Positions 1-64,000 of a stretch of DNA of 64,000 bases are shown piece after piece (position 1 is the first letter of the stretch; the number at the start of each line of letters is the position of its first letter). This stretch comes from Lysobacter silvisoli (GTDB lineage: Bacteria > Pseudomonadota > Gammaproteobacteria > Xanthomonadales > Xanthomonadaceae): NCBI RefSeq assembly GCF_003382365.1, contig NZ_QTSU01000001.1, forward strand, positions 558,001 to 622,000. Reading direction: 5' to 3'. Below the pieces are notes generated by a model. That model saw only the letters and a list, made by a program, of their open reading frames with translations. It made no database searches and was not told where the DNA came from. A program made the position numbers and the translations under genes.

Positions 1-1593
1 GTAGTAGGTGTAGGTGAGGGTGCCGGCGGTGTTGGCGACCGAGGCCACTTTCTTGGGCGCGCCGCTGGGCGGCGCGGCGGTGAAGGTATAGGTGTTGGTG
101 CGGTCGAGCGGGTTGGTGACCGTGGCCGCGCCCGTGCTCAGGTAATCCATCACCGTGCTGTCGCCGGTGGGCAGGCCGCCGCGCAACGTGTAGGCCACGC
201 GTGCCTTGCTGTCGTAGTCGTAGGTGCTCAGGCGTCGGTTGTCCTCGGCGGTCACGCCGGTCAGACCGGTGGGCACGTTGGACGAGCCGTAGTGGTAGCG
301 CAGCAACGCGCCGCCGGCATAGGTCGCCGTTTCGACCTGGCCGGCGCTGGTGTAGGCGTAGCTGGTCAGGGTGGCGCCGGCCGAGGCGATGGACGCGATG
401 GGCGAACCGCCGCGGTCGGCCGTATAGGCGATCGTCAGGCTGCGGCCGCTGCTGTGGCCGATGCCGCTGAGCCGGCGCCAGGTGTCGTAGGTGTAGGTCA
501 GGGCGGTGCCGTCGTCGTAGCGCTGCTGCAGCAGGCGGCCGTCGCTGTCGAAGCTGAGCACGCGGTCGGCCTGGTACAGCGTCCATTGCGCGCCGTTGGC
601 CACCAGGCGGTCGCCGCTGCCGTCGGCGGCTTCGTAGACCGAGCCCACCGGCTTGAACGGCGTATGCACGCCGTTGCCGTCGATCAGACCGTAGTGCAGG
701 GTGGAATTGCCGCTGAGCGGGTCGGTGCCGATGGTCAGGCGCAGGTTGTGCGAGTGCGTCCAGCCCATGCCGAAGCCGCCGCCGGCGGCCGAGCCGGTGG
801 AGTTGTAGCGGCGCTGGAACGAGATCCAGCCCAGGTCGAAGTCGAGCGTGGCCTCGGTCTTGTTGCCGCTGCCGGGTTGGCAGTCTTCTTCGTTGGGGCA
901 CATGCGCACGGGGGCGCTGGCGTAGGTCATGGCATAGCCCGGTGCCCCGGCGCAGGCCTGCTTGTCGCTGCGCCACGCCAGTACCAGGGTGTTCGGGCAC
1001 TGAATGGTTCGCGAGCGCTGCAGCGTGGCCTGCTCGTTGGTGTTGTTGCAGTTGCCAGGCGTGCCGGCCGAGTAGGTGGCGGTGTAGGCCGTCAGCTCAT
1101 GCAGGCTCTGGCCGTTGTCCCAGGCGTTCTGCGCCTGCCAGTTGGGCGAGACGGTGACCGTGGTCGAGGCGGGGCAGCCCTGGTTGACGCTCTGCGCGTC
1201 CAGGCGCTGCTTGATCAGGTCCACCACGGCCTGCTGCGAAGCCACCGGCGTGGTCTGTGCGTCGTAGGTGCCTTTGTAGCTCCAGTCGCCCACCAGCGGC
1301 GGCACGCGTTCGAACTCGTAGTCGTACACGGTGCGGTTGTCCAACACGCGCTGGCCGGTGACTTCAAAGCTGTAGGGGCCGTAAGGCTGGGCGAATGCGA
1401 ACTGGCTTTCCATGTCCTGCTGCACGGCCCGTTCGGTGCGGTGCGGGCCGTTCAAGGCCAAGTCGCTGACCCAGAATTGCTCGATCTCCTGCGCCGCCGC
1501 CGCACCGCTCACCCCGCACAACGAAGCCAACGCCACGGCCACCCAACGCGCGCGCACAGCGTTGGAGCGGCGGCCCAATCCTTCGTTACCCAT
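1..1593 (-). CDS. RHS/YD-repeat protein, N-terminal part (runs off the window)
   Basis: The frame is open from ATG at 1593 to the left edge, giving 531 codons without a stop. Residues 1-35 form a signal peptide (basic start, then hydrophobic WVAVALASLCGVSGAAAA). About residue 240-285 there is a DUF6531-like N-terminal RHS segment (DLGWISFQRRYNS, then GMGWTHSHNL). After that come YD repeats of the type YDDGTALTYTYD, spaced roughly every 20 residues. RHS proteins are large wrapped shells that usually carry a variable C-terminal toxin; that end is outside the window, so the toxin cannot be named. It is probably exported by Sec. No neighbour overlaps it; about 290 bases without genes lie upstream. 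Confidence 0.9.
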   Translation of the reverse strand, partial: MGNEGLGRRSNAVRARWVAVALASLCGVSGAAAAQEIEQFWVSDLALNGPHRTERAVQQDMESQFAFAQPYGPYSFEVTGQRVLDNRTVYDYEFERVPPLVGDWSYKGTYDAQTTPVASQQAVVDLIKQRLDAQSVNQGCPASTTVTVSPNWQAQNAWDNGQSLHELTAYTATYSAGTPGNCNNTNEQATLQRSRTIQCPNTLVLAWRSDKQACAGAPGYAMTYASAPVRMCPNEEDCQPGSGNKTEATLDFDLGWISFQRRYNSTGSAAGGGFGMGWTHSHNLRLTIGTDPLSGNSTLHYGLIDGNGVHTPFKPVGSVYEAADGSGDRLVANGAQWTLYQADRVLSFDSDGRLLQQRYDDGTALTYTYDTWRRLSGIGHSSGRSLTIAYTADRGGSPIASIASAGATLTSYAYTSAGQVETATYAGGALLRYHYGSSNVPTGLTGVTAEDNRRLSTYDYDSKARVAYTLRGGLPTGDSTVMDYLSTGAATVTNPLDRTNTYTFTAAPPSGAPKKVASVANTAGTLTYTYY

Positions 1594-1811
1594 ACCATCC
1601 CCTTATCGAGTTGTAGGCGCGGCGTTGCGCGGCGCCCGTTCCTGCATTGGCGGCGCGGAAACGGCCGCGCCTAACGCACACGCTACGCTTCAGCCGTCGC
1701 CGTGATTGCGACAGGCTGACGGTGGAATCGAACAGAACGATTACGCGTGGGCGGCGCGCGATGGCGCATGCGCGGCCCGGGGGTGCGGAAGCGACGAGTT
1801 GCAACGTTCCT

Positions 1812-1837
1812 TATGCATCACTGCCAAGCTCCGGTGG
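1812..1837. repeat. 26-nt dispersed repeat, copy 1
   Basis: Copy 1 of an element with core TATGCATCACTGCCAAGCTC, found again at 2645-2670 with one mismatch in 26. It lies in the 290-base gap between the RHS gene and the small membrane protein gene. The rest of that gap (1594-1883) shows no convincing gene. Function unknown. Confidence 0.6.
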
Positions 1838-1883
1838 CTGACCGCTTGTATCCCAAGTCTTGCTGTGAAACTTCGAACTGTTT

Positions 1884-2153
1884 TTAAGGCTCGCGAGCGG
1901 CTTGCGCCTGCAATCTTTCCCGCAGGGTTCGGCTGACGAATCCAGAAAGCTTTGCCCCGGCGTAGCAAAAGGCGGCAACGAGCAGCAACAACCAGATGGA
2001 CCACGGCGGGTAGTGCCAGGGTGCGTCAGCGGCCAGGCCATATACGGCGAATGCCAAGATGATCAAGGAGAACACTATGCTCAGGTGGAAGACCGCTCTC
2101 ATGTAGCGAGCCATGGCTATGTGAAACCTGGTGACGACGTTGCTAGCGGTCAT
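1884..2153 (-). CDS. Small two-helix membrane protein
   Basis: An 89-residue product with two clear membrane segments, about residues 20-43 (FHLSIVFSLIILAFAVYGLA) and 52-72 (SIWLLLLVAAFCYAGAKLSG), and a basic C-terminal tail (RTLRERLQAQ). A second ATG at residue 14 (MARYMRAVF) is an equally good start. No family recognised. It lies on the same strand as the RHS gene and the next secreted protein but is separated from both by gaps, so it is not obviously in an operon. It could be a spurious frame, but two well-formed helices argue for a real gene. Confidence 0.55.
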   Translation of the reverse strand: MTASNVVTRFHIAMARYMRAVFHLSIVFSLIILAFAVYGLAADAPWHYPPWSIWLLLLVAAFCYAGAKLSGFVSRTLRERLQAQAAREP

Positions 2154-2204
2154 GGGCGTAGTAAGCGCTCTGTCCTTAAAAGCGATGTGTAGAAGTAAAG
2201 TGGC

Positions 2205-2621
2205 TTACTTGGACAAATCGGACAGTTGGTAGTCGTAAATACTGCCGTTTTCCGTATATCTAAAAGCCAGGTACCAGCCTTTCGTCGGGCTGGCCGCGCT
2301 GGTGGCGTCGGCGCCCGTCTCCTTAGGCCGTGGGTCTTCATCCCTAAAATGCACGACTCCCTTGTAAAGGGCGTCATACCCCTTTGCGCCGCCGTCGGGC
2401 GTGCTGAAGCGGGTAGAGAAGATCCTGTCCATCGTGCCCACATGGCACCCGCGGCAAATGAGGCCTTTGTCTATGGCGTCGATGCAGATTAGAAGGCGAT
2501 CCCTCTCGGTGCCGTTCCTATAGGCTTCCGACATCTGTGCAATGCGGTCGCCTTCGCTGGCAAAGGCGCAGCCAATGGAAAGGGTGCCTCCCACAAGAAT
2601 GCAGGTGGCGATCCACTTCAT
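2205..2621 (-). CDS. Secreted small protein of unknown function
   Basis: A 138-residue protein starting at ATG 2621, chosen because a signal peptide begins exactly there (MKWIATCILVGGTLSIGCAF, cleavage after about residue 21). An upstream in-frame extension exists but adds no recognisable sequence. The mature part contains CRGCH, which fits the CxxCH haem c pattern, but there is only one and no other cytochrome feature, so I do not call it a cytochrome. The second half (KGYDALYKGVVHFRDEDP) is unfamiliar. Codon use is less GC-rich than in the core genes of this window, suggesting an accessory gene. Confidence 0.65.
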   Translation of the reverse strand: MKWIATCILVGGTLSIGCAFASEGDRIAQMSEAYRNGTERDRLLICIDAIDKGLICRGCHVGTMDRIFSTRFSTPDGGAKGYDALYKGVVHFRDEDPRPKETGADATSAASPTKGWYLAFRYTENGSIYDYQLSDLSK

Positions 2622-2644
2622 GGCAACTCTGTACCGCATTCCCC

Positions 2645-2670
2645 TATGCATCACTGCCAAGCTCCGATGG
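2645..2670. repeat. 26-nt dispersed repeat, copy 2
   Basis: Second copy of the element at 1812-1837, one mismatch. It lies about 24 bases upstream of the start of the secreted protein gene on the minus strand, so here it could be part of a promoter or leader. Copy 1 is about 220 bases upstream of the RHS start on the same strand. Confidence 0.6.
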
Positions 2671-2826
2671 GCTGCAGCGGTTCGGTGCGGCGCCGGGCGG
2701 ACGGCCCAGGCGGACGCGAGCAGCTTCGGGTACGGCGGTTGCCGGCGTCAACATCGTTGAGGGCTATGCACAAAGTTTGCGCCAAACCGATGCAAGTTTC
2801 GCGGTAGGATTTATCTGATTGACAGC

Positions 2827-2914
2827 GGGTGGGCGGCTTGCTCAGAGTCACACCTATGGAGCGTCGAAACTCCTTCACGAAGCGGTGCCCACCTCCGTCA
2901 ATTGGTGGGTTTTT
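2827..2914 (+). ncRNA. Candidate structured attenuator/antisense-type RNA ending in an intrinsic terminator
   Basis: An intrinsic terminator is visible: stem CCCACC (2888-2893) with GGTGGG (2904-2909), followed by five T (2910-2914). The left arm can instead pair with an upstream copy: GGTGGGC (2828-2834) is a perfect complement of GCCCACC (2887-2893). The two pairings exclude each other, as in phage C4/CI-type immunity RNAs and in attenuators. Small hairpins lie between them (GGAG/CTCC around 2858-2873, CTTC/GAAG just after). That this is a regulatory RNA is inference from these complementarities. Confidence 0.5.
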
Positions 2915-2952
2915 CATGCCTGTGGTTTGGGCATGCCGACGCTGTGCTTTTG

Positions 2953-3028
2953 CGTCGGGAGGGTGGCTAATACAACACCCGCAAGGGGAATACGCCCGCC
3001 GTCTTCGTGCGGTTTCGAACCTCCCGAC
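2953..3028 (+). repeat. Inverted repeat downstream of the RNA candidate
   Basis: GTCGGGAGG (2953-2961) and CCTCCCGAC (3020-3028) are perfect 9-base complements 58 bases apart. The right arm is preceded by GGTTTCGAA, which looks like a tRNA T-arm. It lies between the terminator at 2914 and the start of the 94-residue gene at 3087, so a transcript that reads through the terminator would carry it. Possible leader structure for that gene. Confidence 0.45.
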
Positions 3029-3086
3029 ACCCCGCCGGTTGCGCCATGCACCGCGGGTTTCCCACCCAAGGACAGGAGTGCCGCGT

Positions 3087-3371
3087 ATGCCCCGCAAGCC
3101 CGAACAGATCCCCCCGCGCGAAGGGGTGGTCATGCCCGTAGATGCCTTCAAACAGCTGTACCGCTTTCACCAGCAGTTGCACGGCATCGTGCGCACGCTG
3201 CAGCCGGCGGTGCTGATGGACATCGGCTATCCCCACGCGCCCGAGCAGGACATGCTGCGCGACGTGTTCGAAGGGCTGGCGCGCAGCCTGGACCCGGTGA
3301 TGGACGCCTGCGTGTGGACGCCCGGCGGCGACGATCTGGGCGGGCTGCCGGCCTCGCGCCGGGTGCACTGA
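3087..3371 (+). CDS. Small protein of unknown function behind the RNA leader
   Basis: A 94-residue soluble protein. The start at 3087 is fixed by AGGAG at 3074-3078, eight bases upstream. The sequence has a proline- and lysine-rich start (MPRKPEQIPPREGVVM), then a helical part (VDAFKQLYRFHQQLHGIVRT) and a C-terminal half with DVFEGLARSLDPVMDACVW. I do not recognise the family. It is the first gene after the structured region at 2827-3028 and is the likely target if that region is an attenuator. Confidence 0.65.
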   Translation: MPRKPEQIPPREGVVMPVDAFKQLYRFHQQLHGIVRTLQPAVLMDIGYPHAPEQDMLRDVFEGLARSLDPVMDACVWTPGGDDLGGLPASRRVH

Positions 3372-3429
3372 AGGCGCACCGGCCCGGCCTGGGTGCCGGG
3401 CCGGGGAGGGCGATACTCGTGTTTGGAGG

Positions 3430-3816
3430 TCAGCGCTCCAGCCGTTGGGCCAGCGCGTCGCGCGAGTACACCCGGATGTCCGACACCTCGGCGGTGTGGC
3501 CGGGGGCGAAGGGCGGGTCGAAGCGAAGGATGGGCCCGTAGGCCACGCCGTGGAAGCTTCCGAAACTGGACAGGCTTTTCAACACGGTCAGCCGGTAGCC
3601 CCGGCCTTGGTAGAAGGTGGTGCCGCCGTCGGAGGGCAGCGGCGCCTGCGCGTCGAAGACGGCGTGGACGGGCGGTTTTCCGGCGACCACCGCCTGGAAG
3701 TCGGCCGACGCCTCGCCGAGGGTCCGGCGGTCGGCCTCGGGCAGCGTGGCCGTGTCCAGGCCCACGAAGGGCCCCGAGGCGGGCAGTGGCGGTGGTGTGG
3801 GCATGCAACTCACCAT
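3430..3816 (-). CDS. Probable lipoprotein of unknown function, start uncertain
   Basis: From ATG 3816 the product has 128 residues (MVSCMPTPPPLPASG...) with a C-terminal part VSDIRVYSRDALAQRLER. Oddly, the residues just before this ATG in frame (RTARIAALGIALL) would make a perfect lipoprotein signal ending in MVSC, but no ATG or GTG lies upstream of them; the nearest possible start is TTG at 3918, without a ribosome binding site. Either a rare start codon is used or the true start has been lost by mutation. The stretch RTLGEASADFQAVVAGKPPV followed by tandem beta-like segments is not assigned to a family. Confidence 0.55.
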   Translation of the reverse strand: MVSCMPTPPPLPASGPFVGLDTATLPEADRRTLGEASADFQAVVAGKPPVHAVFDAQAPLPSDGGTTFYQGRGYRLTVLKSLSSFGSFHGVAYGPILRFDPPFAPGHTAEVSDIRVYSRDALAQRLER

Positions 3817-3818
3817 GA

Positions 3819-4565
3819 GCAGGGCGATGCCTAGGGCGGCGATGCGTGCGGTCCTGCCGTCGATCCCTGAGGCGTAAGGGAGCGTTCGGATTCTTGGTGG
3901 CGCCCCTCGGGCCGTCAATAGCGCCGGTGGGGGGGCTGAGGCGCGGCGTGCAGCGCTCTTGCTGTGAGGGTGATCGCCCCGGCCGCAAGGCAAAAAGCCT
4001 CGCCGGTGGGGACATTTTCCTGGCGCTTGGGGCGTTGCGCTGCACGCCCGGGCCGCGCCGCTGCGGCGGCCGGCCTGCCGATCCCGCTTGCCGCCTCGCG
4101 CAGCCCGACCGCCGGGCGCGATCTTTCGCGGCCGGGGCGTGAGCTTTCGCGCGCCGCCCTTTTTGCTTCGCGCTTGCAAAGCGTTTTGCCCGGCGCGCCA
4201 GCCTGCGTGCCCGGCGGCCGGGCAAAACGCCTTGCGCTCGCTGCATCGAACTTCGCGGCCGGGTTCGGGCGGCTGGCGGTCGCAAGGCGCCGCGCTACGC
4301 GGCCGAGCACAAAGGATCGCGGGCCGGCTTACGGACTGGGCGAGTGGAGGAAGGAACGCCGCCAGCGAAGCGAAAAGCGCGGCCGCCGCCCAAGAACGCG
4401 AAAGCACCGGCCCATCGCGTTGCGTGCACGCGTCAGCGCATGGCCGAGGGGGCGCGAACACGGCGCACGGCAGCGGGCTTGTCGCCCTGCGGGCGGTTAA
4501 CTAATTTCGCGCCTCTAGGGTTGCGGCCGATGGGGCGGCGCGGCCACTTTCCAGGGGGCAGCACC
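3819..4565. other. Long GC-rich intergenic region without a convincing gene
   Basis: About 750 bases. Open frames here are Arg/Ala/Pro-rich artefacts of GC content. The region holds many short palindromes, the clearest at 4176-4235 (listed separately). I see no RNA gene. It separates the lipoprotein gene (minus) from the secreted protein gene (plus), so the promoters of both should lie at its ends. Confidence 0.6.
4176..4235. repeat. Long stem-loop, 19-bp arms
   Basis: GCAAAGCGTTTTGCCCGGC (4176-4194) pairs with 4217-4235 with a single mismatch, around a 22-base loop. The centre of each arm holds 14 perfectly complementary bases. It stands in the intergenic region, with no T-run to make it a standard terminator. 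Confidence 0.75.
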
Positions 4566-5198
4566 ATGTGGAACAACCGCATCTCGCCGTGGGTCTGTGG
4601 CACGGGCGTAGCGCTGGCCTTGCTGGCCGCGGCGGCCGGGGCTAGCAGCTTTACCCATTACGGCCCCATCTACTCCAACTACAAAAAAGCCGGCGATGCG
4701 GGCGGCGGCTGCATCTCCGGCAGCATCGGCACCACCTTGCCCGGCAAGAATTTCAACGTGATCGTGACCTTCGCGTCCGAGGCCAACGCCGAGAGCAATT
4801 TGAAGCGCGGTTACTTCGGTTTCACCACGCTGGACAAGCGCCACGATTTCGACGACGGCCAGGAGCGCGCGAGCGTGTTCCGGATGTGCCTGAAGCCGGG
4901 CCATTACCAACTGGTCGGCATGAACGCGCAAGATTCGTACAACACCCAGCGGGTGCATGTGCCGTTCAAGGTCGAGGCGGGCAAGCACTATTATTTGGGC
5001 AGTTTCGTGTTCCATCGCGCTACGGTGGCCTCGTCCAAGTGCAACCGGACGATGCTGCCGCTGTTCGTCGAGGTCCGCGATGAGCACGAGCGCGACTTGC
5101 CCGTGATCATGAAGCCCGGCAAGTCCGTCGGCATCGAGCCGGAGGTGCGGCTGATCGATCCGGCTTCGGGGCACCCTTACTTTCAGCGGTGTCTGTAG
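4566..5198 (+). CDS. Secreted protein of unknown function
   Basis: 210 residues. The start at 4566 follows an AGGGGG ribosome binding site and opens a signal peptide (about residues 1-27, GVALALLAAAAGAS). The mature part is rich in beta-type sequence: GGGCISGSIGTTLPGKNFNV, then ASVFRMCLKPGHYQLVGM, then VPFKVEAGKHYYLGSFVF. The segment 'LKPGHYQLVG... FKVEAGKHYYLG' resembles small carboxypeptidase-like or DUF2846-type beta sandwiches, but I cannot assign it firmly. Four cysteines in the mature protein could form disulfides. Probably periplasmic. Confidence 0.75.
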   Translation: MWNNRISPWVCGTGVALALLAAAAGASSFTHYGPIYSNYKKAGDAGGGCISGSIGTTLPGKNFNVIVTFASEANAESNLKRGYFGFTTLDKRHDFDDGQERASVFRMCLKPGHYQLVGMNAQDSYNTQRVHVPFKVEAGKHYYLGSFVFHRATVASSKCNRTMLPLFVEVRDEHERDLPVIMKPGKSVGIEPEVRLIDPASGHPYFQRCL

Positions 5199-5235
5199 GC
5201 GCCAGCGGGCGCGCACTGCCAACGCGGCGAGTCGG

Positions 5236-5856
5236 CTAGTGCACCACCGAGGGGTCGGCCACTTCGATCACCAACGGCGCGTTGGCCGGCGTGTTCGGTG
5301 CGCGCCAAATGCGCACCTCCGCGCCCACGCCGGGCACCTGGGGTTGCAACAGGTACAGGCGCGCATTGGCGGGTTGCCATTGGCCGTGGATCGGTGCGCC
5401 GCCTGGGGCTTGCACCACCAGCTCGAAACGCATGACTTCGCCGCCTTCGGCCATCACGCAATGCCGTTCGGTCACGCGGCCGGCGGTGGCGACGGCGCGC
5501 GGGCCGATGTCGCGCCACACGGCCTGCAGCCGGGCTTCGTGCTCGGCCTGCCGGATCGAGCCGCGCAGGATGGCCCACAGCGCCAAGGTCAGGCCGCCGA
5601 TCATGACGGTGAAGATCAGGTTGAACCACCAGCCCGGGGTCTGTTCGGTCCATAGCTGGTAGAGGGCCCAGGCGGCGCCCAGGGTTACGGTGACGTTCAA
5701 CAGCGCGAACAGCCGGCGGCCGGCGGCGCCCATGCGCTGGGGCAGGCCGAGGGTTTCGGGTGGCGGCCCGGGCGGCGCTGCGGTGTCCAGGCGTTGCACT
5801 AAGTGGACGACATGGGTAAATGAGCGTTCGCGCGCGCTGGATTTTGGCATAGGCAT
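5236..5856 (-). CDS. Two-helix membrane protein with soluble C-terminal domain
   Basis: 206 residues from ATG 5856; an earlier TTG at 5886 is less likely. Two membrane segments lie near residues 49-68 (LFALLNVTVTLGAAWALYQL) and 78-98 (FNLIFTVMIGGLTLALWAIL). They are followed by a roughly 100-residue domain with alternating hydrophobic beta segments (MRFELVVQAPGGAPIHGQW, LYLLQPQVPGVGAEVRIW). The arrangement recalls inner membrane proteins with a C-terminal beta domain, but no family is recognised. No operon partner: the next gene upstream ends 80 bases away. Confidence 0.7.
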   Translation of the reverse strand: MPMPKSSARERSFTHVVHLVQRLDTAAPPGPPPETLGLPQRMGAAGRRLFALLNVTVTLGAAWALYQLWTEQTPGWWFNLIFTVMIGGLTLALWAILRGSIRQAEHEARLQAVWRDIGPRAVATAGRVTERHCVMAEGGEVMRFELVVQAPGGAPIHGQWQPANARLYLLQPQVPGVGAEVRIWRAPNTPANAPLVIEVADPSVVH

Positions 5857-5935
5857 AAGAGGAAGCGGCGCCGAGCTCGGCAGCAATGGGAAGGTGGACT
5901 GCGCTTACCGCCTGTTTGGAAGCGATCTTCGTGCG

Positions 5936-6778
5936 CTAAGAGATTTGCTTTTGCGATTCACGCTTACTTAGACGTATATGCGATATGACGAACTGGATGT
6001 CTGTGGCCATGATCGTCTCATGCGCTCTGTGATGCTCAATCAGAATGCCCGCCAATAGCCCCTTGCAGGGAGCGTCTGGATGCAGCTTGCTCGGGTCGAA
6101 GTTTCCCAGGTCGATCAAAATTCCGCCGCTCGCTCCTTGGGGTTCTACGGCATCACGTTCGGGTCCGTTGAATTTCTTGACGCGGTTCTGAAAACGAATC
6201 GTGAAATGTTCGTTTCCGGTGATGCCGATGCCTTCATTGAGTTCCGGGCTTTGGTGATGGAATCCGACAAAGGTCCAGGCTTCGGTAAAGGCCCTGAGCG
6301 TCTCATGGCTGACAAGTTGCAAGCTGTGCGGAAAGCCGAGCGCCATATAGCCTCTGCTTTCTTTCGCCACGCGGTTCTTCGAAATCATGTCTTCGGTGAT
6401 GAAAAATTCTACTTCTATCTCGTTGCATTGGTGTTCTGACAATTCAACGAACGCGAAGTCATAGTGGTCGTTATTGCGATTACCCCCAGGTTTATTGGTG
6501 ACGGAGAAAAGTCCTGTCAGCGCTACCAGGCTGGTTCGTCCGCTGATATAGACCGGCGTGCGTTCTGCCTGATCCAAGACATGCGCTGCCGTTACCAAGT
6601 AGCGGGCACCATCGAGCTGGATGAAGAAGCAGCTTCCAAATGCAACCGGCTGATTGAGATCATCCAGCGCAAAGCAGGGGCGCACTGCGCGATAGAAAAT
6701 CTGGCCCACGATTTGCGAGCATTTATCCAGTCGCTCCAGCCCGATCTCGGCAATCGTCTTAAGTGGATAGAGGGACAT
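5936..6778 (-). CDS. Trypsin-like serine peptidase
   Basis: From ATG 6778 the protein has 280 residues; another ATG lies at 6805. The chymotrypsin-fold triad is visible: His66 in YLVTAAHVLD, Asp107 in NNDHYDFAFVEL and Ser217 in PQGASGG. There is no signal peptide, so a cytoplasmic peptidase is expected, as in many accessory or stress-linked trypsin-like proteins. The gene has visibly lower GC than its neighbours and stands alone, which suggests acquisition by transfer. The substrate is unknown. Confidence 0.8.
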   Translation of the reverse strand: MSLYPLKTIAEIGLERLDKCSQIVGQIFYRAVRPCFALDDLNQPVAFGSCFFIQLDGARYLVTAAHVLDQAERTPVYISGRTSLVALTGLFSVTNKPGGNRNNDHYDFAFVELSEHQCNEIEVEFFITEDMISKNRVAKESRGYMALGFPHSLQLVSHETLRAFTEAWTFVGFHHQSPELNEGIGITGNEHFTIRFQNRVKKFNGPERDAVEPQGASGGILIDLGNFDPSKLHPDAPCKGLLAGILIEHHRAHETIMATDIQFVISHIRLSKRESQKQIS

Positions 6779-6851
6779 GACGTTCTGTTTGTGGTGAGTC
6801 GGCATCGGCGGGAGCAACAGGTACTACGGCTGCCACTATGATCCAGCTCGT

Positions 6852-7190
6852 TCACGACTCCGGGTCGTACGCGATCTCGCGCACTTCCTGCTTGCAGCGG
6901 CAGGCGGCGGCGAATTGGGCGGCCCAGTGCAGGGCGTCGTCGCGGGAGGCGGTTTCGAGGATGCAGAAGCCGCCGAGCACGGCCTTGGTTTCCGGGTAGG
7001 GGCCGGCGGCGACGGTGCCGTCGGGGGACACGACGCTGGCTTGCTGGGTGAGCACGCCGCCGCCGAAGATCCACACGCCGGCGGCCTTGGCCTGGCGCAC
7101 TACGGCGTGCGAGGCGTCGGACACGGCGGGCAGGTCGGCGTCGGGAATGATCATGGTGCCGTCGTCGAACGAGATCAGGTAGCGCGGCAT
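6852..7190 (-). CDS. YCII-family protein
   Basis: 112 residues, a ferredoxin-like alpha-beta domain of the YCII/DGPF type: MPRYLISFDDGTM at the start and GPYPETKAVLGGFCILETAS in the middle, the typical 'G-P-[FY]-x-E-x-K-x-x-x-G' signature. The DUF1428/YCII group is often found near ECF sigma factors, but here it stands beside a GNAT gene on the same strand. A purine-rich stretch (AGGAAACGGAC) precedes the start. Enzymatic activity of this group is mostly unproven. Confidence 0.85.
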   Translation of the reverse strand: MPRYLISFDDGTMIIPDADLPAVSDASHAVVRQAKAAGVWIFGGGVLTQQASVVSPDGTVAAGPYPETKAVLGGFCILETASRDDALHWAAQFAAACRCKQEVREIAYDPES

Positions 7191-7224
7191 GTCCGTTTCC
7201 TGTGCTCCTAGTGTGGGCGCTAGC

Positions 7225-7875
7225 TTAGCCGGTGGCCGGGTCCGGGATCAGGGCGGTGGCCAGGGGCGCGAGCACGGTCCAGCCGAGGGTGGCGTAGAGG
7301 TGGCGGCCGTCGGCGGTGGCGACCAGCAGTTGCGGGACGGCGGGTGAGGTGCGGGCGGAGGCGAGGGCGGTCATGACCGCGATGCCCAGGCCTTTGCGGC
7401 GGTGGTCCGCTGCGGTTTCGATGCGGTCGTAGACGAAGACGCCGGCGGCTTCGGCGGCGGTGCCGCTGGCGGCGAGGTCGCCGTTCGGCGCCAGGACGGA
7501 AACGCGGGCGACGGGGCCGTCGTGCTGCAGTTGCAGGCGGTAGCCGTCGGCTAGGGGTTTGGCGTTAGGGGCGGCGGCGCGGGCGATCATGAAGTAGTTG
7601 ATCGGCTGGACTTCCCAGCGCGCGGGCAGCGTGCTGCGCAGCGTCTCTTCGGTGTCGCACAGTTTGAGCAGGTGGCGCGGGGCGGCGATCTCGTGAGCGA
7701 GCGCGCTTAATCCCTCGCAGAATTCGGGGAACACCCAGCGTTTGGTTTCCTTGTCGGAGTGGGTGTCCACGCGGTAGCCGCCGCGGTCGTGGACCGGGGG
7801 CGGCGCGGCGCGGGCGACGGAGTGCGCGGTTTGCCAGGCGAGGACGAGTTGCGGGTCGATCGAGGCGGAGGTCAT
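7225..7875 (-). CDS. GNAT-family N-acetyltransferase
   Basis: 216 residues. The C-terminal half has the GNAT core: VFVYDRIETAADHRRKGLGI, with R-R-K-G-L-G as the acetyl-CoA pyrophosphate-binding motif A, then AVMTALASARTS and the final LYATLGW (motif B, Tyr-rich). The N-terminal 100 residues are less typical (SDKETKRWVFPEFCEGL). The substrate is not predictable. It lies 34 bases upstream of the YCII gene on the same strand and may be cotranscribed with it. The divergent neighbour is an M24 peptidase. Confidence 0.85.
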   Translation of the reverse strand: MTSASIDPQLVLAWQTAHSVARAAPPPVHDRGGYRVDTHSDKETKRWVFPEFCEGLSALAHEIAAPRHLLKLCDTEETLRSTLPARWEVQPINYFMIARAAAPNAKPLADGYRLQLQHDGPVARVSVLAPNGDLAASGTAAEAAGVFVYDRIETAADHRRKGLGIAVMTALASARTSPAVPQLLVATADGRHLYATLGWTVLAPLATALIPDPATG

Positions 7876-8059
7876 CAGGGCGTGTGCGGCGCGGGGGGCG
7901 GAAGCGATACTGCGACTGAAGCAGGGTCCGGTCGCAGCGACTAAGACGAACGCAGACGTTCGCTCCGTCCAGGGTCATCATAGGCCAGGTCATCGCTTAA
8001 ACTTCGCGCATTCCCCTGCGCAGAGTCCGAGCATGAGCCACCCGAAGGAGGCCGTGGGC

Positions 8060-8689
8060 ATGGCTTTCGATTTGAGCCTGATGCGCCACGCCAGCGAGCA
8101 GTCCTGGCGCGCGGTGCGCAAGATGGCGCAGACGTTCCAGCCGGGCCTGCGCGAGTCGGAAGCCTCGACGCTGGCGATGGAGATCCTGCGCGACCTGGGC
8201 ATGGAACGGATATGGCACCCGGTGCACGTGCGTTTCGGCGCCAACACGGTCAAGACCTTCAAGCAGAAGTCCGAGGGCGACCCGGTGCTGGGCGAGGACG
8301 ACATCTATTTCATCGATATCGGCACGGTGTTCCAGGGGCATGAAGGCGACGTGGGCGCCACCTTCACCACCGGCAGCGATCCGGGCAAGGCGGCGTGCGC
8401 GGCGGCGGCGAAGGCGCTGTTCGACGACGTGCGCGGTGTGTGGGCCGAGCGCGGCCTCAGCGGCCCGGCGCTGTACGACTACGCGGCGCAGCGCGCCGAG
8501 GCGATGGGCTGGGTGTTGAATCTGGACATCCAGGGCCACCGCGTCGGCGACTTTCCGCACGCCATCCATCGCGGCGGGGACCTGGGTGAGTTCGAAGGCA
8601 CGCCGCAGGCCGGTGTGTGGGTGTTGGAGATTCAGATCGCCGACCGCGACGGCCGCTACGGTGCCTTCCATGAGGACGTGCTGATCTGA
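8060..8689 (+). CDS. M24-family metallopeptidase (aminopeptidase P/methionine aminopeptidase fold)
   Basis: 209 residues. I choose ATG 8060 because AAGGAGG (8045-8051) lies eight bases before it; ATG 8033 has no such site. The pita-bread fold's metal ligands can be followed: Asp86 in YFIDIG, Asp97 in HEGDVG, a His in GHRVGDFPH and Glu residues in VLEIQIA and FHEDVL. It is shorter than full aminopeptidase P and lacks its N-terminal domain, so it is a stand-alone catalytic domain. A soluble dipeptide or X-Pro hydrolase is plausible, not proven. Confidence 0.85.
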   Translation: MAFDLSLMRHASEQSWRAVRKMAQTFQPGLRESEASTLAMEILRDLGMERIWHPVHVRFGANTVKTFKQKSEGDPVLGEDDIYFIDIGTVFQGHEGDVGATFTTGSDPGKAACAAAAKALFDDVRGVWAERGLSGPALYDYAAQRAEAMGWVLNLDIQGHRVGDFPHAIHRGGDLGEFEGTPQAGVWVLEIQIADRDGRYGAFHEDVLI

Positions 8690-8696
8690 GCGGTGC

Positions 8697-8713
8697 CCCC
8701 GCTCGAAGCGGGG
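8697..8713. terminator. Hairpin after the M24 peptidase gene
   Basis: CCCCGCT (8697-8703), loop CGA, AGCGGGG (8707-8713), eight bases after the stop codon. There is no T-run, so it may slow or protect the transcript end instead of acting as a classical terminator. A near-identical hairpin occurs between hisB and hisH at 62320-62334. Confidence 0.5.
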
Positions 8714-8751
8714 CTGTAGCGAGGTTCTCCGGCGCTGAGTCCGATGGACTT

Positions 8752-8854
8752 CGTCATTCCGGCGAAAGCCGGAACCCATTTTGTTGGTGTTTTTGCTTCC
8801 GTCGAGGAACGTAGAGCCAGATCGAAATGGGTTCCGGCTTTCGCCGGAATGACG
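8752..8854. repeat. REP-like doublet (perfect 30-bp inverted repeat)
   Basis: The 30 bases at 8752-8781 are exactly complementary to 8825-8854, around a 43-base centre. Each arm is itself a hairpin (TTCCGGC-GAAA-GCCGGAA). This is the layout of a REP doublet or a small non-autonomous element. It lies between the convergent M24 and DoxX genes, a common place for such elements. No target duplication is visible. Confidence 0.85.
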
Positions 8855-8889
8855 GGTTTGGGGGGCGGTTGGGCGCATGGCGCGCGTCG

Positions 8890-9339
8890 TCATGCAGTGC
8901 GGGCGCGGACTAAGGCGTGGTCGATGGACCCGGGGCCGCCACCGTGTAGCGCGATGTAGGCCGCCAGGAAGGCCATCAGCAACGGGTACTCGATGCCGCG
9001 GTCGATCCAGGGCCAGGTGGGGCCCAGCGCGATGCAGATGGCGATCATCTGCGCGGTGACCAGGGCGGCGATGGCGCGGGTGCCCAGGCCGAGCGCGAGC
9101 AGCGCGCCGCCCACGCCTTCCAGCAGCGCGACCCCCATCGCCCAGACGGGCGCGCCGGGCAGATGCAGCACGTTGTCGATCAGCGCGATGGAGCCGGCCA
9201 TGGGGTCGGCCATGGAGCCGTGCGACGTGCGCAGCAGTTTGGGCAGGCCGTGGGTGAGCAGCACGATGCCGAACACGGCGCGCAGGGCGGCGTAGGCCAG
9301 GCGGTCGGCGCCGGCGAGCGTGGGTGAGGTGGCGTGCAT
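8890..9339 (-). CDS. DoxX-family membrane protein
   Basis: 149 residues with four membrane segments and the DoxX signature near the first (LRAVFGIVLLTHGLPKLL) and in the middle (ALLEGVGGALLALGLGTRAI). DoxX proteins are inner-membrane proteins of uncertain function, in several bacteria linked to oxidative or thiol stress. Its start overlaps the stop of the DUF3861-like gene by one base (TGATG), so the two are translationally coupled. It is the last gene of the five-gene operon that begins at 11708. Confidence 0.88.
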   Translation of the reverse strand: MHATSPTLAGADRLAYAALRAVFGIVLLTHGLPKLLRTSHGSMADPMAGSIALIDNVLHLPGAPVWAMGVALLEGVGGALLALGLGTRAIAALVTAQMIAICIALGPTWPWIDRGIEYPLLMAFLAAYIALHGGGPGSIDHALVRARTA

Positions 9340-9659
9340 CAGCGGTTTCCTCCAGGGGTGGGCTGCGATGGCAGGGCCGTGGCGACGCGCGCTTTGAGCT
9401 GGCCGATGAAGGCGCGCAGAGCGGGCTGGATGGCGGCGAACAGCGGGTCTTGCCGGTGGGTGAGGGCGACGCCGGCGAACAGCTTCAGGCCTAGGGCGAG
9501 CGCGGCGGCGTCTTGCTCGGGCAGGAGCGCGGCGGCGCGGAGGCGGGCGGCGATGGCGAGCAGGTCGTCGTGCTGGCTGGCTTCGAAGTCCAGGGCCGGA
9601 TCCACGGCGTGGTCGAGGGGGTCGACGCGGATGCGGTAGCGGTGTGCGCGTGCGTTCAT
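9339..9659 (-). CDS. DUF3861-like protein
   Basis: 106 residues, small and soluble. The start HRYRIRVDPLDH and the segment ASQHDDLLAIAARLRA fit the DUF3861 family (about 90 residues), and the central LKLFAGVALTHRQDPLFA is also typical. Function unknown in the family. It stands between the tautomerase (78-base gap) and doxX (one-base overlap), so it belongs to the operon regulated, by inference, by the divergent LysR gene. Confidence 0.75.
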   Translation of the reverse strand: MNARAHRYRIRVDPLDHAVDPALDFEASQHDDLLAIAARLRAAALLPEQDAAALALGLKLFAGVALTHRQDPLFAAIQPALRAFIGQLKARVATALPSQPTPGGNR

Positions 9660-9737
9660 GGCGTTCTCTTGGCTGGGCCGCGGCGATGGAGCGGCGCCAG
9701 GGCCCGTTGCAGCGGCCGTGGCGTTGCGCGTTCGTCG

Positions 9738-9956
9738 CTACTTCGCCCGTGGCGGCAGCCCCATCTTTTCCAGGGTCAGGGTTTCGTCGGCGCGGCCCCA
9801 GCCGCCGTCGGCCACTTCCTCTACGAGCACCATCGAATAGGGGCGCACGCCTTCGCCGAAGTACTCGACGAACAGGGCGGTGGTGCGGTGGATGAGTTCT
9901 TCCTTGCGGGCGTGGTCCAGGATTCCTTCCGGGAACTTGTAGTTGGCAAAGGGCAT
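9738..9956 (-). CDS. 4-oxalocrotonate tautomerase-family protein
   Basis: 72 residues beginning Met-Pro; after removal of Met, Pro1 would be the catalytic base of the tautomerase superfamily. MPFANYKFPEGILDHARKEE is followed by helix KEELIHRTTALFVEYFGE and strand PYSMVLVEEVADGGWG, the usual beta-alpha-beta unit. These enzymes act on enols and unsaturated keto acids. It lies 26 bases after the SDR gene and 78 before the DUF3861-like gene, inside the five-gene operon. Confidence 0.85.
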   Translation of the reverse strand: MPFANYKFPEGILDHARKEELIHRTTALFVEYFGEGVRPYSMVLVEEVADGGWGRADETLTLEKMGLPPRAK

Positions 9957-9982
9957 GGCGGTGGGTCCAGTGTGAGGGGCGG

Positions 9983-10906
9983 TCAGGCGGTTACGTTGGC
10001 CACGCGCGGCGACAGCACGTCGCCCAGGCCGATGCGGCGCAGGAACTCGGCGCGGATGCGGTCGGCCACGGCATTGACCACTTCGCAGCCGTCCTGCGAG
10101 GGGTCCACGTGCACGCGGAACGGGCGCTGGCCGTGCGGCGCGTCGACGATGGCGACCATGGCGCGGGCCACGTCGGCCACGTCGGCGCCGGCCGGTTCGC
10201 AGCCGGCCAGGCCGTCGAGGATTTCGCGGGTGAAGCCGGCGGTGGGGCCGCTGTCGTATTCGGCCACGAGCGCGGTGTCGGCGGGCGTGCCGGAATGGGC
10301 GAAGTGGTTGGTGCCGCGGGTGAAGGCGCCGGGCACGACGATGGCCGTTTCGATGCCCCAGCGCGCGAGCTCGCCGGCGTAGCTCACCGCCACCGCGTCC
10401 ATCGCCGCCTTGGCCGCGAAGTACGGCGCCAGGTAGGGCGGCGTGCCGCCGCGATGGCTGCTGCTGCCCACCCACAGCACCAGGCCGCGCCGCTGCGCGC
10501 GCAGCTGCGGCAGCGCGGCGCGGTTGACGCGCTGGGTGCCCAGCACGTTGACGTCGTAGAGCTGGGCGTACTGCTCGGGGGTGAAGGCTTCGGCGGGGCC
10601 GAAGACCATGTGGCCGGCGTTGTGGATCACCGTGTCCAGGCGGCCGTGCTCGGCCACGATCGCGGCGATGGCGGCGTCGGCGGAGGCTTGCGACTGCACG
10701 TCCAGTTCGAGCGTGCGCAGGTCCACGCCGTGTTGCGCGGCGTGGGCGCGCGCGGCGTCCACCTGCGGCGCGTTGCGCCCGGCGGTGTCGCGCATGCTGG
10801 CGTAGACGGTGTGGCCGGCGGCGGCCAGGGCGCGGGCCGCCAGCGCGCCGAAGCCGCTGGAGGCGCCGGTGATCAGGACGATCTGGGGCTGGGAAGACGA
10901 AGTCAT
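9983..10906 (-). CDS. Short-chain dehydrogenase/reductase
   Basis: 307 residues. The Rossmann motif TGASSGFG lies at residues 14-21, an NAG motif in VIHNAGHM, the catalytic Ser in VGSSSH and the Tyr-x-x-x-Lys pair in PYFAAKAAMD. A GGAG sequence lies eight bases before the start. NADP is likely because of ASMRD after the second strand. The substrate is not predictable. It follows a second SDR gene in the same operon with a 52-base gap; the pairing of two SDRs with a tautomerase and DoxX suggests handling of reactive carbonyls or quinones. Confidence 0.9.
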   Translation of the reverse strand: MTSSSQPQIVLITGASSGFGALAARALAAAGHTVYASMRDTAGRNAPQVDAARAHAAQHGVDLRTLELDVQSQASADAAIAAIVAEHGRLDTVIHNAGHMVFGPAEAFTPEQYAQLYDVNVLGTQRVNRAALPQLRAQRRGLVLWVGSSSHRGGTPPYLAPYFAAKAAMDAVAVSYAGELARWGIETAIVVPGAFTRGTNHFAHSGTPADTALVAEYDSGPTAGFTREILDGLAGCEPAGADVADVARAMVAIVDAPHGQRPFRVHVDPSQDGCEVVNAVADRIRAEFLRRIGLGDVLSPRVANVTA

Positions 10907-10958
10907 GGCACGGCTCCTATGAGGTGCGGCGAGCGCCGCGTAGCGAGAGGGGTGGGGA

Positions 10959-11708
10959 TCAGGCGTAGCCGCCGTTGACGCGCAGCACCTGGGCGTTGAC
11001 CCAGGCGCCGTCGGGGCCGGCCAGGAAGGCCACGGCCGCGGCGATTTCTTCCGGCTCGCCGATGCGCTGCAGCGGCGCCATGGCGGCGATCTGGTCGACC
11101 TGTTCCTGCGACTTGCCGCGGAAGAACAGCTCGGTGGCGACCGGGCCCGGCGCGACCGCGTTGACGGTGATGCCGCGCCCGCGCAGTTCGTTGGCGAGCA
11201 CGCGCACCAGGCCTTCCACGCCGGCCTTGGAGGCGATGTAGGGGCCGTAGCCGGGGAAGTTCTTGCCCAGCACGCTGCTGGACAGGGCGATGATCCGGCC
11301 GCCTTCGCCCAACTGCTCGGCGGCGTGGCCCAGCACCAGGAAGCTGCCGCGCAGGTTGGTGGCGACCACGCGATCGAACTCGGCCAGGCCGTCGGCGGCG
11401 ATGCGCGCCATCGGCATCACCCCGGCGCTGTTGACCACCACGTCGATGCGGCCGAAGGCTTCGCGGGTGGCGGCGAACAGGCGCGCCACATCGTCGGGCT
11501 GGGCGATGTCGCCCTGCACGGCGATGGCGCGTCCGCCGGCGCTGCGGATGTCGTCGACGGTGGCTTGGGCGTCGGCGGCGTTGCCGGCGTAGTTGACGGC
11601 GACGGCGAAACCGTCGGCGGCCAGGCGGCGGGCGATGGCCTGGCCGATGCCGCGCGAGCCGCCGGGGACGAGAGCGGCGCGGGCGGGGGTGGCTTGGGTG
11701 ACGGTCAT
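10959..11708 (-). CDS. Short-chain dehydrogenase, SDR classical type, variant glycine motif
   Basis: 249 residues from ATG 11708. The nucleotide motif reads PGGSRGIG at residues 15-22, so the usual first Thr is a Pro; otherwise the family features are intact: NSAGVM, ALSSSVLG (Ser), YIASKAGVEG (Tyr and Lys), and a C-terminal VNAQVLRVNGGYA typical of the FabG-like group. It starts the five-gene operon and diverges from the LysR gene at 11831, the standard layout for a regulator and its target. Confidence 0.9.
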   Translation of the reverse strand: MTVTQATPARAALVPGGSRGIGQAIARRLAADGFAVAVNYAGNAADAQATVDDIRSAGGRAIAVQGDIAQPDDVARLFAATREAFGRIDVVVNSAGVMPMARIAADGLAEFDRVVATNLRGSFLVLGHAAEQLGEGGRIIALSSSVLGKNFPGYGPYIASKAGVEGLVRVLANELRGRGITVNAVAPGPVATELFFRGKSQEQVDQIAAMAPLQRIGEPEEIAAAVAFLAGPDGAWVNAQVLRVNGGYA

Positions 11709-11774
11709 GTCGGGCTCCGTTGGGTGCGCCGGGGTGGCGCGGGCTACGGAGCGCATTCTTCCGATTGGCTGTGG

Positions 11775-11810
11775 TTGAATAAATGCTCTGGAATTGACTT
11801 TTCTATTCAA
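11775..11810. promoter_or_regulatory. Candidate LysR-type operator between divergent genes
   Basis: TTGAATA (11775-11781) and TATTCAA (11804-11810) form a 7-base inverted repeat in the AT-rich centre of the 122-base divergent gap between the SDR operon and the LysR gene. LysR regulators bind such dyads between themselves and their targets. TTGACT at 11794-11799 could be a -35 box for lysR. Confidence 0.5.
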
Positions 11811-11830
11811 AAAAGATCAACAATGGCGGC

Positions 11831-12739
11831 ATGGACCGCTTCGATTCGCTGCAGCTGTTCGTCCGCATCGTCGAGCTGGGCAGCTTCACCCGCGCTGCCG
11901 GCCTGCTGGACATCCCGCGGGCCACCGCCACCCACGCCATGAAGGCGCTGGAAGCGCGGCTGGGCACGCGCCTGCTGGAGCGCACCACGCGCCAGGTGCG
12001 GCCCACGCTGGACGGGCAGGCGTTCTATGAGCGCTGCGTGCAATTGCTGGCCGAACTGGACGACGCCGAGTCCTCGCTGCGCACCGTGGCGGCCCACCCG
12101 CGCGGCACCCTGCGCGTGGACCTGCACGGCACTCACGCCACCCGCATCGTCTTGCCGCGTATCGACGAGTTCCATATGCGCTACCCGCAGATCGAGCTGG
12201 TGGTGAGCAGCGGCGACCGCCTGGTCGACCTGGTGCGCGAGGGCATCGACTGCGTGGTGCGGGTGGGCACGCCGCAGGACTCGTCGCTGGTGGCGCGCCG
12301 GCTGGCGGTGATGCCCGAGGCCATCGTCGCCAGCCCCGCCTACCTGAGCGCCCACGGCACGCCGCGGCACCCGGACGAATTGCCCTCGCACCAGGCGGTG
12401 GGCTTCTTCGCCAGCAGCCACGACCGCCGCTACCCGTTCGAGTTGATCGTGGACGGCAAGCCTTGCGAGTACACGCCCCACAGCTGGATCGCGGTGAACG
12501 ACGCCGAGGCCTATGTGGCCTGCGCGCTGCGCGGCTGCGGGCTGATCCAGCTGCCGCGCTACCACATCGAAGAGGCGCTACGCGACGGCACGCTGGTCGA
12601 GGTGCTGGCCGACTGGCGCAGCAGCGGCCTGACCGTGTCGGCCATGTACCCGCAGCACCGGCAGCTGTCGCCGCGGGTGCGGGTGTTCATCGATTGGGTG
12701 GCGGCTTTGTACGAGCAGCGGTTCGGCCGCGCGGAGTGA
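11831..12739 (+). CDS. LysR-family transcriptional regulator
   Basis: 302 residues. The winged helix-turn-helix covers residues 1-60 (MDRFDSLQLFVRIVELGSFT, then LDIPRATATHAMKALEARLG). It is followed by the periplasmic-binding-like effector domain (GTLRVDLHGTHATRIVLPRI, then the hinge VDLVREGIDCVVRVG). The sequence is of the CrgA-like or pragmatic 'LysR substrate-binding' group often tied to SDR or quinone-stress operons. It is divergent from the SDR operon and is probably its regulator. The effector is unknown. Confidence 0.93.
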   Translation: MDRFDSLQLFVRIVELGSFTRAAGLLDIPRATATHAMKALEARLGTRLLERTTRQVRPTLDGQAFYERCVQLLAELDDAESSLRTVAAHPRGTLRVDLHGTHATRIVLPRIDEFHMRYPQIELVVSSGDRLVDLVREGIDCVVRVGTPQDSSLVARRLAVMPEAIVASPAYLSAHGTPRHPDELPSHQAVGFFASSHDRRYPFELIVDGKPCEYTPHSWIAVNDAEAYVACALRGCGLIQLPRYHIEEALRDGTLVEVLADWRSSGLTVSAMYPQHRQLSPRVRVFIDWVAALYEQRFGRAE

Positions 12740-12775
12740 GCGCGCTCGCGTGCGCGGCCGGGGCGGCCGTCGTCG

Positions 12776-13180
12776 TCAGGCGGGCATGCCCGCGCCGATC
12801 AGCGCCTGCAGGGCCACGCCCATGCTGATCGACAGCAGCCACAGCGCCAGCCCTTCGAAGAGCCTCTCCATCCGCTTGGCGCCCTTGTCGGTGTAGCCGA
12901 GCTTCTCGTTCCGGCGCAGCAGCTCATGCGCATGCCGGATCCGGTCCATCAGCGAGAACTGCACGAAGAACGCCAGCAGCGCCGACAGGAACATGCCGCT
13001 GGCCGCGATCATGACCTTGACGAAGAACTTCTTGTCGCCGTCGACGAACTGGACCAGGGCGATGAGGCCGGCGGCGGCGGTCATGGCGATGGTGCCCAGT
13101 TGCTTGAGGTAGTCGAAGGAGAGGGTGACGGCGGTGTCTAGGGTGACGTGCTGCACTGGTTCCTGCGGCGCTGATTCCAT
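12776..13180 (-). CDS. Membrane protein of unknown function
   Basis: 134 residues from ATG 13180, preceded by GGAG. Three membrane segments can be seen: LGTIAMTAAAGLIALVQFVD (about 26-45), VMIAASGMFLSALLAFFVQF (about 54-74) and the C-terminal LALWLLSISMGVALQALIGA. A charged loop RIRHAHELLRRNEKLG stands between the second and third. No family recognised. It lies between the LysR gene (convergent) and the flavin monooxygenase (same strand, 70-base gap). Confidence 0.75.
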   Translation of the reverse strand: MESAPQEPVQHVTLDTAVTLSFDYLKQLGTIAMTAAAGLIALVQFVDGDKKFFVKVMIAASGMFLSALLAFFVQFSLMDRIRHAHELLRRNEKLGYTDKGAKRMERLFEGLALWLLSISMGVALQALIGAGMPA

Positions 13181-13250
13181 GGAGCACTCCGGGTTAGTAC
13201 GGCTCGGGCCAGGTCGGCCCGGGGGGTTCGGACAGCGAAGACGCGGCATC

Positions 13251-14456
13251 TCAATGCGTCGGATTCGGGGGTTCCATGGCATACGCCGGCAGCGCGATCT
13301 CATCGTTGAGATAGCGCCCCATCAGCAACCGGGGGCACACGGGCAGCCGCATCAGCACGGTGGCCAGATCGCGGGCGCGCACGCCCAGGCCGGTGGCCGG
13401 CACGAACGAGGGCACCATCTTTTCGGCGGCCTGCTGCTTGCGGGCGACGAAGGGTTTGAGACGCGCTTCGTAGCGGCTGAGCGCGCGTTCCAGGTCGTTG
13501 GGGTGTTCGTGCAGTTCTCCGGCCAGCACGTAGGCCTGCGCCATCGCGAAGCCGGCGCCGGAGCCGGCGATCAAGGACGGGCAGGCGGCGGCGTCGCCGA
13601 CCAGGGCGACGCGACCGCGGTTCCAGGCGTCCATGCGGATCTGGCTGACGCGGTCGAAGTAGACGCTGCCGGTGTCGGCCAGGCCGGACAGGATGGCCGG
13701 GCATTCCCAGCCCACGTCCGCGTACACCTGCTTCAAGGCGGCCTTGCGTTCGGCGTCGTTGGTGGGGACCACGCCGGCCAGGTACTCGTCGCGGAACAGC
13801 AGGAAGAACAGCATTTTGTCGCCGCGTACCGGGAAGCGGGCGATGTACCGGCCCGGGGCGGAGTGGGCGACATAGACGCCGTCTTCGCGTGGGCGGTAGC
13901 CGGCCACTTCGAACGCGGCGACATGGCAGCCCATCGGGTATTCGTAGCGCGCGTCTTGGCCGAAGGCCAGTTGGCGGATGCGCGAGTGCAGGCCGTCGGC
14001 GCCGACGACCAGGTCGGCCTGGAGCGGCGGGCCGCGGTCGAAACCGACGTGGACGTGCGGGCCGTCTGGTTCGATGGAGGCGATGCTGTCGCCGTAGTGG
14101 GTGTGTACGCGGCCGTCCAGCAGGCCGTGGATGGCCGCGGCGATGTCCGAGCGCGCCAGGGTGGCGATGCGGCCGCGCGTGAGCTGCAACAGCACCTGCG
14201 GCGGGTAGCCGCCGCTGGTGCGGCCGTGCCGGTCCACCATGCGCAGGTGCTCGGAGTGGTACTGCAGTTGCTGCAGCCGGGGCAGCAGCCCCATCTTTTC
14301 GGCGGCGTCGTAACCCACGCCCCACAGGTTCAATACGTAGCCGCCGGTGCGCGGCGCCGGGGCCTGCTCGATCAGGTGTACGTCGTGGCCCTGTTTGCCC
14401 AGCCAGTAGGCCAGGGCGGTGCCGGCGATGCCGGCGCCGTTGATGACTACTTTCAT
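13251..14456 (-). CDS. FAD-dependent monooxygenase
   Basis: 401 residues, PHBH-like fold. The ADP-binding motif is GAGIAGTALAYWLGKQG near residue 7, the DG motif is GADGLHSRIR, and the second FAD motif is GDAAACPSLIAGSGAG. These are the marks of class A flavoprotein hydroxylases (such as tetracycline or aromatic hydroxylases). The substrate is not predictable; the 'GGYVLNLWG' start is common in enzymes close to tetracycline destructase-like and polyketide-tailoring oxygenases. It stands alone, with 124 bases to the lipocalin gene. Confidence 0.9.
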   Translation of the reverse strand: MKVVINGAGIAGTALAYWLGKQGHDVHLIEQAPAPRTGGYVLNLWGVGYDAAEKMGLLPRLQQLQYHSEHLRMVDRHGRTSGGYPPQVLLQLTRGRIATLARSDIAAAIHGLLDGRVHTHYGDSIASIEPDGPHVHVGFDRGPPLQADLVVGADGLHSRIRQLAFGQDARYEYPMGCHVAAFEVAGYRPREDGVYVAHSAPGRYIARFPVRGDKMLFFLLFRDEYLAGVVPTNDAERKAALKQVYADVGWECPAILSGLADTGSVYFDRVSQIRMDAWNRGRVALVGDAAACPSLIAGSGAGFAMAQAYVLAGELHEHPNDLERALSRYEARLKPFVARKQQAAEKMVPSFVPATGLGVRARDLATVLMRLPVCPRLLMGRYLNDEIALPAYAMEPPNPTH

Positions 14457-14581
14457 GGTCCCCTGTCGCCGATCGAGCGCGCTCGATGGGACGGCACTCT
14501 AGCAGTCCTGAGGCGGGCGCGAGCTTGCAGCGCGATGCCCGGTCGCTTCGCGGGTTTAGCGTGGCTGACTTCCGCAGATCG

Positions 14582-15115
14582 CTACGGCGCGCCGGCCGAC
14601 TGCGGCACCATCCGCAGCTTGCCGGTGTCGTAGCCCAGCTCGCGGATGCGGCGCAGGGCCGCATCCAGCTCCGCCTGCGGCAGGCGCGGGGTGCGGGCCA
14701 TGAGCCAGACGTAGTCGCGTTTGCTGCGGCCGACGATGGTGCGCGAGTAGTCGGGGGCCAGGTCGACGATCACGTATTCGGCCTGGATCGGCCAGACGAA
14801 TTGCATGCCCCACACGGCGTTGCCGGTGCCGGGCACCACGGTGCCCACGGGTTCCATGGTCTCCAGCGGGGCGTCGAAGCCGCCCTTGCGGTAGCGGAAG
14901 GTGGTGCGGATGCGGCCGTCGGCGTCCAGGCGGTAGGACTCCACGGCGTCGTAGGCCTCGCGTTCCGGGCGCGAGGGGATGTGGGCGATGACGTACCAGT
15001 CGCCCATGAAACGCGGCAGGTCGACGTGGGACACGGGCGGGATGGTCGGGCGGCCGGTGGCGCAGGCGGTTACGGCGGCGACCAGGGCGGCGATCAGACC
15101 GAGGCGGGCGATCAT
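14582..15115 (-). CDS. Outer-membrane lipocalin (Blc-type)
   Basis: 177 residues. The start overlaps the previous stop by four bases (ATGA). The lipoprotein signal ends at Cys18 (AALVAAVTAC). The lipocalin motif GDWYVIAHIPSRPE (G-x-W) and the C-terminal QAELDAALRRIRELGYD match the Blc group, which binds lysophospholipids or fatty acids. It is the last gene of the lipid-modification operon that starts at 21796, in keeping with a role in membrane lipid repair or transport. Confidence 0.92.
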   Translation of the reverse strand: MIARLGLIAALVAAVTACATGRPTIPPVSHVDLPRFMGDWYVIAHIPSRPEREAYDAVESYRLDADGRIRTTFRYRKGGFDAPLETMEPVGTVVPGTGNAVWGMQFVWPIQAEYVIVDLAPDYSRTIVGRSKRDYVWLMARTPRLPQAELDAALRRIRELGYDTGKLRMVPQSAGAP

Positions 15116-16197
15116 GCGGCGGCCTCCTTGACGAAGCGGTAGTGGGCCACCATCCATTCGCGTCCTTGGCGGTAGCCGAACAGTTCGGCGCAGGCCATCC
15201 AGAACATGCGCCAGCGTTGGAACCACAGCGGCGCGGCGGCGCCGTAGACGGGTTGCAGCAGAGCCATGACCGCGCCGCGTTGCGCGTCCTGGTTGGCCAG
15301 CCAATGGTCGGCGGTGCGCTGGTAGTGGCGGCCGTCCAGCAGCCACTGCCGGTCGATGCGCAGGTGGTCCTGGAACCACAGCAGGGTATCGGCCGCGGGC
15401 ATCAGGCCGCCGGTGAAGAAGTGGCGGCCCATCCAGTTGTCGTCGCCCTCGGTCTGGAACGGGTAGAGCAGGTTGCGGTGGCAGAAGAGATGCACGAACA
15501 GGCGGCCGTCGAGGCGCAGCCAGCCGGCGATGCGCTGCATCAACGCGGCGTAGTTGCGCATGTGCTCGAACATTTCCACCGACACGCAGCGGTCGAAGGC
15601 GGCAGGCGGCAGGTCCAGGCGGTTGACGTCGCAGGTGACCACGCGCACGTGGCCGTAGCCGTGCTCGCGGCAGCGCGCTTCGATGTACTGGCGTTGTCCG
15701 GCGGAGTTGGACACGGCGGTGATGCGGGCGTTGGGGTAGCGCTGGGCCATCCACAGGGTGAGCGAGCCCCAGCCGCAGCCCAGTTCCAGGATGTCCTGAC
15801 CGTCGGCCAGCTGCGCGCGTTCGCCGTACAGCGCGAGCATCGCCGTTTCGGCCTGGGCCAGGGTCTCGTCGCCGTTGGGGTAGTAGCAGGCGGAGTATTT
15901 GAGTTGCGGGCCCAGGCAGTGCTGGAAGAAGCCCGGCGGCAGTTCGTAATGCTGGCGGTTGGCGGCGTCTACATGCACGGCCACGGGGCTACGGCGCAGT
16001 TCCTGGATCAGGGCGACGGCGCGCGCGGTGGCGGCGGCAGGATCGTCGGCGTTTTCCTCGCGCAGGCGCTGGGCGCACAGGCGGCGGATGCCGTGGCGCA
16101 GTACGGCGTCGGGCAGCAGGCCGCGCTCGGCCAGGCCCAGCAGGCCGGGCGCGGCCCGCTCGTCGGTGGCGCCGGCGATGTCGGCGGTGGCGTTCAT
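15112..16197 (-). CDS. Cyclopropane-fatty-acid-synthase-like SAM methyltransferase (short form)
   Basis: 361 residues. The SAM motif is ILELGCGWGSLTLWMA (137-151) and the lipid-methyltransferase signature follows (DRCVSVEMFEHMRNYAAL). The segment LKYSACYYPNGDETLAQAE replaces the CFAS loop (SCAYFP..). This branch is distinct from classical CFA synthase at 17511 in the same operon and is shorter at the N-terminus. The family methylates unsaturated acyl chains in phospholipid. It overlaps its neighbours by four bases on both sides. Confidence 0.88.
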   Translation of the reverse strand: MNATADIAGATDERAAPGLLGLAERGLLPDAVLRHGIRRLCAQRLREENADDPAAATARAVALIQELRRSPVAVHVDAANRQHYELPPGFFQHCLGPQLKYSACYYPNGDETLAQAETAMLALYGERAQLADGQDILELGCGWGSLTLWMAQRYPNARITAVSNSAGQRQYIEARCREHGYGHVRVVTCDVNRLDLPPAAFDRCVSVEMFEHMRNYAALMQRIAGWLRLDGRLFVHLFCHRNLLYPFQTEGDDNWMGRHFFTGGLMPAADTLLWFQDHLRIDRQWLLDGRHYQRTADHWLANQDAQRGAVMALLQPVYGAAAPLWFQRWRMFWMACAELFGYRQGREWMVAHYRFVKEAAA

Positions 16198-16976
16198 GGG
16201 CGCTCCTTGGGGAACCAGGGGAACAGCATCGGCGTGGTGCGCTGGTAGCGCGCGTAGTCTTCGCCGCGCGTGCGCAGCGCCTGCGCTTCGGTGAAGGGAA
16301 TGCCGCTGAGCCAGCGCAGGAACGCGTACATCAGCACCGGCCCGGTCCAGGCCAGCGCGGCGATCGGCGCGCCCACGGCGAGCAGTACGTAGGCGAACCA
16401 GTGCAGCCATTCGAAGAAGTAGTTGGGATGGCGCGACCAGCGCCACAGGCCCTGGCGGCAGGTCTTGCCGCGATGGCCAGGATCGGCGCGGAAGCGCGCC
16501 AGTTGCCGGTCGGCGACGGTCTCGCCGGTCACGCTGCCCAGCCACACGGCCACGCCGGCGGCGAGCCAGCCGTTCCAACCCGCTTGCGGGTTGGCGGCCA
16601 CGGCCAGGAACGGCAGCGCGAACAGCGCGACCAGCAACGCCTGGAACTGGAACATCGCCGCCCATTTCAACGGCGCCGCGCCCCAGCGCCGGCGCAGTTG
16701 CGCGTAGCGGCCGTCCTCGGCTTCGCCGCGCACGCGGTGCAGCAGGTGCAGGCCCAGGCGCAGACCCCAGGCGCCGCCCAGCACCCCGAGCAGCAGGCGC
16801 GGCAGCGGCGCGCCGCCGCCGGTGACGGCGGCCAGCACGGCCGCGCCGCCCAGGCCGAAGGACCACACCACATCGACGAGGCCGGCGTTGGCGGTGCGCT
16901 GCTGCCGCGCCCAGGCGATGGCTTGTGCGATCGCGGCCAGCGCCCAGATCAGCAGGGCTTGGTGGACGGGAGTCAT
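16194..16976 (-). CDS. DUF1295 (steroid 5-alpha-reductase-like) membrane protein
   Basis: 260 residues, about six membrane helices. The signature region near the end has RHPNYFFEWLHWFAYVL, followed by GIPFTEAQALRTRGEDYARY, typical of DUF1295 and the related isoprenylcysteine methyltransferase-like fold. The family is predicted to act on lipid or steroid-like double bonds with NADPH. It overlaps the genes on both sides by four bases, so it is coupled within the lipid operon. Confidence 0.88.
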   Translation of the reverse strand: MTPVHQALLIWALAAIAQAIAWARQQRTANAGLVDVVWSFGLGGAAVLAAVTGGGAPLPRLLLGVLGGAWGLRLGLHLLHRVRGEAEDGRYAQLRRRWGAAPLKWAAMFQFQALLVALFALPFLAVAANPQAGWNGWLAAGVAVWLGSVTGETVADRQLARFRADPGHRGKTCRQGLWRWSRHPNYFFEWLHWFAYVLLAVGAPIAALAWTGPVLMYAFLRWLSGIPFTEAQALRTRGEDYARYQRTTPMLFPWFPKERP

Positions 16977-17509
16977 GAGCGGGTACTGTGCGTGGCGGCG
17001 CCGGGCCAGGGCGTGACGGCGATGCGCAACAGCACCGGCAGCGCGCAGGCCCAGGCGGCGGCGAGCACGGCCAACGCGGGCCAGGCGGGATCGGGAAAAT
17101 CCACCGCGCCGAAGCCGCGAGCGGCGCCCAGGTAGGCCAGCGGCCCGCCCACGCCGGCGAACGCGGTCGCTGACCACGGCCGCCGCGCGAACCAGGCCAG
17201 CGAGTGATTCAAGGTCAAAGCGAACGCGCCCCACAACAGCACGATCCACGGCGGCGCCGGCAGAGCGGGCGCAGGCGAGGCGTACCGCAGCAATCCGCTG
17301 GCCGCGCAGGCGCCGTCCACGATCAGGCCGCAGGCCAACGCGGCCAACAGCACGCGGGTGTCGGCCGCGCGCTGGCGCGAGGCGCGCCATTGCCAGGCGA
17401 TGAAGCCCACGCAGGCGAGCATGCCCAGCCAGGCCTGGCCGCGTGCGGCGCTGCAGACGGCGGCCAGCCACGCGGCCTGATAGCCCAGCGCATTGGCCCA
17501 GAACGCCAT
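16973..17509 (-). CDS. DUF2878-type membrane protein
   Basis: 178 residues with five to six hydrophobic helices. The start MAFWANALGYQAAWLAAV and the later PPWIVLLWGAFALTLNHSLA, with a conserved His-Ser after an Asn-x-x-x pattern, fit DUF2878. That family is regularly found next to DUF1365, CFA synthase and DUF1295 genes, as here. Function unknown. It starts two bases past the end of the CFA synthase gene and overlaps the DUF1295 gene by four. Confidence 0.82.
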   Translation of the reverse strand: MAFWANALGYQAAWLAAVCSAARGQAWLGMLACVGFIAWQWRASRQRAADTRVLLAALACGLIVDGACAASGLLRYASPAPALPAPPWIVLLWGAFALTLNHSLAWFARRPWSATAFAGVGGPLAYLGAARGFGAVDFPDPAWPALAVLAAAWACALPVLLRIAVTPWPGAATHSTRS

Positions 17510-17510
17510 C

Positions 17511-18779
17511 TCAAGCCTCCACCAGCCCGGGCAGATAAGAGCCGCCGCGGTAGCCGGGCTTGGCCAGCAGCAGGTGGGCCACGCCGATGGAGCGCTCCAG
17601 GAAGCCGCCTTCGCAGTAGGCCAGGTAGAACTCCCACATGCGCGCGAAGCGCTCGTCGAAGCCTTGCGCGCGCACCAGCTCGCGCTGGGCCAGGAAGCGC
17701 TGCCGCCACGCGTGCAGCGTGCGCGCGTAGGACGGACCGAAGTCTTCCAGATGCACCAGGGCCAGGTCGCAGCTGCGGGTCTTGGCCGCCAGCAGGGCGG
17801 CGATGGACGGAATGAACGAGCCGGGGAAGATGTGGCGCTTGATGAAGTCCACCGAGCGCACGGCTTGTTCGTAACGATGGTCTTCGATGGTGATGGCCTG
17901 GATCAGGGCCAGGCCGTCGGGCTTGAGCAGGCGGCCCAGCATGGCGAAGTAGGTGGGCAGGTAGTGCGGGCCGATGGCCTCGACCATCTCGATCGACACC
18001 AGCTTGTCGTATTGCCCCTGCAGGTCGCGATAGTCCGACAGCAGCACGGTCACCCGGTCCTGCAGGCCGGCCTCGGCCACGCGCTGGCGGGCCAGGGCGT
18101 GCTGTTCGTGCGAGATAGTGGTGGTGGTGACGCGGCAGCCGTGCGCGCGCGCGGCGTGCACGGCGAAGCCGCCCCAGCCGCTGCCGATCTCGATCACGTG
18201 ATCCTCGGGCGTCAGCCGCAGCTTTTCGCAGATGCGCGCCAGCTTGCGCGCCGACGCCGTTTCCAGGGTGTCGTCGTCGCCGGCGTACAGGGCCGAGGAG
18301 TACATCAGATCCTCGGACAGGAACAGGCGGAAGAACGGATTGCCCAGGTCGTAGTGCGCGGCGATGTTGCGGCGCGCGCCCAGCCGCGTGTTGCGGCGCA
18401 GGGCGTGCGCGGCGCGCAGGGCCCACCCGCCCAACCGCGCGGGGCCGCGTTCCATCGCGTCGAGCAGGTCGCGGTTGCGCACCAGCAAACGCACCAGGCC
18501 GACCAGGTCGCTGCAGTCCCAGGCGCCGTCCATGTAAGCCTCGGCGGCGCCGACGCTGCCCTGACCGGCCAGCGCGCGGTAGAAGCCGCTGTGATGCACG
18601 CTCAGGCGCAGCGGTGGAGCGGCGCCGGTGGTTTGGCCGAACTGGGCGACGCCCAGCGGATCGGTCAGTTCCACCGCGCCGCCCTGCAGGGCATCGAGCT
18701 GGGCCAGCAGCCGCGTGCGCAGGCAGCGGTCCAGCGTGCCGAAGGCCGCGGCGGGGTTGGGGCGTACGGCGCTGTTCAT
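17511..18779 (-). CDS. Cyclopropane-fatty-acyl-phospholipid synthase
   Basis: 422 residues, full family length. AHYDLGNPFFRLFLSEDLMY (141-160) is the lipid-entry signature, EIGSGWGGFAVHAA (197-210) the SAM motif, and SIEMVEAIGPHY the catalytic-loop motif with the bicarbonate Glu. The enzyme transfers a methylene from SAM to cis double bonds in membrane phospholipid. An operon with a desaturase, a flavin oxidoreductase and an ECF sigma factor suggests a stress-induced membrane-lipid change. Its start overlaps the end of DUF1365 by four bases. Confidence 0.93.
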   Translation of the reverse strand: MNSAVRPNPAAAFGTLDRCLRTRLLAQLDALQGGAVELTDPLGVAQFGQTTGAAPPLRLSVHHSGFYRALAGQGSVGAAEAYMDGAWDCSDLVGLVRLLVRNRDLLDAMERGPARLGGWALRAAHALRRNTRLGARRNIAAHYDLGNPFFRLFLSEDLMYSSALYAGDDDTLETASARKLARICEKLRLTPEDHVIEIGSGWGGFAVHAARAHGCRVTTTTISHEQHALARQRVAEAGLQDRVTVLLSDYRDLQGQYDKLVSIEMVEAIGPHYLPTYFAMLGRLLKPDGLALIQAITIEDHRYEQAVRSVDFIKRHIFPGSFIPSIAALLAAKTRSCDLALVHLEDFGPSYARTLHAWRQRFLAQRELVRAQGFDERFARMWEFYLAYCEGGFLERSIGVAHLLLAKPGYRGGSYLPGLVEA

Positions 18780-19546
18780 GCCTGCGTCTCCAGCGTGGCA
18801 GGGTGGTCGTGGACGGGGGTGCGCTTGAGCCACAGGCGCAGCGCCTGCCAGTGGATGGCGCCGATCACCTGCGCGGTCATCAGCGGGTAGCGCCACAGCA
18901 CGCGCGCCAGATGGGCGCCGGTGAGCGCGCGACGGCGCAGCGATAGGCTGGCGTCGAACTCGCGCCGGTCTTCGCCGTACACGTCCATGTGCACGCGCAG
19001 GTCGTCGCCGGGCGCGGTGAACGACCAGGCGTAGCGGCGGTCCATGGGCAGGAAGGGCGAGACGTGGAAGGTCTTGTCGAAGCGCCAGCGCAGGGCGCGG
19101 CCGCGCGCTTGCGCGGTGCCGACGGGCAGCACGTAGGCGTGCCGCTCGTTCCACGGCGTGTTGGTGATTTCCGCAACGATCGCCTGCAGCCGGCCGTCGT
19201 CGCCATGGCAGTAGTAGAACGCGACCGGGTTGAAGCTGTAGCCGGCGTAGCGCAGATGCGCGAGCAAGCGCACCGGCCCGAGGGGACGCACGCCGGTGGC
19301 GGCCTGCACGCGGTCGCGCACGGCCTCGGCCAGCGGCTGCGACGGGTCGCCCAGGAAATCCCGGCGATGAAACGCGGCCAGATTGCGCCGGTGCGCGGAC
19401 CACAGCCAGCGCTCGCGGAAAATAAGATCGACTTCGTCCAGGTCCAGGTACAGCAGGGCCAGGCCGTATTCGAACGCGTGCGGCCGCGGCGCGTGGCGGC
19501 GATGGTGCACGCGGCCTTCGTAGATGGCGCTGGCCCACGCGCTCAT
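18776..19546 (-). CDS. DUF1365 protein
   Basis: 256 residues. The start SAIYEGRVHHRRHAPRPHAF and the motifs YAGYSFNPVAFYYCH, DKTFHVSPFLPMDRRYAW and LMTAQVIGAIHWQALRLW are those of DUF1365. The family almost always lies between a flavin-containing amine-oxidase-like gene and CFA synthase, as here, but has no proven activity. It contains no signal peptide and may sit at the membrane surface. It overlaps both neighbours by four bases. Confidence 0.93.
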   Translation of the reverse strand: MSAWASAIYEGRVHHRRHAPRPHAFEYGLALLYLDLDEVDLIFRERWLWSAHRRNLAAFHRRDFLGDPSQPLAEAVRDRVQAATGVRPLGPVRLLAHLRYAGYSFNPVAFYYCHGDDGRLQAIVAEITNTPWNERHAYVLPVGTAQARGRALRWRFDKTFHVSPFLPMDRRYAWSFTAPGDDLRVHMDVYGEDRREFDASLSLRRRALTGAHLARVLWRYPLMTAQVIGAIHWQALRLWLKRTPVHDHPATLETQA

Positions 19547-20838
19547 GCGGCCGCCTGCCATGCGCGCGCGTCGTGGCCGTTGCGCGTGCCCGCCTGCGAC
19601 CAGGGCGCGCCCAGGGCCTGCGCGACTTCCACGCCGCTGCGGATGCCGTCTTCGTGGAAGCCCCAGCCCCAGTAAGCGCCGGCGTACCAGGTGCGGCGCA
19701 GGCCCTGGATCTGCGGCTTGCGCGCCTGCGCGGCCACGGCCGCGGGCGTGTAGACCGGATGGTGGTAGCGGCGCCGGACCAGGATGCGCGCGGGGTCGAT
19801 GTCCTGGCTGCGGTTGAGCGAGACCACCAGCGGTGTGGCCACCGGCAGGCCTTGCAGCAGGTTCATGCAGTAGCTGACGGTGCAGACCCCGGCCGGATCG
19901 GCGGGCAGGTAGGCGTTCCAGGCGGCCCAGGCCTTGCGCCGGCGCGGCAGCAGCGTCGCGTCGGTATGCAGCACGGTGTCGTTGGCCTGGTAGGCGATCG
20001 CGCCCAGCACGGCGCGTTCGGCGGCGTCGGCGTCTTCCAGCAAGGCCAGCGACTGGTCGCTGTGGCCGGCCAGCACGACCTGGTCGTAGCGCTCGCAGCC
20101 GTGGTCGCAGCGCAGGGTCACGCCGTGCTCGTCGCGCGCCACCCCGCGCACGGGCGTGCCCAGGCGCACTTGCACGTTCCAGCGCGCGGCCATGGCGTCG
20201 ATGTAGCGGCGCGAGCCGCCGCGCACCACCCGCCACGGCGGCCGGCCGCTGAGCTGCAGCATGTGGTGGTTGGCCATGAACCGCACCAGGTACTGCGCCG
20301 GAAACGCGAGGATGCCGCTGGCCGGCGACGACCACAGCGCGCTGGCCATGGGCACCAGATGTTGGTGCACGAACGCCTCGCCGTAGCCGTGGGACCGCAT
20401 GTAGTCGCCCAGCGTGGGGCCGGGGCCGGGCAGGTCCAGCAGCGCCGGCGCGGCGCGGTAGAAGCGCGCCAGATCGCGCAGCATGCCCCAGAAGCGCGGC
20501 GAGCACAGGTTGCGGCGCTGGCAGAACAGCGTGTCCAGGGAGGTGGCGTTGTACTCCAGCCCGCTGCGCGCGTCCTGTACCGAGAAGCTCATGACGGTGG
20601 GCTGCGAGGCCACGCCCAGTTCGTCCAGCAGGCGCGTGAGCAAGGGGTAGTGGATCGGGTTGTGGACGATGAAGCCGGTGTCCACGTCCACGACGCGGTT
20701 GTCGATGCCGATGCGGTGGGTGTCGGTGTGGCCGCCCAGGCGGTCCTGCGCCTCGTACAGCACGACCTCGTGCCGGCGCGACAGCAGCCAGGCCGCGGAA
20801 AGACCGCTGATGCCGCTGCCGACCACGGCGATGCGCAT
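19543..20838 (-). CDS. FAD-dependent amine-oxidase-like oxidoreductase
   Basis: 431 residues. The FAD-binding start is MRIAVVGSGISGLSAAWLLS, followed by EAQDRLGGHTDTHRIG (typical of the 'NAD(P)-binding, amine oxidase' group) and a C-terminal GAYWGWGFHEDGIRSGVEVA FAD motif. The family is related to protoporphyrinogen oxidase and phytoene desaturase-type enzymes; with DUF1365 and CFA synthase it forms a widely conserved trio. Substrate unknown, likely an acyl chain. It ends with a four-base overlap into DUF1365. Confidence 0.9.
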   Translation of the reverse strand: MRIAVVGSGISGLSAAWLLSRRHEVVLYEAQDRLGGHTDTHRIGIDNRVVDVDTGFIVHNPIHYPLLTRLLDELGVASQPTVMSFSVQDARSGLEYNATSLDTLFCQRRNLCSPRFWGMLRDLARFYRAAPALLDLPGPGPTLGDYMRSHGYGEAFVHQHLVPMASALWSSPASGILAFPAQYLVRFMANHHMLQLSGRPPWRVVRGGSRRYIDAMAARWNVQVRLGTPVRGVARDEHGVTLRCDHGCERYDQVVLAGHSDQSLALLEDADAAERAVLGAIAYQANDTVLHTDATLLPRRRKAWAAWNAYLPADPAGVCTVSYCMNLLQGLPVATPLVVSLNRSQDIDPARILVRRRYHHPVYTPAAVAAQARKPQIQGLRRTWYAGAYWGWGFHEDGIRSGVEVAQALGAPWSQAGTRNGHDARAWQAAA

Positions 20839-20839
20839 G

Positions 20840-21796
20840 TCAGCCCCCCGCCCGGGCCAGCACCGCGGCCGGCACCGGCTTGAGATCGCGCACCAGCCCG
20901 AGGGCCTGCAGCAGACGCAGCCCGTACCAAGTGATGTCGATTTCCCACCAGCGGAAGCCCTGGCGCGCGCTGCCGGGAAAATAGTGGTGGTTGTTGTGCC
21001 AGCCTTCGCCGAAGGTCAGCAGGGCCAACCAAAGATTGTTGCGGCTGTCGTCGCGGGTGTCGTAGCGGCGGCGGCCCCAGCGGTGCGCCAGCGAGTTGAT
21101 GGTGACGGTGGCGTGGAACAGCGCCACGGTGGAGACGAAGAAGCCCCACACCAGCAATTGCGGGCCGTCGGTGCCCAGGCCCGGCGCCCAGCGCTCGAGC
21201 GCGGCGCCGAGGCCGTACAGCGCCGCCGCCAGCGCCAGCGGCACCACGGTGTCGTAGCGGTCCAGCCAGCGCAGCTCGGGGAAGCGCAGCCAGTCGCGGA
21301 TGCGCGCGGGGTCGGTGCGGAAGCCGGCGCGGGTGAGGAACCAGCCCACGTGGCTGCGCCAGAAGCCCTTGCGCGGGGTGTGCGGGTCGGCGGGGGTGTC
21401 GGCGTGGGCATGGTGGTGGCGGTGATGCGCGGCCCACCACAGCGGACCGCGCTGCACCGAGGCGGCGCCGAGCATGGCGAATAAAAATTGCACCGGTCGC
21501 GAGGTGCGAAAGGTCCGGTGCGAAAAATAGCGGTGGTAGAAGCCGGTGAGCGCGAACATACGCACGGCGTACAAGGCCACGGCTATCCCCACGGCCGTGG
21601 CCGACGCACCGACCCAGAACACCGCTATGCAGGCCAGGTGCATGGCCAGAAACGGCAGCGCGCGCAGCCAGTCGACGCGGTCGTCCAGCGCGGGATCGCC
21701 CTCGCGTTCGGCGGCGGCGGTGTCGAACCAGCGAACGAAGGTGGTCCAGCGCCCGCGTGGGGCTGGGCTGGCCGGAGAGGGTGGGCTGGCCGACAT
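20840..21796 (-). CDS. Acyl-CoA/phospholipid fatty acid desaturase
   Basis: 318 residues from ATG 21796. Three histidine boxes: HRYFSH (88-93), HRHHH (125-129, H-x-x-H-H) and HNNHHYFP near 264. Four membrane segments. It belongs to the delta-9-type desaturase family that uses a di-iron centre and oxygen to place a cis double bond. It is the first gene of the run down to 14582, directly downstream of the ECF-type promoter at 21823-21849, and would supply the double bond that CFA-type methyltransferases act on. Confidence 0.93.
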   Translation of the reverse strand: MSASPPSPASPAPRGRWTTFVRWFDTAAAEREGDPALDDRVDWLRALPFLAMHLACIAVFWVGASATAVGIAVALYAVRMFALTGFYHRYFSHRTFRTSRPVQFLFAMLGAASVQRGPLWWAAHHRHHHAHADTPADPHTPRKGFWRSHVGWFLTRAGFRTDPARIRDWLRFPELRWLDRYDTVVPLALAAALYGLGAALERWAPGLGTDGPQLLVWGFFVSTVALFHATVTINSLAHRWGRRRYDTRDDSRNNLWLALLTFGEGWHNNHHYFPGSARQGFRWWEIDITWYGLRLLQALGLVRDLKPVPAAVLARAGG

Positions 21797-21822
21797 CGCA
21801 CGCTCCTGTGTATAGGAGCGCT

Positions 21823-21849
21823 TACGCACGACGGCGGAGTTCGGATGCA
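21823..21849 (-). promoter_or_regulatory. ECF sigma-type promoter for the lipid operon
   Basis: Read on the minus strand: TGCATCC (21849-21843), 16-base spacer, CGTA (21826-21823). The same TGCATCC-N16-CGTA pattern occurs at 22654-22680 and 24006-24032. The -10 end lies about 27 bases before the desaturase ATG. The identical spacer at three places inside one sigma/ChrR locus makes an ECF promoter likely. Confidence 0.8.
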
Positions 21850-21857
21850 GGCGGCGC

Positions 21858-22622
21858 TCAGAACGGGCAGCGGCCGTCCAAGGGCAGGCGGCGCGCGGCC
21901 TCGACGTCGGCCGCATCGGCGTCGGCGGCGGCCGCGGCGAAGGCGATGCGCACCTGCGGGTAGCGGCCGCGCGCGTCGCGCAGGTTGCCGGTGCCGTCGA
22001 ACTGCAGCAGGCGCCGGTCCTGGCGCGCGTAGATCAGCTGCACGTCCGGGACCGCGAAGCCGAACCAGGCGTCCAGGCGCATGCGCAAGCGCTCGGCGCG
22101 GATGCCGTTCCAGTCGATGCTGTCGATGCGTTGCACACGCACCGGGAAGTAGCGCTGCCGGCTGGGCAGCAGGAATTGCAGGCGCACGGCGCGCCCGGCC
22201 AGCAGGTCGGACCAGTGCGCGCGCACCGCCGCGTCGAAGCCGGCGTCGATCACCGCGCCGGCCGGCGCGGGCAGCGGGCGCTCGCGCCGATGTCCGTCCT
22301 CGCGCACGTACACGATCGGCGCGCGGCCACCGCGCGCGCCTTCGGCGTAACCGTCGCGTCCGTCTTCCAGGGTGAAGTCGGGCGCCATGCCGGCGCCGAG
22401 CACCTGCTTGCGCGCGAAGGCGCGCCCATCCGGGCAGCGGTACAGCACCCAGCGCTGCGGCGAGTCGCCCGGCAGCACCCAGTGGGTTTCGCGGTACAAC
22501 AGCCGCGCGCTGCCGGCGGCGCGCACCTCGGCGGCCTCGCGCCGCACCGGCGCGGCCGCGTGCGCGCCGGGCCAGCTCAGGGCGCACAGCACTGCGGCGC
22601 CGATCGCGGCGGTACGGGCCAT
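21858..22622 (-). CDS. Secreted protein of unknown function in the ECF regulon
   Basis: 254 residues with a signal peptide (about 1-23, AAIGAAVLCALSWPGAHAAA). The rest holds a segment RWVLYRCPDGRAFARKQVLG and RLRMRLDAWFGFAVPDVQLIY, all without a known signature. It has its own TGCATCC-N16-CGTA promoter and stands between chrR and the desaturase. Expected location: periplasm. In other genomes a protein of this kind sits beside the DUF1365-CFA set, but I cannot name a family. Confidence 0.8.
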   Translation of the reverse strand: MARTAAIGAAVLCALSWPGAHAAAPVRREAAEVRAAGSARLLYRETHWVLPGDSPQRWVLYRCPDGRAFARKQVLGAGMAPDFTLEDGRDGYAEGARGGRAPIVYVREDGHRRERPLPAPAGAVIDAGFDAAVRAHWSDLLAGRAVRLQFLLPSRQRYFPVRVQRIDSIDWNGIRAERLRMRLDAWFGFAVPDVQLIYARQDRRLLQFDGTGNLRDARGRYPQVRIAFAAAAADADAADVEAARRLPLDGRCPF

Positions 22623-22653
22623 CGTGGTGTTCTCCTGCAGGGACGAGCGTGCT

Positions 22654-22680
22654 TACGCTCGCGCAGGGCGCGCGGATGCA
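22654..22680 (-). promoter_or_regulatory. ECF sigma-type promoter for the secreted-protein gene
   Basis: Minus strand: TGCATCC (22680-22674), 16-base spacer, CGTA (22657-22654). The -10 end is about 30 bases before ATG 22622. Same spacing as at 21823-21849 and 24006-24032. Confidence 0.8.
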
Positions 22681-22687
22681 GCGCGGG

Positions 22688-23359
22688 TCAGATCCCGAAC
22701 ACGGGCTGCAGCTTGCGCGCCAGCCAGCTCTGGAAGCGCAGCGGCGCGTCCAGCGCGGCCACGCAGATGCACGGCACGCCGGCCGCGGTGGTGGGCTGGT
22801 GCTCGACCTGCGCGTCCAGATCGGCGACGTCGCCGACGGCGAAATGGCCCAGGGCGTCGTCGTAGGCGCCGTGCAGGATCTGGGTGAGTTCGCTGCCCTG
22901 GTGGCTGTGCACGGGCATGCGCCGGCCCGGGCCGATCTTCAGCATCAGCAAGGTGCCGCCGGTGGGGCCGGCGACGCGGATGTAGCGCATGCCCGGCCCC
23001 ATCCAGCGCCATTTCAGCGCGCGCAGGGAGCTGCCGAAATACGGGTGCAGCGGCGCCGGCAGGCGGTCGGGATCGGGCGGGAGCGGCGCCGGTGCGTCCG
23101 GTAGGTCCGGGATGGGCGCGTCCAACAGGTCCAGCATCGCGCTGCGCAGGTGTTGCTGGCGCTCGCCGTTGGCGTGCGCGGGCTGCTGCTGCTCCATCAA
23201 GGTTCCGCCGATGCGCTCGGCCCGGGCCAGTTCGCGCCGGCAATGCGCGCAGCCGTCCAGGTGGGTGGCGGCGATCGCCGACAGCTCCGGCGACAGCGCG
23301 CCGGAGGCGTAGCTGATCAGGGTCGCCGGATCGAGGTGGTGGCGCGGCTGGGCGCTCAT
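22688..23359 (-). CDS. chrR: ChrR-type anti-sigma factor with cupin domain
   Basis: 223 residues. The N-terminal zinc anti-sigma domain shows His33-x3-Cys37-x2-Cys40 (HLDGCAHC). The C-terminal half is a cupin with metal ligands His151, His153, Glu157 (VHSHQGSELTQ) and His187. ChrR of Rhodobacter binds its ECF sigma factor RpoE and releases it under singlet oxygen. Here it overlaps the sigma gene by four bases (ATGA), so they are co-expressed and translationally coupled. ChrR presumably controls the three promoters in this locus. Confidence 0.95.
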   Translation of the reverse strand: MSAQPRHHLDPATLISYASGALSPELSAIAATHLDGCAHCRRELARAERIGGTLMEQQQPAHANGERQQHLRSAMLDLLDAPIPDLPDAPAPLPPDPDRLPAPLHPYFGSSLRALKWRWMGPGMRYIRVAGPTGGTLLMLKIGPGRRMPVHSHQGSELTQILHGAYDDALGHFAVGDVADLDAQVEHQPTTAAGVPCICVAALDAPLRFQSWLARKLQPVFGI

Positions 23360-23976
23360 GGCGCGGCCCCTAGTTGGCCCTGCAGGCGCAGGAATGCGCG
23401 GCGCAGATGCGATTTCACGGTGCCCAGGGGAAGGCCGAGTTCGGCGGCGATCTCCTGGTGGGTCTTGGCTTCGAAGTACGACATGCGGATCAATCGGGCC
23501 TGGACGGGCGACAGGTCGTCTATGCGGCGTTGCAGCTGCACCTGGTCGGCGTAGTCCTCCGCGGTGCAGGCGCTGCCGTCCGGCGCGGCGTCCAGCGCGT
23601 CCTGCGCTGCCGGCGCGCGGCCGGCGTCGCGGCGCAGCTGGTCGATCTGCAGGTTGCGGGCGATGCGGAACAGCCAGGTGCTGACCGCGCTGCGCGCCGG
23701 GTCGTAATGGGCGGCGCGCTGCCACAGCCGCAGCAGCGATTCCTGCGCCAGGTCTTCGGCCGTGGACGCGGGCGCGCCGATGCCGCGCAGGTACAGGCAC
23801 AGGCGCGGCATGAAATGGTCGTAGATCCGCATGAAGCTGTCGCGATCGCGCCGCTGCGCCACCGCCGCCATTTCGCCGGACCAGTCCTTGGCCTCGCACG
23901 CGTCGGTGACGGGCGCGGACATGCGTCTAGCCGCCTCGAAAGGCGAAGGCGATTCGCTGGGCGAGAGTATGGGCAT
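23356..23976 (-). CDS. ECF sigma factor (RpoE/ECF11-type)
   Basis: 206 residues from ATG 23976; an ATG at 23922 gives 188 residues and is an equally good start. Region 2 is IYDHFMPRLCLYLRGIGA with AEDLAQESLLRLW; region 4 is HQEIAAELGLPLGTVKSHLRRA. It is the partner of the ChrR factor encoded next to it. The promoter at 24006-24032 would place its RNA start about 20 bases before ATG 23976, so it is predicted to drive its own gene. By family it responds to singlet oxygen or organic peroxides. Confidence 0.93.
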   Translation of the reverse strand: MPILSPSESPSPFEAARRMSAPVTDACEAKDWSGEMAAVAQRRDRDSFMRIYDHFMPRLCLYLRGIGAPASTAEDLAQESLLRLWQRAAHYDPARSAVSTWLFRIARNLQIDQLRRDAGRAPAAQDALDAAPDGSACTAEDYADQVQLQRRIDDLSPVQARLIRMSYFEAKTHQEIAAELGLPLGTVKSHLRRAFLRLQGQLGAAP

Positions 23977-24005
23977 GGCGCACGCGCATAAGGGTACCAG
24001 CGCTG

Positions 24006-24032
24006 TACGCGCCGGGCGGCGGTTTGGATGCA
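24006..24032 (-). promoter_or_regulatory. ECF sigma-type autoregulatory promoter of the sigma/chrR operon
   Basis: Minus strand: TGCATCC (24032-24026), 16-base spacer, CGTA (24009-24006). In the 164-base gap between pgaD and the sigma gene. The -10 continues as CGTACAG instead of CGTAAG found at the other two sites. Confidence 0.75.
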
Positions 24033-24140
24033 CCCGCCCCGCCGCCGGGGCCGGGATGCGGTAGCGGCGCGCCCCGCCGCCCCTGCGGGGCGTCACGGGC
24101 CGCCGGCAGGGCAATGCGGTGCGCGCCGCCGCGCAGAAAC

Positions 24141-24692
24141 TCAGGCGGGCATGGGCAGGGCCGCGTCGGCCTGCGCGATTTCGCGCAGCCCGCGCGGCAC
24201 CGCGAACTCCGGGTCCATGTTCAACACGACCACGCGCGAGCCGTTGAGCTGCACGCCCAGCTGCGGCGTCGCGCCCAGCGCATGGGCGATGTCGTCCAGC
24301 GGCGTCGGCGGCGGGGCGCCGCGGCGGTCCTTGCCGGCGAAGCGCCAGCGGTTGTACTCGGCCCAGGCGATCAGCAGCAGGGCGGCGCACAGGGCCAGGC
24401 TGGGCAGGGCGATCAGCAGGAAGGGTTCGACGCGGTGCTGGCGCAGGTAGAGTTCGAAGTAGGCGTTGCGGATGCCCAGCAGCCACAGAATCATGGTGAT
24501 GGCGGGCGTCCACAGGTACACGTACACGCCCCAGAAGGCGGCGGTGACGAAGCCCCAGGCGGTGCGGCGCAGGCGCGGCTGGGCGCGCGGGCGCTGGATC
24601 AGGCGCGAATCGTGCTTGGCTTCGGTCTGGCGCTTGGCGTTGGAGCGCGCGGTGGTCTTGTCGGCCGACTGGCCGGATGCGGGCGTGTTCAT
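24141..24692 (-). CDS. pgaD: PgaD, small inner-membrane subunit of the PNAG synthase
   Basis: 183 residues. A charged N-terminus of about 40 residues is followed by two membrane segments (AWGFVTAAFWGVYVYLWTP, then FLLIALPSLALCAALLLIAW) and a soluble C-terminal tail. PgaD is needed for PgaC activity and, with it, forms the c-di-GMP receptor in E. coli. It overlaps pgaC by four bases. The sequence of the family is poorly conserved; position as the fourth gene of pgaABCD is decisive. Confidence 0.85.
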   Translation of the reverse strand: MNTPASGQSADKTTARSNAKRQTEAKHDSRLIQRPRAQPRLRRTAWGFVTAAFWGVYVYLWTPAITMILWLLGIRNAYFELYLRQHRVEPFLLIALPSLALCAALLLIAWAEYNRWRFAGKDRRGAPPPTPLDDIAHALGATPQLGVQLNGSRVVVLNMDPEFAVPRGLREIAQADAALPMPA

Positions 24693-25936
24693 CGGATTCC
24701 CCTGTCAGGACTGACCCAGGTGGCGCGGGTGTTGCGGCGCTTGAGCAGGGCCTTGGGTACGGCGGTCATGGTGGTGGCGAAGCTCAACAGCCAGTAGGCC
24801 ATCGGGTACCAGATCATCCAGTAGTAGTTGCGGCCCACGCCGGTTTCGTAGCGGCGGTCGATGATGATGCTGGCGGCGAACTGCAGCAGGCAGACCATCG
24901 CCAGGATCATGCCGTGCCAGGTGGGCAGCAGGCTGTTGACGCGCAGTTCGGTGGGCAGCGGGACGATCAGGCCGACCACGTACAGCAGCATGATCAGGGC
25001 CATGGTGTAGGCCCAGGCGACGCTGAGCAGGTACTCGGCCATGACCGCCCACATCCGGCGCTTGCGCCAGCTGAGCAGGTCGCGGCTGTGGCGCAGCAGC
25101 ACTTCCACGCCGCCCTGGGCCCAGCGCAGGCGCTGGCGCCACAGGCCCTTGAGGGTTTCGGGCATGAGGATGAAGCACAGCGCGTTGGGTTCGTAGCGGA
25201 TGTCCCAGTGGTCCAGCTGCAGGCGCCAGCTGATGTCGATGTCCTCGGTGACCATGTTGTCGGACCAGTAGCCGATCCGGTGCAGGGCGGTGCGGCGGAA
25301 GGCGCAGATCACGCCGGACACGGTGAACAGGCGGCCGTACACGCGCTGGGCGCGCTTGATCATGCCGATGATCGAGGAGAACTCGCCCACCTGCAGGCGG
25401 CCGAGCAGGGTGGAGCGGTTGCGGATGCGCGGGTTGCCGGTGACCGCGCCCACGCGCTGGCCCGAGCACAGGTGCCAGACCATCCAGTGGGTGGCGTACT
25501 CGTCGAGCAGGGCGTCGCCGTCGATGCAGACCAGGTATTCCGAGCGCGCGGCCAGGGCGCCCATGCGCATGGCGTTGGCCTTGCCCAGGTTGCGGTCCAG
25601 GTGGATCACGCGCAGGCGCGGGTACTGCCGGGCCAGGGCGTTGAGCTTGTCGGCGGTGTCGTCGCGGCTGCCGTCGTTGATGGCGATGACTTCGAAGTCC
25701 GGGTAGCGCTGGGCCATGGCCGCGGCCATGGTTTCGTGGACGTTGTCGCCTTCGTTGTGGCAGGGGATGAGGATGGACACGAACGGCGCGTCGTCCAGCG
25801 GCGGCGGGTCGGTGCGCGGGCGCGCGTGGCGCTCGCGGCGCCAGTAGTAGTACAGGCCGCCGGAGATCCAGAAGAAGGACATCACGATCGGGTAGAAGAA
25901 CGCGAACTCGAACAGGAGGTTGAGCAGGCTGTGCAT
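24689..25936 (-). CDS. pgaC: PgaC, poly-beta-1,6-N-acetylglucosamine synthase
   Basis: 415 residues, GT2 family with membrane segments at both ends. Catalytic motifs: INDGSRDDTADKL (DxD region), IDGDALLDEYATHWMV, TEDIDISWRL and QRLRWAQGG (Q-x-x-R-W). It polymerises UDP-GlcNAc to PNAG and pushes it across the inner membrane. It starts 10 bases after pgaB. Activity is expected to need PgaD and c-di-GMP; the window also holds a GGDEF protein at 55.3 kb. Confidence 0.95.
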   Translation of the reverse strand: MHSLLNLLFEFAFFYPIVMSFFWISGGLYYYWRRERHARPRTDPPPLDDAPFVSILIPCHNEGDNVHETMAAAMAQRYPDFEVIAINDGSRDDTADKLNALARQYPRLRVIHLDRNLGKANAMRMGALAARSEYLVCIDGDALLDEYATHWMVWHLCSGQRVGAVTGNPRIRNRSTLLGRLQVGEFSSIIGMIKRAQRVYGRLFTVSGVICAFRRTALHRIGYWSDNMVTEDIDISWRLQLDHWDIRYEPNALCFILMPETLKGLWRQRLRWAQGGVEVLLRHSRDLLSWRKRRMWAVMAEYLLSVAWAYTMALIMLLYVVGLIVPLPTELRVNSLLPTWHGMILAMVCLLQFAASIIIDRRYETGVGRNYYWMIWYPMAYWLLSFATTMTAVPKALLKRRNTRATWVSPDRGIR

Positions 25937-25946
25937 GGCGGCGCCC

Positions 25947-27839
25947 TCACTGTTCCAGGTACGGGTACGAGCGCGAGGACATGGCCTCGCGCGCGTCGGC
26001 CGTGGCCGGGCGATCGGCGACGAAATCGTCGGGGTACCAGCCCAGATGGCGCACGCCCTGGGCGAGCAGGCGCCGCACCTGCGCCTTCAGGCGCTGCGCC
26101 GCAATGGGCTGGCGCGTGCGCCAGTCCACGGTCTGCAGTTCGAACAGGGTCTGGGTGAGTTGCGGGTCGTGGCGGCGCGCGGCGGCGACCAGCCTGTCGA
26201 GCCAGCGCTCGGGGTCGCGGCTGCCTTCCATCCACGGCATGGCCATCAGCGCGGTGTAGTCGTAGGCGCGGTTGAACGCGTCCAGGCGCTGGGCGAACCA
26301 GGCTTCGCTCTGCGGCTCCAGCACCGGACGCGCGTACAGATTGCGCACGGTCTTGAGCTTGGGCCGCCAGCGTTCGGCGGCGCGCTTGAGTTCCAGGGTG
26401 AAGCCGATCAGTTCCTGGGTGCGGGCCTGGCTGTCGCCGGCCGCGCTGTCCTGGAGTTCGGTGTCGCGCAGGTAGGCGTCGTCGTGGAACAGCAGGCCTT
26501 CCAGGTAGGAGCCGGCGGCCAGGTCTTCGTAGATGCCGGCGACCAGGCGGCGGACCTCGGGTTGGGTGTAGTCCAGGCGGTAGACCTCGTCGGCGCGCGC
26601 GCCGGGAATGGCCAGGGCGGCGCGCTGGGCGGGATCGGGCAGTTCATAGCCCAGCACCGGCAGCCAGGCGTAGACCACGGTGCCCGCGCGCGACTTGAGC
26701 TGCCAGGCCACGCGGTTGAACAGGTCGGCGCGCATGGGCAGGGCGCGGTTGGGGAAGTACAGCGCGTCGGCCGAGCCGTTGCCGTCGGGGTCGGCGAAGG
26801 CCTGCAGGAACACGTGGCTGGGGCCGATCTGCTTGACCCGTTCGATCAGCGCATCGAGGTTGCGCTCGGTCTGCTGGGGGTCGGGGTCGTAGACCGAATC
26901 CAGATCGATCTGCAGCGCGCGCATGCCGGTGCGCTCGTCGTCGTGACGCAGCTGGTAGGCCAGGTCGCCGACGGTGGGGTTGTTCATCACCAGCAGGCGC
27001 GCCAGGCCGTGCAGGTCCGAGGGCATGGGCGTGCTGCGGCCTTCCAGGTCGAAGGACACGGCCATGCCCAGCTCGTCGGCGATGGCGTTGGTGACGCTGC
27101 TGTAGGCGGCGTAGGGCCAGACGATGGCGCGCGGGGCACGGCCCAGTTCGCGCTGCAGTTCGGCCTTGCTGCGCGCCAGGTCGGCGCGGATGCGGGCGGC
27201 GTACTCGGTTTCGGTCTCGTAGCGCTTGGACGCTTCTTCGTAGCGGCGGGTGACCGCGGCCGGGGTGACGTTGCCCTGCGGGTTGGAGGTGACGCCGTGG
27301 TGCAGGTCGTGGCTGTGGCTGGCCACTTCGATCAGGCCGCTGGCCTGCATTTCGCGCAGCTGCGACCAGGTGACGAAGTCGTCGCCGGTGAACGGGCGCG
27401 GGCCGTAGTCGACGGTTTCGCCGGCGGGCAGGTCGACCCAGTGGGTGACCACCGCGGCCAGGGCCGGATAGTCGTAGGCGCGCAGCAGCGGGAAGGCGCG
27501 GGTGTAGAGGCTGCGCAGGCCGTCGTCGAAGGTGATCAGCACCGGCTTGGACGGCAGCGCGGCGCGGCCGTGCGCGGCTTCGATCACCTGCGACAGCGAC
27601 ACCGGGTGGTAGCCGTGGCCGGACAGCCAGTCCAGGTGGGCGGCGAAGTTCTGCGTGCTCACGGCGTAGGCGTCGGCGTCGCCCTTGCGCGCTACGTCGT
27701 CGCGCACGTCGTGGTAGCTCAGCACCAACAGCGGTTCGGCGGCGCGCGCGGCAGCCGGCAGCAGCAGGCAGAACACCAGGAAGGTGGCCAGCAGCAGCCA
27801 GGGCATCGGGCGCGAGGGGCGGTGGTGGCGGTGGCTCAT
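25947..27839 (-). CDS. pgaB: PgaB, PNAG de-N-acetylase/glycosidase
   Basis: 630 residues. N-terminal signal (WLLLATFLVFCLLLPAAARA), then a polysaccharide deacetylase domain with LSYHDVRDDV and ITFDDGLRSLYTRAFPLL, and a C-terminal glycoside-hydrolase-like domain (IDLDSVYDPDPQQTERNLDA). PgaB removes acetyl groups from a fraction of the sugars in the periplasm so PgaA can export the polymer. A GGGGAG site ten bases before the start and one base between pgaA and pgaB show tight coupling. Confidence 0.94.
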   Translation of the reverse strand: MSHRHHRPSRPMPWLLLATFLVFCLLLPAAARAAEPLLVLSYHDVRDDVARKGDADAYAVSTQNFAAHLDWLSGHGYHPVSLSQVIEAAHGRAALPSKPVLITFDDGLRSLYTRAFPLLRAYDYPALAAVVTHWVDLPAGETVDYGPRPFTGDDFVTWSQLREMQASGLIEVASHSHDLHHGVTSNPQGNVTPAAVTRRYEEASKRYETETEYAARIRADLARSKAELQRELGRAPRAIVWPYAAYSSVTNAIADELGMAVSFDLEGRSTPMPSDLHGLARLLVMNNPTVGDLAYQLRHDDERTGMRALQIDLDSVYDPDPQQTERNLDALIERVKQIGPSHVFLQAFADPDGNGSADALYFPNRALPMRADLFNRVAWQLKSRAGTVVYAWLPVLGYELPDPAQRAALAIPGARADEVYRLDYTQPEVRRLVAGIYEDLAAGSYLEGLLFHDDAYLRDTELQDSAAGDSQARTQELIGFTLELKRAAERWRPKLKTVRNLYARPVLEPQSEAWFAQRLDAFNRAYDYTALMAMPWMEGSRDPERWLDRLVAAARRHDPQLTQTLFELQTVDWRTRQPIAAQRLKAQVRRLLAQGVRHLGWYPDDFVADRPATADAREAMSSRSYPYLEQ

Positions 27840-27840
27840 G

Positions 27841-29895
27841 TCATTCTCCCCAGCGCAGTTCGGCGTCGAAGCCCAGGCGGTCTTCGCGGCGGCCGTCGTA
27901 GACGGGGCGCGACCAGCTCAGGCCGTAGCTGAGCACGCGGCCCAGCGCGAACTGCCATTCGTGTTCGTAACGCAGCGACGGCACCCAGGCCGTGCCGTAG
28001 TCCTGCTGCCAGTACGGGCCCACCGTGGCGGTGAGGCGTTGGCGGAAGTGGCGGTCGTAGCGGCGCCAGGTCAGACGATCCAGGCGCAGGCCGAATTCGG
28101 CCGAGGCGTCGCGCGACGGATTGAAGTAGGGCGCGTCGTCGCGGCTGCCGCGGCCGGCGCCGGCACGGGCCAGGCCGTCGATGAGCAGGTGCGGGCGGCT
28201 GAGCAGGCGCTGGTCCAGCGAGGCGCTGAACTGGTCGCGGCGGTTGCCGTCGTCGTAGCGCCAGTGCTGCAAAGTCGCGCCCACGGCGGTGCGTTCGCTG
28301 GGGCGGTAGTCGGCGCCCACTTCGATCAGGTCGGCGGTGATGCCCGCGGCGCGCGCCTGCAGCGAGGCGCCGGCGTCGTTGCGCGCGGCGCGGGCACGCA
28401 GCGCGTACCGGTCGTCGATGCGCCAGTCGGCGCCCACGCCGAAGGCGGTGCCGCCCAGGCCGTCGCGGTCGCGGCCGACGTAGGCGTTGGCGCTGAGGCG
28501 GCCGTAGGCGTAGCTCACGCCGGCTTCGTTGCGCTGCGCGCGGCTGCGGTCGCCCTGGAAGTCCGCCCAGCGCTCGCCGCTGCGCGCGAAGATCCGCCAG
28601 CGGTCGTCCATCAGCGGGGTCGCCACTTCCAGGCCGTACTCGCGGTCGCGGTTGCCCAGCGGCGAGGCGCTGGCGCCGCCGCCGTCGTCGCGGTTGCGGC
28701 CGCCGCTCACGAACGCGCGCGCCTGCCAGCCGCGGCGCATGGCCCAGGTGCGCTCCATGGTGCGCACGTGCGGTTCGTTCGGGTAGCGCGCCAGCAGTTC
28801 GTCGTGGATCGGGCGCGCCTGGTCGTAGCGCTGCAGCAGCGACAGGGTTTCGACCTGGCCGATGCGCGCCTCGACATTGCGCTCGTCCAGGGTGGCGGCG
28901 ATGCGGTAGCGCTCCAGCGCGCGTTCGGTCCAGCCACGCAACTGGTACACCGAACCCAGGTTGGCCTGCAGGTCGGCGTTGTTGGGGCCGATGGCGGCCA
29001 GCGGTTCCAGCATGGCCTGGGCGCCGGGCAGGTCTTCGCCGAAGGCGCGGGCCAGGGCGTAGTTGGTTTCGGCGTCGTAGCGCGGCCAGTTCTCGTGGCC
29101 GCGGCGCGCACCGGGCGCGCGCGGCCAGGTGGGGCGCGATTCCATCAGCGAGCGCAGCAGCGGCAGCGCCCGGTCGAAGCGTTCGCGTTCGAGTTCGGCG
29201 TAGGCCAGCTGGATCGGCAGGTCGGGATCGTCCGGGTCGGCCTGCACCGCGCGCTGCAGCGCGGCGGCGGCTTCGTCGGGGCGGCGCAGGGCCAGCAGCG
29301 AGTCGCCGACCGCGCCCAGGGCGTAGCCGGGCACGGGCGTGCCGCCGGTTTCCAGGCGCCGGTATTCGGATGCAACCTCGGCGTGGCGGCCCAGGCGGTT
29401 GAGCACGATCAGGCGGTCGTAGGCCAGGCTGGCCGGTTCGGCCTGGCCGTTGCGGGCGAGCTGGGCGCGGTAGGCGTCGATGGCGGCGTCGGCGGCGCGC
29501 GCTTCTTCCTGGCGCGTGGCCTCGTCCACCGCGTAGAGCTTGCTCCAGACGATGCGGCGGGCGAGGCCGGCGGCGTCGAGCACGGCGGCTTCTTCGGCGC
29601 TGAACAACTGCGGGCGGGCCAGGTAGAGCTGGCGCGCGCGGTCGCGGCTGCCGATGTCGGCCAGGGTCAGCACGCGCAGGCGGTAGAGGCGGTCGTCCTG
29701 GGGGTGGGCAGCCAATTGTTGTTCGATCGCGGCCAGCGCACCGAGCCAGTCGCGCTGCGTGCGCAGTTGTTCGATGCGCGGGTAGTCGGTGGCTGGGGCG
29801 GGGTGACCCTCAGCGGCAGCTACTGACGCAATGTGCAAGGTTCCGGCGGCCAGTACCCAGGCCACCGATCGCGTAAGTCGATGTAAAGACAGCAT
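27841..29895 (-). CDS. pgaA: PgaA, outer-membrane PNAG porin
   Basis: 684 residues. Signal peptide, then TPR-type helices over about residues 40-360 (RPQLFSAEEAAVLDAAGLAR..., YRIAATLDERNVEARIGQVE), then a C-terminal beta-barrel with paired aromatic strands ending in ELRWGE. PgaA exports the polymer through the outer membrane; the TPR part binds PgaB-processed PNAG. First gene of the pga operon. Its start lies 63 bases from a perfect CRP/Clp palindrome. Confidence 0.92.
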   Translation of the reverse strand: MLSLHRLTRSVAWVLAAGTLHIASVAAAEGHPAPATDYPRIEQLRTQRDWLGALAAIEQQLAAHPQDDRLYRLRVLTLADIGSRDRARQLYLARPQLFSAEEAAVLDAAGLARRIVWSKLYAVDEATRQEEARAADAAIDAYRAQLARNGQAEPASLAYDRLIVLNRLGRHAEVASEYRRLETGGTPVPGYALGAVGDSLLALRRPDEAAAALQRAVQADPDDPDLPIQLAYAELERERFDRALPLLRSLMESRPTWPRAPGARRGHENWPRYDAETNYALARAFGEDLPGAQAMLEPLAAIGPNNADLQANLGSVYQLRGWTERALERYRIAATLDERNVEARIGQVETLSLLQRYDQARPIHDELLARYPNEPHVRTMERTWAMRRGWQARAFVSGGRNRDDGGGASASPLGNRDREYGLEVATPLMDDRWRIFARSGERWADFQGDRSRAQRNEAGVSYAYGRLSANAYVGRDRDGLGGTAFGVGADWRIDDRYALRARAARNDAGASLQARAAGITADLIEVGADYRPSERTAVGATLQHWRYDDGNRRDQFSASLDQRLLSRPHLLIDGLARAGAGRGSRDDAPYFNPSRDASAEFGLRLDRLTWRRYDRHFRQRLTATVGPYWQQDYGTAWVPSLRYEHEWQFALGRVLSYGLSWSRPVYDGRREDRLGFDAELRWGE

Positions 29896-29957
29896 GGAAG
29901 GTCCGTATCCCGTGTGACGAGGAGGGGCGGGGCAGCCCAGCGGGGTGACTTCAAAAG

Positions 29958-29973
29958 TGTGAGAAAAGTCACA
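29958..29973. promoter_or_regulatory. CRP/Clp-type operator upstream of pgaA
   Basis: TGTGAGAAAAGTCACA is a perfect TGTGA-N6-TCACA palindrome, the consensus bound by CRP and by the Xanthomonad CRP-like protein Clp, which is inhibited by c-di-GMP in Xanthomonas. Its centre lies 70 bases upstream of the pgaA ATG. The rest of 29896-30203 shows only a GC-rich hairpin near its left end; no gene is visible in it. Confidence 0.75.
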
Positions 29974-30145
29974 AAACGGGAGGACGCAATGTTTGTGCCA
30001 CCAGTGCTTTCGAAAGCCCGGTGGTTCAGCTAGGGCCCGTTAAGGCCTTCTGCGGAGGGTTGCAGTCGGTTTCGGTCAGGCTCCGGGCCGCGCGGGCCGA
30101 CGCCGCCCGGCCGCAGGTCCGGCCTTGGAGTACCGGCGGGCGCCG

Positions 30146-30170
30146 CCCAGGGGCGGGCTGCGCCCCTGGG
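30146..30170. terminator. GC-rich stem-loop after the serine hydrolase gene
   Basis: CCCAGGGGCG (30146-30155), loop GGCTG, CGCCCCTGGG (30161-30170): a perfect 10-base stem, 34 bases after the stop of the minus-strand serine hydrolase gene. No T-run, so termination strength is uncertain. Confidence 0.55.
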
Positions 30171-30203
30171 GGCCGGCCGCGTGGAGCGGCCGGCGAGGCC
30201 GGA

Positions 30204-31325
30204 TCAGGGGTCGGTGCGACCCAGGGCGAACTGCAGCAGCTGCGGGTCGCGGCCGATCAGCTCGATGATCGGGGCGATCACCTTGTGGCCGTTGCGGGCG
30301 TGGTTGTTGGTGAAGATCACCGTGCCGCTGCCGTCGGCCGGGTCCAGGTAGCCCAGGGTGAACTCGCCGGCGTCGCTGCCGCTGTGCACCAGGTAGGTGC
30401 GCTGGTCGTAGCGCATGACTTCCCAGCCCAGGCCGTAGCCCATCTCGGCCGGGCAGCCTTGCGCGCGCTTGCCTTCGCATTGCTGCTCGCGCGTGCTGGC
30501 CTGCACCTGCCGGCGCTGCCGCGCGAGCGCGTCGCTCACGCCCTGGTGGCGGGCGACGGCGGCCATGAAGCGCACGTAGTCGCTGGGCGTGGTGTAGAGC
30601 TCGTCGGAGGCCTGCCAGTCGCCCTTGGCGTAGAAGTCCGGGTCCAGGGTCTTGCCTTGGGCGTCGTGCGGCACGGCGATGCGGCCTTCGAACGAGGGTT
30701 CGCGCTTGTACGAGGTGTCCTGCATGCCCAGCGGCACGAACAGGCGCTCGCGCAGCAGCGCGTCGAAGGGCTGGCCGGCGCGCTTTTCGGCGTAGCGGGC
30801 CACGTATTCGTAGCCTTCGCCGGAGTAGCCGACCTTCTCGCCGGGCGCGGCGTCGAAGCGCAGCTTGCCGTCGGTCTGGTAGCGCCAGTTGGCGAAGCCG
30901 CTGCGGTGGCTCAGGGCCAGGCGCGGGGTGAGCAATTCATGGCGCGGGTCGGCGGCCACGTCGGGATCGACCCAGTCCGGGGACATCGGCCGGTCCAGGT
31001 CCAGCTTGCCCTCGCTGGCCAGGCGCAACACGATTTCGGCCGACACCGGTTTGGTCATCGAGGCGATGTTGTAGACGGTGCGCACGGTGGCCGGCTGCCC
31101 GGCGGCTTGTTCGCCGTAGGCGGCGGCGAAGACCAGGCGGCCGTGCTCCATGCGCGCGACCGACACGCTGGACACCTGCGTGCGTTGCAGCAATGCGGGG
31201 ATCGCGGCGTCGAAGCGGGCCTTGAGTTCGGCGGTGCGCGTGGTGTCCGCGTCGGCGGCGAAAGCGGGCACGGCGGCCAGGGTCAGGGCGGCCGACAGGA
31301 TCAGGCGGGGGCGGCGGTTGTTCAT
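30204..31325 (-). CDS. Secreted serine hydrolase, beta-lactamase/penicillin-binding fold
   Basis: 373 residues with a signal peptide (about 1-24, LILSAALTLAAVPAFAA). The catalytic Ser-x-x-Lys is S89-M-T-K92 (IASMTKPVSA), the second motif is Tyr167-Ser-Gly (YSGEGY, YxN position) and the third is HSGSDAGEF (H-x-G). This is the EstB/class C-like group that includes D-aminopeptidases and esterases; it is not expected to be a true beta-lactamase. Likely periplasmic. Substrate unknown. Confidence 0.88.
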   Translation of the reverse strand: MNNRRPRLILSAALTLAAVPAFAADADTTRTAELKARFDAAIPALLQRTQVSSVSVARMEHGRLVFAAAYGEQAAGQPATVRTVYNIASMTKPVSAEIVLRLASEGKLDLDRPMSPDWVDPDVAADPRHELLTPRLALSHRSGFANWRYQTDGKLRFDAAPGEKVGYSGEGYEYVARYAEKRAGQPFDALLRERLFVPLGMQDTSYKREPSFEGRIAVPHDAQGKTLDPDFYAKGDWQASDELYTTPSDYVRFMAAVARHQGVSDALARQRRQVQASTREQQCEGKRAQGCPAEMGYGLGWEVMRYDQRTYLVHSGSDAGEFTLGYLDPADGSGTVIFTNNHARNGHKVIAPIIELIGRDPQLLQFALGRTDP

Positions 31326-31533
31326 GGCACTCCTTCGCGGGCGACAGACAGTGTCCGGCCTGGCGGCCGGGCGGCGCTAGCCTAGATGCGGCAGCCATGG
31401 CGATGGTTGCAATCGCCGATCGTGGCTGCGGGTTGCGCCGAACCGGTGCGTCGCCGCGCGGGAACCGATGCCGCGCGAGGCAGAATGAGCGCCGGGCGCG
31501 CCGCTGGGCCGCGCGAGGCGAACAGGAACGAGT

Positions 31534-31761
31534 CATGGACAGCTACATAGAAGTGATCGGCTCCGCCGATCTGGTCGAGACCGTGGTCGAGTACGGCCTG
31601 GAGCTCAATCTGCAGGTGCGCGCGACCAAGATCGAGACGGCGCTGGCCGAGGTGGGCGAACTGCGCGCGCAATGCATCCAGCAACTGCGCGCGGGCGGCT
31701 TGCGCAGCGACGAGCTGAAAGAGGGCGGCACCGAGGTCTGGCGGCCGTGGTACCTGAAGAA
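31534..31761 (+). pseudogene. 5' fragment of a SIMPL/DUF541-like gene, cut by the inserted element
   Basis: The frame opens at ATG 31534 with AGGA eight bases before it. Residues 1-76 (MDSYIEVIGSADLVETVVEY, then ELRAQCIQQLRAGG, then WRPWYLKK) read like the N-terminal part of a SIMPL-type protein. After codon 76 the sequence turns into the antisense of a relaxase gene, so the gene is broken. The family assignment rests on memory of the 'S-x-L-x-G-[AS]-ADLVE' and 'ALAEVGELR' pattern and is moderate. I find no 3' remainder in the window. Confidence 0.6.
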
Positions 31762-32196
31762 GAGGCGATCGCCATCTTTTCCCGGCGCGTGCATTGCCAC
31801 GTCCGCGATCATGCCGAGAGCCACGAACTCGGACTCGATGAACTCGGCCAACAGGCGGCGGCGAGCTTCGTGCGGCAATTCGTGCGGCAAGCCAATCTCA
31901 ACTTCGCGACAGAGTTGCGCGTCCTTCCGCTTCTCGATTCGCTCGACGCCATTCCACAGAGAAGAGCGGTTACGCATCCAGCCAGGGGCCGATTCGGGAG
32001 CCAGAATGAATGATTCGCGCACGCCGCCCTTGCGCGTGAAGTCATGCATCTCTCCCGTGCATTCATCGACGATGCGGCAGGCAGACCGGTAGGCCGCCGC
32101 CGCAGTCGATGAGCGGCCGCTGCTACGGCCGATGATCTGCAGGGAGAGGTGGAAGATAGTCACGCGCTGCCTTTGCTCCTGCTCTTGGGTTGCCAT
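31762..32196 (-). pseudogene. MobA/MobL-type relaxase, N-terminal fragment
   Basis: From ATG 32196, about 145 residues match the start of a MobA/MobL relaxase: FHLSLQIIGRSSGRSSTAAA with Tyr36 at the position of the catalytic Tyr in MobA, then DECTGEMHDFTRKGGV and REVEIGLPHELPHEARRRLL. The sequence stops right after HAPGKDGDR, before the HxH metal motif, and continues into the antisense of the broken host gene. So the relaxase cannot work. It is the left end of a mobile element remnant, divergent from the accessory gene at 32412. Confidence 0.85.
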
Positions 32197-32224
32197 TGCT
32201 TCTTCCGCCGGCAGGCCGCACACG

Positions 32225-32256
32225 TTCCGCGCAGCGGAATGTATAAGTGCGCCCTT
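32225..32256 (+). other. oriT of IncQ (RSF1010) nic type
   Basis: A hairpin (TTCCGC-GCA-GCGGAA, 32225-32239) is followed four bases later by TAAGTGCGCCCTT (32244-32256). This is the nic-region sequence of RSF1010 oriT, also with its hairpin just upstream of TAAGTGCGCCCT. It stands in the 215-base gap between the relaxase fragment and the accessory gene, exactly where an oriT should be. A MOBQ relaxase fragment next to it supports the assignment. Confidence 0.85.
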
Positions 32257-32411
32257 GCTGCGCTTCGGGAGCCAAGCAAGAGCCTTCGCCGACAGTTCCA
32301 ATACTGCCGCAACCCCAATATCACTTTGTGTAACCATGACTTCATAGTCGTTGAACGGCGGCCATGCCATGCATTAGATAGATGCACCCTCAGTTATCCA
32401 AAGAGGATGCA

Positions 32412-32771
32412 ATGTCCGCCAAAAATGTGATCAGCGATCGCACCGCCGCGCTCTTGGAGAAGCAGCGAGAGCTTGACGAGCGAATCAAGAGATCCCTGCA
32501 GCGAGATCGATCAGTCAGCCGAAAATCCCGCAACCGTGCGCTGCTCCTTATCGGTGTGTCGATCGAGAGGCAGATCAAGCGACAGCCAAGCTATCTCGCG
32601 ACGGTTCGCAGCTTCGTTACGGGATTGAAGGATCACGAGCAGGAAGCCGTCACTACGTTCCTTGACACGCTACTTGCCGACGCACCAACTCCGAATTCGA
32701 CGACGCCCGGCGCCATGTCATCGATTACGTCGCCGCTAGTTCCCCAGAGATCGGAAATGGTCGATCCGTAG
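32412..32771 (+). CDS. TraD/MobC-like relaxosome accessory protein
   Basis: 119 residues from ATG 32412, with GAGG eight bases before it. The helix LLEKQRELDERIKRSLQRDR and the motif RKSRNRALLLIGVSIERQIK fit the small conjugal transfer TraD family (RK-x-R-x-R-x-L-I-x-x-G), and its position across the oriT from the relaxase matches. The protein would bind near oriT and assist nicking. The C-terminus is Ser/Thr/Pro-rich and looks disordered. Confidence 0.75.
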   Translation: MSAKNVISDRTAALLEKQRELDERIKRSLQRDRSVSRKSRNRALLLIGVSIERQIKRQPSYLATVRSFVTGLKDHEQEAVTTFLDTLLADAPTPNSTTPGAMSSITSPLVPQRSEMVDP

Positions 32772-32820
32772 CCCTGGACTAAGCCAGGCAACCATTTCCA
32801 TCAACGCAGGGGACGTCACG

Positions 32821-33117
32821 ATGCAAATGCAGCAAGCAACGACCAGGATCACCGACTGGATGCAGAGCGATGCACAAGATGCGCTCGTGGTCGACGTGAT
32901 CGAGAGACTGGAACGGATCACCGCTCCTCTGGGCTGTTACGCGGCCAGGATGCGACATGTTCTCGCGGCGGCGCGGACAGGAACCGTCGCAATCGAGCCC
33001 GGCCGAACCTACGACTATGTCTTAGGTGCATTTCACGCATGCGCGACGGAGATCGACGAAGAGGCATGGTCTGACATCGACGCGCAACCGGATCGTCTGC
33101 GGGGGAAGGAAGGATGA
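32821..33117 (+). CDS. Small protein of the conjugation remnant
   Basis: 98 residues, soluble. The start is preceded by AGGGGAC, and the stop overlaps the next start by four bases (ATGA). The sequence (RITDWMQSDAQDALVVDVIE, then GRTYDYVLGAFHACATEIDE) is not recognised. Coupling to the following genes and to the DotA/TraY-like gene suggests a role in conjugation. Confidence 0.65.
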   Translation: MQMQQATTRITDWMQSDAQDALVVDVIERLERITAPLGCYAARMRHVLAAARTGTVAIEPGRTYDYVLGAFHACATEIDEEAWSDIDAQPDRLRGKEG

Positions 33118-33410
33118 GCAATTCGGACTACCTGGCCGGCCAGCAGTCGGTCAACTCGCTTCGCCTTTGGGACGAGCAGCAAAGCCGCCGCGTGGCCCGC
33201 CACGCGTCCGAATGGCAGGCCTACGCGGTCGAGCTGGAGGCAAAAATTCAGCAACTCCGAACGGATCGTGACGCCGCAATAAGGGAGTGGCAGCGGTACT
33301 CCCAAGGTCTTGTAGACAAGCTCAAACAATCCGAAGCGGAGTTGCACAAGGCGCTGCAGCGGGAAGCCGCCCTTCGTGACCAACTCGACGGCCGCAACCC
33401 CAAACCTTGA
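33114..33410 (+). CDS. Coiled-coil protein of the conjugation remnant
   Basis: 98 residues. From residue 20 on it is almost one continuous helix with heptads (WQAYAVELEAKIQQLRTDRD, then LKQSEAELHKALQREAALRD), so a coiled coil is likely. It overlaps both neighbours by four bases. No family recognised; a structural part of the transfer machinery is plausible. Confidence 0.65.
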   Translation: MSNSDYLAGQQSVNSLRLWDEQQSRRVARHASEWQAYAVELEAKIQQLRTDRDAAIREWQRYSQGLVDKLKQSEAELHKALQREAALRDQLDGRNPKP

Positions 33411-33775
33411 TCGAAGGAACTGCCAGGGATGCGAAGGTCATCAAGTTTGCTTTCATTCGCTGCGTTTTGGTCGCCGCGAAGTTCGTTGTTGCCACGGGAC
33501 TGCTTTGCTTGTCCATGCTGTTGCCTTTGGCGGGATGGCATCGACTAGCCTTGCGGGTGCGTGGCTGGTGGCTTTGGCCGGCTGTCGGAGTGCTAAGCCT
33601 CGTGGCTCTCAACGTCGCCCTGACGCTTCGTGCGCAGGTGCTGGGCTGGTATCTCCTGGCTGCCGCGCCTTACTGCGTTCTGATGGTGGTCGATAGCTGG
33701 CTCGTGCTGCCGTGGTGCATCGATCACACCCGCGAGCAAATGGCCCGCTACCAGGGCAGGGAGATCGCCGCATGA
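33407..33775 (+). CDS. Four-helix membrane protein of the conjugation remnant
   Basis: 122 residues, start codon TTG at 33407 overlapping the previous stop (TTGA). Four hydrophobic segments: VVATGLLCLSMLLPLAGW, WWLWPAVGVLSLVALNVAL, GWYLLAAAPYCVLMVV and a short one at the end. In I-type systems a TraX-like membrane protein precedes TraY, which fits the order here, but the match is by position only. It overlaps the DotA/TraY-like gene by four bases. Confidence 0.65.
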   Translation: MIEGTARDAKVIKFAFIRCVLVAAKFVVATGLLCLSMLLPLAGWHRLALRVRGWWLWPAVGVLSLVALNVALTLRAQVLGWYLLAAAPYCVLMVVDSWLVLPWCIDHTREQMARYQGREIAA

Positions 33776-35994
33776 GGCGAGTCTTTCTGGGCTTGGTGCT
33801 GATCGCCGTCGCCGGTACGGCAAGTGCGCAGCAAGCGCCGTCCGGTGGTGGGCAGTACGCGCCGCCGCCGGACGATCCTTCCTTGGGCATCCTGCGGGAG
33901 ATCTTCGGCAACCTGGTCGACTATGTGACCGGCGGAACTGGCGCGGGCGAACTGGCCAATAACGGCACGGTGATGGCCGCCGGCTTCGAGATCTTCAACG
34001 TCGCAGTGCTGTTTCTCGGCATGATTTTTGTCGCCTACACCTCTCTCATGGGCGTTATCAACACCGCTCATGATGGCGAGTTTTTGGGGCGGAAGATGTC
34101 CAACATTTGGGTGCCGCTGCGCACGTTTGCCGGCAGTGCTCTTTTGCTGCCGTTGGCGGGTGGCTACTCCGCGATCCAGGTCGTCGTCATGTGGCTGGCC
34201 GTCCAGGGCGTCGGCATCGGTGACAAGGTCTGGGCCGCAATGCTGACCCGTGTCGATCAGGGTGGGATGATCGGCCATCCGCACATCCCCGACGCGCGGC
34301 CTTTGGCCGCAAATGTTTTCAAATTCGAGATCTGCCGCGCGGCGATGAACAAGCAGTTCGCCGAGTCCGACCGCCGAGATCGCGTGGTCGTGCAACCCAA
34401 GCAACGGTTTATCCAAGCCTGGGTGCCAACCGACGATGTCCTGACCGCCGTTCCTCCCGCGATCGGCGCGATCACGAATACCGGCTACAAGCCGGTCCAG
34501 ATTCCAGTCACGAGCTGGTACTGGACCGCCAATGGCTACATCGACAACGCGGTGTGCGGCGGCCTGAGTTGGGAGGAAAGCCCGCAGTCACAGGAGGGCA
34601 ATGCTCGCTACGTCGATTTGCGGGGCATCTACCGCGCGCACACGGAATCCGTCGCGGGCATGATCAATACGCTACGTCCCCTAGCGGAGCGGGTCGTAGC
34701 CGGCGAGAAACCGTCACCCGGCGCGATCGCGCAGGCGGCCTACGCTTACGAGAATCGCCTGCAGCAGGCCTCTCGTGCTGCCGTCGATGCGGGCAACGAA
34801 TCCAGCAAGGACGCGTTCGTAGGATTCGCGAAGTCTGGGGGCTGGGTGTACGCCGGCACCTACTGCAACCACATCATTCAGCTGAACGATGCGGTGCAGC
34901 TTGCGGTCAACGCTATGCCGGTTTCTGACAGCATCGACATCGACGCCAAGGAAGCCGACTCCGCGCTGGTCGGCTATCGCGACGCCATGGCTGTCGCCGA
35001 GGAATACCTGCGGAAACGCGGCGATGGCGCCAGCCAAGCCTACGAGAACGAAGCAGGGGAAGACACGGCCGCATGCAAGGTGCCGACCAGTTGGCCCGCG
35101 CTCAAACGCTGTCTGTCGAAGCCGGCGCTATGGGGCATTGAGCAGATGACCCAGGAGATGGCGGGCGGCAACACTTCGCACGTGGCTCAGGTCAAGAACA
35201 TCGGCGACGGCATCATGACGGTCGCCTGGGGCTTCGTGGGCACCATGGCGGCGACGAAGTTCATCACGGCGGAGGCGGACGGCCTGACGCTCGGTGCCGC
35301 GAAAGGGCCAAATGAGGTCCTGGGAATGTTCACCGGGATCATTACGGTCCTGTTCTGCGCCATGATCGGCACGGGCGCCACTCTGGCGTTCTACGTGCCG
35401 TTGATTCCGTTCGTCGCGTGGATCTCCGGCGTGATCAAGTGGGTGGTGTCGGTGGCCGAGACCCTGATTGCCGCGCTGATCTGGGCCGCGGCGCATCTCC
35501 ATCCCGACGGCGACGATGCCGTCGGCCGGGCTGGCCCCGGATACATGATCATGCTGTCGGCCGTTCTGCGGCCGGTACTGATGGTTTTCGGCCTCATTGC
35601 TTCGATCGCCGTGGCGCAGCCGATCGCCCATTTGGTCAACGGCGGGTTCATGCTGGCAGTCAAGGGGTCGATGCACGACGGCGCCAACGGGATAGGCGCC
35701 TTCATCGCGTACTGCGTGATCTACGTGATCATCATGACCACTGTACTCCACTCGGTGTTCGCGCTGATCAACTTCATCCCGGATTCGGCCCTGCGTTTTA
35801 TGGGCAACGCAGTGGGCATGCACGGCATCGCCGACAGCGAGGCTCACGAATCTCAGCGGGTATTCGCAGTGGCGGCAACGCATGGCAACCGCGCCATGGC
35901 CGGTGGTGGCAGTGGGTCAGGCGGCGATCGCCCGCCGTCACGGCCTGCTGGCACCACGAACCAGGACGATCACGCTCAGCGGCCGCCGACGTAG
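33772..35994 (+). CDS. DotA/TraY-family type IV secretion membrane protein
   Basis: 740 residues from ATG 33772. Signal peptide (RRVFLGLVLIAVAGTASAQQ), an N-terminal hydrophobic part (ALLLPLAGGYSAIQVVVMWL), a large hydrophilic middle segment rich in Cys and Trp, and a C-terminal cluster of four to five helices (EVLGMFTGIITVLFCAMIGT, YCVIYVIIMTTVLHSVFALI). This layout is that of the DotA/TraY family, an inner-membrane component of I-type (Dot/Icm-like) systems. The very C-terminus is disordered. Confidence 0.85.
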   Translation: MRRVFLGLVLIAVAGTASAQQAPSGGGQYAPPPDDPSLGILREIFGNLVDYVTGGTGAGELANNGTVMAAGFEIFNVAVLFLGMIFVAYTSLMGVINTAHDGEFLGRKMSNIWVPLRTFAGSALLLPLAGGYSAIQVVVMWLAVQGVGIGDKVWAAMLTRVDQGGMIGHPHIPDARPLAANVFKFEICRAAMNKQFAESDRRDRVVVQPKQRFIQAWVPTDDVLTAVPPAIGAITNTGYKPVQIPVTSWYWTANGYIDNAVCGGLSWEESPQSQEGNARYVDLRGIYRAHTESVAGMINTLRPLAERVVAGEKPSPGAIAQAAYAYENRLQQASRAAVDAGNESSKDAFVGFAKSGGWVYAGTYCNHIIQLNDAVQLAVNAMPVSDSIDIDAKEADSALVGYRDAMAVAEEYLRKRGDGASQAYENEAGEDTAACKVPTSWPALKRCLSKPALWGIEQMTQEMAGGNTSHVAQVKNIGDGIMTVAWGFVGTMAATKFITAEADGLTLGAAKGPNEVLGMFTGIITVLFCAMIGTGATLAFYVPLIPFVAWISGVIKWVVSVAETLIAALIWAAAHLHPDGDDAVGRAGPGYMIMLSAVLRPVLMVFGLIASIAVAQPIAHLVNGGFMLAVKGSMHDGANGIGAFIAYCVIYVIIMTTVLHSVFALINFIPDSALRFMGNAVGMHGIADSEAHESQRVFAVAATHGNRAMAGGGSGSGGDRPPSRPAGTTNQDDHAQRPPT

Positions 35995-36091
35995 GGCAGA
36001 GGCGTCCGGGCCGATGCGGCTCGCGTAGCCTTGGCCTTCGGGTCAGAAGCCACGCGATCTGCCGTTCGTGCGACTGACCTCAAATGTTGCT

Positions 36092-36445
36092 TTACGTGAG
36101 CGCGCGTCGAGCCCGTCGATTGAGCTCGGTTGCGGCCACCACCAGCGCTAGTGCACCCAACATCCAGGCGGAAAAGGGAATGTCGAGCGCGACAAACTTG
36201 TCGCCTCTAAAGAGCGGGGGAAAAACGAATATCCCTACTGCAGCTAAGGCGGCCAATATCCGCGATGGATATACGCCCCACAATAGGATGATCAAGCCAA
36301 CACCGAGTAAAGAACCGCGTCTCAAGAACGTGAAGTCGTCACCACTGACGAACCACATGTACCTGGTTTCGAATACAAACCAGATGGCGATAAGCGCAAC
36401 CAATGAAACAGCGATGCACCAAATCCAGAGCGCATGCCGCTTCAT
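36092..36445 (-). CDS. Four-helix membrane protein, possible RHS immunity protein
   Basis: 117 residues from ATG 36445. Helices at about 8-25 (WCIAVSLVALIAIWFV), 48-62 (LLGVGLIILLWGVYPS), 63-78 and 90-108 (FSAWMLGALALVVAATEL). It starts one base after the stop of the RHS-core gene, so the two are cotranscribed, as toxin and immunity genes are. No family recognised. AT content is clearly higher than in the core genome. Confidence 0.6.
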   Translation of the reverse strand: MKRHALWIWCIAVSLVALIAIWFVFETRYMWFVSGDDFTFLRRGSLLGVGLIILLWGVYPSRILAALAAVGIFVFPPLFRGDKFVALDIPFSAWMLGALALVVAATELNRRARRALT

Positions 36446-36446
36446 C

Positions 36447-37178
36447 TCATTGGCCTCGGGTAGCGTTATCGATTTCTTCGTGGTGTTGCTCCCACACCTC
36501 TCGTACCTGGGGACCCCAAAGTGATTTATCCCAATTGCCTTGCTGGAACGCGTTCCCTTCGCCGTAGCTGATATTGCTGATCTGCCCAGATGGCAATATC
36601 TGACCGAACTGCAAGACAAAGCCTTCATCCATCGCGTGGGCCCCGGCTACCGTGTAATTAACCGTAATATCGGTAAACCTTGTTGGGTCAGGAGACGCAA
36701 CAGTGAATGACCTGACCATGTTGACGCCAAAGTCGAGCACCTGGAACGGCAAATGTCCAACATTGTTAAGTGTGCCTTGTGGTGAAGCGTAGTCATCTGG
36801 TCCGGGTGTCGGATTGTTGGCGAACGCATCACCCACGGCAGCCGGATTGTTTGAGGCGGACGGCGTCGAAATTAGATAGTCGTGGAAAGAGAACCTATCC
36901 GGTCCAACGCCTGATGCGCCTACAGTGTTGGGAATTGTGACGCTCGGCATGTTGGGATTTTCTGGCTGAATGACTATTTGGCCATCCTTTACAGTAGCTC
37001 GGCGCCCATCAGGATCAGTAAAGCGGTAGGGGTTGTTGTTTGCATAGTGGTAGCGGTTGAAGTTCTGGCCTGTGTTCGGGTTCGCTTGCACTGGATCCAC
37101 CGACACAAAGCGTGCGGAAGCGTCGAAGGCCAGCACGCACAACGCGGCAGCGAAAGATCCTAGAAGAACGGTGCGCAT
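36447..37178 (-). CDS. Short secreted RHS-core protein (orphan RHS cassette)
   Basis: 243 residues with a signal peptide (RTVLLGSFAAALCVLAFDAS). Residues 25-55 are the end of an RHS core (DPVQANPNTGQNFNRYHYAN, then NPYRFTDPDGR), the usual junction to a C-terminal toxin. The remaining 190 residues (VTIPNTVGASGVGPDRFSFH, then FGVNMVRSFTVASPDPTRFT) would be the variable part and match nothing I know. The start overlaps the stop of the transglutaminase-like gene (TGATG). Confidence 0.75.
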   Translation of the reverse strand: MRTVLLGSFAAALCVLAFDASARFVSVDPVQANPNTGQNFNRYHYANNNPYRFTDPDGRRATVKDGQIVIQPENPNMPSVTIPNTVGASGVGPDRFSFHDYLISTPSASNNPAAVGDAFANNPTPGPDDYASPQGTLNNVGHLPFQVLDFGVNMVRSFTVASPDPTRFTDITVNYTVAGAHAMDEGFVLQFGQILPSGQISNISYGEGNAFQQGNWDKSLWGPQVREVWEQHHEEIDNATRGQ

Positions 37179-38179
37179 CACTGCTCCCTTTGCGCCTTTT
37201 CGCGCTGAATATGTTGAAGATAGCTTGCTTCCTGCTCGGGTGTCTTCTGAGTCCAGCCGAGCGATTCGGCTTTGGTGAACCACGCCAGATTCTCGCGTGA
37301 CAGGCGCCGGTATTCGTCCTGCAGTTCGGGCGGCGCGTCCGCCACGTTCGGATATTTGGACCGGATGCGCTGCTCTGTCTGGATGTAATACGCATTCGCC
37401 TTCCAGATCATCGCCACCGGATCTTTGGGGTTGGCCTCCAGCGCCAGGTCTGCTACGGCCATGAGCGCGTCGGCGTCCTTTTTCGCACCGTAGTGCTCCA
37501 TCAGTGTGCCGGCGATCGCACCTACGCCCTCGTGCGGCAGTAGCGGGCGCAAGTAAAGGCCATTGTCCAACGCTGCTTCGGTGATGTCGGTTTCGCGCTG
37601 GTAACTGCTGTCGTATTTGAAGCCGCCCGCAGTGGCTTCTACGTTTAGCCACATCTGCTGCTCGTCGTCGGCGAACTTCACCAGTAGGTGGTTAGGCGCA
37701 GTGGCTAGCGCAACGGTCAGGCCCAGTCGTTGGCCCAAGACGAGAAAGAGAGTGGGCATGGAAACGCAGTTGCCTTTGCGCGTCGCCAGGTAGGTGGCCA
37801 GCTGCTTATTCCGGGCGTCGCGCCCGAACGGGTCGTCCAAGTCATAGGTGAACGGCCTGTTCTGATTCCACGGGCCGGGTACGTAGAGCGTCTTGAGCAA
37901 CGCGTCGAGCACCTGACGTGCAGTGGGGTTGGCGGGCACATTGCCGCGCGTGGCTCGCTCCCACTGGTCGAGCTGCCGGCGCACGGCGGCGGTGTTGGTG
38001 GACGGGTCGATGAGGCGATCCACCGTCAGCTTGACGGTGGCGTAATCCACCTTGTCATCAGGGAGCCGGAACTGCGCGCGGAGTGGGGCAAGGTCATCGG
38101 CCGCGCATGCCGCAAAGGCAAGGAACGCCAGCAGCGTGCCCATTCCCCAAGCGGCCCAGTGGGTCGGTCGTAGCCCCAT
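37178..38179 (-). CDS. Transglutaminase-like (SirB1-type) protein with TPR-like tail
   Basis: 333 residues from ATG 38179, with a signal peptide ending near FAACAADD. The core has KGNCVSMPTLFLVLGQRLGL (Cys), TAPNHLLVKF (His) and WLNVEATAGG, the usual transglutaminase-like/SirB1 pattern. The C-terminal part (ADALMAVADLALEANPKDPV, then IWKANAYYIQ) looks like TPR repeats. It starts a three-gene unit with the RHS-core gene and its membrane partner. Probably periplasmic; a real transglutaminase activity is unproven. Confidence 0.75.
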   Translation of the reverse strand: MGLRPTHWAAWGMGTLLAFLAFAACAADDLAPLRAQFRLPDDKVDYATVKLTVDRLIDPSTNTAAVRRQLDQWERATRGNVPANPTARQVLDALLKTLYVPGPWNQNRPFTYDLDDPFGRDARNKQLATYLATRKGNCVSMPTLFLVLGQRLGLTVALATAPNHLLVKFADDEQQMWLNVEATAGGFKYDSSYQRETDITEAALDNGLYLRPLLPHEGVGAIAGTLMEHYGAKKDADALMAVADLALEANPKDPVAMIWKANAYYIQTEQRIRSKYPNVADAPPELQDEYRRLSRENLAWFTKAESLGWTQKTPEQEASYLQHIQREKAQREQ

Positions 38180-38257
38180 ATGCTTCCATACGCCCCTATC
38201 CGTTCTTCGCACCATAGCGCGCCCCGGGGCCAACCGCTACGGCCTTCGCGGATCCGT

Positions 38258-38450
38258 CTAGGGCCTGAGCACCCGACGGTCCAGCAGGTCCAGCAACAGG
38301 CTGGCAACTTCCCGAGCGGCCACCGCCCATTGCTCGTCGTCGCCCGAATAAGGCTCTTGCAGCGGCTCTTCCCTGCCGCCGTGGAAGAGGTTTGTTGCGC
38401 ACCCGCCGCATTGCGACCACCAAGGCTTCGCCATCGTTACGCGGCAAGGG
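38258..38450 (-). pseudogene. Decayed C-terminal half of a HEPN gene
   Basis: Reading the minus strand, AMRRVRN is followed by a one-base insertion (an extra A in the run AACAAACC), after which LFHGG, then PLQEPYSGDDEQWAVAAREV and ASLLLDLLDRRVLRP line up with the C-terminus of the intact HEPN protein at 50318-50794. The insertion falls within the R-N-N-L-F-H motif itself. The first about 95 residues are missing. Identity with the intact copy looks like roughly 60-70 %, so this is an old paralogue and not a recent duplication. Confidence 0.8.
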
Positions 38451-38542
38451 GCTGTTAGCCCATCTGGGTCCCTGTCATGTTCTTGTTTTTCCTCCTCAAA
38501 TGAGGGACGATAATCGGAAGTCACTCGCCCAGACGGAGCCCA

Positions 38543-39181
38543 ATGAACGCCACGGTCCTGTTCGACAATCCCGAGGAGATCGCCAGCCGGCTGGAGCAGC
38601 TGGGTGTGAACGAGAGGGCGCTTCGCGAGGCGATCTATCAAGGCCATCTCCAGCGGACCCGTCTGACCCTCAATCACCCCGTGATCTATCACGGTTTGAA
38701 CATGTGGGGCGAGGTGGTGGCCGCGTTGCGGGAACAGCTTCGCCCTCTGGAATGGGTGAGGGAGGACATCGGTAGCTACGCACTGACGGCCCATGAAGAA
38801 CTCAAGCTGGCCATCAGTGTGGCGTCCGGAGACGAGGCCACTGGCAACCCTTCCGCGCACCCGTCCAACCGTTCCAGGAAGGGGCGGAACACGGTGGAGG
38901 CCATTGAGGCCAATCGCCAGTTGGAGCTCTTCGAACAGCTCCCGCCCGAAGACCAGGTGGAAGAGGGCAAGCAAACCTGGGTGCTGATGCACCACACCGA
39001 CACGTCACGCGGTGAGATTCGCGTGGAGTTGTCTCGCCCGTCGAGCATCGGCAAGGACGGCAAGATCAATGAGTGGGCCGAGCGCATCATTCTGAACAGC
39101 ATTCCGTTCGACGACGATCTGGTGGAGATCTACGCCCCCAGCGGTCCCGACATCGACATCGATATCCGTCGCAAGGCATAA
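38543..39181 (+). CDS. Unknown protein, first gene of the putative defence module
   Basis: 212 residues, with GGAG before the start. The first 90 residues look helical (DNPEEIASRLEQLGVNERAL), a Ser/Arg-rich linker follows (SGDEATGNPSAHPSNRSRKG) and the C-terminal part is beta-rich (RGEIRVELSRPSSIGKDGKI, ending IDIDIRRKA). No family recognised. It ends 10 bases before the XRE-ImmA/IrrE gene, and genes of this kind commonly precede ImmA/IrrE regulators, so the two may act together. Confidence 0.75.
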   Translation: MNATVLFDNPEEIASRLEQLGVNERALREAIYQGHLQRTRLTLNHPVIYHGLNMWGEVVAALREQLRPLEWVREDIGSYALTAHEELKLAISVASGDEATGNPSAHPSNRSRKGRNTVEAIEANRQLELFEQLPPEDQVEEGKQTWVLMHHTDTSRGEIRVELSRPSSIGKDGKINEWAERIILNSIPFDDDLVEIYAPSGPDIDIDIRRKA

Positions 39182-39191
39182 CGAGGTTGTT

Positions 39192-40361
39192 ATGTTCAAT
39201 GCACAGCGACTGACCCTTGCGCGAAAGCGCAGGGGGATGAAGAAGCGTGAGCTCGCCGAGCGGATTGGCTTGACGGAGAAATCGGTCTCGAACTACGAGG
39301 CCGGCACGCAAGAACCAGAAGGCGGCACGCTCAAGAAACTCTCAGAAGCGCTTCGGTTCCCCGAAGCGTTCTTCTTTGGCGATGACCCGGAGGTTCCTAC
39401 CCCCGATGTCGCAAGCTTTCGCTCGCTATCCAAAATGACCGCCTCCCAGCGCGATTCGGCACTGGGTGCCGGTGCCGTTGCGTTGCTTCTCAACGATTGG
39501 ATCGAGTCCAGGTTCCAGTTGCCTGAGCCGGATGTGCCGGATTTGGGGCGAGAGGGCGGCGCAATCACTGGTGCTGGTGGTGATCAGGGATCGCACGAAC
39601 CCGAGGGATATCCGTCTTGCGCGTCTGCTCAGGATCCGGAGGTCGCGGCCGGGATGCTTCGGGCCCATTGGGGTATCGGCGAGTTGCCCGTGAAGAACAT
39701 GATCGCATTGCTCGAATCGAAGGGCGTTCGTGTGTTTTCGCTGGCGATCGATGCCAAGGAAGTGGACGCGTTTTCGATGTGGAAGGGGGGGCGCCCCTAT
39801 ATCTTCCTGAATACCTTCAAGTCCGCGGAGCACTGCCGGTTCGACGCTGCGCACGAGCTGGGGCACCTGGTGCTCCATCAGCACGCGCAGCCGCAAGGAC
39901 CGGACCTGGAGCGCGAGGCCAACGCGTTTGCTTCTGCGTTTCTGATGCCCAAATCAAGCGTGCTGGCCAACGCACCCAGGTCCGCGACGCTTCCAAGCCT
40001 GGTTCGCCACAAGAAGCATTGGCTGGTGTCGGTGGCAGCGCTGAACTACCGGCTGCACGCGCTTGGGCTAACCACGGATTGGACATACCGAACGCTATGC
40101 ATCCAGCTCGCACAGGCAGGCTACCGCGTGAAAGAGCCGGAAAGCATCAACCATGAAAAGTCTCTTGTGCTTGAGAAGGTGTTCTCGGCGCTTCGGGAGG
40201 AAGGATTGAACAAGGTCGACGTGGCCCGACAGCTTTCAATTGCGCCGGAAGAGATCAATGAATTGACGTTTGGGCTCATGTTGAACGGCCTCAAGGGAGG
40301 GCGAGGCTTGGATGCAGCGCCGAAGCCGAGCCGGGCATCCCTTCGCTTGGTAAAGGGGTAA
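39192..40361 (+). CDS. XRE HTH-ImmA/IrrE metallopeptidase regulator
   Basis: 389 residues. The XRE helix-turn-helix covers about 5-60 (KRELAERIGLTEKSVSNYEA). A Gly/Asp-rich linker near 110-150 leads to an M78 peptidase domain with HELGH at 221-225 (FDAAHELGHLVLH) and the third ligand in LEREANAFASAFLMP. Such proteins both bind DNA and cleave repressors, and they control mobile elements and defence genes. It lies 45 bases before the methyltransferase gene and is the likely switch of the module. Confidence 0.93.
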   Translation: MFNAQRLTLARKRRGMKKRELAERIGLTEKSVSNYEAGTQEPEGGTLKKLSEALRFPEAFFFGDDPEVPTPDVASFRSLSKMTASQRDSALGAGAVALLLNDWIESRFQLPEPDVPDLGREGGAITGAGGDQGSHEPEGYPSCASAQDPEVAAGMLRAHWGIGELPVKNMIALLESKGVRVFSLAIDAKEVDAFSMWKGGRPYIFLNTFKSAEHCRFDAAHELGHLVLHQHAQPQGPDLEREANAFASAFLMPKSSVLANAPRSATLPSLVRHKKHWLVSVAALNYRLHALGLTTDWTYRTLCIQLAQAGYRVKEPESINHEKSLVLEKVFSALREEGLNKVDVARQLSIAPEEINELTFGLMLNGLKGGRGLDAAPKPSRASLRLVKG

Positions 40362-40406
40362 TGGATTGCGAATGTCTGATTTGATCTCTGTGGGACGAGC
40401 CGGCGC

Positions 40407-43169
40407 ATGAACGCGGTAGAAATTGAAGAGGCCCTGTCGGCCCTGGCCATTGAACCGTTCGATGGGACAGAGTTTCCGTTCGCGTTCCTGCTGGCCTTCG
40501 GCAACAAGGAAACGACCATAAAGCGGCTGCGCAAGGGTGACAGCAACGCCTCGGACGTGCCTGGCGGGGTGCTCCAGCGCAACAACATCCACATCGCGAC
40601 CTGCGCGCCGGGCAAGGTCCGCGAAACGTTCCAGGCTTTGCGGACCAGCACAAAGACGGCCCAAGCCAAGGCCAAGTTCATCCTGGCGGCCGATGGCGAG
40701 ACGCTGGAAGCTGAGGACCTGATCAGCGGCGAACCGCTGGCCTGTCCTTTTCCGGAGTTCCCCGACCACTTCGGCTTCTTCCTGCCGTTAGCCGGGATTT
40801 CCACCATCAAGGAGATCAAGGACAACCCGGTGGACGTGCGCGCCACCGGGCGGCTGAACAAGCTCTACGTCGAGTTGCTGCAGAACAACAAGGACTGGGC
40901 CACCGACGAGCGCCGGGCGGACATGAATCACTTCATGGCTCGCCTGGTGTTCTGCTTTTTCGCCGAAGACACCGACATTTTCCAGGGGGTCAGTCTGTTT
41001 ACCCGAACCCTGGAGCAGATGACCGAGCGCGATGGCTCGAACACCCATGAGGTGCTCGAAACCATCTTTCGTGCCATGAACGTTCAAGGGGATGAGCGCG
41101 CCGCCGCCAAGCTGCCGCGATGGGCGGAACAATTCCCCTACGTCAACGGAGGCTTGTTCTCAGGTAGCACCGACGTGCCGCGGTTCACCCGCACAGCTCG
41201 CGCATATCTTTTGCGCGCGGGCGAATTGAACTGGAAGGAGATTAACCCGGACATTTTCGGATCCATGATTCAGGCTGTGGCTGATGAGGAGGAGCGCGGC
41301 GCTCTGGGAATGCACTACACCAGCGTTCCTAACATCCTTAAGGTGCTGAACCCGCTGTTTCTCGACGACCTGCGCGCCCAGTTGGAAGCCGCTGGGGACA
41401 ATAAGGTGAAGCTGTTGAACCTGCGCAAGCGCATGGCCAGAATCCGCGTGTTCGACCCGGCCTGTGGTAGCGGCAACTTCCTAGTCATTGCGTACAAGCA
41501 GATGCGCGCGATTGAGGCGGAGATCAACCAGCGTCGGGGCGAGCCAGATTTGCGGACAGAGATCCCGCTGACCAACTTTCGTGGCATCGAACTGCGCGAC
41601 TTCCCCGCGGAAATCGCGCGTTTGGCACTCATCATCGCTGAGTTCCAGTGCGACGTACTCTACCGCGGCCAGAAGGAAGCCCTGGCTGAGGTGCTGCCCT
41701 TAGACGCGCAGAACTGGATCACTTGCGGCAACGCCTTGCGCCTGGACTGGCTGGCTATCTGCCCACCGACTGGAACGGGTGTGAAGCTGGTGGGCGATGA
41801 CTTGTTCAATACGCCTCTCAACCAAGCCGAGATCGACTTCGAGAATGAGGGTGGGGAGACATACATCTGCGGCAACCCGCCGTATCGCGGAAGCAAATGG
41901 CAATCCACTGATCAGAAGGTGGACCTGGCGAGAGCATGGGCCAAGCATCCCAAACTTGCTAAGACCACGGATTTCGTGACTGGATGGTTCGCACGCTTCT
42001 TTGACTACGCGGACAGCGTGCCCAATGCGGTTTGTGCCTTCGTTGCCACGAATAGCGTGTGTCAGGGGCAACAGGCAATCGACGTATGGCCGGTAGCGTT
42101 TCAGCGTGGTTGCGAAATTCGCTTTGCCCATACGTCGTTCAAGTGGGCCAATCTGGCCAGCAATAACGCGGGCGTGACCGTTGTGGTCGTCGGACTTGGC
42201 AAAGCGTCGGCCGAGCCGAAGAAGCTGTATCAGGATGACTTGCTTAAGCAGTGCTCGGTAATTGGTCCCTACTTGGTGCCGGATAGTCTGGCTTATGTGC
42301 AAAAGGCCAGTGAACCCATTGGGGAGCAGTCAATCATGCTGTTCGGCAACATGCCGCGCGACGGAGGCCATCTGTTTCTGGACAGCGATGTGGCCGCAAA
42401 GGTCATGGCCGAAGATGCAGTTGCACGGCCTTTCATCAAGCGGTTCGTTGGCTCGGATGAATTGATAAATGGCAGGCAGCGATACTGTCTTTGGATCGAG
42501 GATAACGAAGTCGAGGAAGCAAGGGGAAGTCAGTTCGTTGTGGAACGATTGAAGCTGGTGGCGGAAAGTCGCAGCAAGTCGGATGCAGAATCCACACGCA
42601 GCTTCGCCAGACAGCCGCACCGTTTCGTACAAATCGCCGGATCCGCTAGAAATTCGGTCATCGTGGTCCCGCGCGTTTCGTCCGAAAGTCGGCCATTCCT
42701 GCCGGTTGACTACCTGACATCTGACTTCATTATCGGTGATCGGAATTTTGCACTCTATGACGCCCCGCTTTGGAATCTTGCCTTGGTTGCCTCGCGGCTT
42801 CACTGGGTCTGGATTGGAGCGGTATGTGTTCGACTGGAAATGCGATTCTCGTATTCCAACACCTTGGGCTGGAATACGTTCCCTGTCCCCAAGTTGACCG
42901 AACAGAACAAGGTCGACCTGACGCGCTGCGCCGAAGACATTCTGCTTGCGCGCGAAGTTCACTTTCCGGCCACCATTGCCGACCTTTATGACCCAGAAGG
43001 AATGCCAGATAACCTTCGTCTGGCCCACGAGCGCAACGACGAAGTGCTGGAGCGGATCTACATCGGCCGGCGTTTTCGCAACGACACCGAGCGCTTGGAA
43101 AAGTTGTTCGACCTCTACACCAAGATGACGGTCGGCCAGTCAAGACTGCAGAAGGGGAAGGCGAAATGA
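40407..43169 (+). CDS. MmeI-like DNA methyltransferase without a visible nuclease
   Basis: 920 residues, close to MmeI length. SAM motif I is Asp350-PACGSG (DPACGSGNFLV) and motif IV is Asn490-Pro-Pro-Tyr (NPPYRG), the pair of gamma-class N6-adenine methyltransferases. A helical spacer (150-340) and a C-terminal target-recognition part (540-900) fit the MmeI layout. In MmeI the first 150 residues hold a D-ExK nuclease; here they read KETTIKRLRKGDSNASDVPG and contain no such motif, so the protein should modify and not cut. The cutting role would fall to the downstream genes. Confidence 0.88.
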   Translation: MNAVEIEEALSALAIEPFDGTEFPFAFLLAFGNKETTIKRLRKGDSNASDVPGGVLQRNNIHIATCAPGKVRETFQALRTSTKTAQAKAKFILAADGETLEAEDLISGEPLACPFPEFPDHFGFFLPLAGISTIKEIKDNPVDVRATGRLNKLYVELLQNNKDWATDERRADMNHFMARLVFCFFAEDTDIFQGVSLFTRTLEQMTERDGSNTHEVLETIFRAMNVQGDERAAAKLPRWAEQFPYVNGGLFSGSTDVPRFTRTARAYLLRAGELNWKEINPDIFGSMIQAVADEEERGALGMHYTSVPNILKVLNPLFLDDLRAQLEAAGDNKVKLLNLRKRMARIRVFDPACGSGNFLVIAYKQMRAIEAEINQRRGEPDLRTEIPLTNFRGIELRDFPAEIARLALIIAEFQCDVLYRGQKEALAEVLPLDAQNWITCGNALRLDWLAICPPTGTGVKLVGDDLFNTPLNQAEIDFENEGGETYICGNPPYRGSKWQSTDQKVDLARAWAKHPKLAKTTDFVTGWFARFFDYADSVPNAVCAFVATNSVCQGQQAIDVWPVAFQRGCEIRFAHTSFKWANLASNNAGVTVVVVGLGKASAEPKKLYQDDLLKQCSVIGPYLVPDSLAYVQKASEPIGEQSIMLFGNMPRDGGHLFLDSDVAAKVMAEDAVARPFIKRFVGSDELINGRQRYCLWIEDNEVEEARGSQFVVERLKLVAESRSKSDAESTRSFARQPHRFVQIAGSARNSVIVVPRVSSESRPFLPVDYLTSDFIIGDRNFALYDAPLWNLALVASRLHWVWIGAVCVRLEMRFSYSNTLGWNTFPVPKLTEQNKVDLTRCAEDILLAREVHFPATIADLYDPEGMPDNLRLAHERNDEVLERIYIGRRFRNDTERLEKLFDLYTKMTVGQSRLQKGKAK

Positions 43170-43933
43170 GCCTTCTTGCTTTCCAGATGTGGGAGCTCAT
43201 GCGGCAAGACTGGATGGCGGAACATCGTTTCTATGTCGAGCAAGCTCGTAAGAGGTTGCTGTCTCAGTTCGACAGTATGGAAGAAGAAGCCGATAGGGCC
43301 GCCGAGGAGCACTTAGGGCAGATTTCGCAATTCTTCGATCCTGATGTACACGATGAGGTCGATTTTTATGAGTCGGCTCACGATAAGGGCATTGAGTTCT
43401 ACCAGCTGTTGAGTGACATGCAGGAGCGAACGCGACTGAGTGTCGTCGCCGGGATGTATCACGAATGGGGCAAGAAGCTGCGGGAGTGGCTTACGAGGGA
43501 GCTGCGCGGCTGGCATCGCGGTGAGAATGTCCTAAGGTCCATCTGGAAGGCCGATATCCCTTCAGTACTCGACTTGCTTTTCGTGTTCGACTTCGACGCC
43601 AGAGGGGTCACCGGATACAAGCGATTGGACGCGATGCGCCTTGTCGTGAATGTATTCAAGCATGGGGATGGGCCTTCGCTCGACGAACTGAAGGAGAAGT
43701 ATCCCGAGTTCGTTCCAGACCCGCTTGGCGGTGATGGGGAATATCGATCCCGCTTCCTCGACCACACCAATATGAAGGTCACGGACGAACACCTCGACCA
43801 GTTTTCGGAAGCGATTCTGGAATTCTGGCAGGCGGTTCCCAAGGAGCTGTGGCTCAAGCATGAAGAGGTAGAGGTCCCCAAGTGGTTCGAGAAGGCATAT
43901 CTAAAGGACAGAGCGGAACATGAGCGCGCCTGA
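43166..43933 (+). CDS. Unknown alpha-helical protein between methyltransferase and helicase
   Basis: 255 residues. It overlaps the methyltransferase stop by four bases (ATGA) and the helicase start by 14, so it is made with both. Largely helical: MAEHRFYVEQARKRLLSQFD, ERTRLSVVAGMYHEWGKKLR. The segment AMRLVVNVFKHGDGPSLDEL recalls HEPN-like ends, but R-x7-H does not fit the R-x4-6-H rule. No family recognised. Its fixed position suggests an adaptor or effector in the complex. Confidence 0.75.
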   Translation: MSLLAFQMWELMRQDWMAEHRFYVEQARKRLLSQFDSMEEEADRAAEEHLGQISQFFDPDVHDEVDFYESAHDKGIEFYQLLSDMQERTRLSVVAGMYHEWGKKLREWLTRELRGWHRGENVLRSIWKADIPSVLDLLFVFDFDARGVTGYKRLDAMRLVVNVFKHGDGPSLDELKEKYPEFVPDPLGGDGEYRSRFLDHTNMKVTDEHLDQFSEAILEFWQAVPKELWLKHEEVEVPKWFEKAYLKDRAEHERA

Positions 43934-46025
43934 AAACCCGACAAACCAGTACACCGTTCCGTCGGTGTCCATCGCCACGGCGCGAACGGGGGCTTCCAGC
44001 AAGGTCAACGCGTTGGGCATGCGTCCCATGCAAGAGCGCGCCTATGCCAAGCGTGGCGAGCAACACCTGCTTATCAAGTCACCGCCGGCGTCGGGCAAAT
44101 CGCGGGCGCTGATGTTCATTGCCTTGGACAAGATCCAGAACCAGGGCTTGAAGCAGGCCATCATCGTGGTGCCCGAGCGCTCGATTGGCGGCAGCTTCTC
44201 CGACGAGAAGCTCACCGAGCAGGGTTTCTGGGCCGACTGGGTGGTTAGGCCGCAATGGAACTTGTGCAACGCTCCGGGCGAGGACAACGGTAAGGTGGCA
44301 CCGTCCAAGGTCAAGGCCGTGGGGGTTTTCCTGGCCAGCGACGACACGGTGCTGGTGTGCACGCACGCCACGTTCCGGTTCGCTGTGGACGAGTTCGGCA
44401 TCGAGGCCTTCGACGGCCGCCTGATCGCCATCGACGAGTTCCACCACGTCAGCAGCAACCCGGACAACAAGCTGGGCAGCCAACTGGGCCAGTTGATTGC
44501 GCGCGGTCAAGTCCACGTGGTGGCCATGACCGGCTCCTACTTCCGCGGCGACACCGTGGCAGTGCTGGCGCCCGAGGACGAGGCTAGGTTCGAGACGGTG
44601 ACTTACACCTACTACGAACAGCTCAACGGCTACACCTACCTCAAGTCGCTCGACATCGGCTATTTCTTCTATACCGGTCGGTATCTGGACGCCATCATGA
44701 AGGTGCTGGACCCGTCGCAGAAGACCATCGTCCACATCCCCAACGTCAACGCTCGCGAGAGTCTGAAAGACAAGCACAAGGAAGTGGACGAAATCCTGGA
44801 GGCCTTGGGCGAATGGAAGGGCCGCGACGAGGCCACAGGCTTCCACCTCATTGAGCTCAAGGACGGGCGCACCATCAGGGTGGCCGACCTGGTCGACGAC
44901 AGTGACGCGACGCGGCGCTCCAAGGTGCTTTCCGCCTTGAAGGACCCCGCCCAGAAGGACAACCGCGATAACGTCGACATCATCATTGCCTTGGGTATGG
45001 CCAAGGAAGGGTTCGATTGGATCTGGTGCGAACATGCGCTGACCATCGGCTACCGCAGCAGCCTGACCGAGATCGTGCAGATCATCGGGCGGGCCACCCG
45101 TGATGCTCCGGGCAAGGAGCGCTCCCGCTTCACCAACCTCATCGCCGAGCCGGCCGCGGACGAGGCGGCTGTGGTCGATGCGGTGAACGACACCTTGAAG
45201 GCGATCGCCGCCAGCCTGCTGATGGAACAGGTGCTAGCGCCGCGTTTCGATTTCACGCCGAAGAACCTGGGCCCGAAGGAGGGGTTCGACTACGGCGAAG
45301 GCGGCTACCAGGAAGGCAAGTCCAACGTAGGTGTGAACGCCAAGACCGGCGAGGTCCACGTGGAGGTCAATGGACTCGCTGTCCCAAAGTCTGCCGAAGC
45401 CGCACGGATCTGTCGCGAGGACTTGAACGAGGTCATTACTAGTTTCATCCAGGACAAGACCGCCCTGGAGCGGGGCCTATTCGACAAGGACAACACGCTG
45501 CCTGAGGAGCTGACCCAGGTCCAGTTAGGCAAGATCGTGCGCGATCGTTATCCCGAGTTAAATGATGAAGACCAGGAGGCGGTGCGCCAGCACGCCATTG
45601 CGGTGTTGAACATAACCCAACAGGCAAAGCAGGCCTTGGCCGTAGCAGAGGAGAAGGCTGAGTACGGCAGTACCTCGCTGATCGATGGCGTGCGCAAGTT
45701 CGTCAACGTCCGGGATCTGGACATTGACCTGATCGACCGTATCAACCCGTTCGACGCCGCTTACGCTGTGCTGGCCAAGGCGATGGACGAGAAGGTCCTG
45801 CGCCAAGTCCAAGCCAGCATCGCTGCCAAGCGCGTGGCTATCCCACTCGATGAGGCCCGCGACCTGGCCAAGCGAGCACTGCTGTTCAAGAACGAGCGGG
45901 GCAGGGCGCCGGACATCAATTCGCCAGATGCCTGGGAGCGCAAGATGGCCGAGGGCGTGGCCGCACTCGCGCGGCACCTCGCTCAGCAGAAGGCCGCCGA
46001 GGTACGCGGGGGCACGAATGGCTGA
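43920..46025 (+). CDS. DEAD/DEAH-type SF2 helicase
   Basis: 701 residues. Walker A SPPASGKS at 54-61 (motif I), DEFH at 172-175 (motif II), AMTGSYF (motif III), and QIIGRATRD (motif VI), where the second RecA domain ends. A C-terminal region of about 280 residues, partly helical (EEKAEYGSTSLIDGVRKF), is unlike common helicases. The start overlaps the previous gene by 14 bases and the stop overlaps the GIY-YIG start by eight. SF2 helicases of this kind drive restriction and defence complexes. Confidence 0.9.
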   Translation: MSAPENPTNQYTVPSVSIATARTGASSKVNALGMRPMQERAYAKRGEQHLLIKSPPASGKSRALMFIALDKIQNQGLKQAIIVVPERSIGGSFSDEKLTEQGFWADWVVRPQWNLCNAPGEDNGKVAPSKVKAVGVFLASDDTVLVCTHATFRFAVDEFGIEAFDGRLIAIDEFHHVSSNPDNKLGSQLGQLIARGQVHVVAMTGSYFRGDTVAVLAPEDEARFETVTYTYYEQLNGYTYLKSLDIGYFFYTGRYLDAIMKVLDPSQKTIVHIPNVNARESLKDKHKEVDEILEALGEWKGRDEATGFHLIELKDGRTIRVADLVDDSDATRRSKVLSALKDPAQKDNRDNVDIIIALGMAKEGFDWIWCEHALTIGYRSSLTEIVQIIGRATRDAPGKERSRFTNLIAEPAADEAAVVDAVNDTLKAIAASLLMEQVLAPRFDFTPKNLGPKEGFDYGEGGYQEGKSNVGVNAKTGEVHVEVNGLAVPKSAEAARICREDLNEVITSFIQDKTALERGLFDKDNTLPEELTQVQLGKIVRDRYPELNDEDQEAVRQHAIAVLNITQQAKQALAVAEEKAEYGSTSLIDGVRKFVNVRDLDIDLIDRINPFDAAYAVLAKAMDEKVLRQVQASIAAKRVAIPLDEARDLAKRALLFKNERGRAPDINSPDAWERKMAEGVAALARHLAQQKAAEVRGGTNG

Positions 46026-47205
46026 CATGGAAGACGAAGACCTGCTAGCCGCGCTAGGTGTCGAAGTTGCGCCCATCAAGACTGGCAGTCACACACCCCA
46101 GGAAGAACGGCTTATCGCTGGATTCGAAGACATCCTGCGCTTCGTCGAGATCCATGGTCGTGCGCCTGAGCACGGCGAAGAACGCGACATTTTCGAGCGG
46201 CTCTACGCAGCGCGGCTTGACCGCCTACGTGCCCTCACGTCCGCGCGTCCGCTACTCGTGCCAATGGACACGCCTGGCCTGCTGGCCACGGCGCCTAGCA
46301 GAGCCACGCCCGAGGCGGCCGAAGGGCTAGATGACGAAGCCCTGCTGGCCGAGTTGGGCTTGGCCGGCACTGCCGGCAGCGACGACATCACCCAACTCCG
46401 CCATGTCCGTCCCTTCGAAGAGCGCAAGGCTGCCGAGGACATCGCCAACCGCACCAAGTGCGAGGATTTCGAGCGCTTCCAGCCGCTGTTCGAGCGGGTC
46501 GAGACCGACCTGAAATCGGGTGTGCGCAAGACCTTGCGCTTCGGGCGCGACGCTAGTGTGGCCGAGGGCAATTTCTTCATCCTCGGTGGGCAAATGGTCT
46601 ACGTCGCCGAGATGGGAGAGACGTTCCGCACGCCCAACGGCGAGCCCGACGCCCGTCTGCGCGTCATCTTCTCCAACGGGACGGAAAGCAACCTGTTGCA
46701 GCGCTCCCTCCAGCGGGCACTCTACAAGGACGACACGGGCCGGCGCATCACCGATGCGGACGCCGGGCCGTTGTTCGGCGACACGATGGAGCCTGACGAC
46801 ATCGTAAATGGGACCATCTACGTCCTGCGCAGCCTGTCCGGCCACCCGTTCGTGGCCGAGCACCGCGAACTCATCCACAAGATCGGCATTACCGGCGGCA
46901 AGGTCGAGACCCGAATTGCCAACGCTGCTACCGATGCGACCTACCTGTTGGCCAAGGTGGAGGTGGTGGCCACCTACAAGGTGTCCAACCTCAACCGCAC
47001 GCGCCTGGAGAACCTATTCCACCGCATCTTCCAGGAAGCCCGGTTGGATCTGACGATCGAGGACCGGTTCGGCAATCCGGTCCATCCGCGCGAGTGGTTC
47101 CTGGTGCCGCTCCACGTCATCGACGAAGCGGTGAAACGCATCCAGGACGGCACGATCACAAATTGCATTTACGATCCGTCGCGAGCGGCGTTCGTGGAAC
47201 GCTGA
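46018..47205 (+). CDS. GIY-YIG nuclease (T5orf172-like)
   Basis: 395 residues from ATG 46018. The C-terminal nuclease reads GTIYVL (265-270), then HKIGIT (287-292), with Arg299 and a Glu in LENLFH (331), the expected tyrosine-arginine-glutamate pattern. The first 260 residues hold an Ala/Glu-rich helical region and a beta domain (NFFILGGQMVYVAEMGE, LRVIFSNGTESNLLQRS) that could bind DNA or a partner. It overlaps the helicase gene by eight bases, so the two are made together. It is the best candidate for the cutting subunit. Confidence 0.9.
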   Translation: MADMEDEDLLAALGVEVAPIKTGSHTPQEERLIAGFEDILRFVEIHGRAPEHGEERDIFERLYAARLDRLRALTSARPLLVPMDTPGLLATAPSRATPEAAEGLDDEALLAELGLAGTAGSDDITQLRHVRPFEERKAAEDIANRTKCEDFERFQPLFERVETDLKSGVRKTLRFGRDASVAEGNFFILGGQMVYVAEMGETFRTPNGEPDARLRVIFSNGTESNLLQRSLQRALYKDDTGRRITDADAGPLFGDTMEPDDIVNGTIYVLRSLSGHPFVAEHRELIHKIGITGGKVETRIANAATDATYLLAKVEVVATYKVSNLNRTRLENLFHRIFQEARLDLTIEDRFGNPVHPREWFLVPLHVIDEAVKRIQDGTITNCIYDPSRAAFVER

Positions 47206-47305
47206 TCGAGAGTGAGGGTAGGGTTTTCGACTAATTGGCTATATCGCGACACGGATCCGTACCTTGTATGGCCGGGGGAGGAAGCTTGATCGATGGGAAG
47301 GTCAA

Positions 47306-50284
47306 ATGATTAGTCGCGGCTCGGAATGGCATCGATGGGATCCGCATATCCATGCGCCCGGCACCATTCTCAACAACCAATTCGACGGCACCCATCCATG
47401 GGAGACCTATCTCACAACCTTGGAAGGGCTGACCCCGAAGATCGAAGCAATCGCCGTCACCGACTACTACGTCACTGACACCTATGAGGAGTTGCTCAAA
47501 CACAAGGCCGCGGGCCGGCTGCCCTGTGTACAACTGCTTTTTCCAAATATCGAGCTTCGCCTCGACGTGGCGGCGAAGTCGGGCTTCGTTAACATCCACC
47601 TCCTGGTTAGCCCGGAAGACCCCAATCATCTTGTCGAGGTGAAACGCATCCTCAAGCGCCTGCAGTTCGGCGCGCACAACGATCGATTTGACTGCACTCG
47701 CGAGGAGCTAATCAAACTGGGAAAGCGCGCCGATCCGACGATCACCGACGATGGCGCAGCTCTCCGGCATGGTGCGACTCAGGTCAAAGTCAACTTTGAC
47801 CAGCTTCGCAAGGTCATCGCTGAAAGCGAATGGGCGAAGAAGAATATCTTGATTGCTGTGGCTGGTGGTTCAGGTGACGGCACATCGGGCCTGCGGCAGG
47901 CTGCCGACGCAACCGTGCGCCAAGAGATCGAGAAGTTCGCCCATATCATTTTTTCGAGCAGTCCCGTCCAGCGAGAATTCTGGCTGGGCCAGCGAGCCGG
48001 CATGACGGTGGGGGAACTTCGCTCGCGATATGACGGCTGCAAACCATGCCTGCATGGAAGCGACTCTCACGACCAGGAGTCCGTGGGACAGCCCGTCGGC
48101 AACAGGTTTTCGTGGATCAAGGGCGCTCTGGAATTCGATGCCCTGCGTCAGGCGTGCATCGATCCCGAGGGGCGCGCCTATGTCGGCGAACAGCCGCCTC
48201 TATCGACTTTGCCGTCACAAGTTATCTCGCATGTCAGGATCGACAACGCGGACTGGGCGGCCACACCAGATATCCCACTCAACTCCGGCCTAGTGGCCAT
48301 TATTGGCGCGAGAGGATCAGGCAAGACCGCTCTGGCCGACATGATCGCGGCCGGCTGCGATGCGATCTCCTCATCCGGTTGGGATGCGGACGAGAACATT
48401 AGCCCCTCGTTTCTAGCTCGGGCGCGCCGGTTGATGGGCGACGCGACGACGACGCTCACCTGGGGCGGTGGCGCGACCGTCACGCGCTTCCTCGATGGCA
48501 GAGACGCCAACGGCCACATGTCGTTCCCGCGTGCCAGGTATCTTTCTCAGCAGTTCGTCGAGGAGCTTTGCTCGGCAAAAGGCGTTTCCGATGGCCTGGT
48601 AGACGAGATCGAACGTGTAATCTTCGAGTCACACTCGCAGGATGATCGCCAGTGGACACTCGATTTTGCAGAACTGCGCGACCAGCAGACCGCGCGGTTT
48701 CAGCAGGCGCGTGAGCGCGAGGCCGAAGCGATCTCCGACATCTCCGACAGAATCGCCACTGAGCTCGAAAAGGAGAGCCTCGTCGCCACGCTAACAACGC
48801 AGGTCGCGCAAAAGAAGAAGCTGGTTGCGAACTACACAGCCGATCGCGCCAAACTTGTCGTCAAGGGAACCGAGGAACAGGTGGCCCGACACACCCTGCT
48901 CAGCGAGGCGGCTCAGAATCTTAAGAACAAGATCCAAGCGTTTGGGAACCAGCGCCGCACCTTCGTCGCCTTGCAGGACGAAGTTCGGAGCATGCGCGCC
49001 ACTGGCGCGCCCGAGATGCTCCGCCAAGCTCAGGCGCGACACGCCAGCAGTGGCTTCAGTGCCAAACAGTGGGACGAGTTTCTGCTGGTCTACAAGGGCG
49101 ACGTCGACAAGAGCTTGGCGGGTTATATCGCGTGGGCCGATGGTGAGGTCAGTAAACTCACGGGTGCTCCTCCGCCGTCCGGTGACCCGAACGTAGCGCT
49201 GATCCCCGACAATGCCGATCTCTCAGCGCTCCCGCTCGCACCGATCGCTGCCGAAATGATTCGCCTCGAAGCGCTGTTCAGCGCGGATAAGCTGGTTCGC
49301 GAACAATACACGGCACTGACCGGCCGCATCGCACAGGAAAATTCCGCGCTCAAGACCCTTGAGGCACGGCTCACCGATGCGCAAGGCGCCACGGCGCGCC
49401 GGAAGGACCTCCAGACGAACCGCGATGACACCTATGGCCGAGTCTTCGAGGCGATCATCAACGAACAGAATGCGCTGGCTGGCCTCTACGCGCCGCTGAT
49501 GGCTCGGCTTGCTGCGTCTTCGGGAACGCTCCAGAAGCTTGGCTTCTCGGTCCGCAGGATCGCCGACGTCCAAGCGTGGGGTTCGGTTGCGGAGAGAGAA
49601 CTCCTAGATCTGCGCAAGACCGGCCCCTTCCAAGGCCGCGGCGCACTGATCAGGGCCGCGGCTGAGACACTCAAGCCGGCGTGGGAAACTGGCTCGGCGG
49701 CCGAGGTTCAGGCTGCCATGACCACATTCATGTCCAAATACCTGAGGGACTTGCTGTCGCATGCGCCTTATGCGCCGACCCAGCAGGCCGAATTTAGGGC
49801 TTGGTCAAAACAGTTCGCGCACTGGCTTTTTGGCACCGACCACATCACTGTGCGGTACGAGATTTCGTATGACGGCATTGACATCCGCAAGCTCTCACCA
49901 GGCACCCGCGGGATCGTGCTGCTGCTCCTCTATCTTGCTCTCGATGATTCAGACGATCGGCCGCTGATCATTGACCAGCCTGAAGAGAATCTCGACCCGA
50001 AGTCCGTATTCGACGAACTTGTGGCGCTCTTCATCGCGACGAAGGCGAAGCGCCAGGTCATCATGGTCACGCACAATGCCAACCTTGTCATCAACACCGA
50101 CGCCGACCAGATCATCGTAGCGACAGCAGGACCACACCCGCCCGGCGGTCTTCCACCTATAAGCTATGTGGCGGGCGGGCTGGAGAGCGTGGCAATTCGG
50201 AAAGCCGTCTGTGACATTCTGGAGGGCGGTGAGGAAGCCTTCCGGGAGCGAGCGCGACGGCTTCGAGTTCGCCTAGACCGATAA
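47306..50284 (+). CDS. TrlF-type PHP-ABC ATPase
   Basis: 992 residues from ATG 47306, with GGAAGG before it. A PHP-type metal-dependent phosphoesterase domain covers 1-300: HIH (14-16), AVTDYY, NIHLLVSPED and GSDSHD (251-256). An SMC/RecF-like ATPase follows: Walker A GARGSGKT (334-341), a long coiled coil around 470-700, the signature LSPGTRGIVLLLL, Walker B IIDQPEENLDP and H-loop MVTHNAN. TrlF-type proteins are nuclease-ATPase fusions of defence islands. The start is 100 bases after the GIY-YIG gene, same strand. Confidence 0.92.
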   Translation: MISRGSEWHRWDPHIHAPGTILNNQFDGTHPWETYLTTLEGLTPKIEAIAVTDYYVTDTYEELLKHKAAGRLPCVQLLFPNIELRLDVAAKSGFVNIHLLVSPEDPNHLVEVKRILKRLQFGAHNDRFDCTREELIKLGKRADPTITDDGAALRHGATQVKVNFDQLRKVIAESEWAKKNILIAVAGGSGDGTSGLRQAADATVRQEIEKFAHIIFSSSPVQREFWLGQRAGMTVGELRSRYDGCKPCLHGSDSHDQESVGQPVGNRFSWIKGALEFDALRQACIDPEGRAYVGEQPPLSTLPSQVISHVRIDNADWAATPDIPLNSGLVAIIGARGSGKTALADMIAAGCDAISSSGWDADENISPSFLARARRLMGDATTTLTWGGGATVTRFLDGRDANGHMSFPRARYLSQQFVEELCSAKGVSDGLVDEIERVIFESHSQDDRQWTLDFAELRDQQTARFQQAREREAEAISDISDRIATELEKESLVATLTTQVAQKKKLVANYTADRAKLVVKGTEEQVARHTLLSEAAQNLKNKIQAFGNQRRTFVALQDEVRSMRATGAPEMLRQAQARHASSGFSAKQWDEFLLVYKGDVDKSLAGYIAWADGEVSKLTGAPPPSGDPNVALIPDNADLSALPLAPIAAEMIRLEALFSADKLVREQYTALTGRIAQENSALKTLEARLTDAQGATARRKDLQTNRDDTYGRVFEAIINEQNALAGLYAPLMARLAASSGTLQKLGFSVRRIADVQAWGSVAERELLDLRKTGPFQGRGALIRAAAETLKPAWETGSAAEVQAAMTTFMSKYLRDLLSHAPYAPTQQAEFRAWSKQFAHWLFGTDHITVRYEISYDGIDIRKLSPGTRGIVLLLLYLALDDSDDRPLIIDQPEENLDPKSVFDELVALFIATKAKRQVIMVTHNANLVINTDADQIIVATAGPHPPGGLPPISYVAGGLESVAIRKAVCDILEGGEEAFRERARRLRVRLDR

Positions 50285-50317
50285 TTCACTGGTGTCGCTC
50301 GCATTGCAGCGAATTGC

Positions 50318-50794
50318 CTACGGCCTGAGCTGCTGGCGTTGTATTAGATCAAGCAATAGCGTAGCCACTTCACCCGCGGCCAGTGCCCACTCCTCATCAT
50401 CGCCCACGTAGAGCTCTTCCAGCGGATCCTCTTTCCCTCCGTGAAAGAGGTTATTGCGCACCCGGCGCATGGCCTCGATAAGGGCCCGGGCGTCAGAAGC
50501 GTGGAGGGGTAGTTCTCGAAAGTGAGTCAGGTTCCGGCCTTGGATGGTGGCAACCACTTGCACCTTAGGCCGGTTGCGTGTGCCGCCTAGTAGCTTGGTC
50601 CGCGCGGATGCCGGCACTCGATCGAGGAAGGTAGGCGTTGGCAGCCGGTCCACCGCGTCCTCCACGGCGCGCCAGTTCGCCTTGGCTGACTGGTAGGGCC
50701 CGGTACCCGTAAATTCGGGAATACGTTTGAGCTCGAATTCCAACATGCCGAAGGTTCGTAGTAGTGCGTAGGCAGTTGGCTGAGAAACGGGCAT
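50318..50794 (-). CDS. HEPN-like protein
   Basis: 158 residues from ATG 50794. The HEPN ribonuclease motif R-N-N-L-F-H stands at 113-118 (Arg-x4-His), followed by GGKEDPLEELYVGDDEEWAL and two helices. HEPN proteins are RNases in toxin and abortive systems. The gene converges on the TrlF gene (34 bases apart). A decayed paralogue lies at 38258-38450, on the other side of the seven-gene module. Confidence 0.85.
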   Translation of the reverse strand: MPVSQPTAYALLRTFGMLEFELKRIPEFTGTGPYQSAKANWRAVEDAVDRLPTPTFLDRVPASARTKLLGGTRNRPKVQVVATIQGRNLTHFRELPLHASDARALIEAMRRVRNNLFHGGKEDPLEELYVGDDEEWALAAGEVATLLLDLIQRQQLRP

Positions 50795-50929
50795 GCAACC
50801 ATCCTAGCTGACGGTCTCACAAGGCGGGTATGACCGTGCCGCTGTTACGCACCGCACCACCGCGAGTGTTCTTTGGGTTCGCAGAGCTGTCGGCAATCCG
50901 CTGTTTTGCAGTACGTTTGCAGGACAACA

Positions 50930-50953
50930 AAAAACCGCCGTGAGGCGGTTTTT
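50930..50953. terminator. Bidirectional terminator below tRNA-Pro
   Basis: AAAAACCGCC (50930-50939), loop GTGA, GGCGGTTTTT (50944-50953). T-runs on both sides make it active in both directions. On the minus strand it ends the tRNA-Pro transcript 20 bases downstream of its 3' end. Confidence 0.9.
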
Positions 50954-50973
50954 GCTTAAGCCATTGATTTTAT

Positions 50974-51050
<77 letters not shown>

Positions 51051-51226
51051 ACAGCTGAGCCGACAATTCTAGCGACGGCCGGCGGCGGGGGCAAGAGGGT
51101 CCGTGCGGCGACGCATGCGGCCCACGCTGAGGCGGCCGGACCGGTGGGTACGGCCGCGGCCGGCCGCTAAACTGTGCGCCTTGCGCCCGCGCGTTGCGGC
51201 GCCCCGCCTGTCTTTCGGAGTTCCGC

Positions 51227-52606
51227 TTGATCAAGCCCCGCACCCCCGCCGGCGTCATGGAGCTGTTGCCTCCCGACCAGATCGCGTTCCAGCGCATGCT
51301 CGATACGATCCGCCGCAACTTCGAGCGGTTCGGTTTCGTGCCGGTGGAAACGCCGGTGATGGAGCTGTCGGAGGTGCTGCTGACCAAGTCCGGCGGCGAG
51401 ACCGAGCGCCAGGTGTATTTCGTCCAGTCCACCGGCGCGCTGAGCAAGGCCGGCGACGGCGAGGGCGTGCCCGAACTGGCGCTGCGCTTCGACCTGACCG
51501 TGCCGCTGGCGCGTTACGTGGCCGAGCACGAGCACGAACTGGCGTTCCCGTTCCGCCGTTACCAGATGCAGCGCGTGTACCGCGGCGAGCGCCAGCAGCG
51601 CGGCCGTTTCCGCGAGTTCTACCAGTGCGACATCGACGTGATCGGCAAGGACAGTCTGAGCGTGCGCCACGACGCCGAGATGCCGGCGGCGATCTACGCG
51701 GTGTTCGCCGAGCTGGACATCGCCAAGTTCACCATCCAGCTCAACAACCGCAAGCTGCTGCGCGGCTACTTCGAAGCGCGCGGCGTGGCCGACGGCGAGC
51801 TGCAGGCGCGGGTGCTGCGCGAGGTCGACAAGCTCGACAAGCGCGGCGCCGAGTATGTGCGCGAGACCCTGACCGGGCCGGAGTTCGGCCTGGCCGCCGA
51901 CGCGGTCGCGGCGATCCTGGAATTCGTGGCGGTGCGTTCGACTTCGCACGAGGACGCGCTGGCGCGCCTGGCCGCGCTGGGCGAGGGCAACGAATCGCTG
52001 CGCCAGGGCGTGGCCGAACTGCGCGAGGTGCTGGAGCTGGTGCGCGCGCTGGGCGTGCCGGAAACCCATTACGCGCTGAACTTCTCGATCGCGCGCGGCC
52101 TGGACTACTACACCGGCACCGTCTACGAGACCACCCTGGACGAATACCCGCAGATCGGTTCGGTCTGCTCCGGCGGTCGCTACGACGACCTGGCCAGCCA
52201 CTACAGCAAGTCCAAGCTGCCCGGCGTGGGCATTTCGATCGGCCTGACCCGGCTGTTCTGGCAGCTGCGCGAGGCCGGCCTGGTCGACAGCGCGTCGAGC
52301 ACGGTGCAGGTGCTGGTCACGCAGATGGACGCCGCGCACCTGCCGCAGTGCATCGCGGTGGCCAACGAGTTGCGTCACGGCGGCCTCAACACCGAAGTGG
52401 TGATGGAGCCGTCCAAGCTGGGCAAGCAGTTCAAGTACGCCGACCGCGCCGGCATCCGCTTCGTGGTGGTGCTGGGCGAGGACGAGATCGCCAAGGGCAC
52501 GGTCACGGTCAAGGACCTGCGCCGCGAGGACCAGTTCGAAGTCGCGCGCGCCGAGCTGGCGCGCACCCTGCGGGTCGAACTGGAGCAGTCGCGGGCGATG
52601 AAATGA
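51227..52606 (+). CDS. hisS: Histidyl-tRNA synthetase
   Basis: 459 residues. The start is TTG 51227, six bases after CGGAG; the product begins [18 protein letters not shown], as in other HisRS. Class II motifs: '[20 protein letters not shown]' (motif 2), the HisA signature [25 protein letters not shown], and motif 3 [13 protein letters not shown]. The C-terminal anticodon-binding domain starts near 340 ([19 protein letters not shown]). Near tRNA-Pro and before the ammonia-lyase gene, and about 5 kb before the his operon. Confidence 0.96.
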
Positions 52607-52826
52607 GCCGGGCGCGCCTGCCGCGCGCCTGAACCCCGCCACCGCGGGCCACCGAGCATCGGGCGCTGAGGTCGCGCCCGGCACCGGCGCAAGCCGGACA
52701 CCACACCGCGCGGCAGCCGCCGCACGGATTCCAAGGTTCCATCGACGCACCGACTCCCGAGTATGCCGGCCCGGGTTCCACCGCCGCGCAGATGATCGCC
52801 AGGGTGCAATTCCGGAGATCCCTAGC

Positions 52827-54719
52827 GTGAACAAGATCCAACTCGACGGCCGCTCGCTGACGCGGTCGCAACTCGTGGCCGTGGCTTACGGCGCCCAGGT
52901 CGAACTGTCCGCCGCGCAGCTGCCGGCGGTGCAACGCGCGGCCGACTTCCTGGCCGAGCAGGTGCGGCGCGAAGAGCCCATTTACGGCGTGTCCACCGGT
53001 TTCGGCAGCAACGCCGACCGCCTGCTCGGCGCGCACCGCCTGCGCGACCAGCTGCCGGGCGCGCAGCCTTCCGGCGAGAACCTGCACGAAGAGCTGCAGC
53101 GCAACCTGATCGTGACCCATGCGGTGTGCGTGGGCGAACCCTTCGCGCCGGAGATCGTGCGGGCGATGCTGTGCATCCGCGTCAACACCCTGATGCGCGG
53201 CCACTCCGGCATCCGCGTGGAAACCCTGCAGGCCCTGACCGCGCTGCTCAACGCCGGCATCGTGCCGGTGGTGCCGCAGCTGGGCTCGGTGGGCGCCAGC
53301 GGCGATCTGGCGCCGTTGTCGCACCTGGCCATCGTGCTGCTCGGCGGCGGCGAGGCCTTCTACCACGGTCAGCGCATGCCCGGCGCGCAGGCGCTGCAGC
53401 GCGCCGGCCTGCAGCCGGTGGCGCTGTCGTACAAGGAAGGCCTGGCGCTGAACAACGGCACCGCGCAGATGCTGGCCTGCGGCGTGCTCGCGCTGCACAA
53501 GCTGGAAGAGCTGGCCGACACCGCCGACCTGGCCGCGGCCATGACCATCGACGCCTTCGCCGGCCGCCTGGGAGCGTTCGCCGAGGAGGTGCATGCGCTG
53601 CGTCCGCACCCGGGCCAGGTGGCGGTGGCCGCGCATCTGCGCCAGCTGCTGCAGGGCTCGACCCTGGCGGACATTCCCTATCACCTGGTGCCGCGCTTCC
53701 GCGCCTGGCAGCCGGGCAGCTGGGACACGCCGCAGGCGCAGGCCCTGCGCTTCGACATCGGTTGGGACTGGGTGCCGTTCGGCCAGCGCCACGGCCGCGA
53801 GAAGTTCTACAACCGCTTCCGCCCGTTCCGCGGCGGCAAGAAGCACCAGCCGCAGGACAGCTACTCGCTGCGCTGCATTCCGCAGGTGCACGGCGCGGTG
53901 CGCGACGCGCTGGCGCAGGCCGCGCGCGTGCTCGAGGTCGAGCTGAACTCGCTGACCGACAACCCCATCGTGTTCCCGGACGCGCAGGCCGAGCACGTGG
54001 AGCAGCAGGTGATCTCCGCCGGCCATTTCCACGGCATGCCGCTGGCGCTGGCGATGAGCTACGTCAAGGCCGCGATCCCGGTGCTGGCCAGCATCTCCGA
54101 GCGTCGCCTCAACAAGCTGGTGGACCCGGCCACCAACGACGGCCTGCCGCCGTTCCTGATCGGCAACGAGGACTCCACCGAGTCCGGCCACATGATCGTG
54201 CAGTACACCGCCGCGGCCATCGTCAACGATCTGGCCAGCCGCGCGCATCCGGCGTCGGTGTATTCGATCCCGACCAGCGCCAACGCCGAGGACCATGTGT
54301 CGATGGGCGCCAACGAGGCGCGCCACGTGCTGGCCATGGCCGACGACCTGGGCAAGGTGCTGGGCCTGGAGCTGTACACCGCGGCGCAGGCGCTGGACCT
54401 GCGCCGCGACATGATCAACGCCGCCCGCGACCTGGCCGACCGCGCCGACGCGCGCGGGTTGGCGGCCAAGGTGGCCGGCGGCCCCGCCGCCGGTGCCGAG
54501 GAACTGAGCGGTTTCCTGGGCGAGGTCGAAGGTCTGCGCGCGGAGCTGGCCGCGGCCGAGGAGTTCCGCCCGGGGCATGCGGTGGCGGCCGCGCATGCGG
54601 CGATCCGCGAGCGCATTGCGTTCCTGCAGTACGACCGTGCGCTGGACGGCGAAGTGGCGGCGGCAGTGGCGATGGTCGCCGACGGCAGCGTGCTGTCGGC
54701 GGCGCGCGCGGCGCTGTGA
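52827..54719 (+). CDS. Aromatic amino acid ammonia-lyase (HAL/PAL family), long form
   Basis: 630 residues; normal bacterial HutH has about 510. The MIO prosthetic group forms from Ala157-Ser-Gly (GSVGASGDLAPLSH), and Tyr53 (PIYGVSTGFG) is the catalytic base. Two differences from HutH: the selectivity region reads LHEELQRNLIVTHA in place of HutH's SHDLENLQ, and a segment of about 60 residues (281-340, PYHLVPRFRAWQPGSWDTPQ onward) is inserted. The enzyme deaminates His, Phe or Tyr; I cannot say which. No hutU/hutI genes are near. Confidence 0.82.
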   Translation: MNKIQLDGRSLTRSQLVAVAYGAQVELSAAQLPAVQRAADFLAEQVRREEPIYGVSTGFGSNADRLLGAHRLRDQLPGAQPSGENLHEELQRNLIVTHAVCVGEPFAPEIVRAMLCIRVNTLMRGHSGIRVETLQALTALLNAGIVPVVPQLGSVGASGDLAPLSHLAIVLLGGGEAFYHGQRMPGAQALQRAGLQPVALSYKEGLALNNGTAQMLACGVLALHKLEELADTADLAAAMTIDAFAGRLGAFAEEVHALRPHPGQVAVAAHLRQLLQGSTLADIPYHLVPRFRAWQPGSWDTPQAQALRFDIGWDWVPFGQRHGREKFYNRFRPFRGGKKHQPQDSYSLRCIPQVHGAVRDALAQAARVLEVELNSLTDNPIVFPDAQAEHVEQQVISAGHFHGMPLALAMSYVKAAIPVLASISERRLNKLVDPATNDGLPPFLIGNEDSTESGHMIVQYTAAAIVNDLASRAHPASVYSIPTSANAEDHVSMGANEARHVLAMADDLGKVLGLELYTAAQALDLRRDMINAARDLADRADARGLAAKVAGGPAAGAEELSGFLGEVEGLRAELAAAEEFRPGHAVAAAHAAIRERIAFLQYDRALDGEVAAAVAMVADGSVLSAARAAL

Positions 54720-54780
54720 TCGTGGCGTTGTGACATCGGCGGGATGCGGTGCGCCGCATCCCGTCTCAAGGAGAGTCTGC

Positions 54781-55323
54781 ATGCGGGTGGTCGCGCACAC
54801 CGACGCGGTATTCAGCATCGAGGATTTCCTGGGCGCCGATGAGTGCGCGGCGCTGATCGCGTTGGCCGAGGCCCAGGGCTTCGCCCCTGCCGACGTGCGC
54901 GCGCCAGGAGGCGCGCGTGCGATGCCGCACATGCGCAACAACGAGCGCGTGGTGTTCGAGTCGCCCGAGTGGGTGCAGCGGCTGTGGCGGCGGCTGGACG
55001 GCGTGGCCTTGCCGCGGTTGCAAGGCGAAACCGCGTTCGGTTTGCCGCGCGCGCTGCGCTTCTACAAGTACGGCCCCGGCCAGCGTTTCCGCATGCACAA
55101 GGACGGCTCCTGGCAGGAGGACGGGCGCAGCAGCCGGCTGACCCTGCTGGTCTATCTCAACGAGGGCTTCGCCGGCGGCGACACCGACTTCCGCGGTTTC
55201 CGCGTGGTGCCGCGCACCGGAGCGGCGCTGCTGTTCGTGCACGACACCTGGCACGAAGGCGCCGCGGTGGAGGCGGGCAGCAAGTACGTGCTGCGTTCCG
55301 ACGTGATGTACGCGCAGGCCTGA
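54781..55323 (+). CDS. 2-oxoglutarate/Fe(II) oxygenase (prolyl 4-hydroxylase type)
   Basis: 180 residues. The metal triad is His106-x-Asp108 (RMHKDGSW) and His158 (DTWHEG), and Arg172 (YVLRSDVMY) would bind 2-oxoglutarate. Prolyl 4-hydroxylase-like enzymes of this size act on proteins or small molecules. It lies 61 bases after the ammonia-lyase gene on the same strand, so the two might be cotranscribed. Substrate unknown. Confidence 0.88.
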   Translation: MRVVAHTDAVFSIEDFLGADECAALIALAEAQGFAPADVRAPGGARAMPHMRNNERVVFESPEWVQRLWRRLDGVALPRLQGETAFGLPRALRFYKYGPGQRFRMHKDGSWQEDGRSSRLTLLVYLNEGFAGGDTDFRGFRVVPRTGAALLFVHDTWHEGAAVEAGSKYVLRSDVMYAQA

Positions 55324-55333
55324 GCGGCGCTTG

Positions 55334-57193
55334 TCAGCGGCGCCGGTCTTCCGGTGCCGAGGTGCGCACGCAGTCGCGGCCATCGGCCTTGGCCAGGTAC
55401 AGCGCCTGGTCGGCGTCCTGCAGGGCCGGGTCGATCGCGCTGTCGATGGCGCTCTCGCTGTCGTTGTCGGCCTCGCGCTGGATCGCGTGCACGCCGATGC
55501 TGGCGGTGATGGTGATGGCGTGCTCGCCGCTGCGGCAGGGCTGGTCGCGCAGGTGCTGGCGCACGTCCTCGGCCACGCACGCGGCCGCCTGCAGGTCCAG
55601 GCCGGGCAGGGCGACGATGAACTCCTCGCCGCCGAAGCGCGCCAGCAGCGCGCGGTGGGGCTGCAGCACCACGCCCAGGGTGCGTGCGGCCCAGCACAGG
55701 CATTCGTCGCCCACCAGGTGGCCATAGCGGTCGTTGATCTGCTTGAAGTGGTCCAGGTCGATCATCAGCAGCGACAGCGGCCGGCCGGTCTGCTGCGAAT
55801 TGGCCAGCAGTTCCTGGAACACGTTGCGGAAGTGGGTGCGGTTGTGCAGGCCGGTCAGGCCGTCGCGCTGGCTGCTTTCGCGCAGGCGTTCGTGCGCGTC
55901 CTCCAGTTGCGCCAGCGCGCTGCGCAGTTCCGTGGTGCGCTGCTCGACCTTGTGCTCCAGCTGGGTCTTGGCCTCGTGCACGATGCGCTCGTTCTCGTTG
56001 CGCAGCGAGGCGTAGCGGTAGCCCAGCGCCACCGACAACAGCAGCATTTCCAGGGCCGAGCCGATCTGCACGCCGTATTCGGTGATGAACACCTTGGGCA
56101 ACAGGCCGAAGGCGATGGCGGTGAACATGCCGGTGCCGAGCAGGAACATCGACCAGGCCAGCAGGAACAGCTGCGCCGGCTTGTAGCCGCGGCGCAACAC
56201 CACCAGGGTGGCTACCGCGATCCAGGCGATGCTGAAGAACACCGCGGCCGAGGCGATCGGCGTGGCCACGTTGTAGGGCAGGCGGGTGGCGGCCACGCCC
56301 AGCAGCACGAAGAAGCCGATCATGCCCAGGCCGACGCGGTCGCCCAGGCGCCAGCGCTCGCGCAGGCCCAGGAAGGTGCGCGCGAACTGCTGCATGCCGA
56401 TCTGCGCCAGGCAGATCGACAGCGGTACCGACTTGTCGGCCAGCCAGGTGTTGCGCGGCCACAGGTATTCGAAGCCCAGGCCGTTGAGGGTCAGCAGCAC
56501 CAAGCCGAAGGCGGAGATATGCAGCAGGTACCAGAAGTAGCTGGCATCGCGCAGGCTCAGCCACAGCACCAGGTTGTAGATGAACAAGGCCAGCAGGATG
56601 CCGTAGTACAGGCCGATGCCGAACTGCGCGTCGCGCGAGACCTCGGTGAAGGCGGTGGGCGTGAACAGGGTCAGCGGCACCTGCATCGAGCTTTGGCTCT
56701 GCACGCGCACGTACAGGTCCGCCGGCCGGTCGGCCGGCAGGTTGATCCAGAAGTTGGGGTGGCGGTAGCGGATGCTGCGCGAGGAGAAGGGCAGGCTGTC
56801 GCCGCCGGACAAATGGTCCAGGCGGCCGTCGGCCTGGCGGGTGTAGACGTCGATGCGGTCGCTGAGCGCGTACTGCTGCACCAGCAGCCAGCGCGGTTCG
56901 TTGCGGTTGCGGTTGAGCAGGCGCACGTGGAACCAGTAGGCGCCGGGCTGGAAGCCGAAGGCGGCGTTGCCGCCGGGCAGCGGCGCGAACCGGCCTTCGC
57001 GCTGGATGCGCTCGGCGTCGATCAGGGTCTGCGCGCCGCCCACGTCGTGGTAGTAGGCGATGTGCGGTTCCAGCGGAATGCCGGTGCGGCTGTGGCCGTC
57101 GAGCAACAAGGGCACTTCGGCGCGCAGCGTGCCGAACAGGCATAGCCCGAGCACGAGCAACCAAGCCCGAAGTCCTCTGCAACCACGCCCCAT
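55334..57193 (-). CDS. Membrane GGDEF diguanylate cyclase with 7TMR-DISM sensor
   Basis: 619 residues from ATG 57193. N-terminal signal (LRAWLLVLGLCLFGTLRA), a 7TMR-DISMED2-type extracellular beta domain (GAYWFHVRLLNRNRNEPRW), seven membrane helices (FGIGLYYGILLALFIYNLVL onward), a short coiled coil (ELRSALAQLEDAHERLRESS) and the C-terminal GGDEF domain with active RFGGEEFIVALPG. The intact GGEEF motif means that it should make c-di-GMP. The signal sensed is unknown; the pga operon in this window is a possible target of its product. Confidence 0.94.
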   Translation of the reverse strand: MGRGCRGLRAWLLVLGLCLFGTLRAEVPLLLDGHSRTGIPLEPHIAYYHDVGGAQTLIDAERIQREGRFAPLPGGNAAFGFQPGAYWFHVRLLNRNRNEPRWLLVQQYALSDRIDVYTRQADGRLDHLSGGDSLPFSSRSIRYRHPNFWINLPADRPADLYVRVQSQSSMQVPLTLFTPTAFTEVSRDAQFGIGLYYGILLALFIYNLVLWLSLRDASYFWYLLHISAFGLVLLTLNGLGFEYLWPRNTWLADKSVPLSICLAQIGMQQFARTFLGLRERWRLGDRVGLGMIGFFVLLGVAATRLPYNVATPIASAAVFFSIAWIAVATLVVLRRGYKPAQLFLLAWSMFLLGTGMFTAIAFGLLPKVFITEYGVQIGSALEMLLLSVALGYRYASLRNENERIVHEAKTQLEHKVEQRTTELRSALAQLEDAHERLRESSQRDGLTGLHNRTHFRNVFQELLANSQQTGRPLSLLMIDLDHFKQINDRYGHLVGDECLCWAARTLGVVLQPHRALLARFGGEEFIVALPGLDLQAAACVAEDVRQHLRDQPCRSGEHAITITASIGVHAIQREADNDSESAIDSAIDPALQDADQALYLAKADGRDCVRTSAPEDRRR

Positions 57194-57397
57194 GCGCACC
57201 CTCTCTCCCAGTGGTCCGGCCGGCGGCATACCGCGGGACCGGGCTCGGAGGCAGTCTACGCTCCGGCACCGCCCTAGTTTGCCGTGTCCGCGGCCGCAGG
57301 CGTCGCCGCGGCGACCGCCGGTCGGTCGTCGTTACTGTGACCAACGGCGCCGTTCCCGCGCAACGGCCGCCGCCGTGGGGGTAGGGCGGGCAGCGGC

Positions 57398-57446
57398 TTG
57401 ACGGGGCCGGCCCTGTCCTTTAATGTATTAACGCGTTAATACATTA
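57398..57446 (+). promoter_or_regulatory. Promoter and operator of the his operon regulator
   Basis: TTGACG (57398-57403), 17-base spacer, TAATGT (57421-57426) make a good sigma-70 promoter. A perfect 26-base palindrome (57421-57446) with half-site TAATGTATTAACG starts exactly at the -10 box. A protein bound there would block transcription. The gene 22 bases downstream encodes a TrpR-type regulator, so autoregulation of the his operon is likely. Confidence 0.85.
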
Positions 57447-57467
57447 GACATAGCGAAACCCTCTCCC

Positions 57468-57779
57468 ATGAAGCGCCGCGCGGTAGAAATCGACGACAGC
57501 GAAGACCCCATCGCCGGCTTGGCGACGGCGCTGCTGGGCTTGCGCGGCCCCGAGCAGATGCGCGCGTTCCTGGAAGACTTGTGCACCCCGGCCGAGCTGG
57601 AGGCCATGACCGACCGCTGGCGGGTGGTGCCCCTGCTCAGCGAGGGCGTGCCCTACCGCGAGATCCACGACCGTACCGGGGTCAGCGTGACCACGATCGG
57701 CCGGGTGGCGCGGACCCTGGAGCGCGGCGCCGGCGGCTACGCGGCCGCGCTGCATCGACGCCCCACGCGCGCACGTTGA
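57468..57779 (+). CDS. TrpR-related YerC/YecD-type repressor of the his operon
   Basis: 103 residues. The Trp-repressor-like fold is given by [20 protein letters not shown], and the DNA-binding helix-turn-helix by [20 protein letters not shown]. It is directly before hisG with a 58-base gap and behind the palindrome at 57421-57446. The ligand is presumably histidine, but that is inference from position only. Confidence 0.93.
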
Positions 57780-57837
57780 CGTTCCGCCGGGCCGCAGCGC
57801 CCGCACTCCTCCCCCCGAGTTTCCGAGAGAACCCCCC

Positions 57838-58752
57838 ATGAGCCCCACCGCCAGCCCGGCCGCGCGCGACCGGTTGCGCATCGCCATCCAGAAGTCCGGC
57901 CGCCTGGCCGAGCCGGCGCGCGCGCTGCTGGCCTCGTGCGGGCTGAGCTGGCGCGAGAGCCGCGACCGCCTGTTCTGCTACGGCGAGACCCTGCCCGTGG
58001 ACCTGCTGCTGGTGCGCGACGACGACATCCCCGGCCTGATCGCCGACGGCGTCTGCGACCTGGGCGTGGTCGGCCGCAACGTGCTGCGCGAGCAGGACGG
58101 CGAGCGCCGCGCCGGCGGCCGCGCGTCGGCCTTCCGCGAATGGCGCGCGCTGGGCTTCGGCGGCTGCCGCCTGGCGCTGGCGGTGCCCGAGGCCTGGGAC
58201 TGGCGGGGGCCGGCGCAACTGGCCGGCAAGCGCATCGCCACCAGCTACCCGGCGCTGCTGTCGGCCTGGCTGGCCGAACAGGGCGTGGACGCGCAGGTGG
58301 TGCTGCTGTCGGGTTCGGTCGAGATCGCGCCGCGCCTGGGCCAGGCCGAGGCCATCTGCGACCTGGTCTCCAGCGGCGCGACCCTGGCCGCCAACCAGCT
58401 CAAGGCCACGACCACGCTGCTGGAAAGCGAGGCGGTGCTGGCCGGACCGGTGGACGCTTTCGACGACGTGCGCGGCGAACTGGCCGAACTGCTGCTGCGC
58501 CGCCTGGACGGCGCGCTGCGCATCCGCCACAGCAAGCTGCTGCTGTTCCAGGCCCCGCGCCAGGTGCTGCCGGACCTGCTGCCGCTGCTGCCCGACGCGG
58601 AAACGCCGACGGTGATGCAGCTCGACGGCGGCGACGGTGTGGCGCTGCAGGCGCTGTGCCACGGCGCGGTGACCTGGCAGCGGCTGGAGGAGCTCAAGCG
58701 CGCCGGCGCGCGCGGGCTGATGGTGCTGCCGGTGGAGGGCATGCTGGCATGA
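57838..58752 (+). CDS. hisG: ATP phosphoribosyltransferase
   Basis: 304 residues, long HisG form with a C-terminal ACT-like regulatory domain. Start of catalytic domain: [24 protein letters not shown] loop near [20 protein letters not shown] (E-x-A-P-x-x-G-x-A). The long form does not need HisZ. First enzyme of histidine synthesis (ATP + PRPP); feedback inhibition by His via the C-terminal domain. It ends with a four-base overlap into hisD. Confidence 0.96.
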
Positions 58753-60068
58753 GCGCCTTCACCGCCTTGCAGCGCCTGCAATGGAGCGCGCTGGACGAAA
58801 CCCAGCGCGAGGCCGCGCTGCGCCGCCCCGCGCAGCAGACCCGTGCCGACACCGCCGCTGCGGTGTCGGCGATCCTGCAGCGCGTGCGCGCCGACGGCGA
58901 CGACGCGCTGCGCGAACTGGGCGCGCGCTACGACGGCGTGGCCCTGGACGACTTCGCCGTGGGCGAGGACGAATTCGAAGCCGCGCAGCGCGAACTGTCG
59001 CCGGCGCTGCGCGCCGCCATCGACCAGGCCGGCCGCCGCATCGGCGCCTTCCACGCCGCGGGCATGAGCGCGCCCTACGCCTGGGACAGCGGCGACGGCG
59101 TGCGCTGCGAGCGCGTGCTGCGGCCGATCCAGCGCGTGGGCCTGTACGTGCCGGCCGGCTCGGCGCCGCTGCCTTCCACCGCGCTGATGCTGTGCATGCC
59201 CGCGCGTCTGGCCGGCTGCCCCGAGATCGCGCTGTGCACGCCGCCGCGCCGCGACGGCCGTGCCGACCCGGCGGTGCTGTACGCGGCCGCGTCCTGCGGC
59301 GTGCGCCGGGTGTACAAGCTAGGCGGCGCGCAGGCGATCGCGGCCATGGCCTTCGGCACGGCGAGCGTGGGCAAGTGCGACAAGCTGTTCGGGCCGGGCA
59401 ACGCCTACGTCACCGAGGCCAAGCGCCAGGTCGCACTGCTGGAAGGCGGCGCGGCCATCGATCTGCCGGCCGGACCGTCGGAGGTGCTGGTGATCGCCGA
59501 CGCCGGCGCGCGCGCCGAGTTCGTCGCCGCGGATTTGCTGTCGCAAGCCGAACACGGCCCGGATTCCCAGGTGCTGCTGCTGTCCGACGACGCGGCGCTG
59601 CTCGATGCGGTGGACGCCTGCATCGCCGAACAACTGCGGCAGCTGCCGCGCGCCGAGACCGCGCGCGCGGCGCTGGCCGCCTCGCGTTCGATCCGGGTCG
59701 AGTCCGTCGCCGCGGCCATGGAAGTGAGCAACCGCTACGCGCCCGAACACCTGATCCTGGCCCTGCGCGACGCCCGCGCCTGGCTGCCGCAGGTGCAGGC
59801 CGCCGGATCGGTGTTCCTGGGCGACTGGGCGCCGGAAGCGCTGGGCGATTACTGCAGCGGCACCAACCACGTGCTGCCCACCAGCGGCGCCGCGCGTTAT
59901 GCCGGCGGGGTCAACGTGGCCAGCTTCCAGGTCGCGATCACGGTGCAGGAAGTGCAGCCGCGCGGCATCGCCGCGATCGGCCCCTGCGCGGTGGAACTGG
60001 CCACGGCCGAGGGTTTGGATGCGCACCGCCTGGCGGTGGCGCTGCGGCTAGAGCAGGTGGCCGCATGA
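58749..60068 (+). CDS. hisD: Histidinol dehydrogenase
   Basis: 439 residues from ATG 58749, four bases overlapping hisG. The Zn ligands and NAD region are in [37 protein letters not shown], and the HisD signature [19 protein letters not shown]. It oxidises L-histidinol to histidine in two NAD-dependent steps. It overlaps hisC by four bases, so translation is coupled along hisGDCB. Confidence 0.97.
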
Positions 60069-61171
60069 GCGCCGCGGAGTACCCCGCGCCGCTGGCGCTG
60101 CTGCGCGAGGACCTGCGCGGTTTCGCCGGCTACAAATCCGCGCGCAGCGAAAGCTTGAACGGCTCGGTCTGGCTCAACGCCAACGAATCAGCCTGGAACA
60201 ACGCCGCCGACGGCGAGGGCGCGCTGCGCCGCTACCCCGATCCGCAGCCCGCACGCGTGCGCGCGGCACTGGCCGGGTTGTACGGCTGCACGCCGGAGCA
60301 GTTGCTGGCCGGCCGCGGCAGCGACGAAGGCATCGACCTGCTGCTGCGCGCGTTCTGCCGCCCCGGCGGCGACGCCGTCGTGATCACGCCGCCCACCTTC
60401 GGCATGTACGCCGTCTGCGCGCGCCTGCACGGCACGCGCGTGGTCGAGGTGCCGCTGGTGGAAGGCGAGGGCGGCTTCGCCTGCGATTTCGAGGCGGTAG
60501 CGCAGGCGGCGGAAGCCGCTTCGGCCAAGCTGGTGTTCCTGTGCTCGCCGGGCAACCCCTCCGGCACGCTGCTGCCGCTGGATGCGATCGCCGCGTTGGC
60601 CCAGCGCCTGCGCGCGAGCGCGCTGGTGGTGGTGGACGAGGCCTACCTTGAATACGCGCAGGCCTCGTCGGCCGTGTCGCTGATCGAGCGCCTGCCCAAT
60701 GTGGTGGTGCTGCGCACCTTGTCCAAGGCGCACGCGCTGGCGGCCGCGCGCATCGGCAGCACCATCGCCGATGCCGAGGTTATCGCCGCGCTGCAGCGCT
60801 GCCAGGCGCCGTATCCGCTGCCTGCACCGTGCGTGGCTATGGCCTTGCGCGCATTGGACGATTCGGCCGCCGCGCTCAGCCGCGCGCGTGCCGGTGCCTG
60901 CGCGTTGGAGCGCGAGCGCCTGTACGCGCGCCTGGTCGGGCTGCCCGGCGTGCGCCGCGTCTACCCGTCGCAGGCCAACTTCCTGCTGCTGCGTTTCGAC
61001 GATGCGCAAGCCGCGTTCGACGCCCTGATCGACGCGGGCGTGGTGGTGCGCGACATGCGCGCCGCACCGCAGCTGGGCGATGCGCTGCGCATCAGCCTGG
61101 GCACGGCCGAACAGAACGACCGCGTGGTCGAGACCTTGGCGCGCCTGGGCGCGCGGGAGCGTGCGGCATGA
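60065..61171 (+). CDS. hisC: Histidinol-phosphate aminotransferase
   Basis: 368 residues, fold-type I PLP enzyme. The catalytic Lys is in [18 protein letters not shown], the substrate and PLP sites in [19 protein letters not shown] and [12 protein letters not shown], and the N-terminal LNANESAW is typical of HisC. It converts imidazole-acetol phosphate to histidinol phosphate. Four-base overlaps on both sides. Confidence 0.96.
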
Positions 61172-62259
61172 ACCTGCCGGTCAAGCAGACTCCGGTGCTG
61201 TTCGTGGACCGCGACGGCACCCTGATCGCCGAGCCCGAGGACTTCCAGATCGACCGCTACGCCAAGCTGCGTTTCGTCGACGGCGTGATCCCGGCCATGC
61301 TGCGCCTGCGCGATGCCGGCTACCAGTTCGTGATGGTGAGCAACCAGGACGGCCTGGGCACCGACGCCTTCCCGCGCGAGGACTTCGAAGGTCCGCACGC
61401 GCTGATGATGCAGGTGTTCGAAAGCCAGGGCATCGTGTTCCGCGACGTGCTCATCGACACCAGTTTCCCCGCCGACAACGCGCCCACGCGCAAGCCGGCG
61501 ATCGGCCTGGCGCTGCCGCTGCTGAAGGATCGCGGCATCGACTGGACGCGCTCGGCCATGGTCGGCGATCGCGACACCGACATCGCCTTTGCCGCCAACC
61601 TGGGCATACGCGGTTTCCAGCTGCGCACGCAAGAGTTCGGCGGCGAATGGGATTGGAACGGCATCGCCCACGCACTGGCCGACGCGCCGCGCACCGCGCG
61701 CCTGCGCCGCGATACCCGCGAGACCGCGATCGAAGTCGCGGTGGACCTGGACCGCGAGGCCGAGCCGCGCGTGAGCACCGGCCTGGGCTTCTTCGACCAC
61801 ATGCTGGAGCAGCTGGGCAAGCACGGCGGTTTCGCGCTGGAGCTGGAATGCCGCGGCGACCTGCACATCGACGAACACCACACGGTCGAGGACAGCGCGC
61901 TGGCGCTGGGCCAGGCGCTGCGCGCGGCGCTGGGCGACAAGCGCGGCATCGGCCGCTACGGCTTCGTGCTGCCGATGGACGAGAGCCTGGCCACGGCGGC
62001 GCTGGATTTTTCCGGCCGCCCGTACTTCGTGTTCGAGGGCCGCTTCGCCCGCGAGCGCGTGGGCGATCTGCCCACCGAACTGGTACCGCATTTCTTCCGC
62101 TCGCTGTGCGAGTCGGCCGGGCTGAACCTGAACCTGAACGTGCGTGGCGACAACGACCACCACCAGGTCGAAGCCTGCTTCAAGGCGGTGGCCCGGGCCC
62201 TGCGCCAGGCGATCCGGCGCGAAGGCCTGGCCCTGCCCAGCACCAAGGGCAGTTTGTAG
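61168..62259 (+). CDS. hisB: Bifunctional histidinol-phosphatase/imidazoleglycerol-phosphate dehydratase
   Basis: 363 residues. N-terminal HAD phosphatase ([16 protein letters not shown], about 10-170) and C-terminal IGP dehydratase ([54 protein letters not shown]). Such fusions occur in gamma-proteobacteria and a few others. The dehydratase uses Mn bound by the His/Glu pairs. It overlaps hisC by four bases; unlike the others, it is followed by a 96-base gap before hisH. Confidence 0.97.
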
Positions 62260-62319
62260 CGCCCGGCGGCCGTCCGCGGCCGTCCTGTATGCGGCTCAGG
62301 CCGCGATTTGAACCGCAGA

Positions 62320-62334
62320 CCCGCTCTAAGCGGG
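62320..62334. terminator. Hairpin between hisB and hisH
   Basis: CCCGCT (62320-62325), loop CTA, AGCGGG (62329-62334), followed by GTTGCGGG. Same core as the hairpin at 8697-8713. No T-run. It could be a weak terminator or an RNA-stability element within the operon, or the mark of a sequence exchange at this junction. Confidence 0.45.
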
Positions 62335-62355
62335 GTTGCGGGCAACGAGGGTTTT

Positions 62356-62958
62356 GTGACGAAGGTCGTACTGATCGACATGGGTGGGGGGAACATCGGC
62401 TCCGTGCGTTATGCACTGGAGCGGTTGGGTGCGGATGCGGAACTCAGCGCCGACCCCGCCACGATCCAGTCGGCCGAACGCGTGATCCTGCCGGGGGTCG
62501 GGGCGGCGGCGCCAGCGATGGCGCGGCTGCGCGGTCTCGGTTTGGTCGACACCATCCGGGCGCTGCGTCAGCCGCTGCTCGGGATCTGCCTTGGTATGCA
62601 GCTGCTGTTCGAGTCGTCCGAAGAGGGCGACGTGGAGTGCCTCGGCTTATTGCCGGGACGCATCGTGAAACTGCAACCGCGCCAGGGAGTTCGCGTGCCG
62701 CACATGGGATGGAATGGATTGGATCGGCGACGATCGTCGCCCTTGCTGAATGGAATCGCCGACGGCGACCACGCCTATTTCGTGCACAGCTATGCGGCGC
62801 CGGTAGGGCCGCACACGCTGGCCGCATGCACCCACGGCGATACGTTCTCCGCCGTAGTCGGCGATGGCCGCCGCTACGGCGCGCAGTTCCACCCCGAGCG
62901 TTCCTCGGCGGTGGGCGCGCGTTTGCTGAGCAACTTCCTGCGCGAGGTGCCGGCATGA
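62356..62958 (+). CDS. hisH: Imidazole glycerol phosphate synthase, glutaminase subunit
   Basis: 200 residues, start codon GTG 62356 with GAGG before it. The triad Cys in [13 protein letters not shown], then His and Glu in [12 protein letters not shown]; the start is [20 protein letters not shown]. It feeds ammonia from glutamine to HisF. It is codon-atypical: Gly uses GGT/GGG/GGA and Leu uses TTG/CTC often, where its neighbours use GGC and CTG. It follows a 96-base gap with a hairpin and overlaps hisA by four bases. Confidence 0.95.
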
Positions 62959-63695
62959 ACCTGTACCCCGCGATCGATGTCCGCGCCGGGCGCGTGGTGC
63001 GCCTGCGTCAGGGCGATTTCGAGCAGGAAACCGCCTACGAGGAAGAGCCGCTGACCCTGGCCAAGCGCTACGCCGACACCGGCGCGCGCTGGCTGCACCT
63101 GGTCGACCTGGATGCGGCGCGCTACGGCGGCTACACCCTGGCGCCGCTGCTGCGCGCGATCACCACCACCAGTTGGATGCGGGTGCAGACCGGCGGCGGC
63201 GTGCGCAGCGAGGCCGACATCGAGGCCATCCTGGACGCCGGCGCCGACCGCGTGGTGGTGGGCTCGCTGGCGATCCGCGAGCCGGACCACATCGCCGGCT
63301 GGCTGCAGCGTTACGGCGCCGACCGCATCACCATCGCCCTGGACGCGCGCCAGGCCGGGAACGGCGAATGGCAGCTGCCGGTGGCGGGCTGGACCGAGGA
63401 CAGCGGCATGCGCCTGGAGCCGATGCTGGAGCACCTGGCCGGCATCGGCGTGCGCCACCTGCTGTGCACCGACGTGTCCCGCGACGGCACCCTGATGGGC
63501 CCGAACCTGGACCTGTACCGGCACGTGCTGGCGATTGCGCCGGAGCTGCAGGTGCAGGCCTCCGGCGGCATCCGCGACATCGCCGACATCGTCTCCGCGC
63601 ACGACGCGGGCTGCCGCGGCGCGGTGCTGGGCAAGGCGCTGATCGAAGGCCGCTTCAGCCTGGACCGTGCCCTGCACAAGGCGCAGCGATGCTGA
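62955..63695 (+). CDS. hisA: ProFAR isomerase (HisA)
   Basis: 246 residues, (beta-alpha)8 barrel. The start [19 protein letters not shown], phosphate-binding loops [16 protein letters not shown] and [18 protein letters not shown], and the catalytic Asp in AIDVR and in [15 protein letters not shown] are all present. It opens the ProFAR ring. Four-base overlap with hisH and seven with hisF. Confidence 0.97.
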
Positions 63696-64000
63696 GCCGG
63701 CGCATCGTCCCGTGTCTGGACGTACGCGATGGCCGCGTCGTCAAGGGCGTGCGCTTCCGCGATCACGTCGACATGGGCGATATCGTCGAGCTGGCCCTGC
63801 GCTACCGCGACGAGGGCGCCGACGAGCTGGTGTTCTACGACATCGCCGCCAGCCCGCAGGGCCGGCGGGTGGACCGCGACTGGGTCGAGCGGGTGGCGCG
63901 GGCGATCGACATTCCGTTCTGCGTGGCCGGCGGCATCCGCAGCGCTGACGACGCGCGCGAGGTGCTCAATGCCGGCGCCGACAAGATCTCGATCAATACG
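63689..64000 (+). CDS. hisF: Imidazole glycerol phosphate synthase, cyclase subunit (partial)
   Basis: 104 codons visible, cut by the right edge. The start [20 protein letters not shown] and [37 protein letters not shown] are typical HisF; the Asp in CLDVR is catalytic. With HisH it makes imidazole glycerol phosphate and AICAR. The start overlaps the end of hisA by seven bases. Confidence 0.97.

What the first reader, a model, noticed from the sequence alone, without database searches (positions are those of the whole stretch)
38543..50284. Seven-gene defence-like module: XRE-ImmA/IrrE, MmeI-like methyltransferase, unknown, helicase, GIY-YIG nuclease, TrlF-type ATPase
All seven genes lie on one strand; four are overlapping in reading frame (methyltransferase/unknown/helicase/GIY-YIG). 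A modifier, a helicase and a separate nuclease are split over three coupled genes, instead of one MmeI enzyme, and a PHP-ATPase and a peptidase regulator are added. I know of no named defence system with this exact composition; that novelty is from memory only and must be searched.
Basis: partly seen in the sequence, partly recalled or inferred. Interest (0 to 1): 0.85.

Follow-up and report, generated by a model that had tools for sequence, protein, structure and literature searches.

The report
Three stacked phage-defence systems, not one
The seven genes are real, but they look like three known kinds of bacterial defence standing side by side (a toxin-antitoxin pair, a split restriction system and a lone ATPase); the new part is that the restriction operon carries an uncharacterised gene at a spot where its relatives carry many different nuclease-like or toxin-like genes.

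Summary
The seven same-strand genes exist as described, but not as one module. Genes 1-2 match PADLOC's RosmerTA toxin and antitoxin. Genes 3, 5 and 6 match the described DnmA(YeeA)-YeeB-YeeC cluster: MmeI-like methyltransferase without nuclease motif, SF2 helicase, GIY-YIG nuclease. Gene 7 is a TrlF-family PHP/ATPase. In 80 loci fetched by the helicase, methyltransferase and nuclease are present in 78 each (gaps lie at contig ends); in the flanks held, RmrT and TrlF were found in none by tblastn. One further locus has a TrlF-type fragment beside the nuclease gene. The unexpected result is gene 4: it lies at the yeeA-yeeB junction, where 38 of 78 evaluable loci carry extra genes (YhcG/DUF1016 nucleases, Schlafen-type, GmrSD, PIN, RhuM, Fic, toxin-antitoxin pairs), while the yeeB-yeeC junction shows no such genes. 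Content turns over quickly on a helicase tree (26 occupied/empty changes; seven for seven gene-4 carriers). Gene 4 has no Pfam, NCBIfam or PADLOC match; its confident all-helical model has no PDB match at E<=0.001. Best reading: a split type I-like restriction system with an embedded accessory effector, possibly a guard like PrrC, flanked by two independent systems. Phage defence here is untested.

The parts
38543..39181 (+). gene 1: RmrT, putative RosmerTA toxin (212 aa)
   Evidence: PADLOC RmrT PDLC03935 E 1.6e-67 over 4-211; no Pfam or NCBIfam match at E<=0.01
39192..40361 (+). gene 2: RmrA, XRE-type HTH + M78 (ImmA/IrrE) peptidase antitoxin (389 aa)
   Evidence: PADLOC RmrA E 5.2e-164; HTH_3 and Peptidase_M78; HELGH at residue 221
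40407..43169 (+). gene 3: YeeA/DnmA-type MmeI-like DNA methyltransferase without the MmeI-type nuclease motif (920 aa)
   Evidence: five MmeI Pfam domains; MmeI structure 5hr4 E 3.7e-133, aligned from residue 89 on; DPACGSG and NPPY present, no D-x(8-11)-E-x-K; three MmeI-type enzymes whose next annotated genes are not yeeB/yeeC have that motif
43166..43933 (+). gene 4: accessory gene in the yeeA-yeeB slot, unknown all-helical family (255 aa)
   Evidence: PHROG 19541 E 1.4e-59; no Pfam/NCBIfam/PADLOC; same slot in 4 of 78 evaluable loci and in L006 and L033; AlphaFold pLDDT 92.4
43920..46025 (+). gene 5: YeeB-type SF2 helicase (701 aa)
   Evidence: DEAD Pfam; ASGKS, DEFH, QIIGRATR; 68% identical to a plasmid protein annotated 'DNA helicase restriction/modification system component YeeB'
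46018..47205 (+). gene 6: YeeC-type nuclease with C-terminal T5orf172/GIY-YIG domain (395 aa)
   Evidence: MUG113 and T5orf172 (on the longer ORF from 45850); GTIYVL, KIG, RLENLF
47306..50284 (+). gene 7: TrlF-family PHP + ATPase protein (992 aa)
   Evidence: NCBIfam NF045780 708.6 bits against cut-off 350 (on the longer ORF from 47264); HIH, GSDSH, GARGSGKT, IIDQP

Best explanation
The block is a defence island of three independent systems. (1) RosmerTA: the toxin RmrT is held by RmrA, an HTH plus zinc-peptidase antitoxin, and is released on infection. (2) A DnmA-YeeB-YeeC restriction-modification system that works like a split type I enzyme: the MmeI-like protein recognises a site and methylates adenine on one strand; on unmodified DNA the YeeB helicase translocates and the separate GIY-YIG protein YeeC cuts. 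(3) TrlF, a single-gene PHP-ATPase. Gene 4 sits in a cargo slot between the methyltransferase and helicase genes and is most likely an accessory antiviral effector co-expressed with the system, plausibly a second line released when the restriction system is inhibited, as PrrC is. Shown: the families, the gene order, the conserved core, the missing MmeI-type nuclease motif, the slot and its turnover. Inferred: methylation, cleavage, toxicity, phage defence and the role of gene 4.
For: Families. Core conserved: 80 loci fetched by yeeB hold yeeA in 78 and yeeC in 78; the four without one lie at contig ends. RmrT 0/80 and TrlF 0/80 by tblastn; at least 2 kb upstream of yeeA is held in 58 of 78 loci and at least 3.2 kb downstream of yeeC in 62 of 78. 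RmrT is rare (2 of 274 class genomes including this one; 3 of 33 yee-bearing genomes, outside the locus ranges held). TrlF is over the cut-off in 17 of 274 class genomes. Slot: 38 of 78 occupied at yeeA-yeeB; at yeeB-yeeC 0 of 78 with more than 150 nt, one (L060) with a yeeC-like fragment before the full yeeC. Cargo families. Turnover: 26 occupied/empty changes on 81 rows, gene 4 seven changes for seven carriers. A repeated yeeA tail lies inside the slot of L029, L081 and L100, as expected if cargo arrives by recombination between yee loci. Literature, passages read: DnmA-YeeB-YeeC (PMC7261158, PMC9973331), RosmerTA (PMC10440598), PrrC embedded in an R-M operon (PMC12707154, PMC3874165, PMC3710099).
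Against: In B. subtilis dnmA-yeeB-yeeC gave no protection against three phages (PMC9973331) and deletion of dnmA did not change transformation by plasmid from E. coli (PMC7261158), so an intact operon may be a methyltransferase with inactive partners. One other genome (L032, G652) has a TrlF-type PHP fragment directly after yeeC, so a yee-TrlF association is not excluded. The 80 loci are those nearest to this helicase, not a random sample, and about a quarter have short flanks. No B. subtilis sequence was aligned directly. Nothing shows that gene 4 is toxic or antiviral. Slot turnover on the tree is no higher or lower than for shuffled labels, so it shows quick exchange but no tie between cargo and host lineage.
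Confidence: 0.82

Rival explanations
1. All seven genes form one coordinated multi-layer module, with RmrA as regulator and TrlF as sensor of the restriction system.
For: One strand, short gaps; a TrlF-type PHP fragment follows yeeC in one other genome; HTH-ImmA proteins lie in the flanks of 5 of 80 yee loci.
Against: RmrT and TrlF in 0 of 80 loci by tblastn; the five HTH-ImmA hits are 28-34% identical to RmrA and all lie on the strand opposite to the yee genes.
Confidence: 0.08
2. Gene 4 is a core subunit of this variant (for example a bridge between methyltransferase and helicase), not cargo.
For: Overlaps both neighbours; found in the same slot in seven of 81 tree rows, three of them added because they carry it.
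Against: 40 of 78 loci have nothing in the slot; the nearest relative by helicase (S. maltophilia, L037) has an empty slot; gene 4 relatives stand without yee genes in the held flanks of 19 of 19 viral contigs and of six of six plasmid loci fetched by gene 4.
Confidence: 0.1
3. Genes 3, 5 and 6 are a decayed system in which only the methyltransferase still works, as proposed for B. subtilis.
For: No phage effect of single deletions in B. subtilis (PMC9973331, passages).
Against: Helicase, GIY-YIG and methyltransferase motifs are present and the frames are open; the same paper reports that dnmA and yeeB deletions raised sensitivity to some phages in Vibrio crassostreae.
Confidence: 0.15
4. The cargo slot is an alignment or gene-calling artefact.
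For: Slot ends come from tblastn ends and a stop codon search, and 250 nt was my cut; one slot start (L081) was misplaced by a repeated yeeA tail and corrected.
Against: The 38 occupied slots are 389-2867 nt long and hold ORFs, many with Pfam families; the same kind of measurement gives no insertion of another gene at yeeB-yeeC.
Confidence: 0.03

Closest known systems
DnmA(YeeA)-YeeB-YeeC of Bacillus subtilis and Vibrio crassostreae
   Same: MmeI-like methyltransferase without nuclease motif, then SF2 helicase, then T5orf172/GIY-YIG protein, same order
   Different: Here an unknown gene overlaps both yeeA and yeeB; no methylation or restriction data; no direct alignment to the B. subtilis or Vibrio proteins was made
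RosmerTA
   Same: RmrT + HTH/ImmA-peptidase RmrA pair, both PADLOC models
   Different: Its neighbours look incidental as far as tested; the action of this RmrT type is unknown to me
Type IIL enzyme MmeI
   Same: Methyltransferase, spacer, TRD and C-terminal domains
   Different: No D-x9/10-E-x-K nuclease motif; helicase and nuclease are separate proteins
Ppl (anti-phage protein)
   Same: C-terminal ATPase part similar (E 7e-34)
   Different: 116.9 bits against a cut-off of 1000; the TrlF model fits almost full length
PrrC in the EcoprrI type IC operon
   Same: An accessory gene embedded inside a restriction-modification operon
   Different: Gene 4 has no ABC-ATPase domain and no complete HEPN motif; no evidence of an anticodon nuclease

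Membership tests
DnmA-YeeB-YeeC | MmeI-family methyltransferase that lacks the N-terminal nuclease motif | tested here: met
DnmA-YeeB-YeeC | SF2 helicase and T5orf172/GIY-YIG gene downstream on the same strand | tested here: met
   one extra gene interposed here
DnmA-YeeB-YeeC | sequence similarity to the B. subtilis proteins themselves | not tested
   no B. subtilis locus was fetched; Bacilli relatives L068, L069, L078 have the same order
DnmA-YeeB-YeeC | N6-adenine methylation at an asymmetric site; restriction | not testable with these tools
   needs long-read methylation calling and plating assays
RosmerTA | RmrT toxin gene next to RmrA (HTH + ImmA peptidase) | tested here: met
   10 nt apart
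RosmerTA | toxicity neutralised by RmrA; phage defence | not testable with these tools
   bench test needed
TrlF family | NCBIfam NF045780 score over cut-off | tested here: met
   708.6 bits, cut-off 350
Ppl | NCBIfam NF042955 score over cut-off | tested here: not met
   116.9 bits, cut-off 1000
Type IIL MmeI restriction enzyme | N-terminal D-x9/10-E-x-K nuclease in the same chain | tested here: not met
HEPN RNase (for gene 4) | R-x(4-6)-H motif and HEPN fold | tested here: inconclusive
   invariant N162-x2-K165-H166-G167 but no conserved R four to six residues before that H; no PDB fold match at E<=0.001

The most novel reading that the evidence does not exclude
DnmA-YeeB-YeeC loci carry a dedicated, rapidly exchanged cargo slot between methyltransferase and helicase genes, filled through recombination at the yeeA 3' end by unrelated effectors that act as a second line when the restriction arm is blocked; gene 4 founds a new all-helical effector family that has entered the slot many times.
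Probability: 0.3. Interest if true: 0.68.

Novelty: new variant of a known kind. Interest (0 to 1): 0.45.

Why it matters
The yee cluster is widespread, yet its role is disputed: no phage phenotype in B. subtilis, a phenotype in Vibrio (both as told in PMC9973331). If its yeeA-yeeB junction is a slot for exchangeable effectors, the slot is a ready list of candidate antiviral genes (YhcG, Schlafen-type, PLD-like, gene 4), and tests that delete only yeeA, yeeB or yeeC would miss the cargo's share. The principle is known for type I operons (PrrC, RhuM, Doc; PMC3710099, passages); here it would extend to a different split system, with a measured turnover.

Tried and rejected
Seven-gene module: rejected by neighbour tallies. 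MmeI-type single enzyme: rejected by the missing nuclease motif. HEPN identity of gene 4: suggested by N..KHG, not supported by Foldseek against PDB or BFVD at E<=0.001 (the best-supported BFVD row, an uncharacterised phage protein, has E 0.14 and TM 0.43-0.48), by a profile search of PDB sequences at E<=10 or by Pfam (three families, one member each). A single-sequence PDB search of gene 4 gave one hit at E 0.14, taken as chance. tRNA-Pro attachment repeat: no exact repeat of 14 nt or more between 29501-38600 and 50251-51300. TrlF in print: 0 papers with TrlF, ATPase and phage. The slot in print: the listings showed no account of a cargo slot in yee loci; I opened passages of PMC3710099 and PMC10121019 from them; PMC9973331 says only that uncharacterised proteins lie around dnmA and might be further members. 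The Vibrio crassostreae study was not among the eight rows listed and is cited through PMC9973331; Morgan 2009 is not held and is cited through PMC7261158. The first 168 residues of gene 3 alone found no PDB sequence.

Full report
Observation. They lie in a 32-51 kb stretch of lower G+C that ends at a tRNA-Pro.

Families. Gene 1 is RmrT and gene 2 RmrA by PADLOC (E 1.6e-67 and 5.2e-164), that is a RosmerTA pair. Gene 3 has all five MmeI Pfam domains. Gene 5 is an SF2 helicase and gene 6 ends in a T5orf172/MUG113 (GIY-YIG type) domain. Gene 7 scores twice the NCBIfam TrlF cut-off (708.6 against 350 bits). Gene 4 has no match in Pfam, NCBIfam or PADLOC, only PHROG 19541 of unknown function. Expected catalytic motifs are present in genes 2, 3 (methyltransferase), 5, 6 and 7 (that these motifs are the catalytic ones is recalled, not from a call).

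Genes 3, 5 and 6 are the DnmA(YeeA)-YeeB-YeeC arrangement. The helicase is 68% identical to a plasmid protein annotated 'DNA helicase restriction/modification system component YeeB'. PMC7261158 (passages) says that DnmA belongs to MmeI homologues that lack the endonuclease motif and are flanked by conserved yeeB and yeeC, citing Morgan 2009, and that a type I-like system has been suggested. PMC9973331 (passages) shows conserved order and no effect of single deletions on three phages in B. subtilis, and reports that dnmA and yeeB deletions raised sensitivity to some phages in Vibrio crassostreae. I tested the motif here: three MmeI-type methyltransferases whose next annotated genes are not yeeB/yeeC (L163, L164, L165) have D-x9/10-E-x-K, while the window protein and four yee-type relatives lack that stretch.

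Is the block one module? Twelve class genomes found by the helicase (13 of 369 with this one) and six plasmid loci show no RmrT, RmrA or TrlF in the held flanks by tblastn at E<=1e-4. The genome-contig scan with the helicase profile gave 550 confirmed relatives from a capped list, of which the best 80 were kept. In these, yeeA-like is in 78, yeeC-like in 78 (the four without one lie at contig ends), gene 4 in 4, RmrT in 0, TrlF in 0, and a weak HTH-ImmA relative of RmrA in 5, all five on the other strand. At least 2 kb upstream of yeeA is held in 58 of 78 loci and at least 3.2 kb downstream of yeeC in 62 of 78. A TrlF profile over the 92 loci (80 and 12) found one clear match, a PHP-domain fragment directly downstream of yeeC in L032 (E 1.8e-17), which tblastn had missed, and two weak ones (E 1.6e-4 in L041, 5e-4 in L057, no single stretch under 0.3). 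The L032 case stands against a complete lack of association. TrlF is over the cut-off in 17 of 274 class genomes and RmrT occurs in 2 of 274, this genome counted in both. Of the 80 yee loci I asked for the genomes of 34, of which 33 were held; RmrT was found in 3, outside the locus ranges held. So RosmerTA and TrlF are most likely neighbours, not parts.

The slot. Between yeeA and yeeB, 40 of 78 evaluable loci are empty (under 250 nt, most overlapping; L076 has about 175 nt) and 38 carry one or more ORFs (38 again when measured from the main yeeA match). Pfam at E<=0.001 on 47 of the 49 ORFs seen (one in L088 and one in L081 were not scanned): YhcG/DUF1016 in 8, SLFN_AlbA_2 in 6, GmrSD_N in 2, PIN in 2, and RhuM, Fic, DUF559, CcdB, YafQ, BrnT, RelB, ParE and PDDEXK_4 in one each; the answer showed 25 of 33 families, and I leave out the small DNA-binding domains and some minor matches. 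PADLOC names the YhcG group PDC-S02, a candidate defence family. Six more (L070, L094, L095, L104, L107, L114) look like PLD-type nucleases by eye; no PLD family was among those shown, and L070 scanned alone gave a sub-threshold PLDc_2 match (19.4 bits, cut-off 27). At the yeeB-yeeC junction no locus of 78 has more than 150 nt; in L060 this was measured to a yeeC-like fragment that stands before the full yeeC, so that locus has about 0.3 kb there. Among the 11 class-genome loci with both genes, 7 slots were occupied and 4 empty. A second copy of the yeeA tail lies inside the slot in L081 and L100 (of 38 occupied slots tested) and in L029, which fits entry of cargo by recombination at the yeeA 3' end.

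Turnover. On a quick helicase tree of 83 rows (81 with a state: 78 unselected plus the window, L006 and L033, which were added because they carry gene 4) occupied/empty changes 26 times (shuffled mean 27.1), gene 4 seven times for seven carriers (shuffled mean 6.8) and YhcG six times for eight (shuffled mean 7.8, lowest 6). Kinship thus hardly predicts the content. The nearest relatives of the window's helicase, S. maltophilia L037 and L042, have empty slots. The cargo labels on the tree are mine, one per locus, and by eye.

Gene 4. Relatives: 5 of 398 phylum genomes including this one, the others 24-26% identical; 134 plasmid records; the six plasmid loci fetched by gene 4 (L007, L011, L136-L139) hold no other module gene, whereas L006, fetched by the helicase, has the whole yee operon with gene 4; 19 IMG/VR contigs, none with yee genes in the held flanks. 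Invariant over 18 relatives are H99, K103, R106, W127 and N162-x2-K165-H166-G167-x-G169 among others. AlphaFold gives pLDDT 92.4, pTM 0.86, nearly all helix. Foldseek finds nothing at E<=0.001 in PDB or BFVD, the profile nothing in PDB sequences at E<=10. A diverged HEPN protein is possible (the N..KHG motif resembles part of the HEPN motif) but not shown.

Mechanism. Modification and recognition by gene 3, translocation by gene 5 and cutting by gene 6 follow from the families and from the type I-like proposal quoted above; none is shown here. For gene 4 the best precedent is PrrC, embedded in a type IC operon, kept silent by the enzyme and released when phage T4 inhibits it (PMC3874165, PMC12707154, PMC3710099, passages). 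PMC3710099 also reports RhuM-like and Doc genes in R-M loci beside PrrC-like genes and proposes multi-level defence. The cargo list here has the same flavour. A RosmerTA system of Gordonia phage Kita has been shown to defend against some coliphages (PMC10440598, passages).

Verdict. The composition is known in its parts; the claim of a new seven-gene system fails. What remains of interest is the cargo slot and the new family of gene 4. I found no account of such a slot in my searches, which cover only the open papers held.

Noticed in passing
window 38258-38447 (-) and 50318-50794 (-): The block is flanked by two related stretches on the minus strand: a complete 158-aa ORF after gene 7 with an RVRNNLFHGG (HEPN-like by eye) motif and a PHROG 19013 match (E 9e-6), and a broken relative just before gene 1 (135 nt at 71% identity plus an adjoining 23 nt at 87%). 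The block may have come in between two paralogues.
   Followed up: partly
window 31546-32370 (-), 33712-35994 (+): A MobA/MobL relaxase match covering half the profile (1-113 of 224) and a 760-aa DotA/TraY-like membrane protein (by eye, no Pfam match) suggest the remains of a conjugative element left of the block.
   Followed up: partly
window 36450-37652 (-): An ORF whose middle part reads like a signal peptide followed by a short Rhs core tail (by eye), with a further C-terminal part; no Pfam match.
   Followed up: no
78 yee loci among L037-L116: The yeeA-yeeB junction is a cargo slot: 38 of 78 occupied; no foreign gene seen at yeeB-yeeC in 78.
   Followed up: yes
L081 8473-8553, L100 slot, L029 7098-7172: A second copy of the yeeA tail lies inside the slot, a possible footprint of how cargo enters.
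   Followed up: partly
L032 12467-12988: A TrlF-type PHP-domain fragment starts 50 nt after yeeC, without an ATPase part: a second case of TrlF beside yeeC, here incomplete.
   Followed up: partly
L063 9360-10001, L081 9367-10002, L082 8633-9259: A second cargo ORF with a hydrophobic N-terminus (about 210 aa) follows gene 4 in two loci and stands alone in a third.
   Followed up: no
L060 12170-12436: A yeeC-like 5' fragment in another frame precedes the full yeeC.
   Followed up: partly
L033 and L086 slots: A 276-277 aa protein with an FRNYIHP stretch (HEPN-like, by eye in L033) shares the slot with gene 4 in L033; a relative stands alone in L086, without a Pfam match.
   Followed up: no
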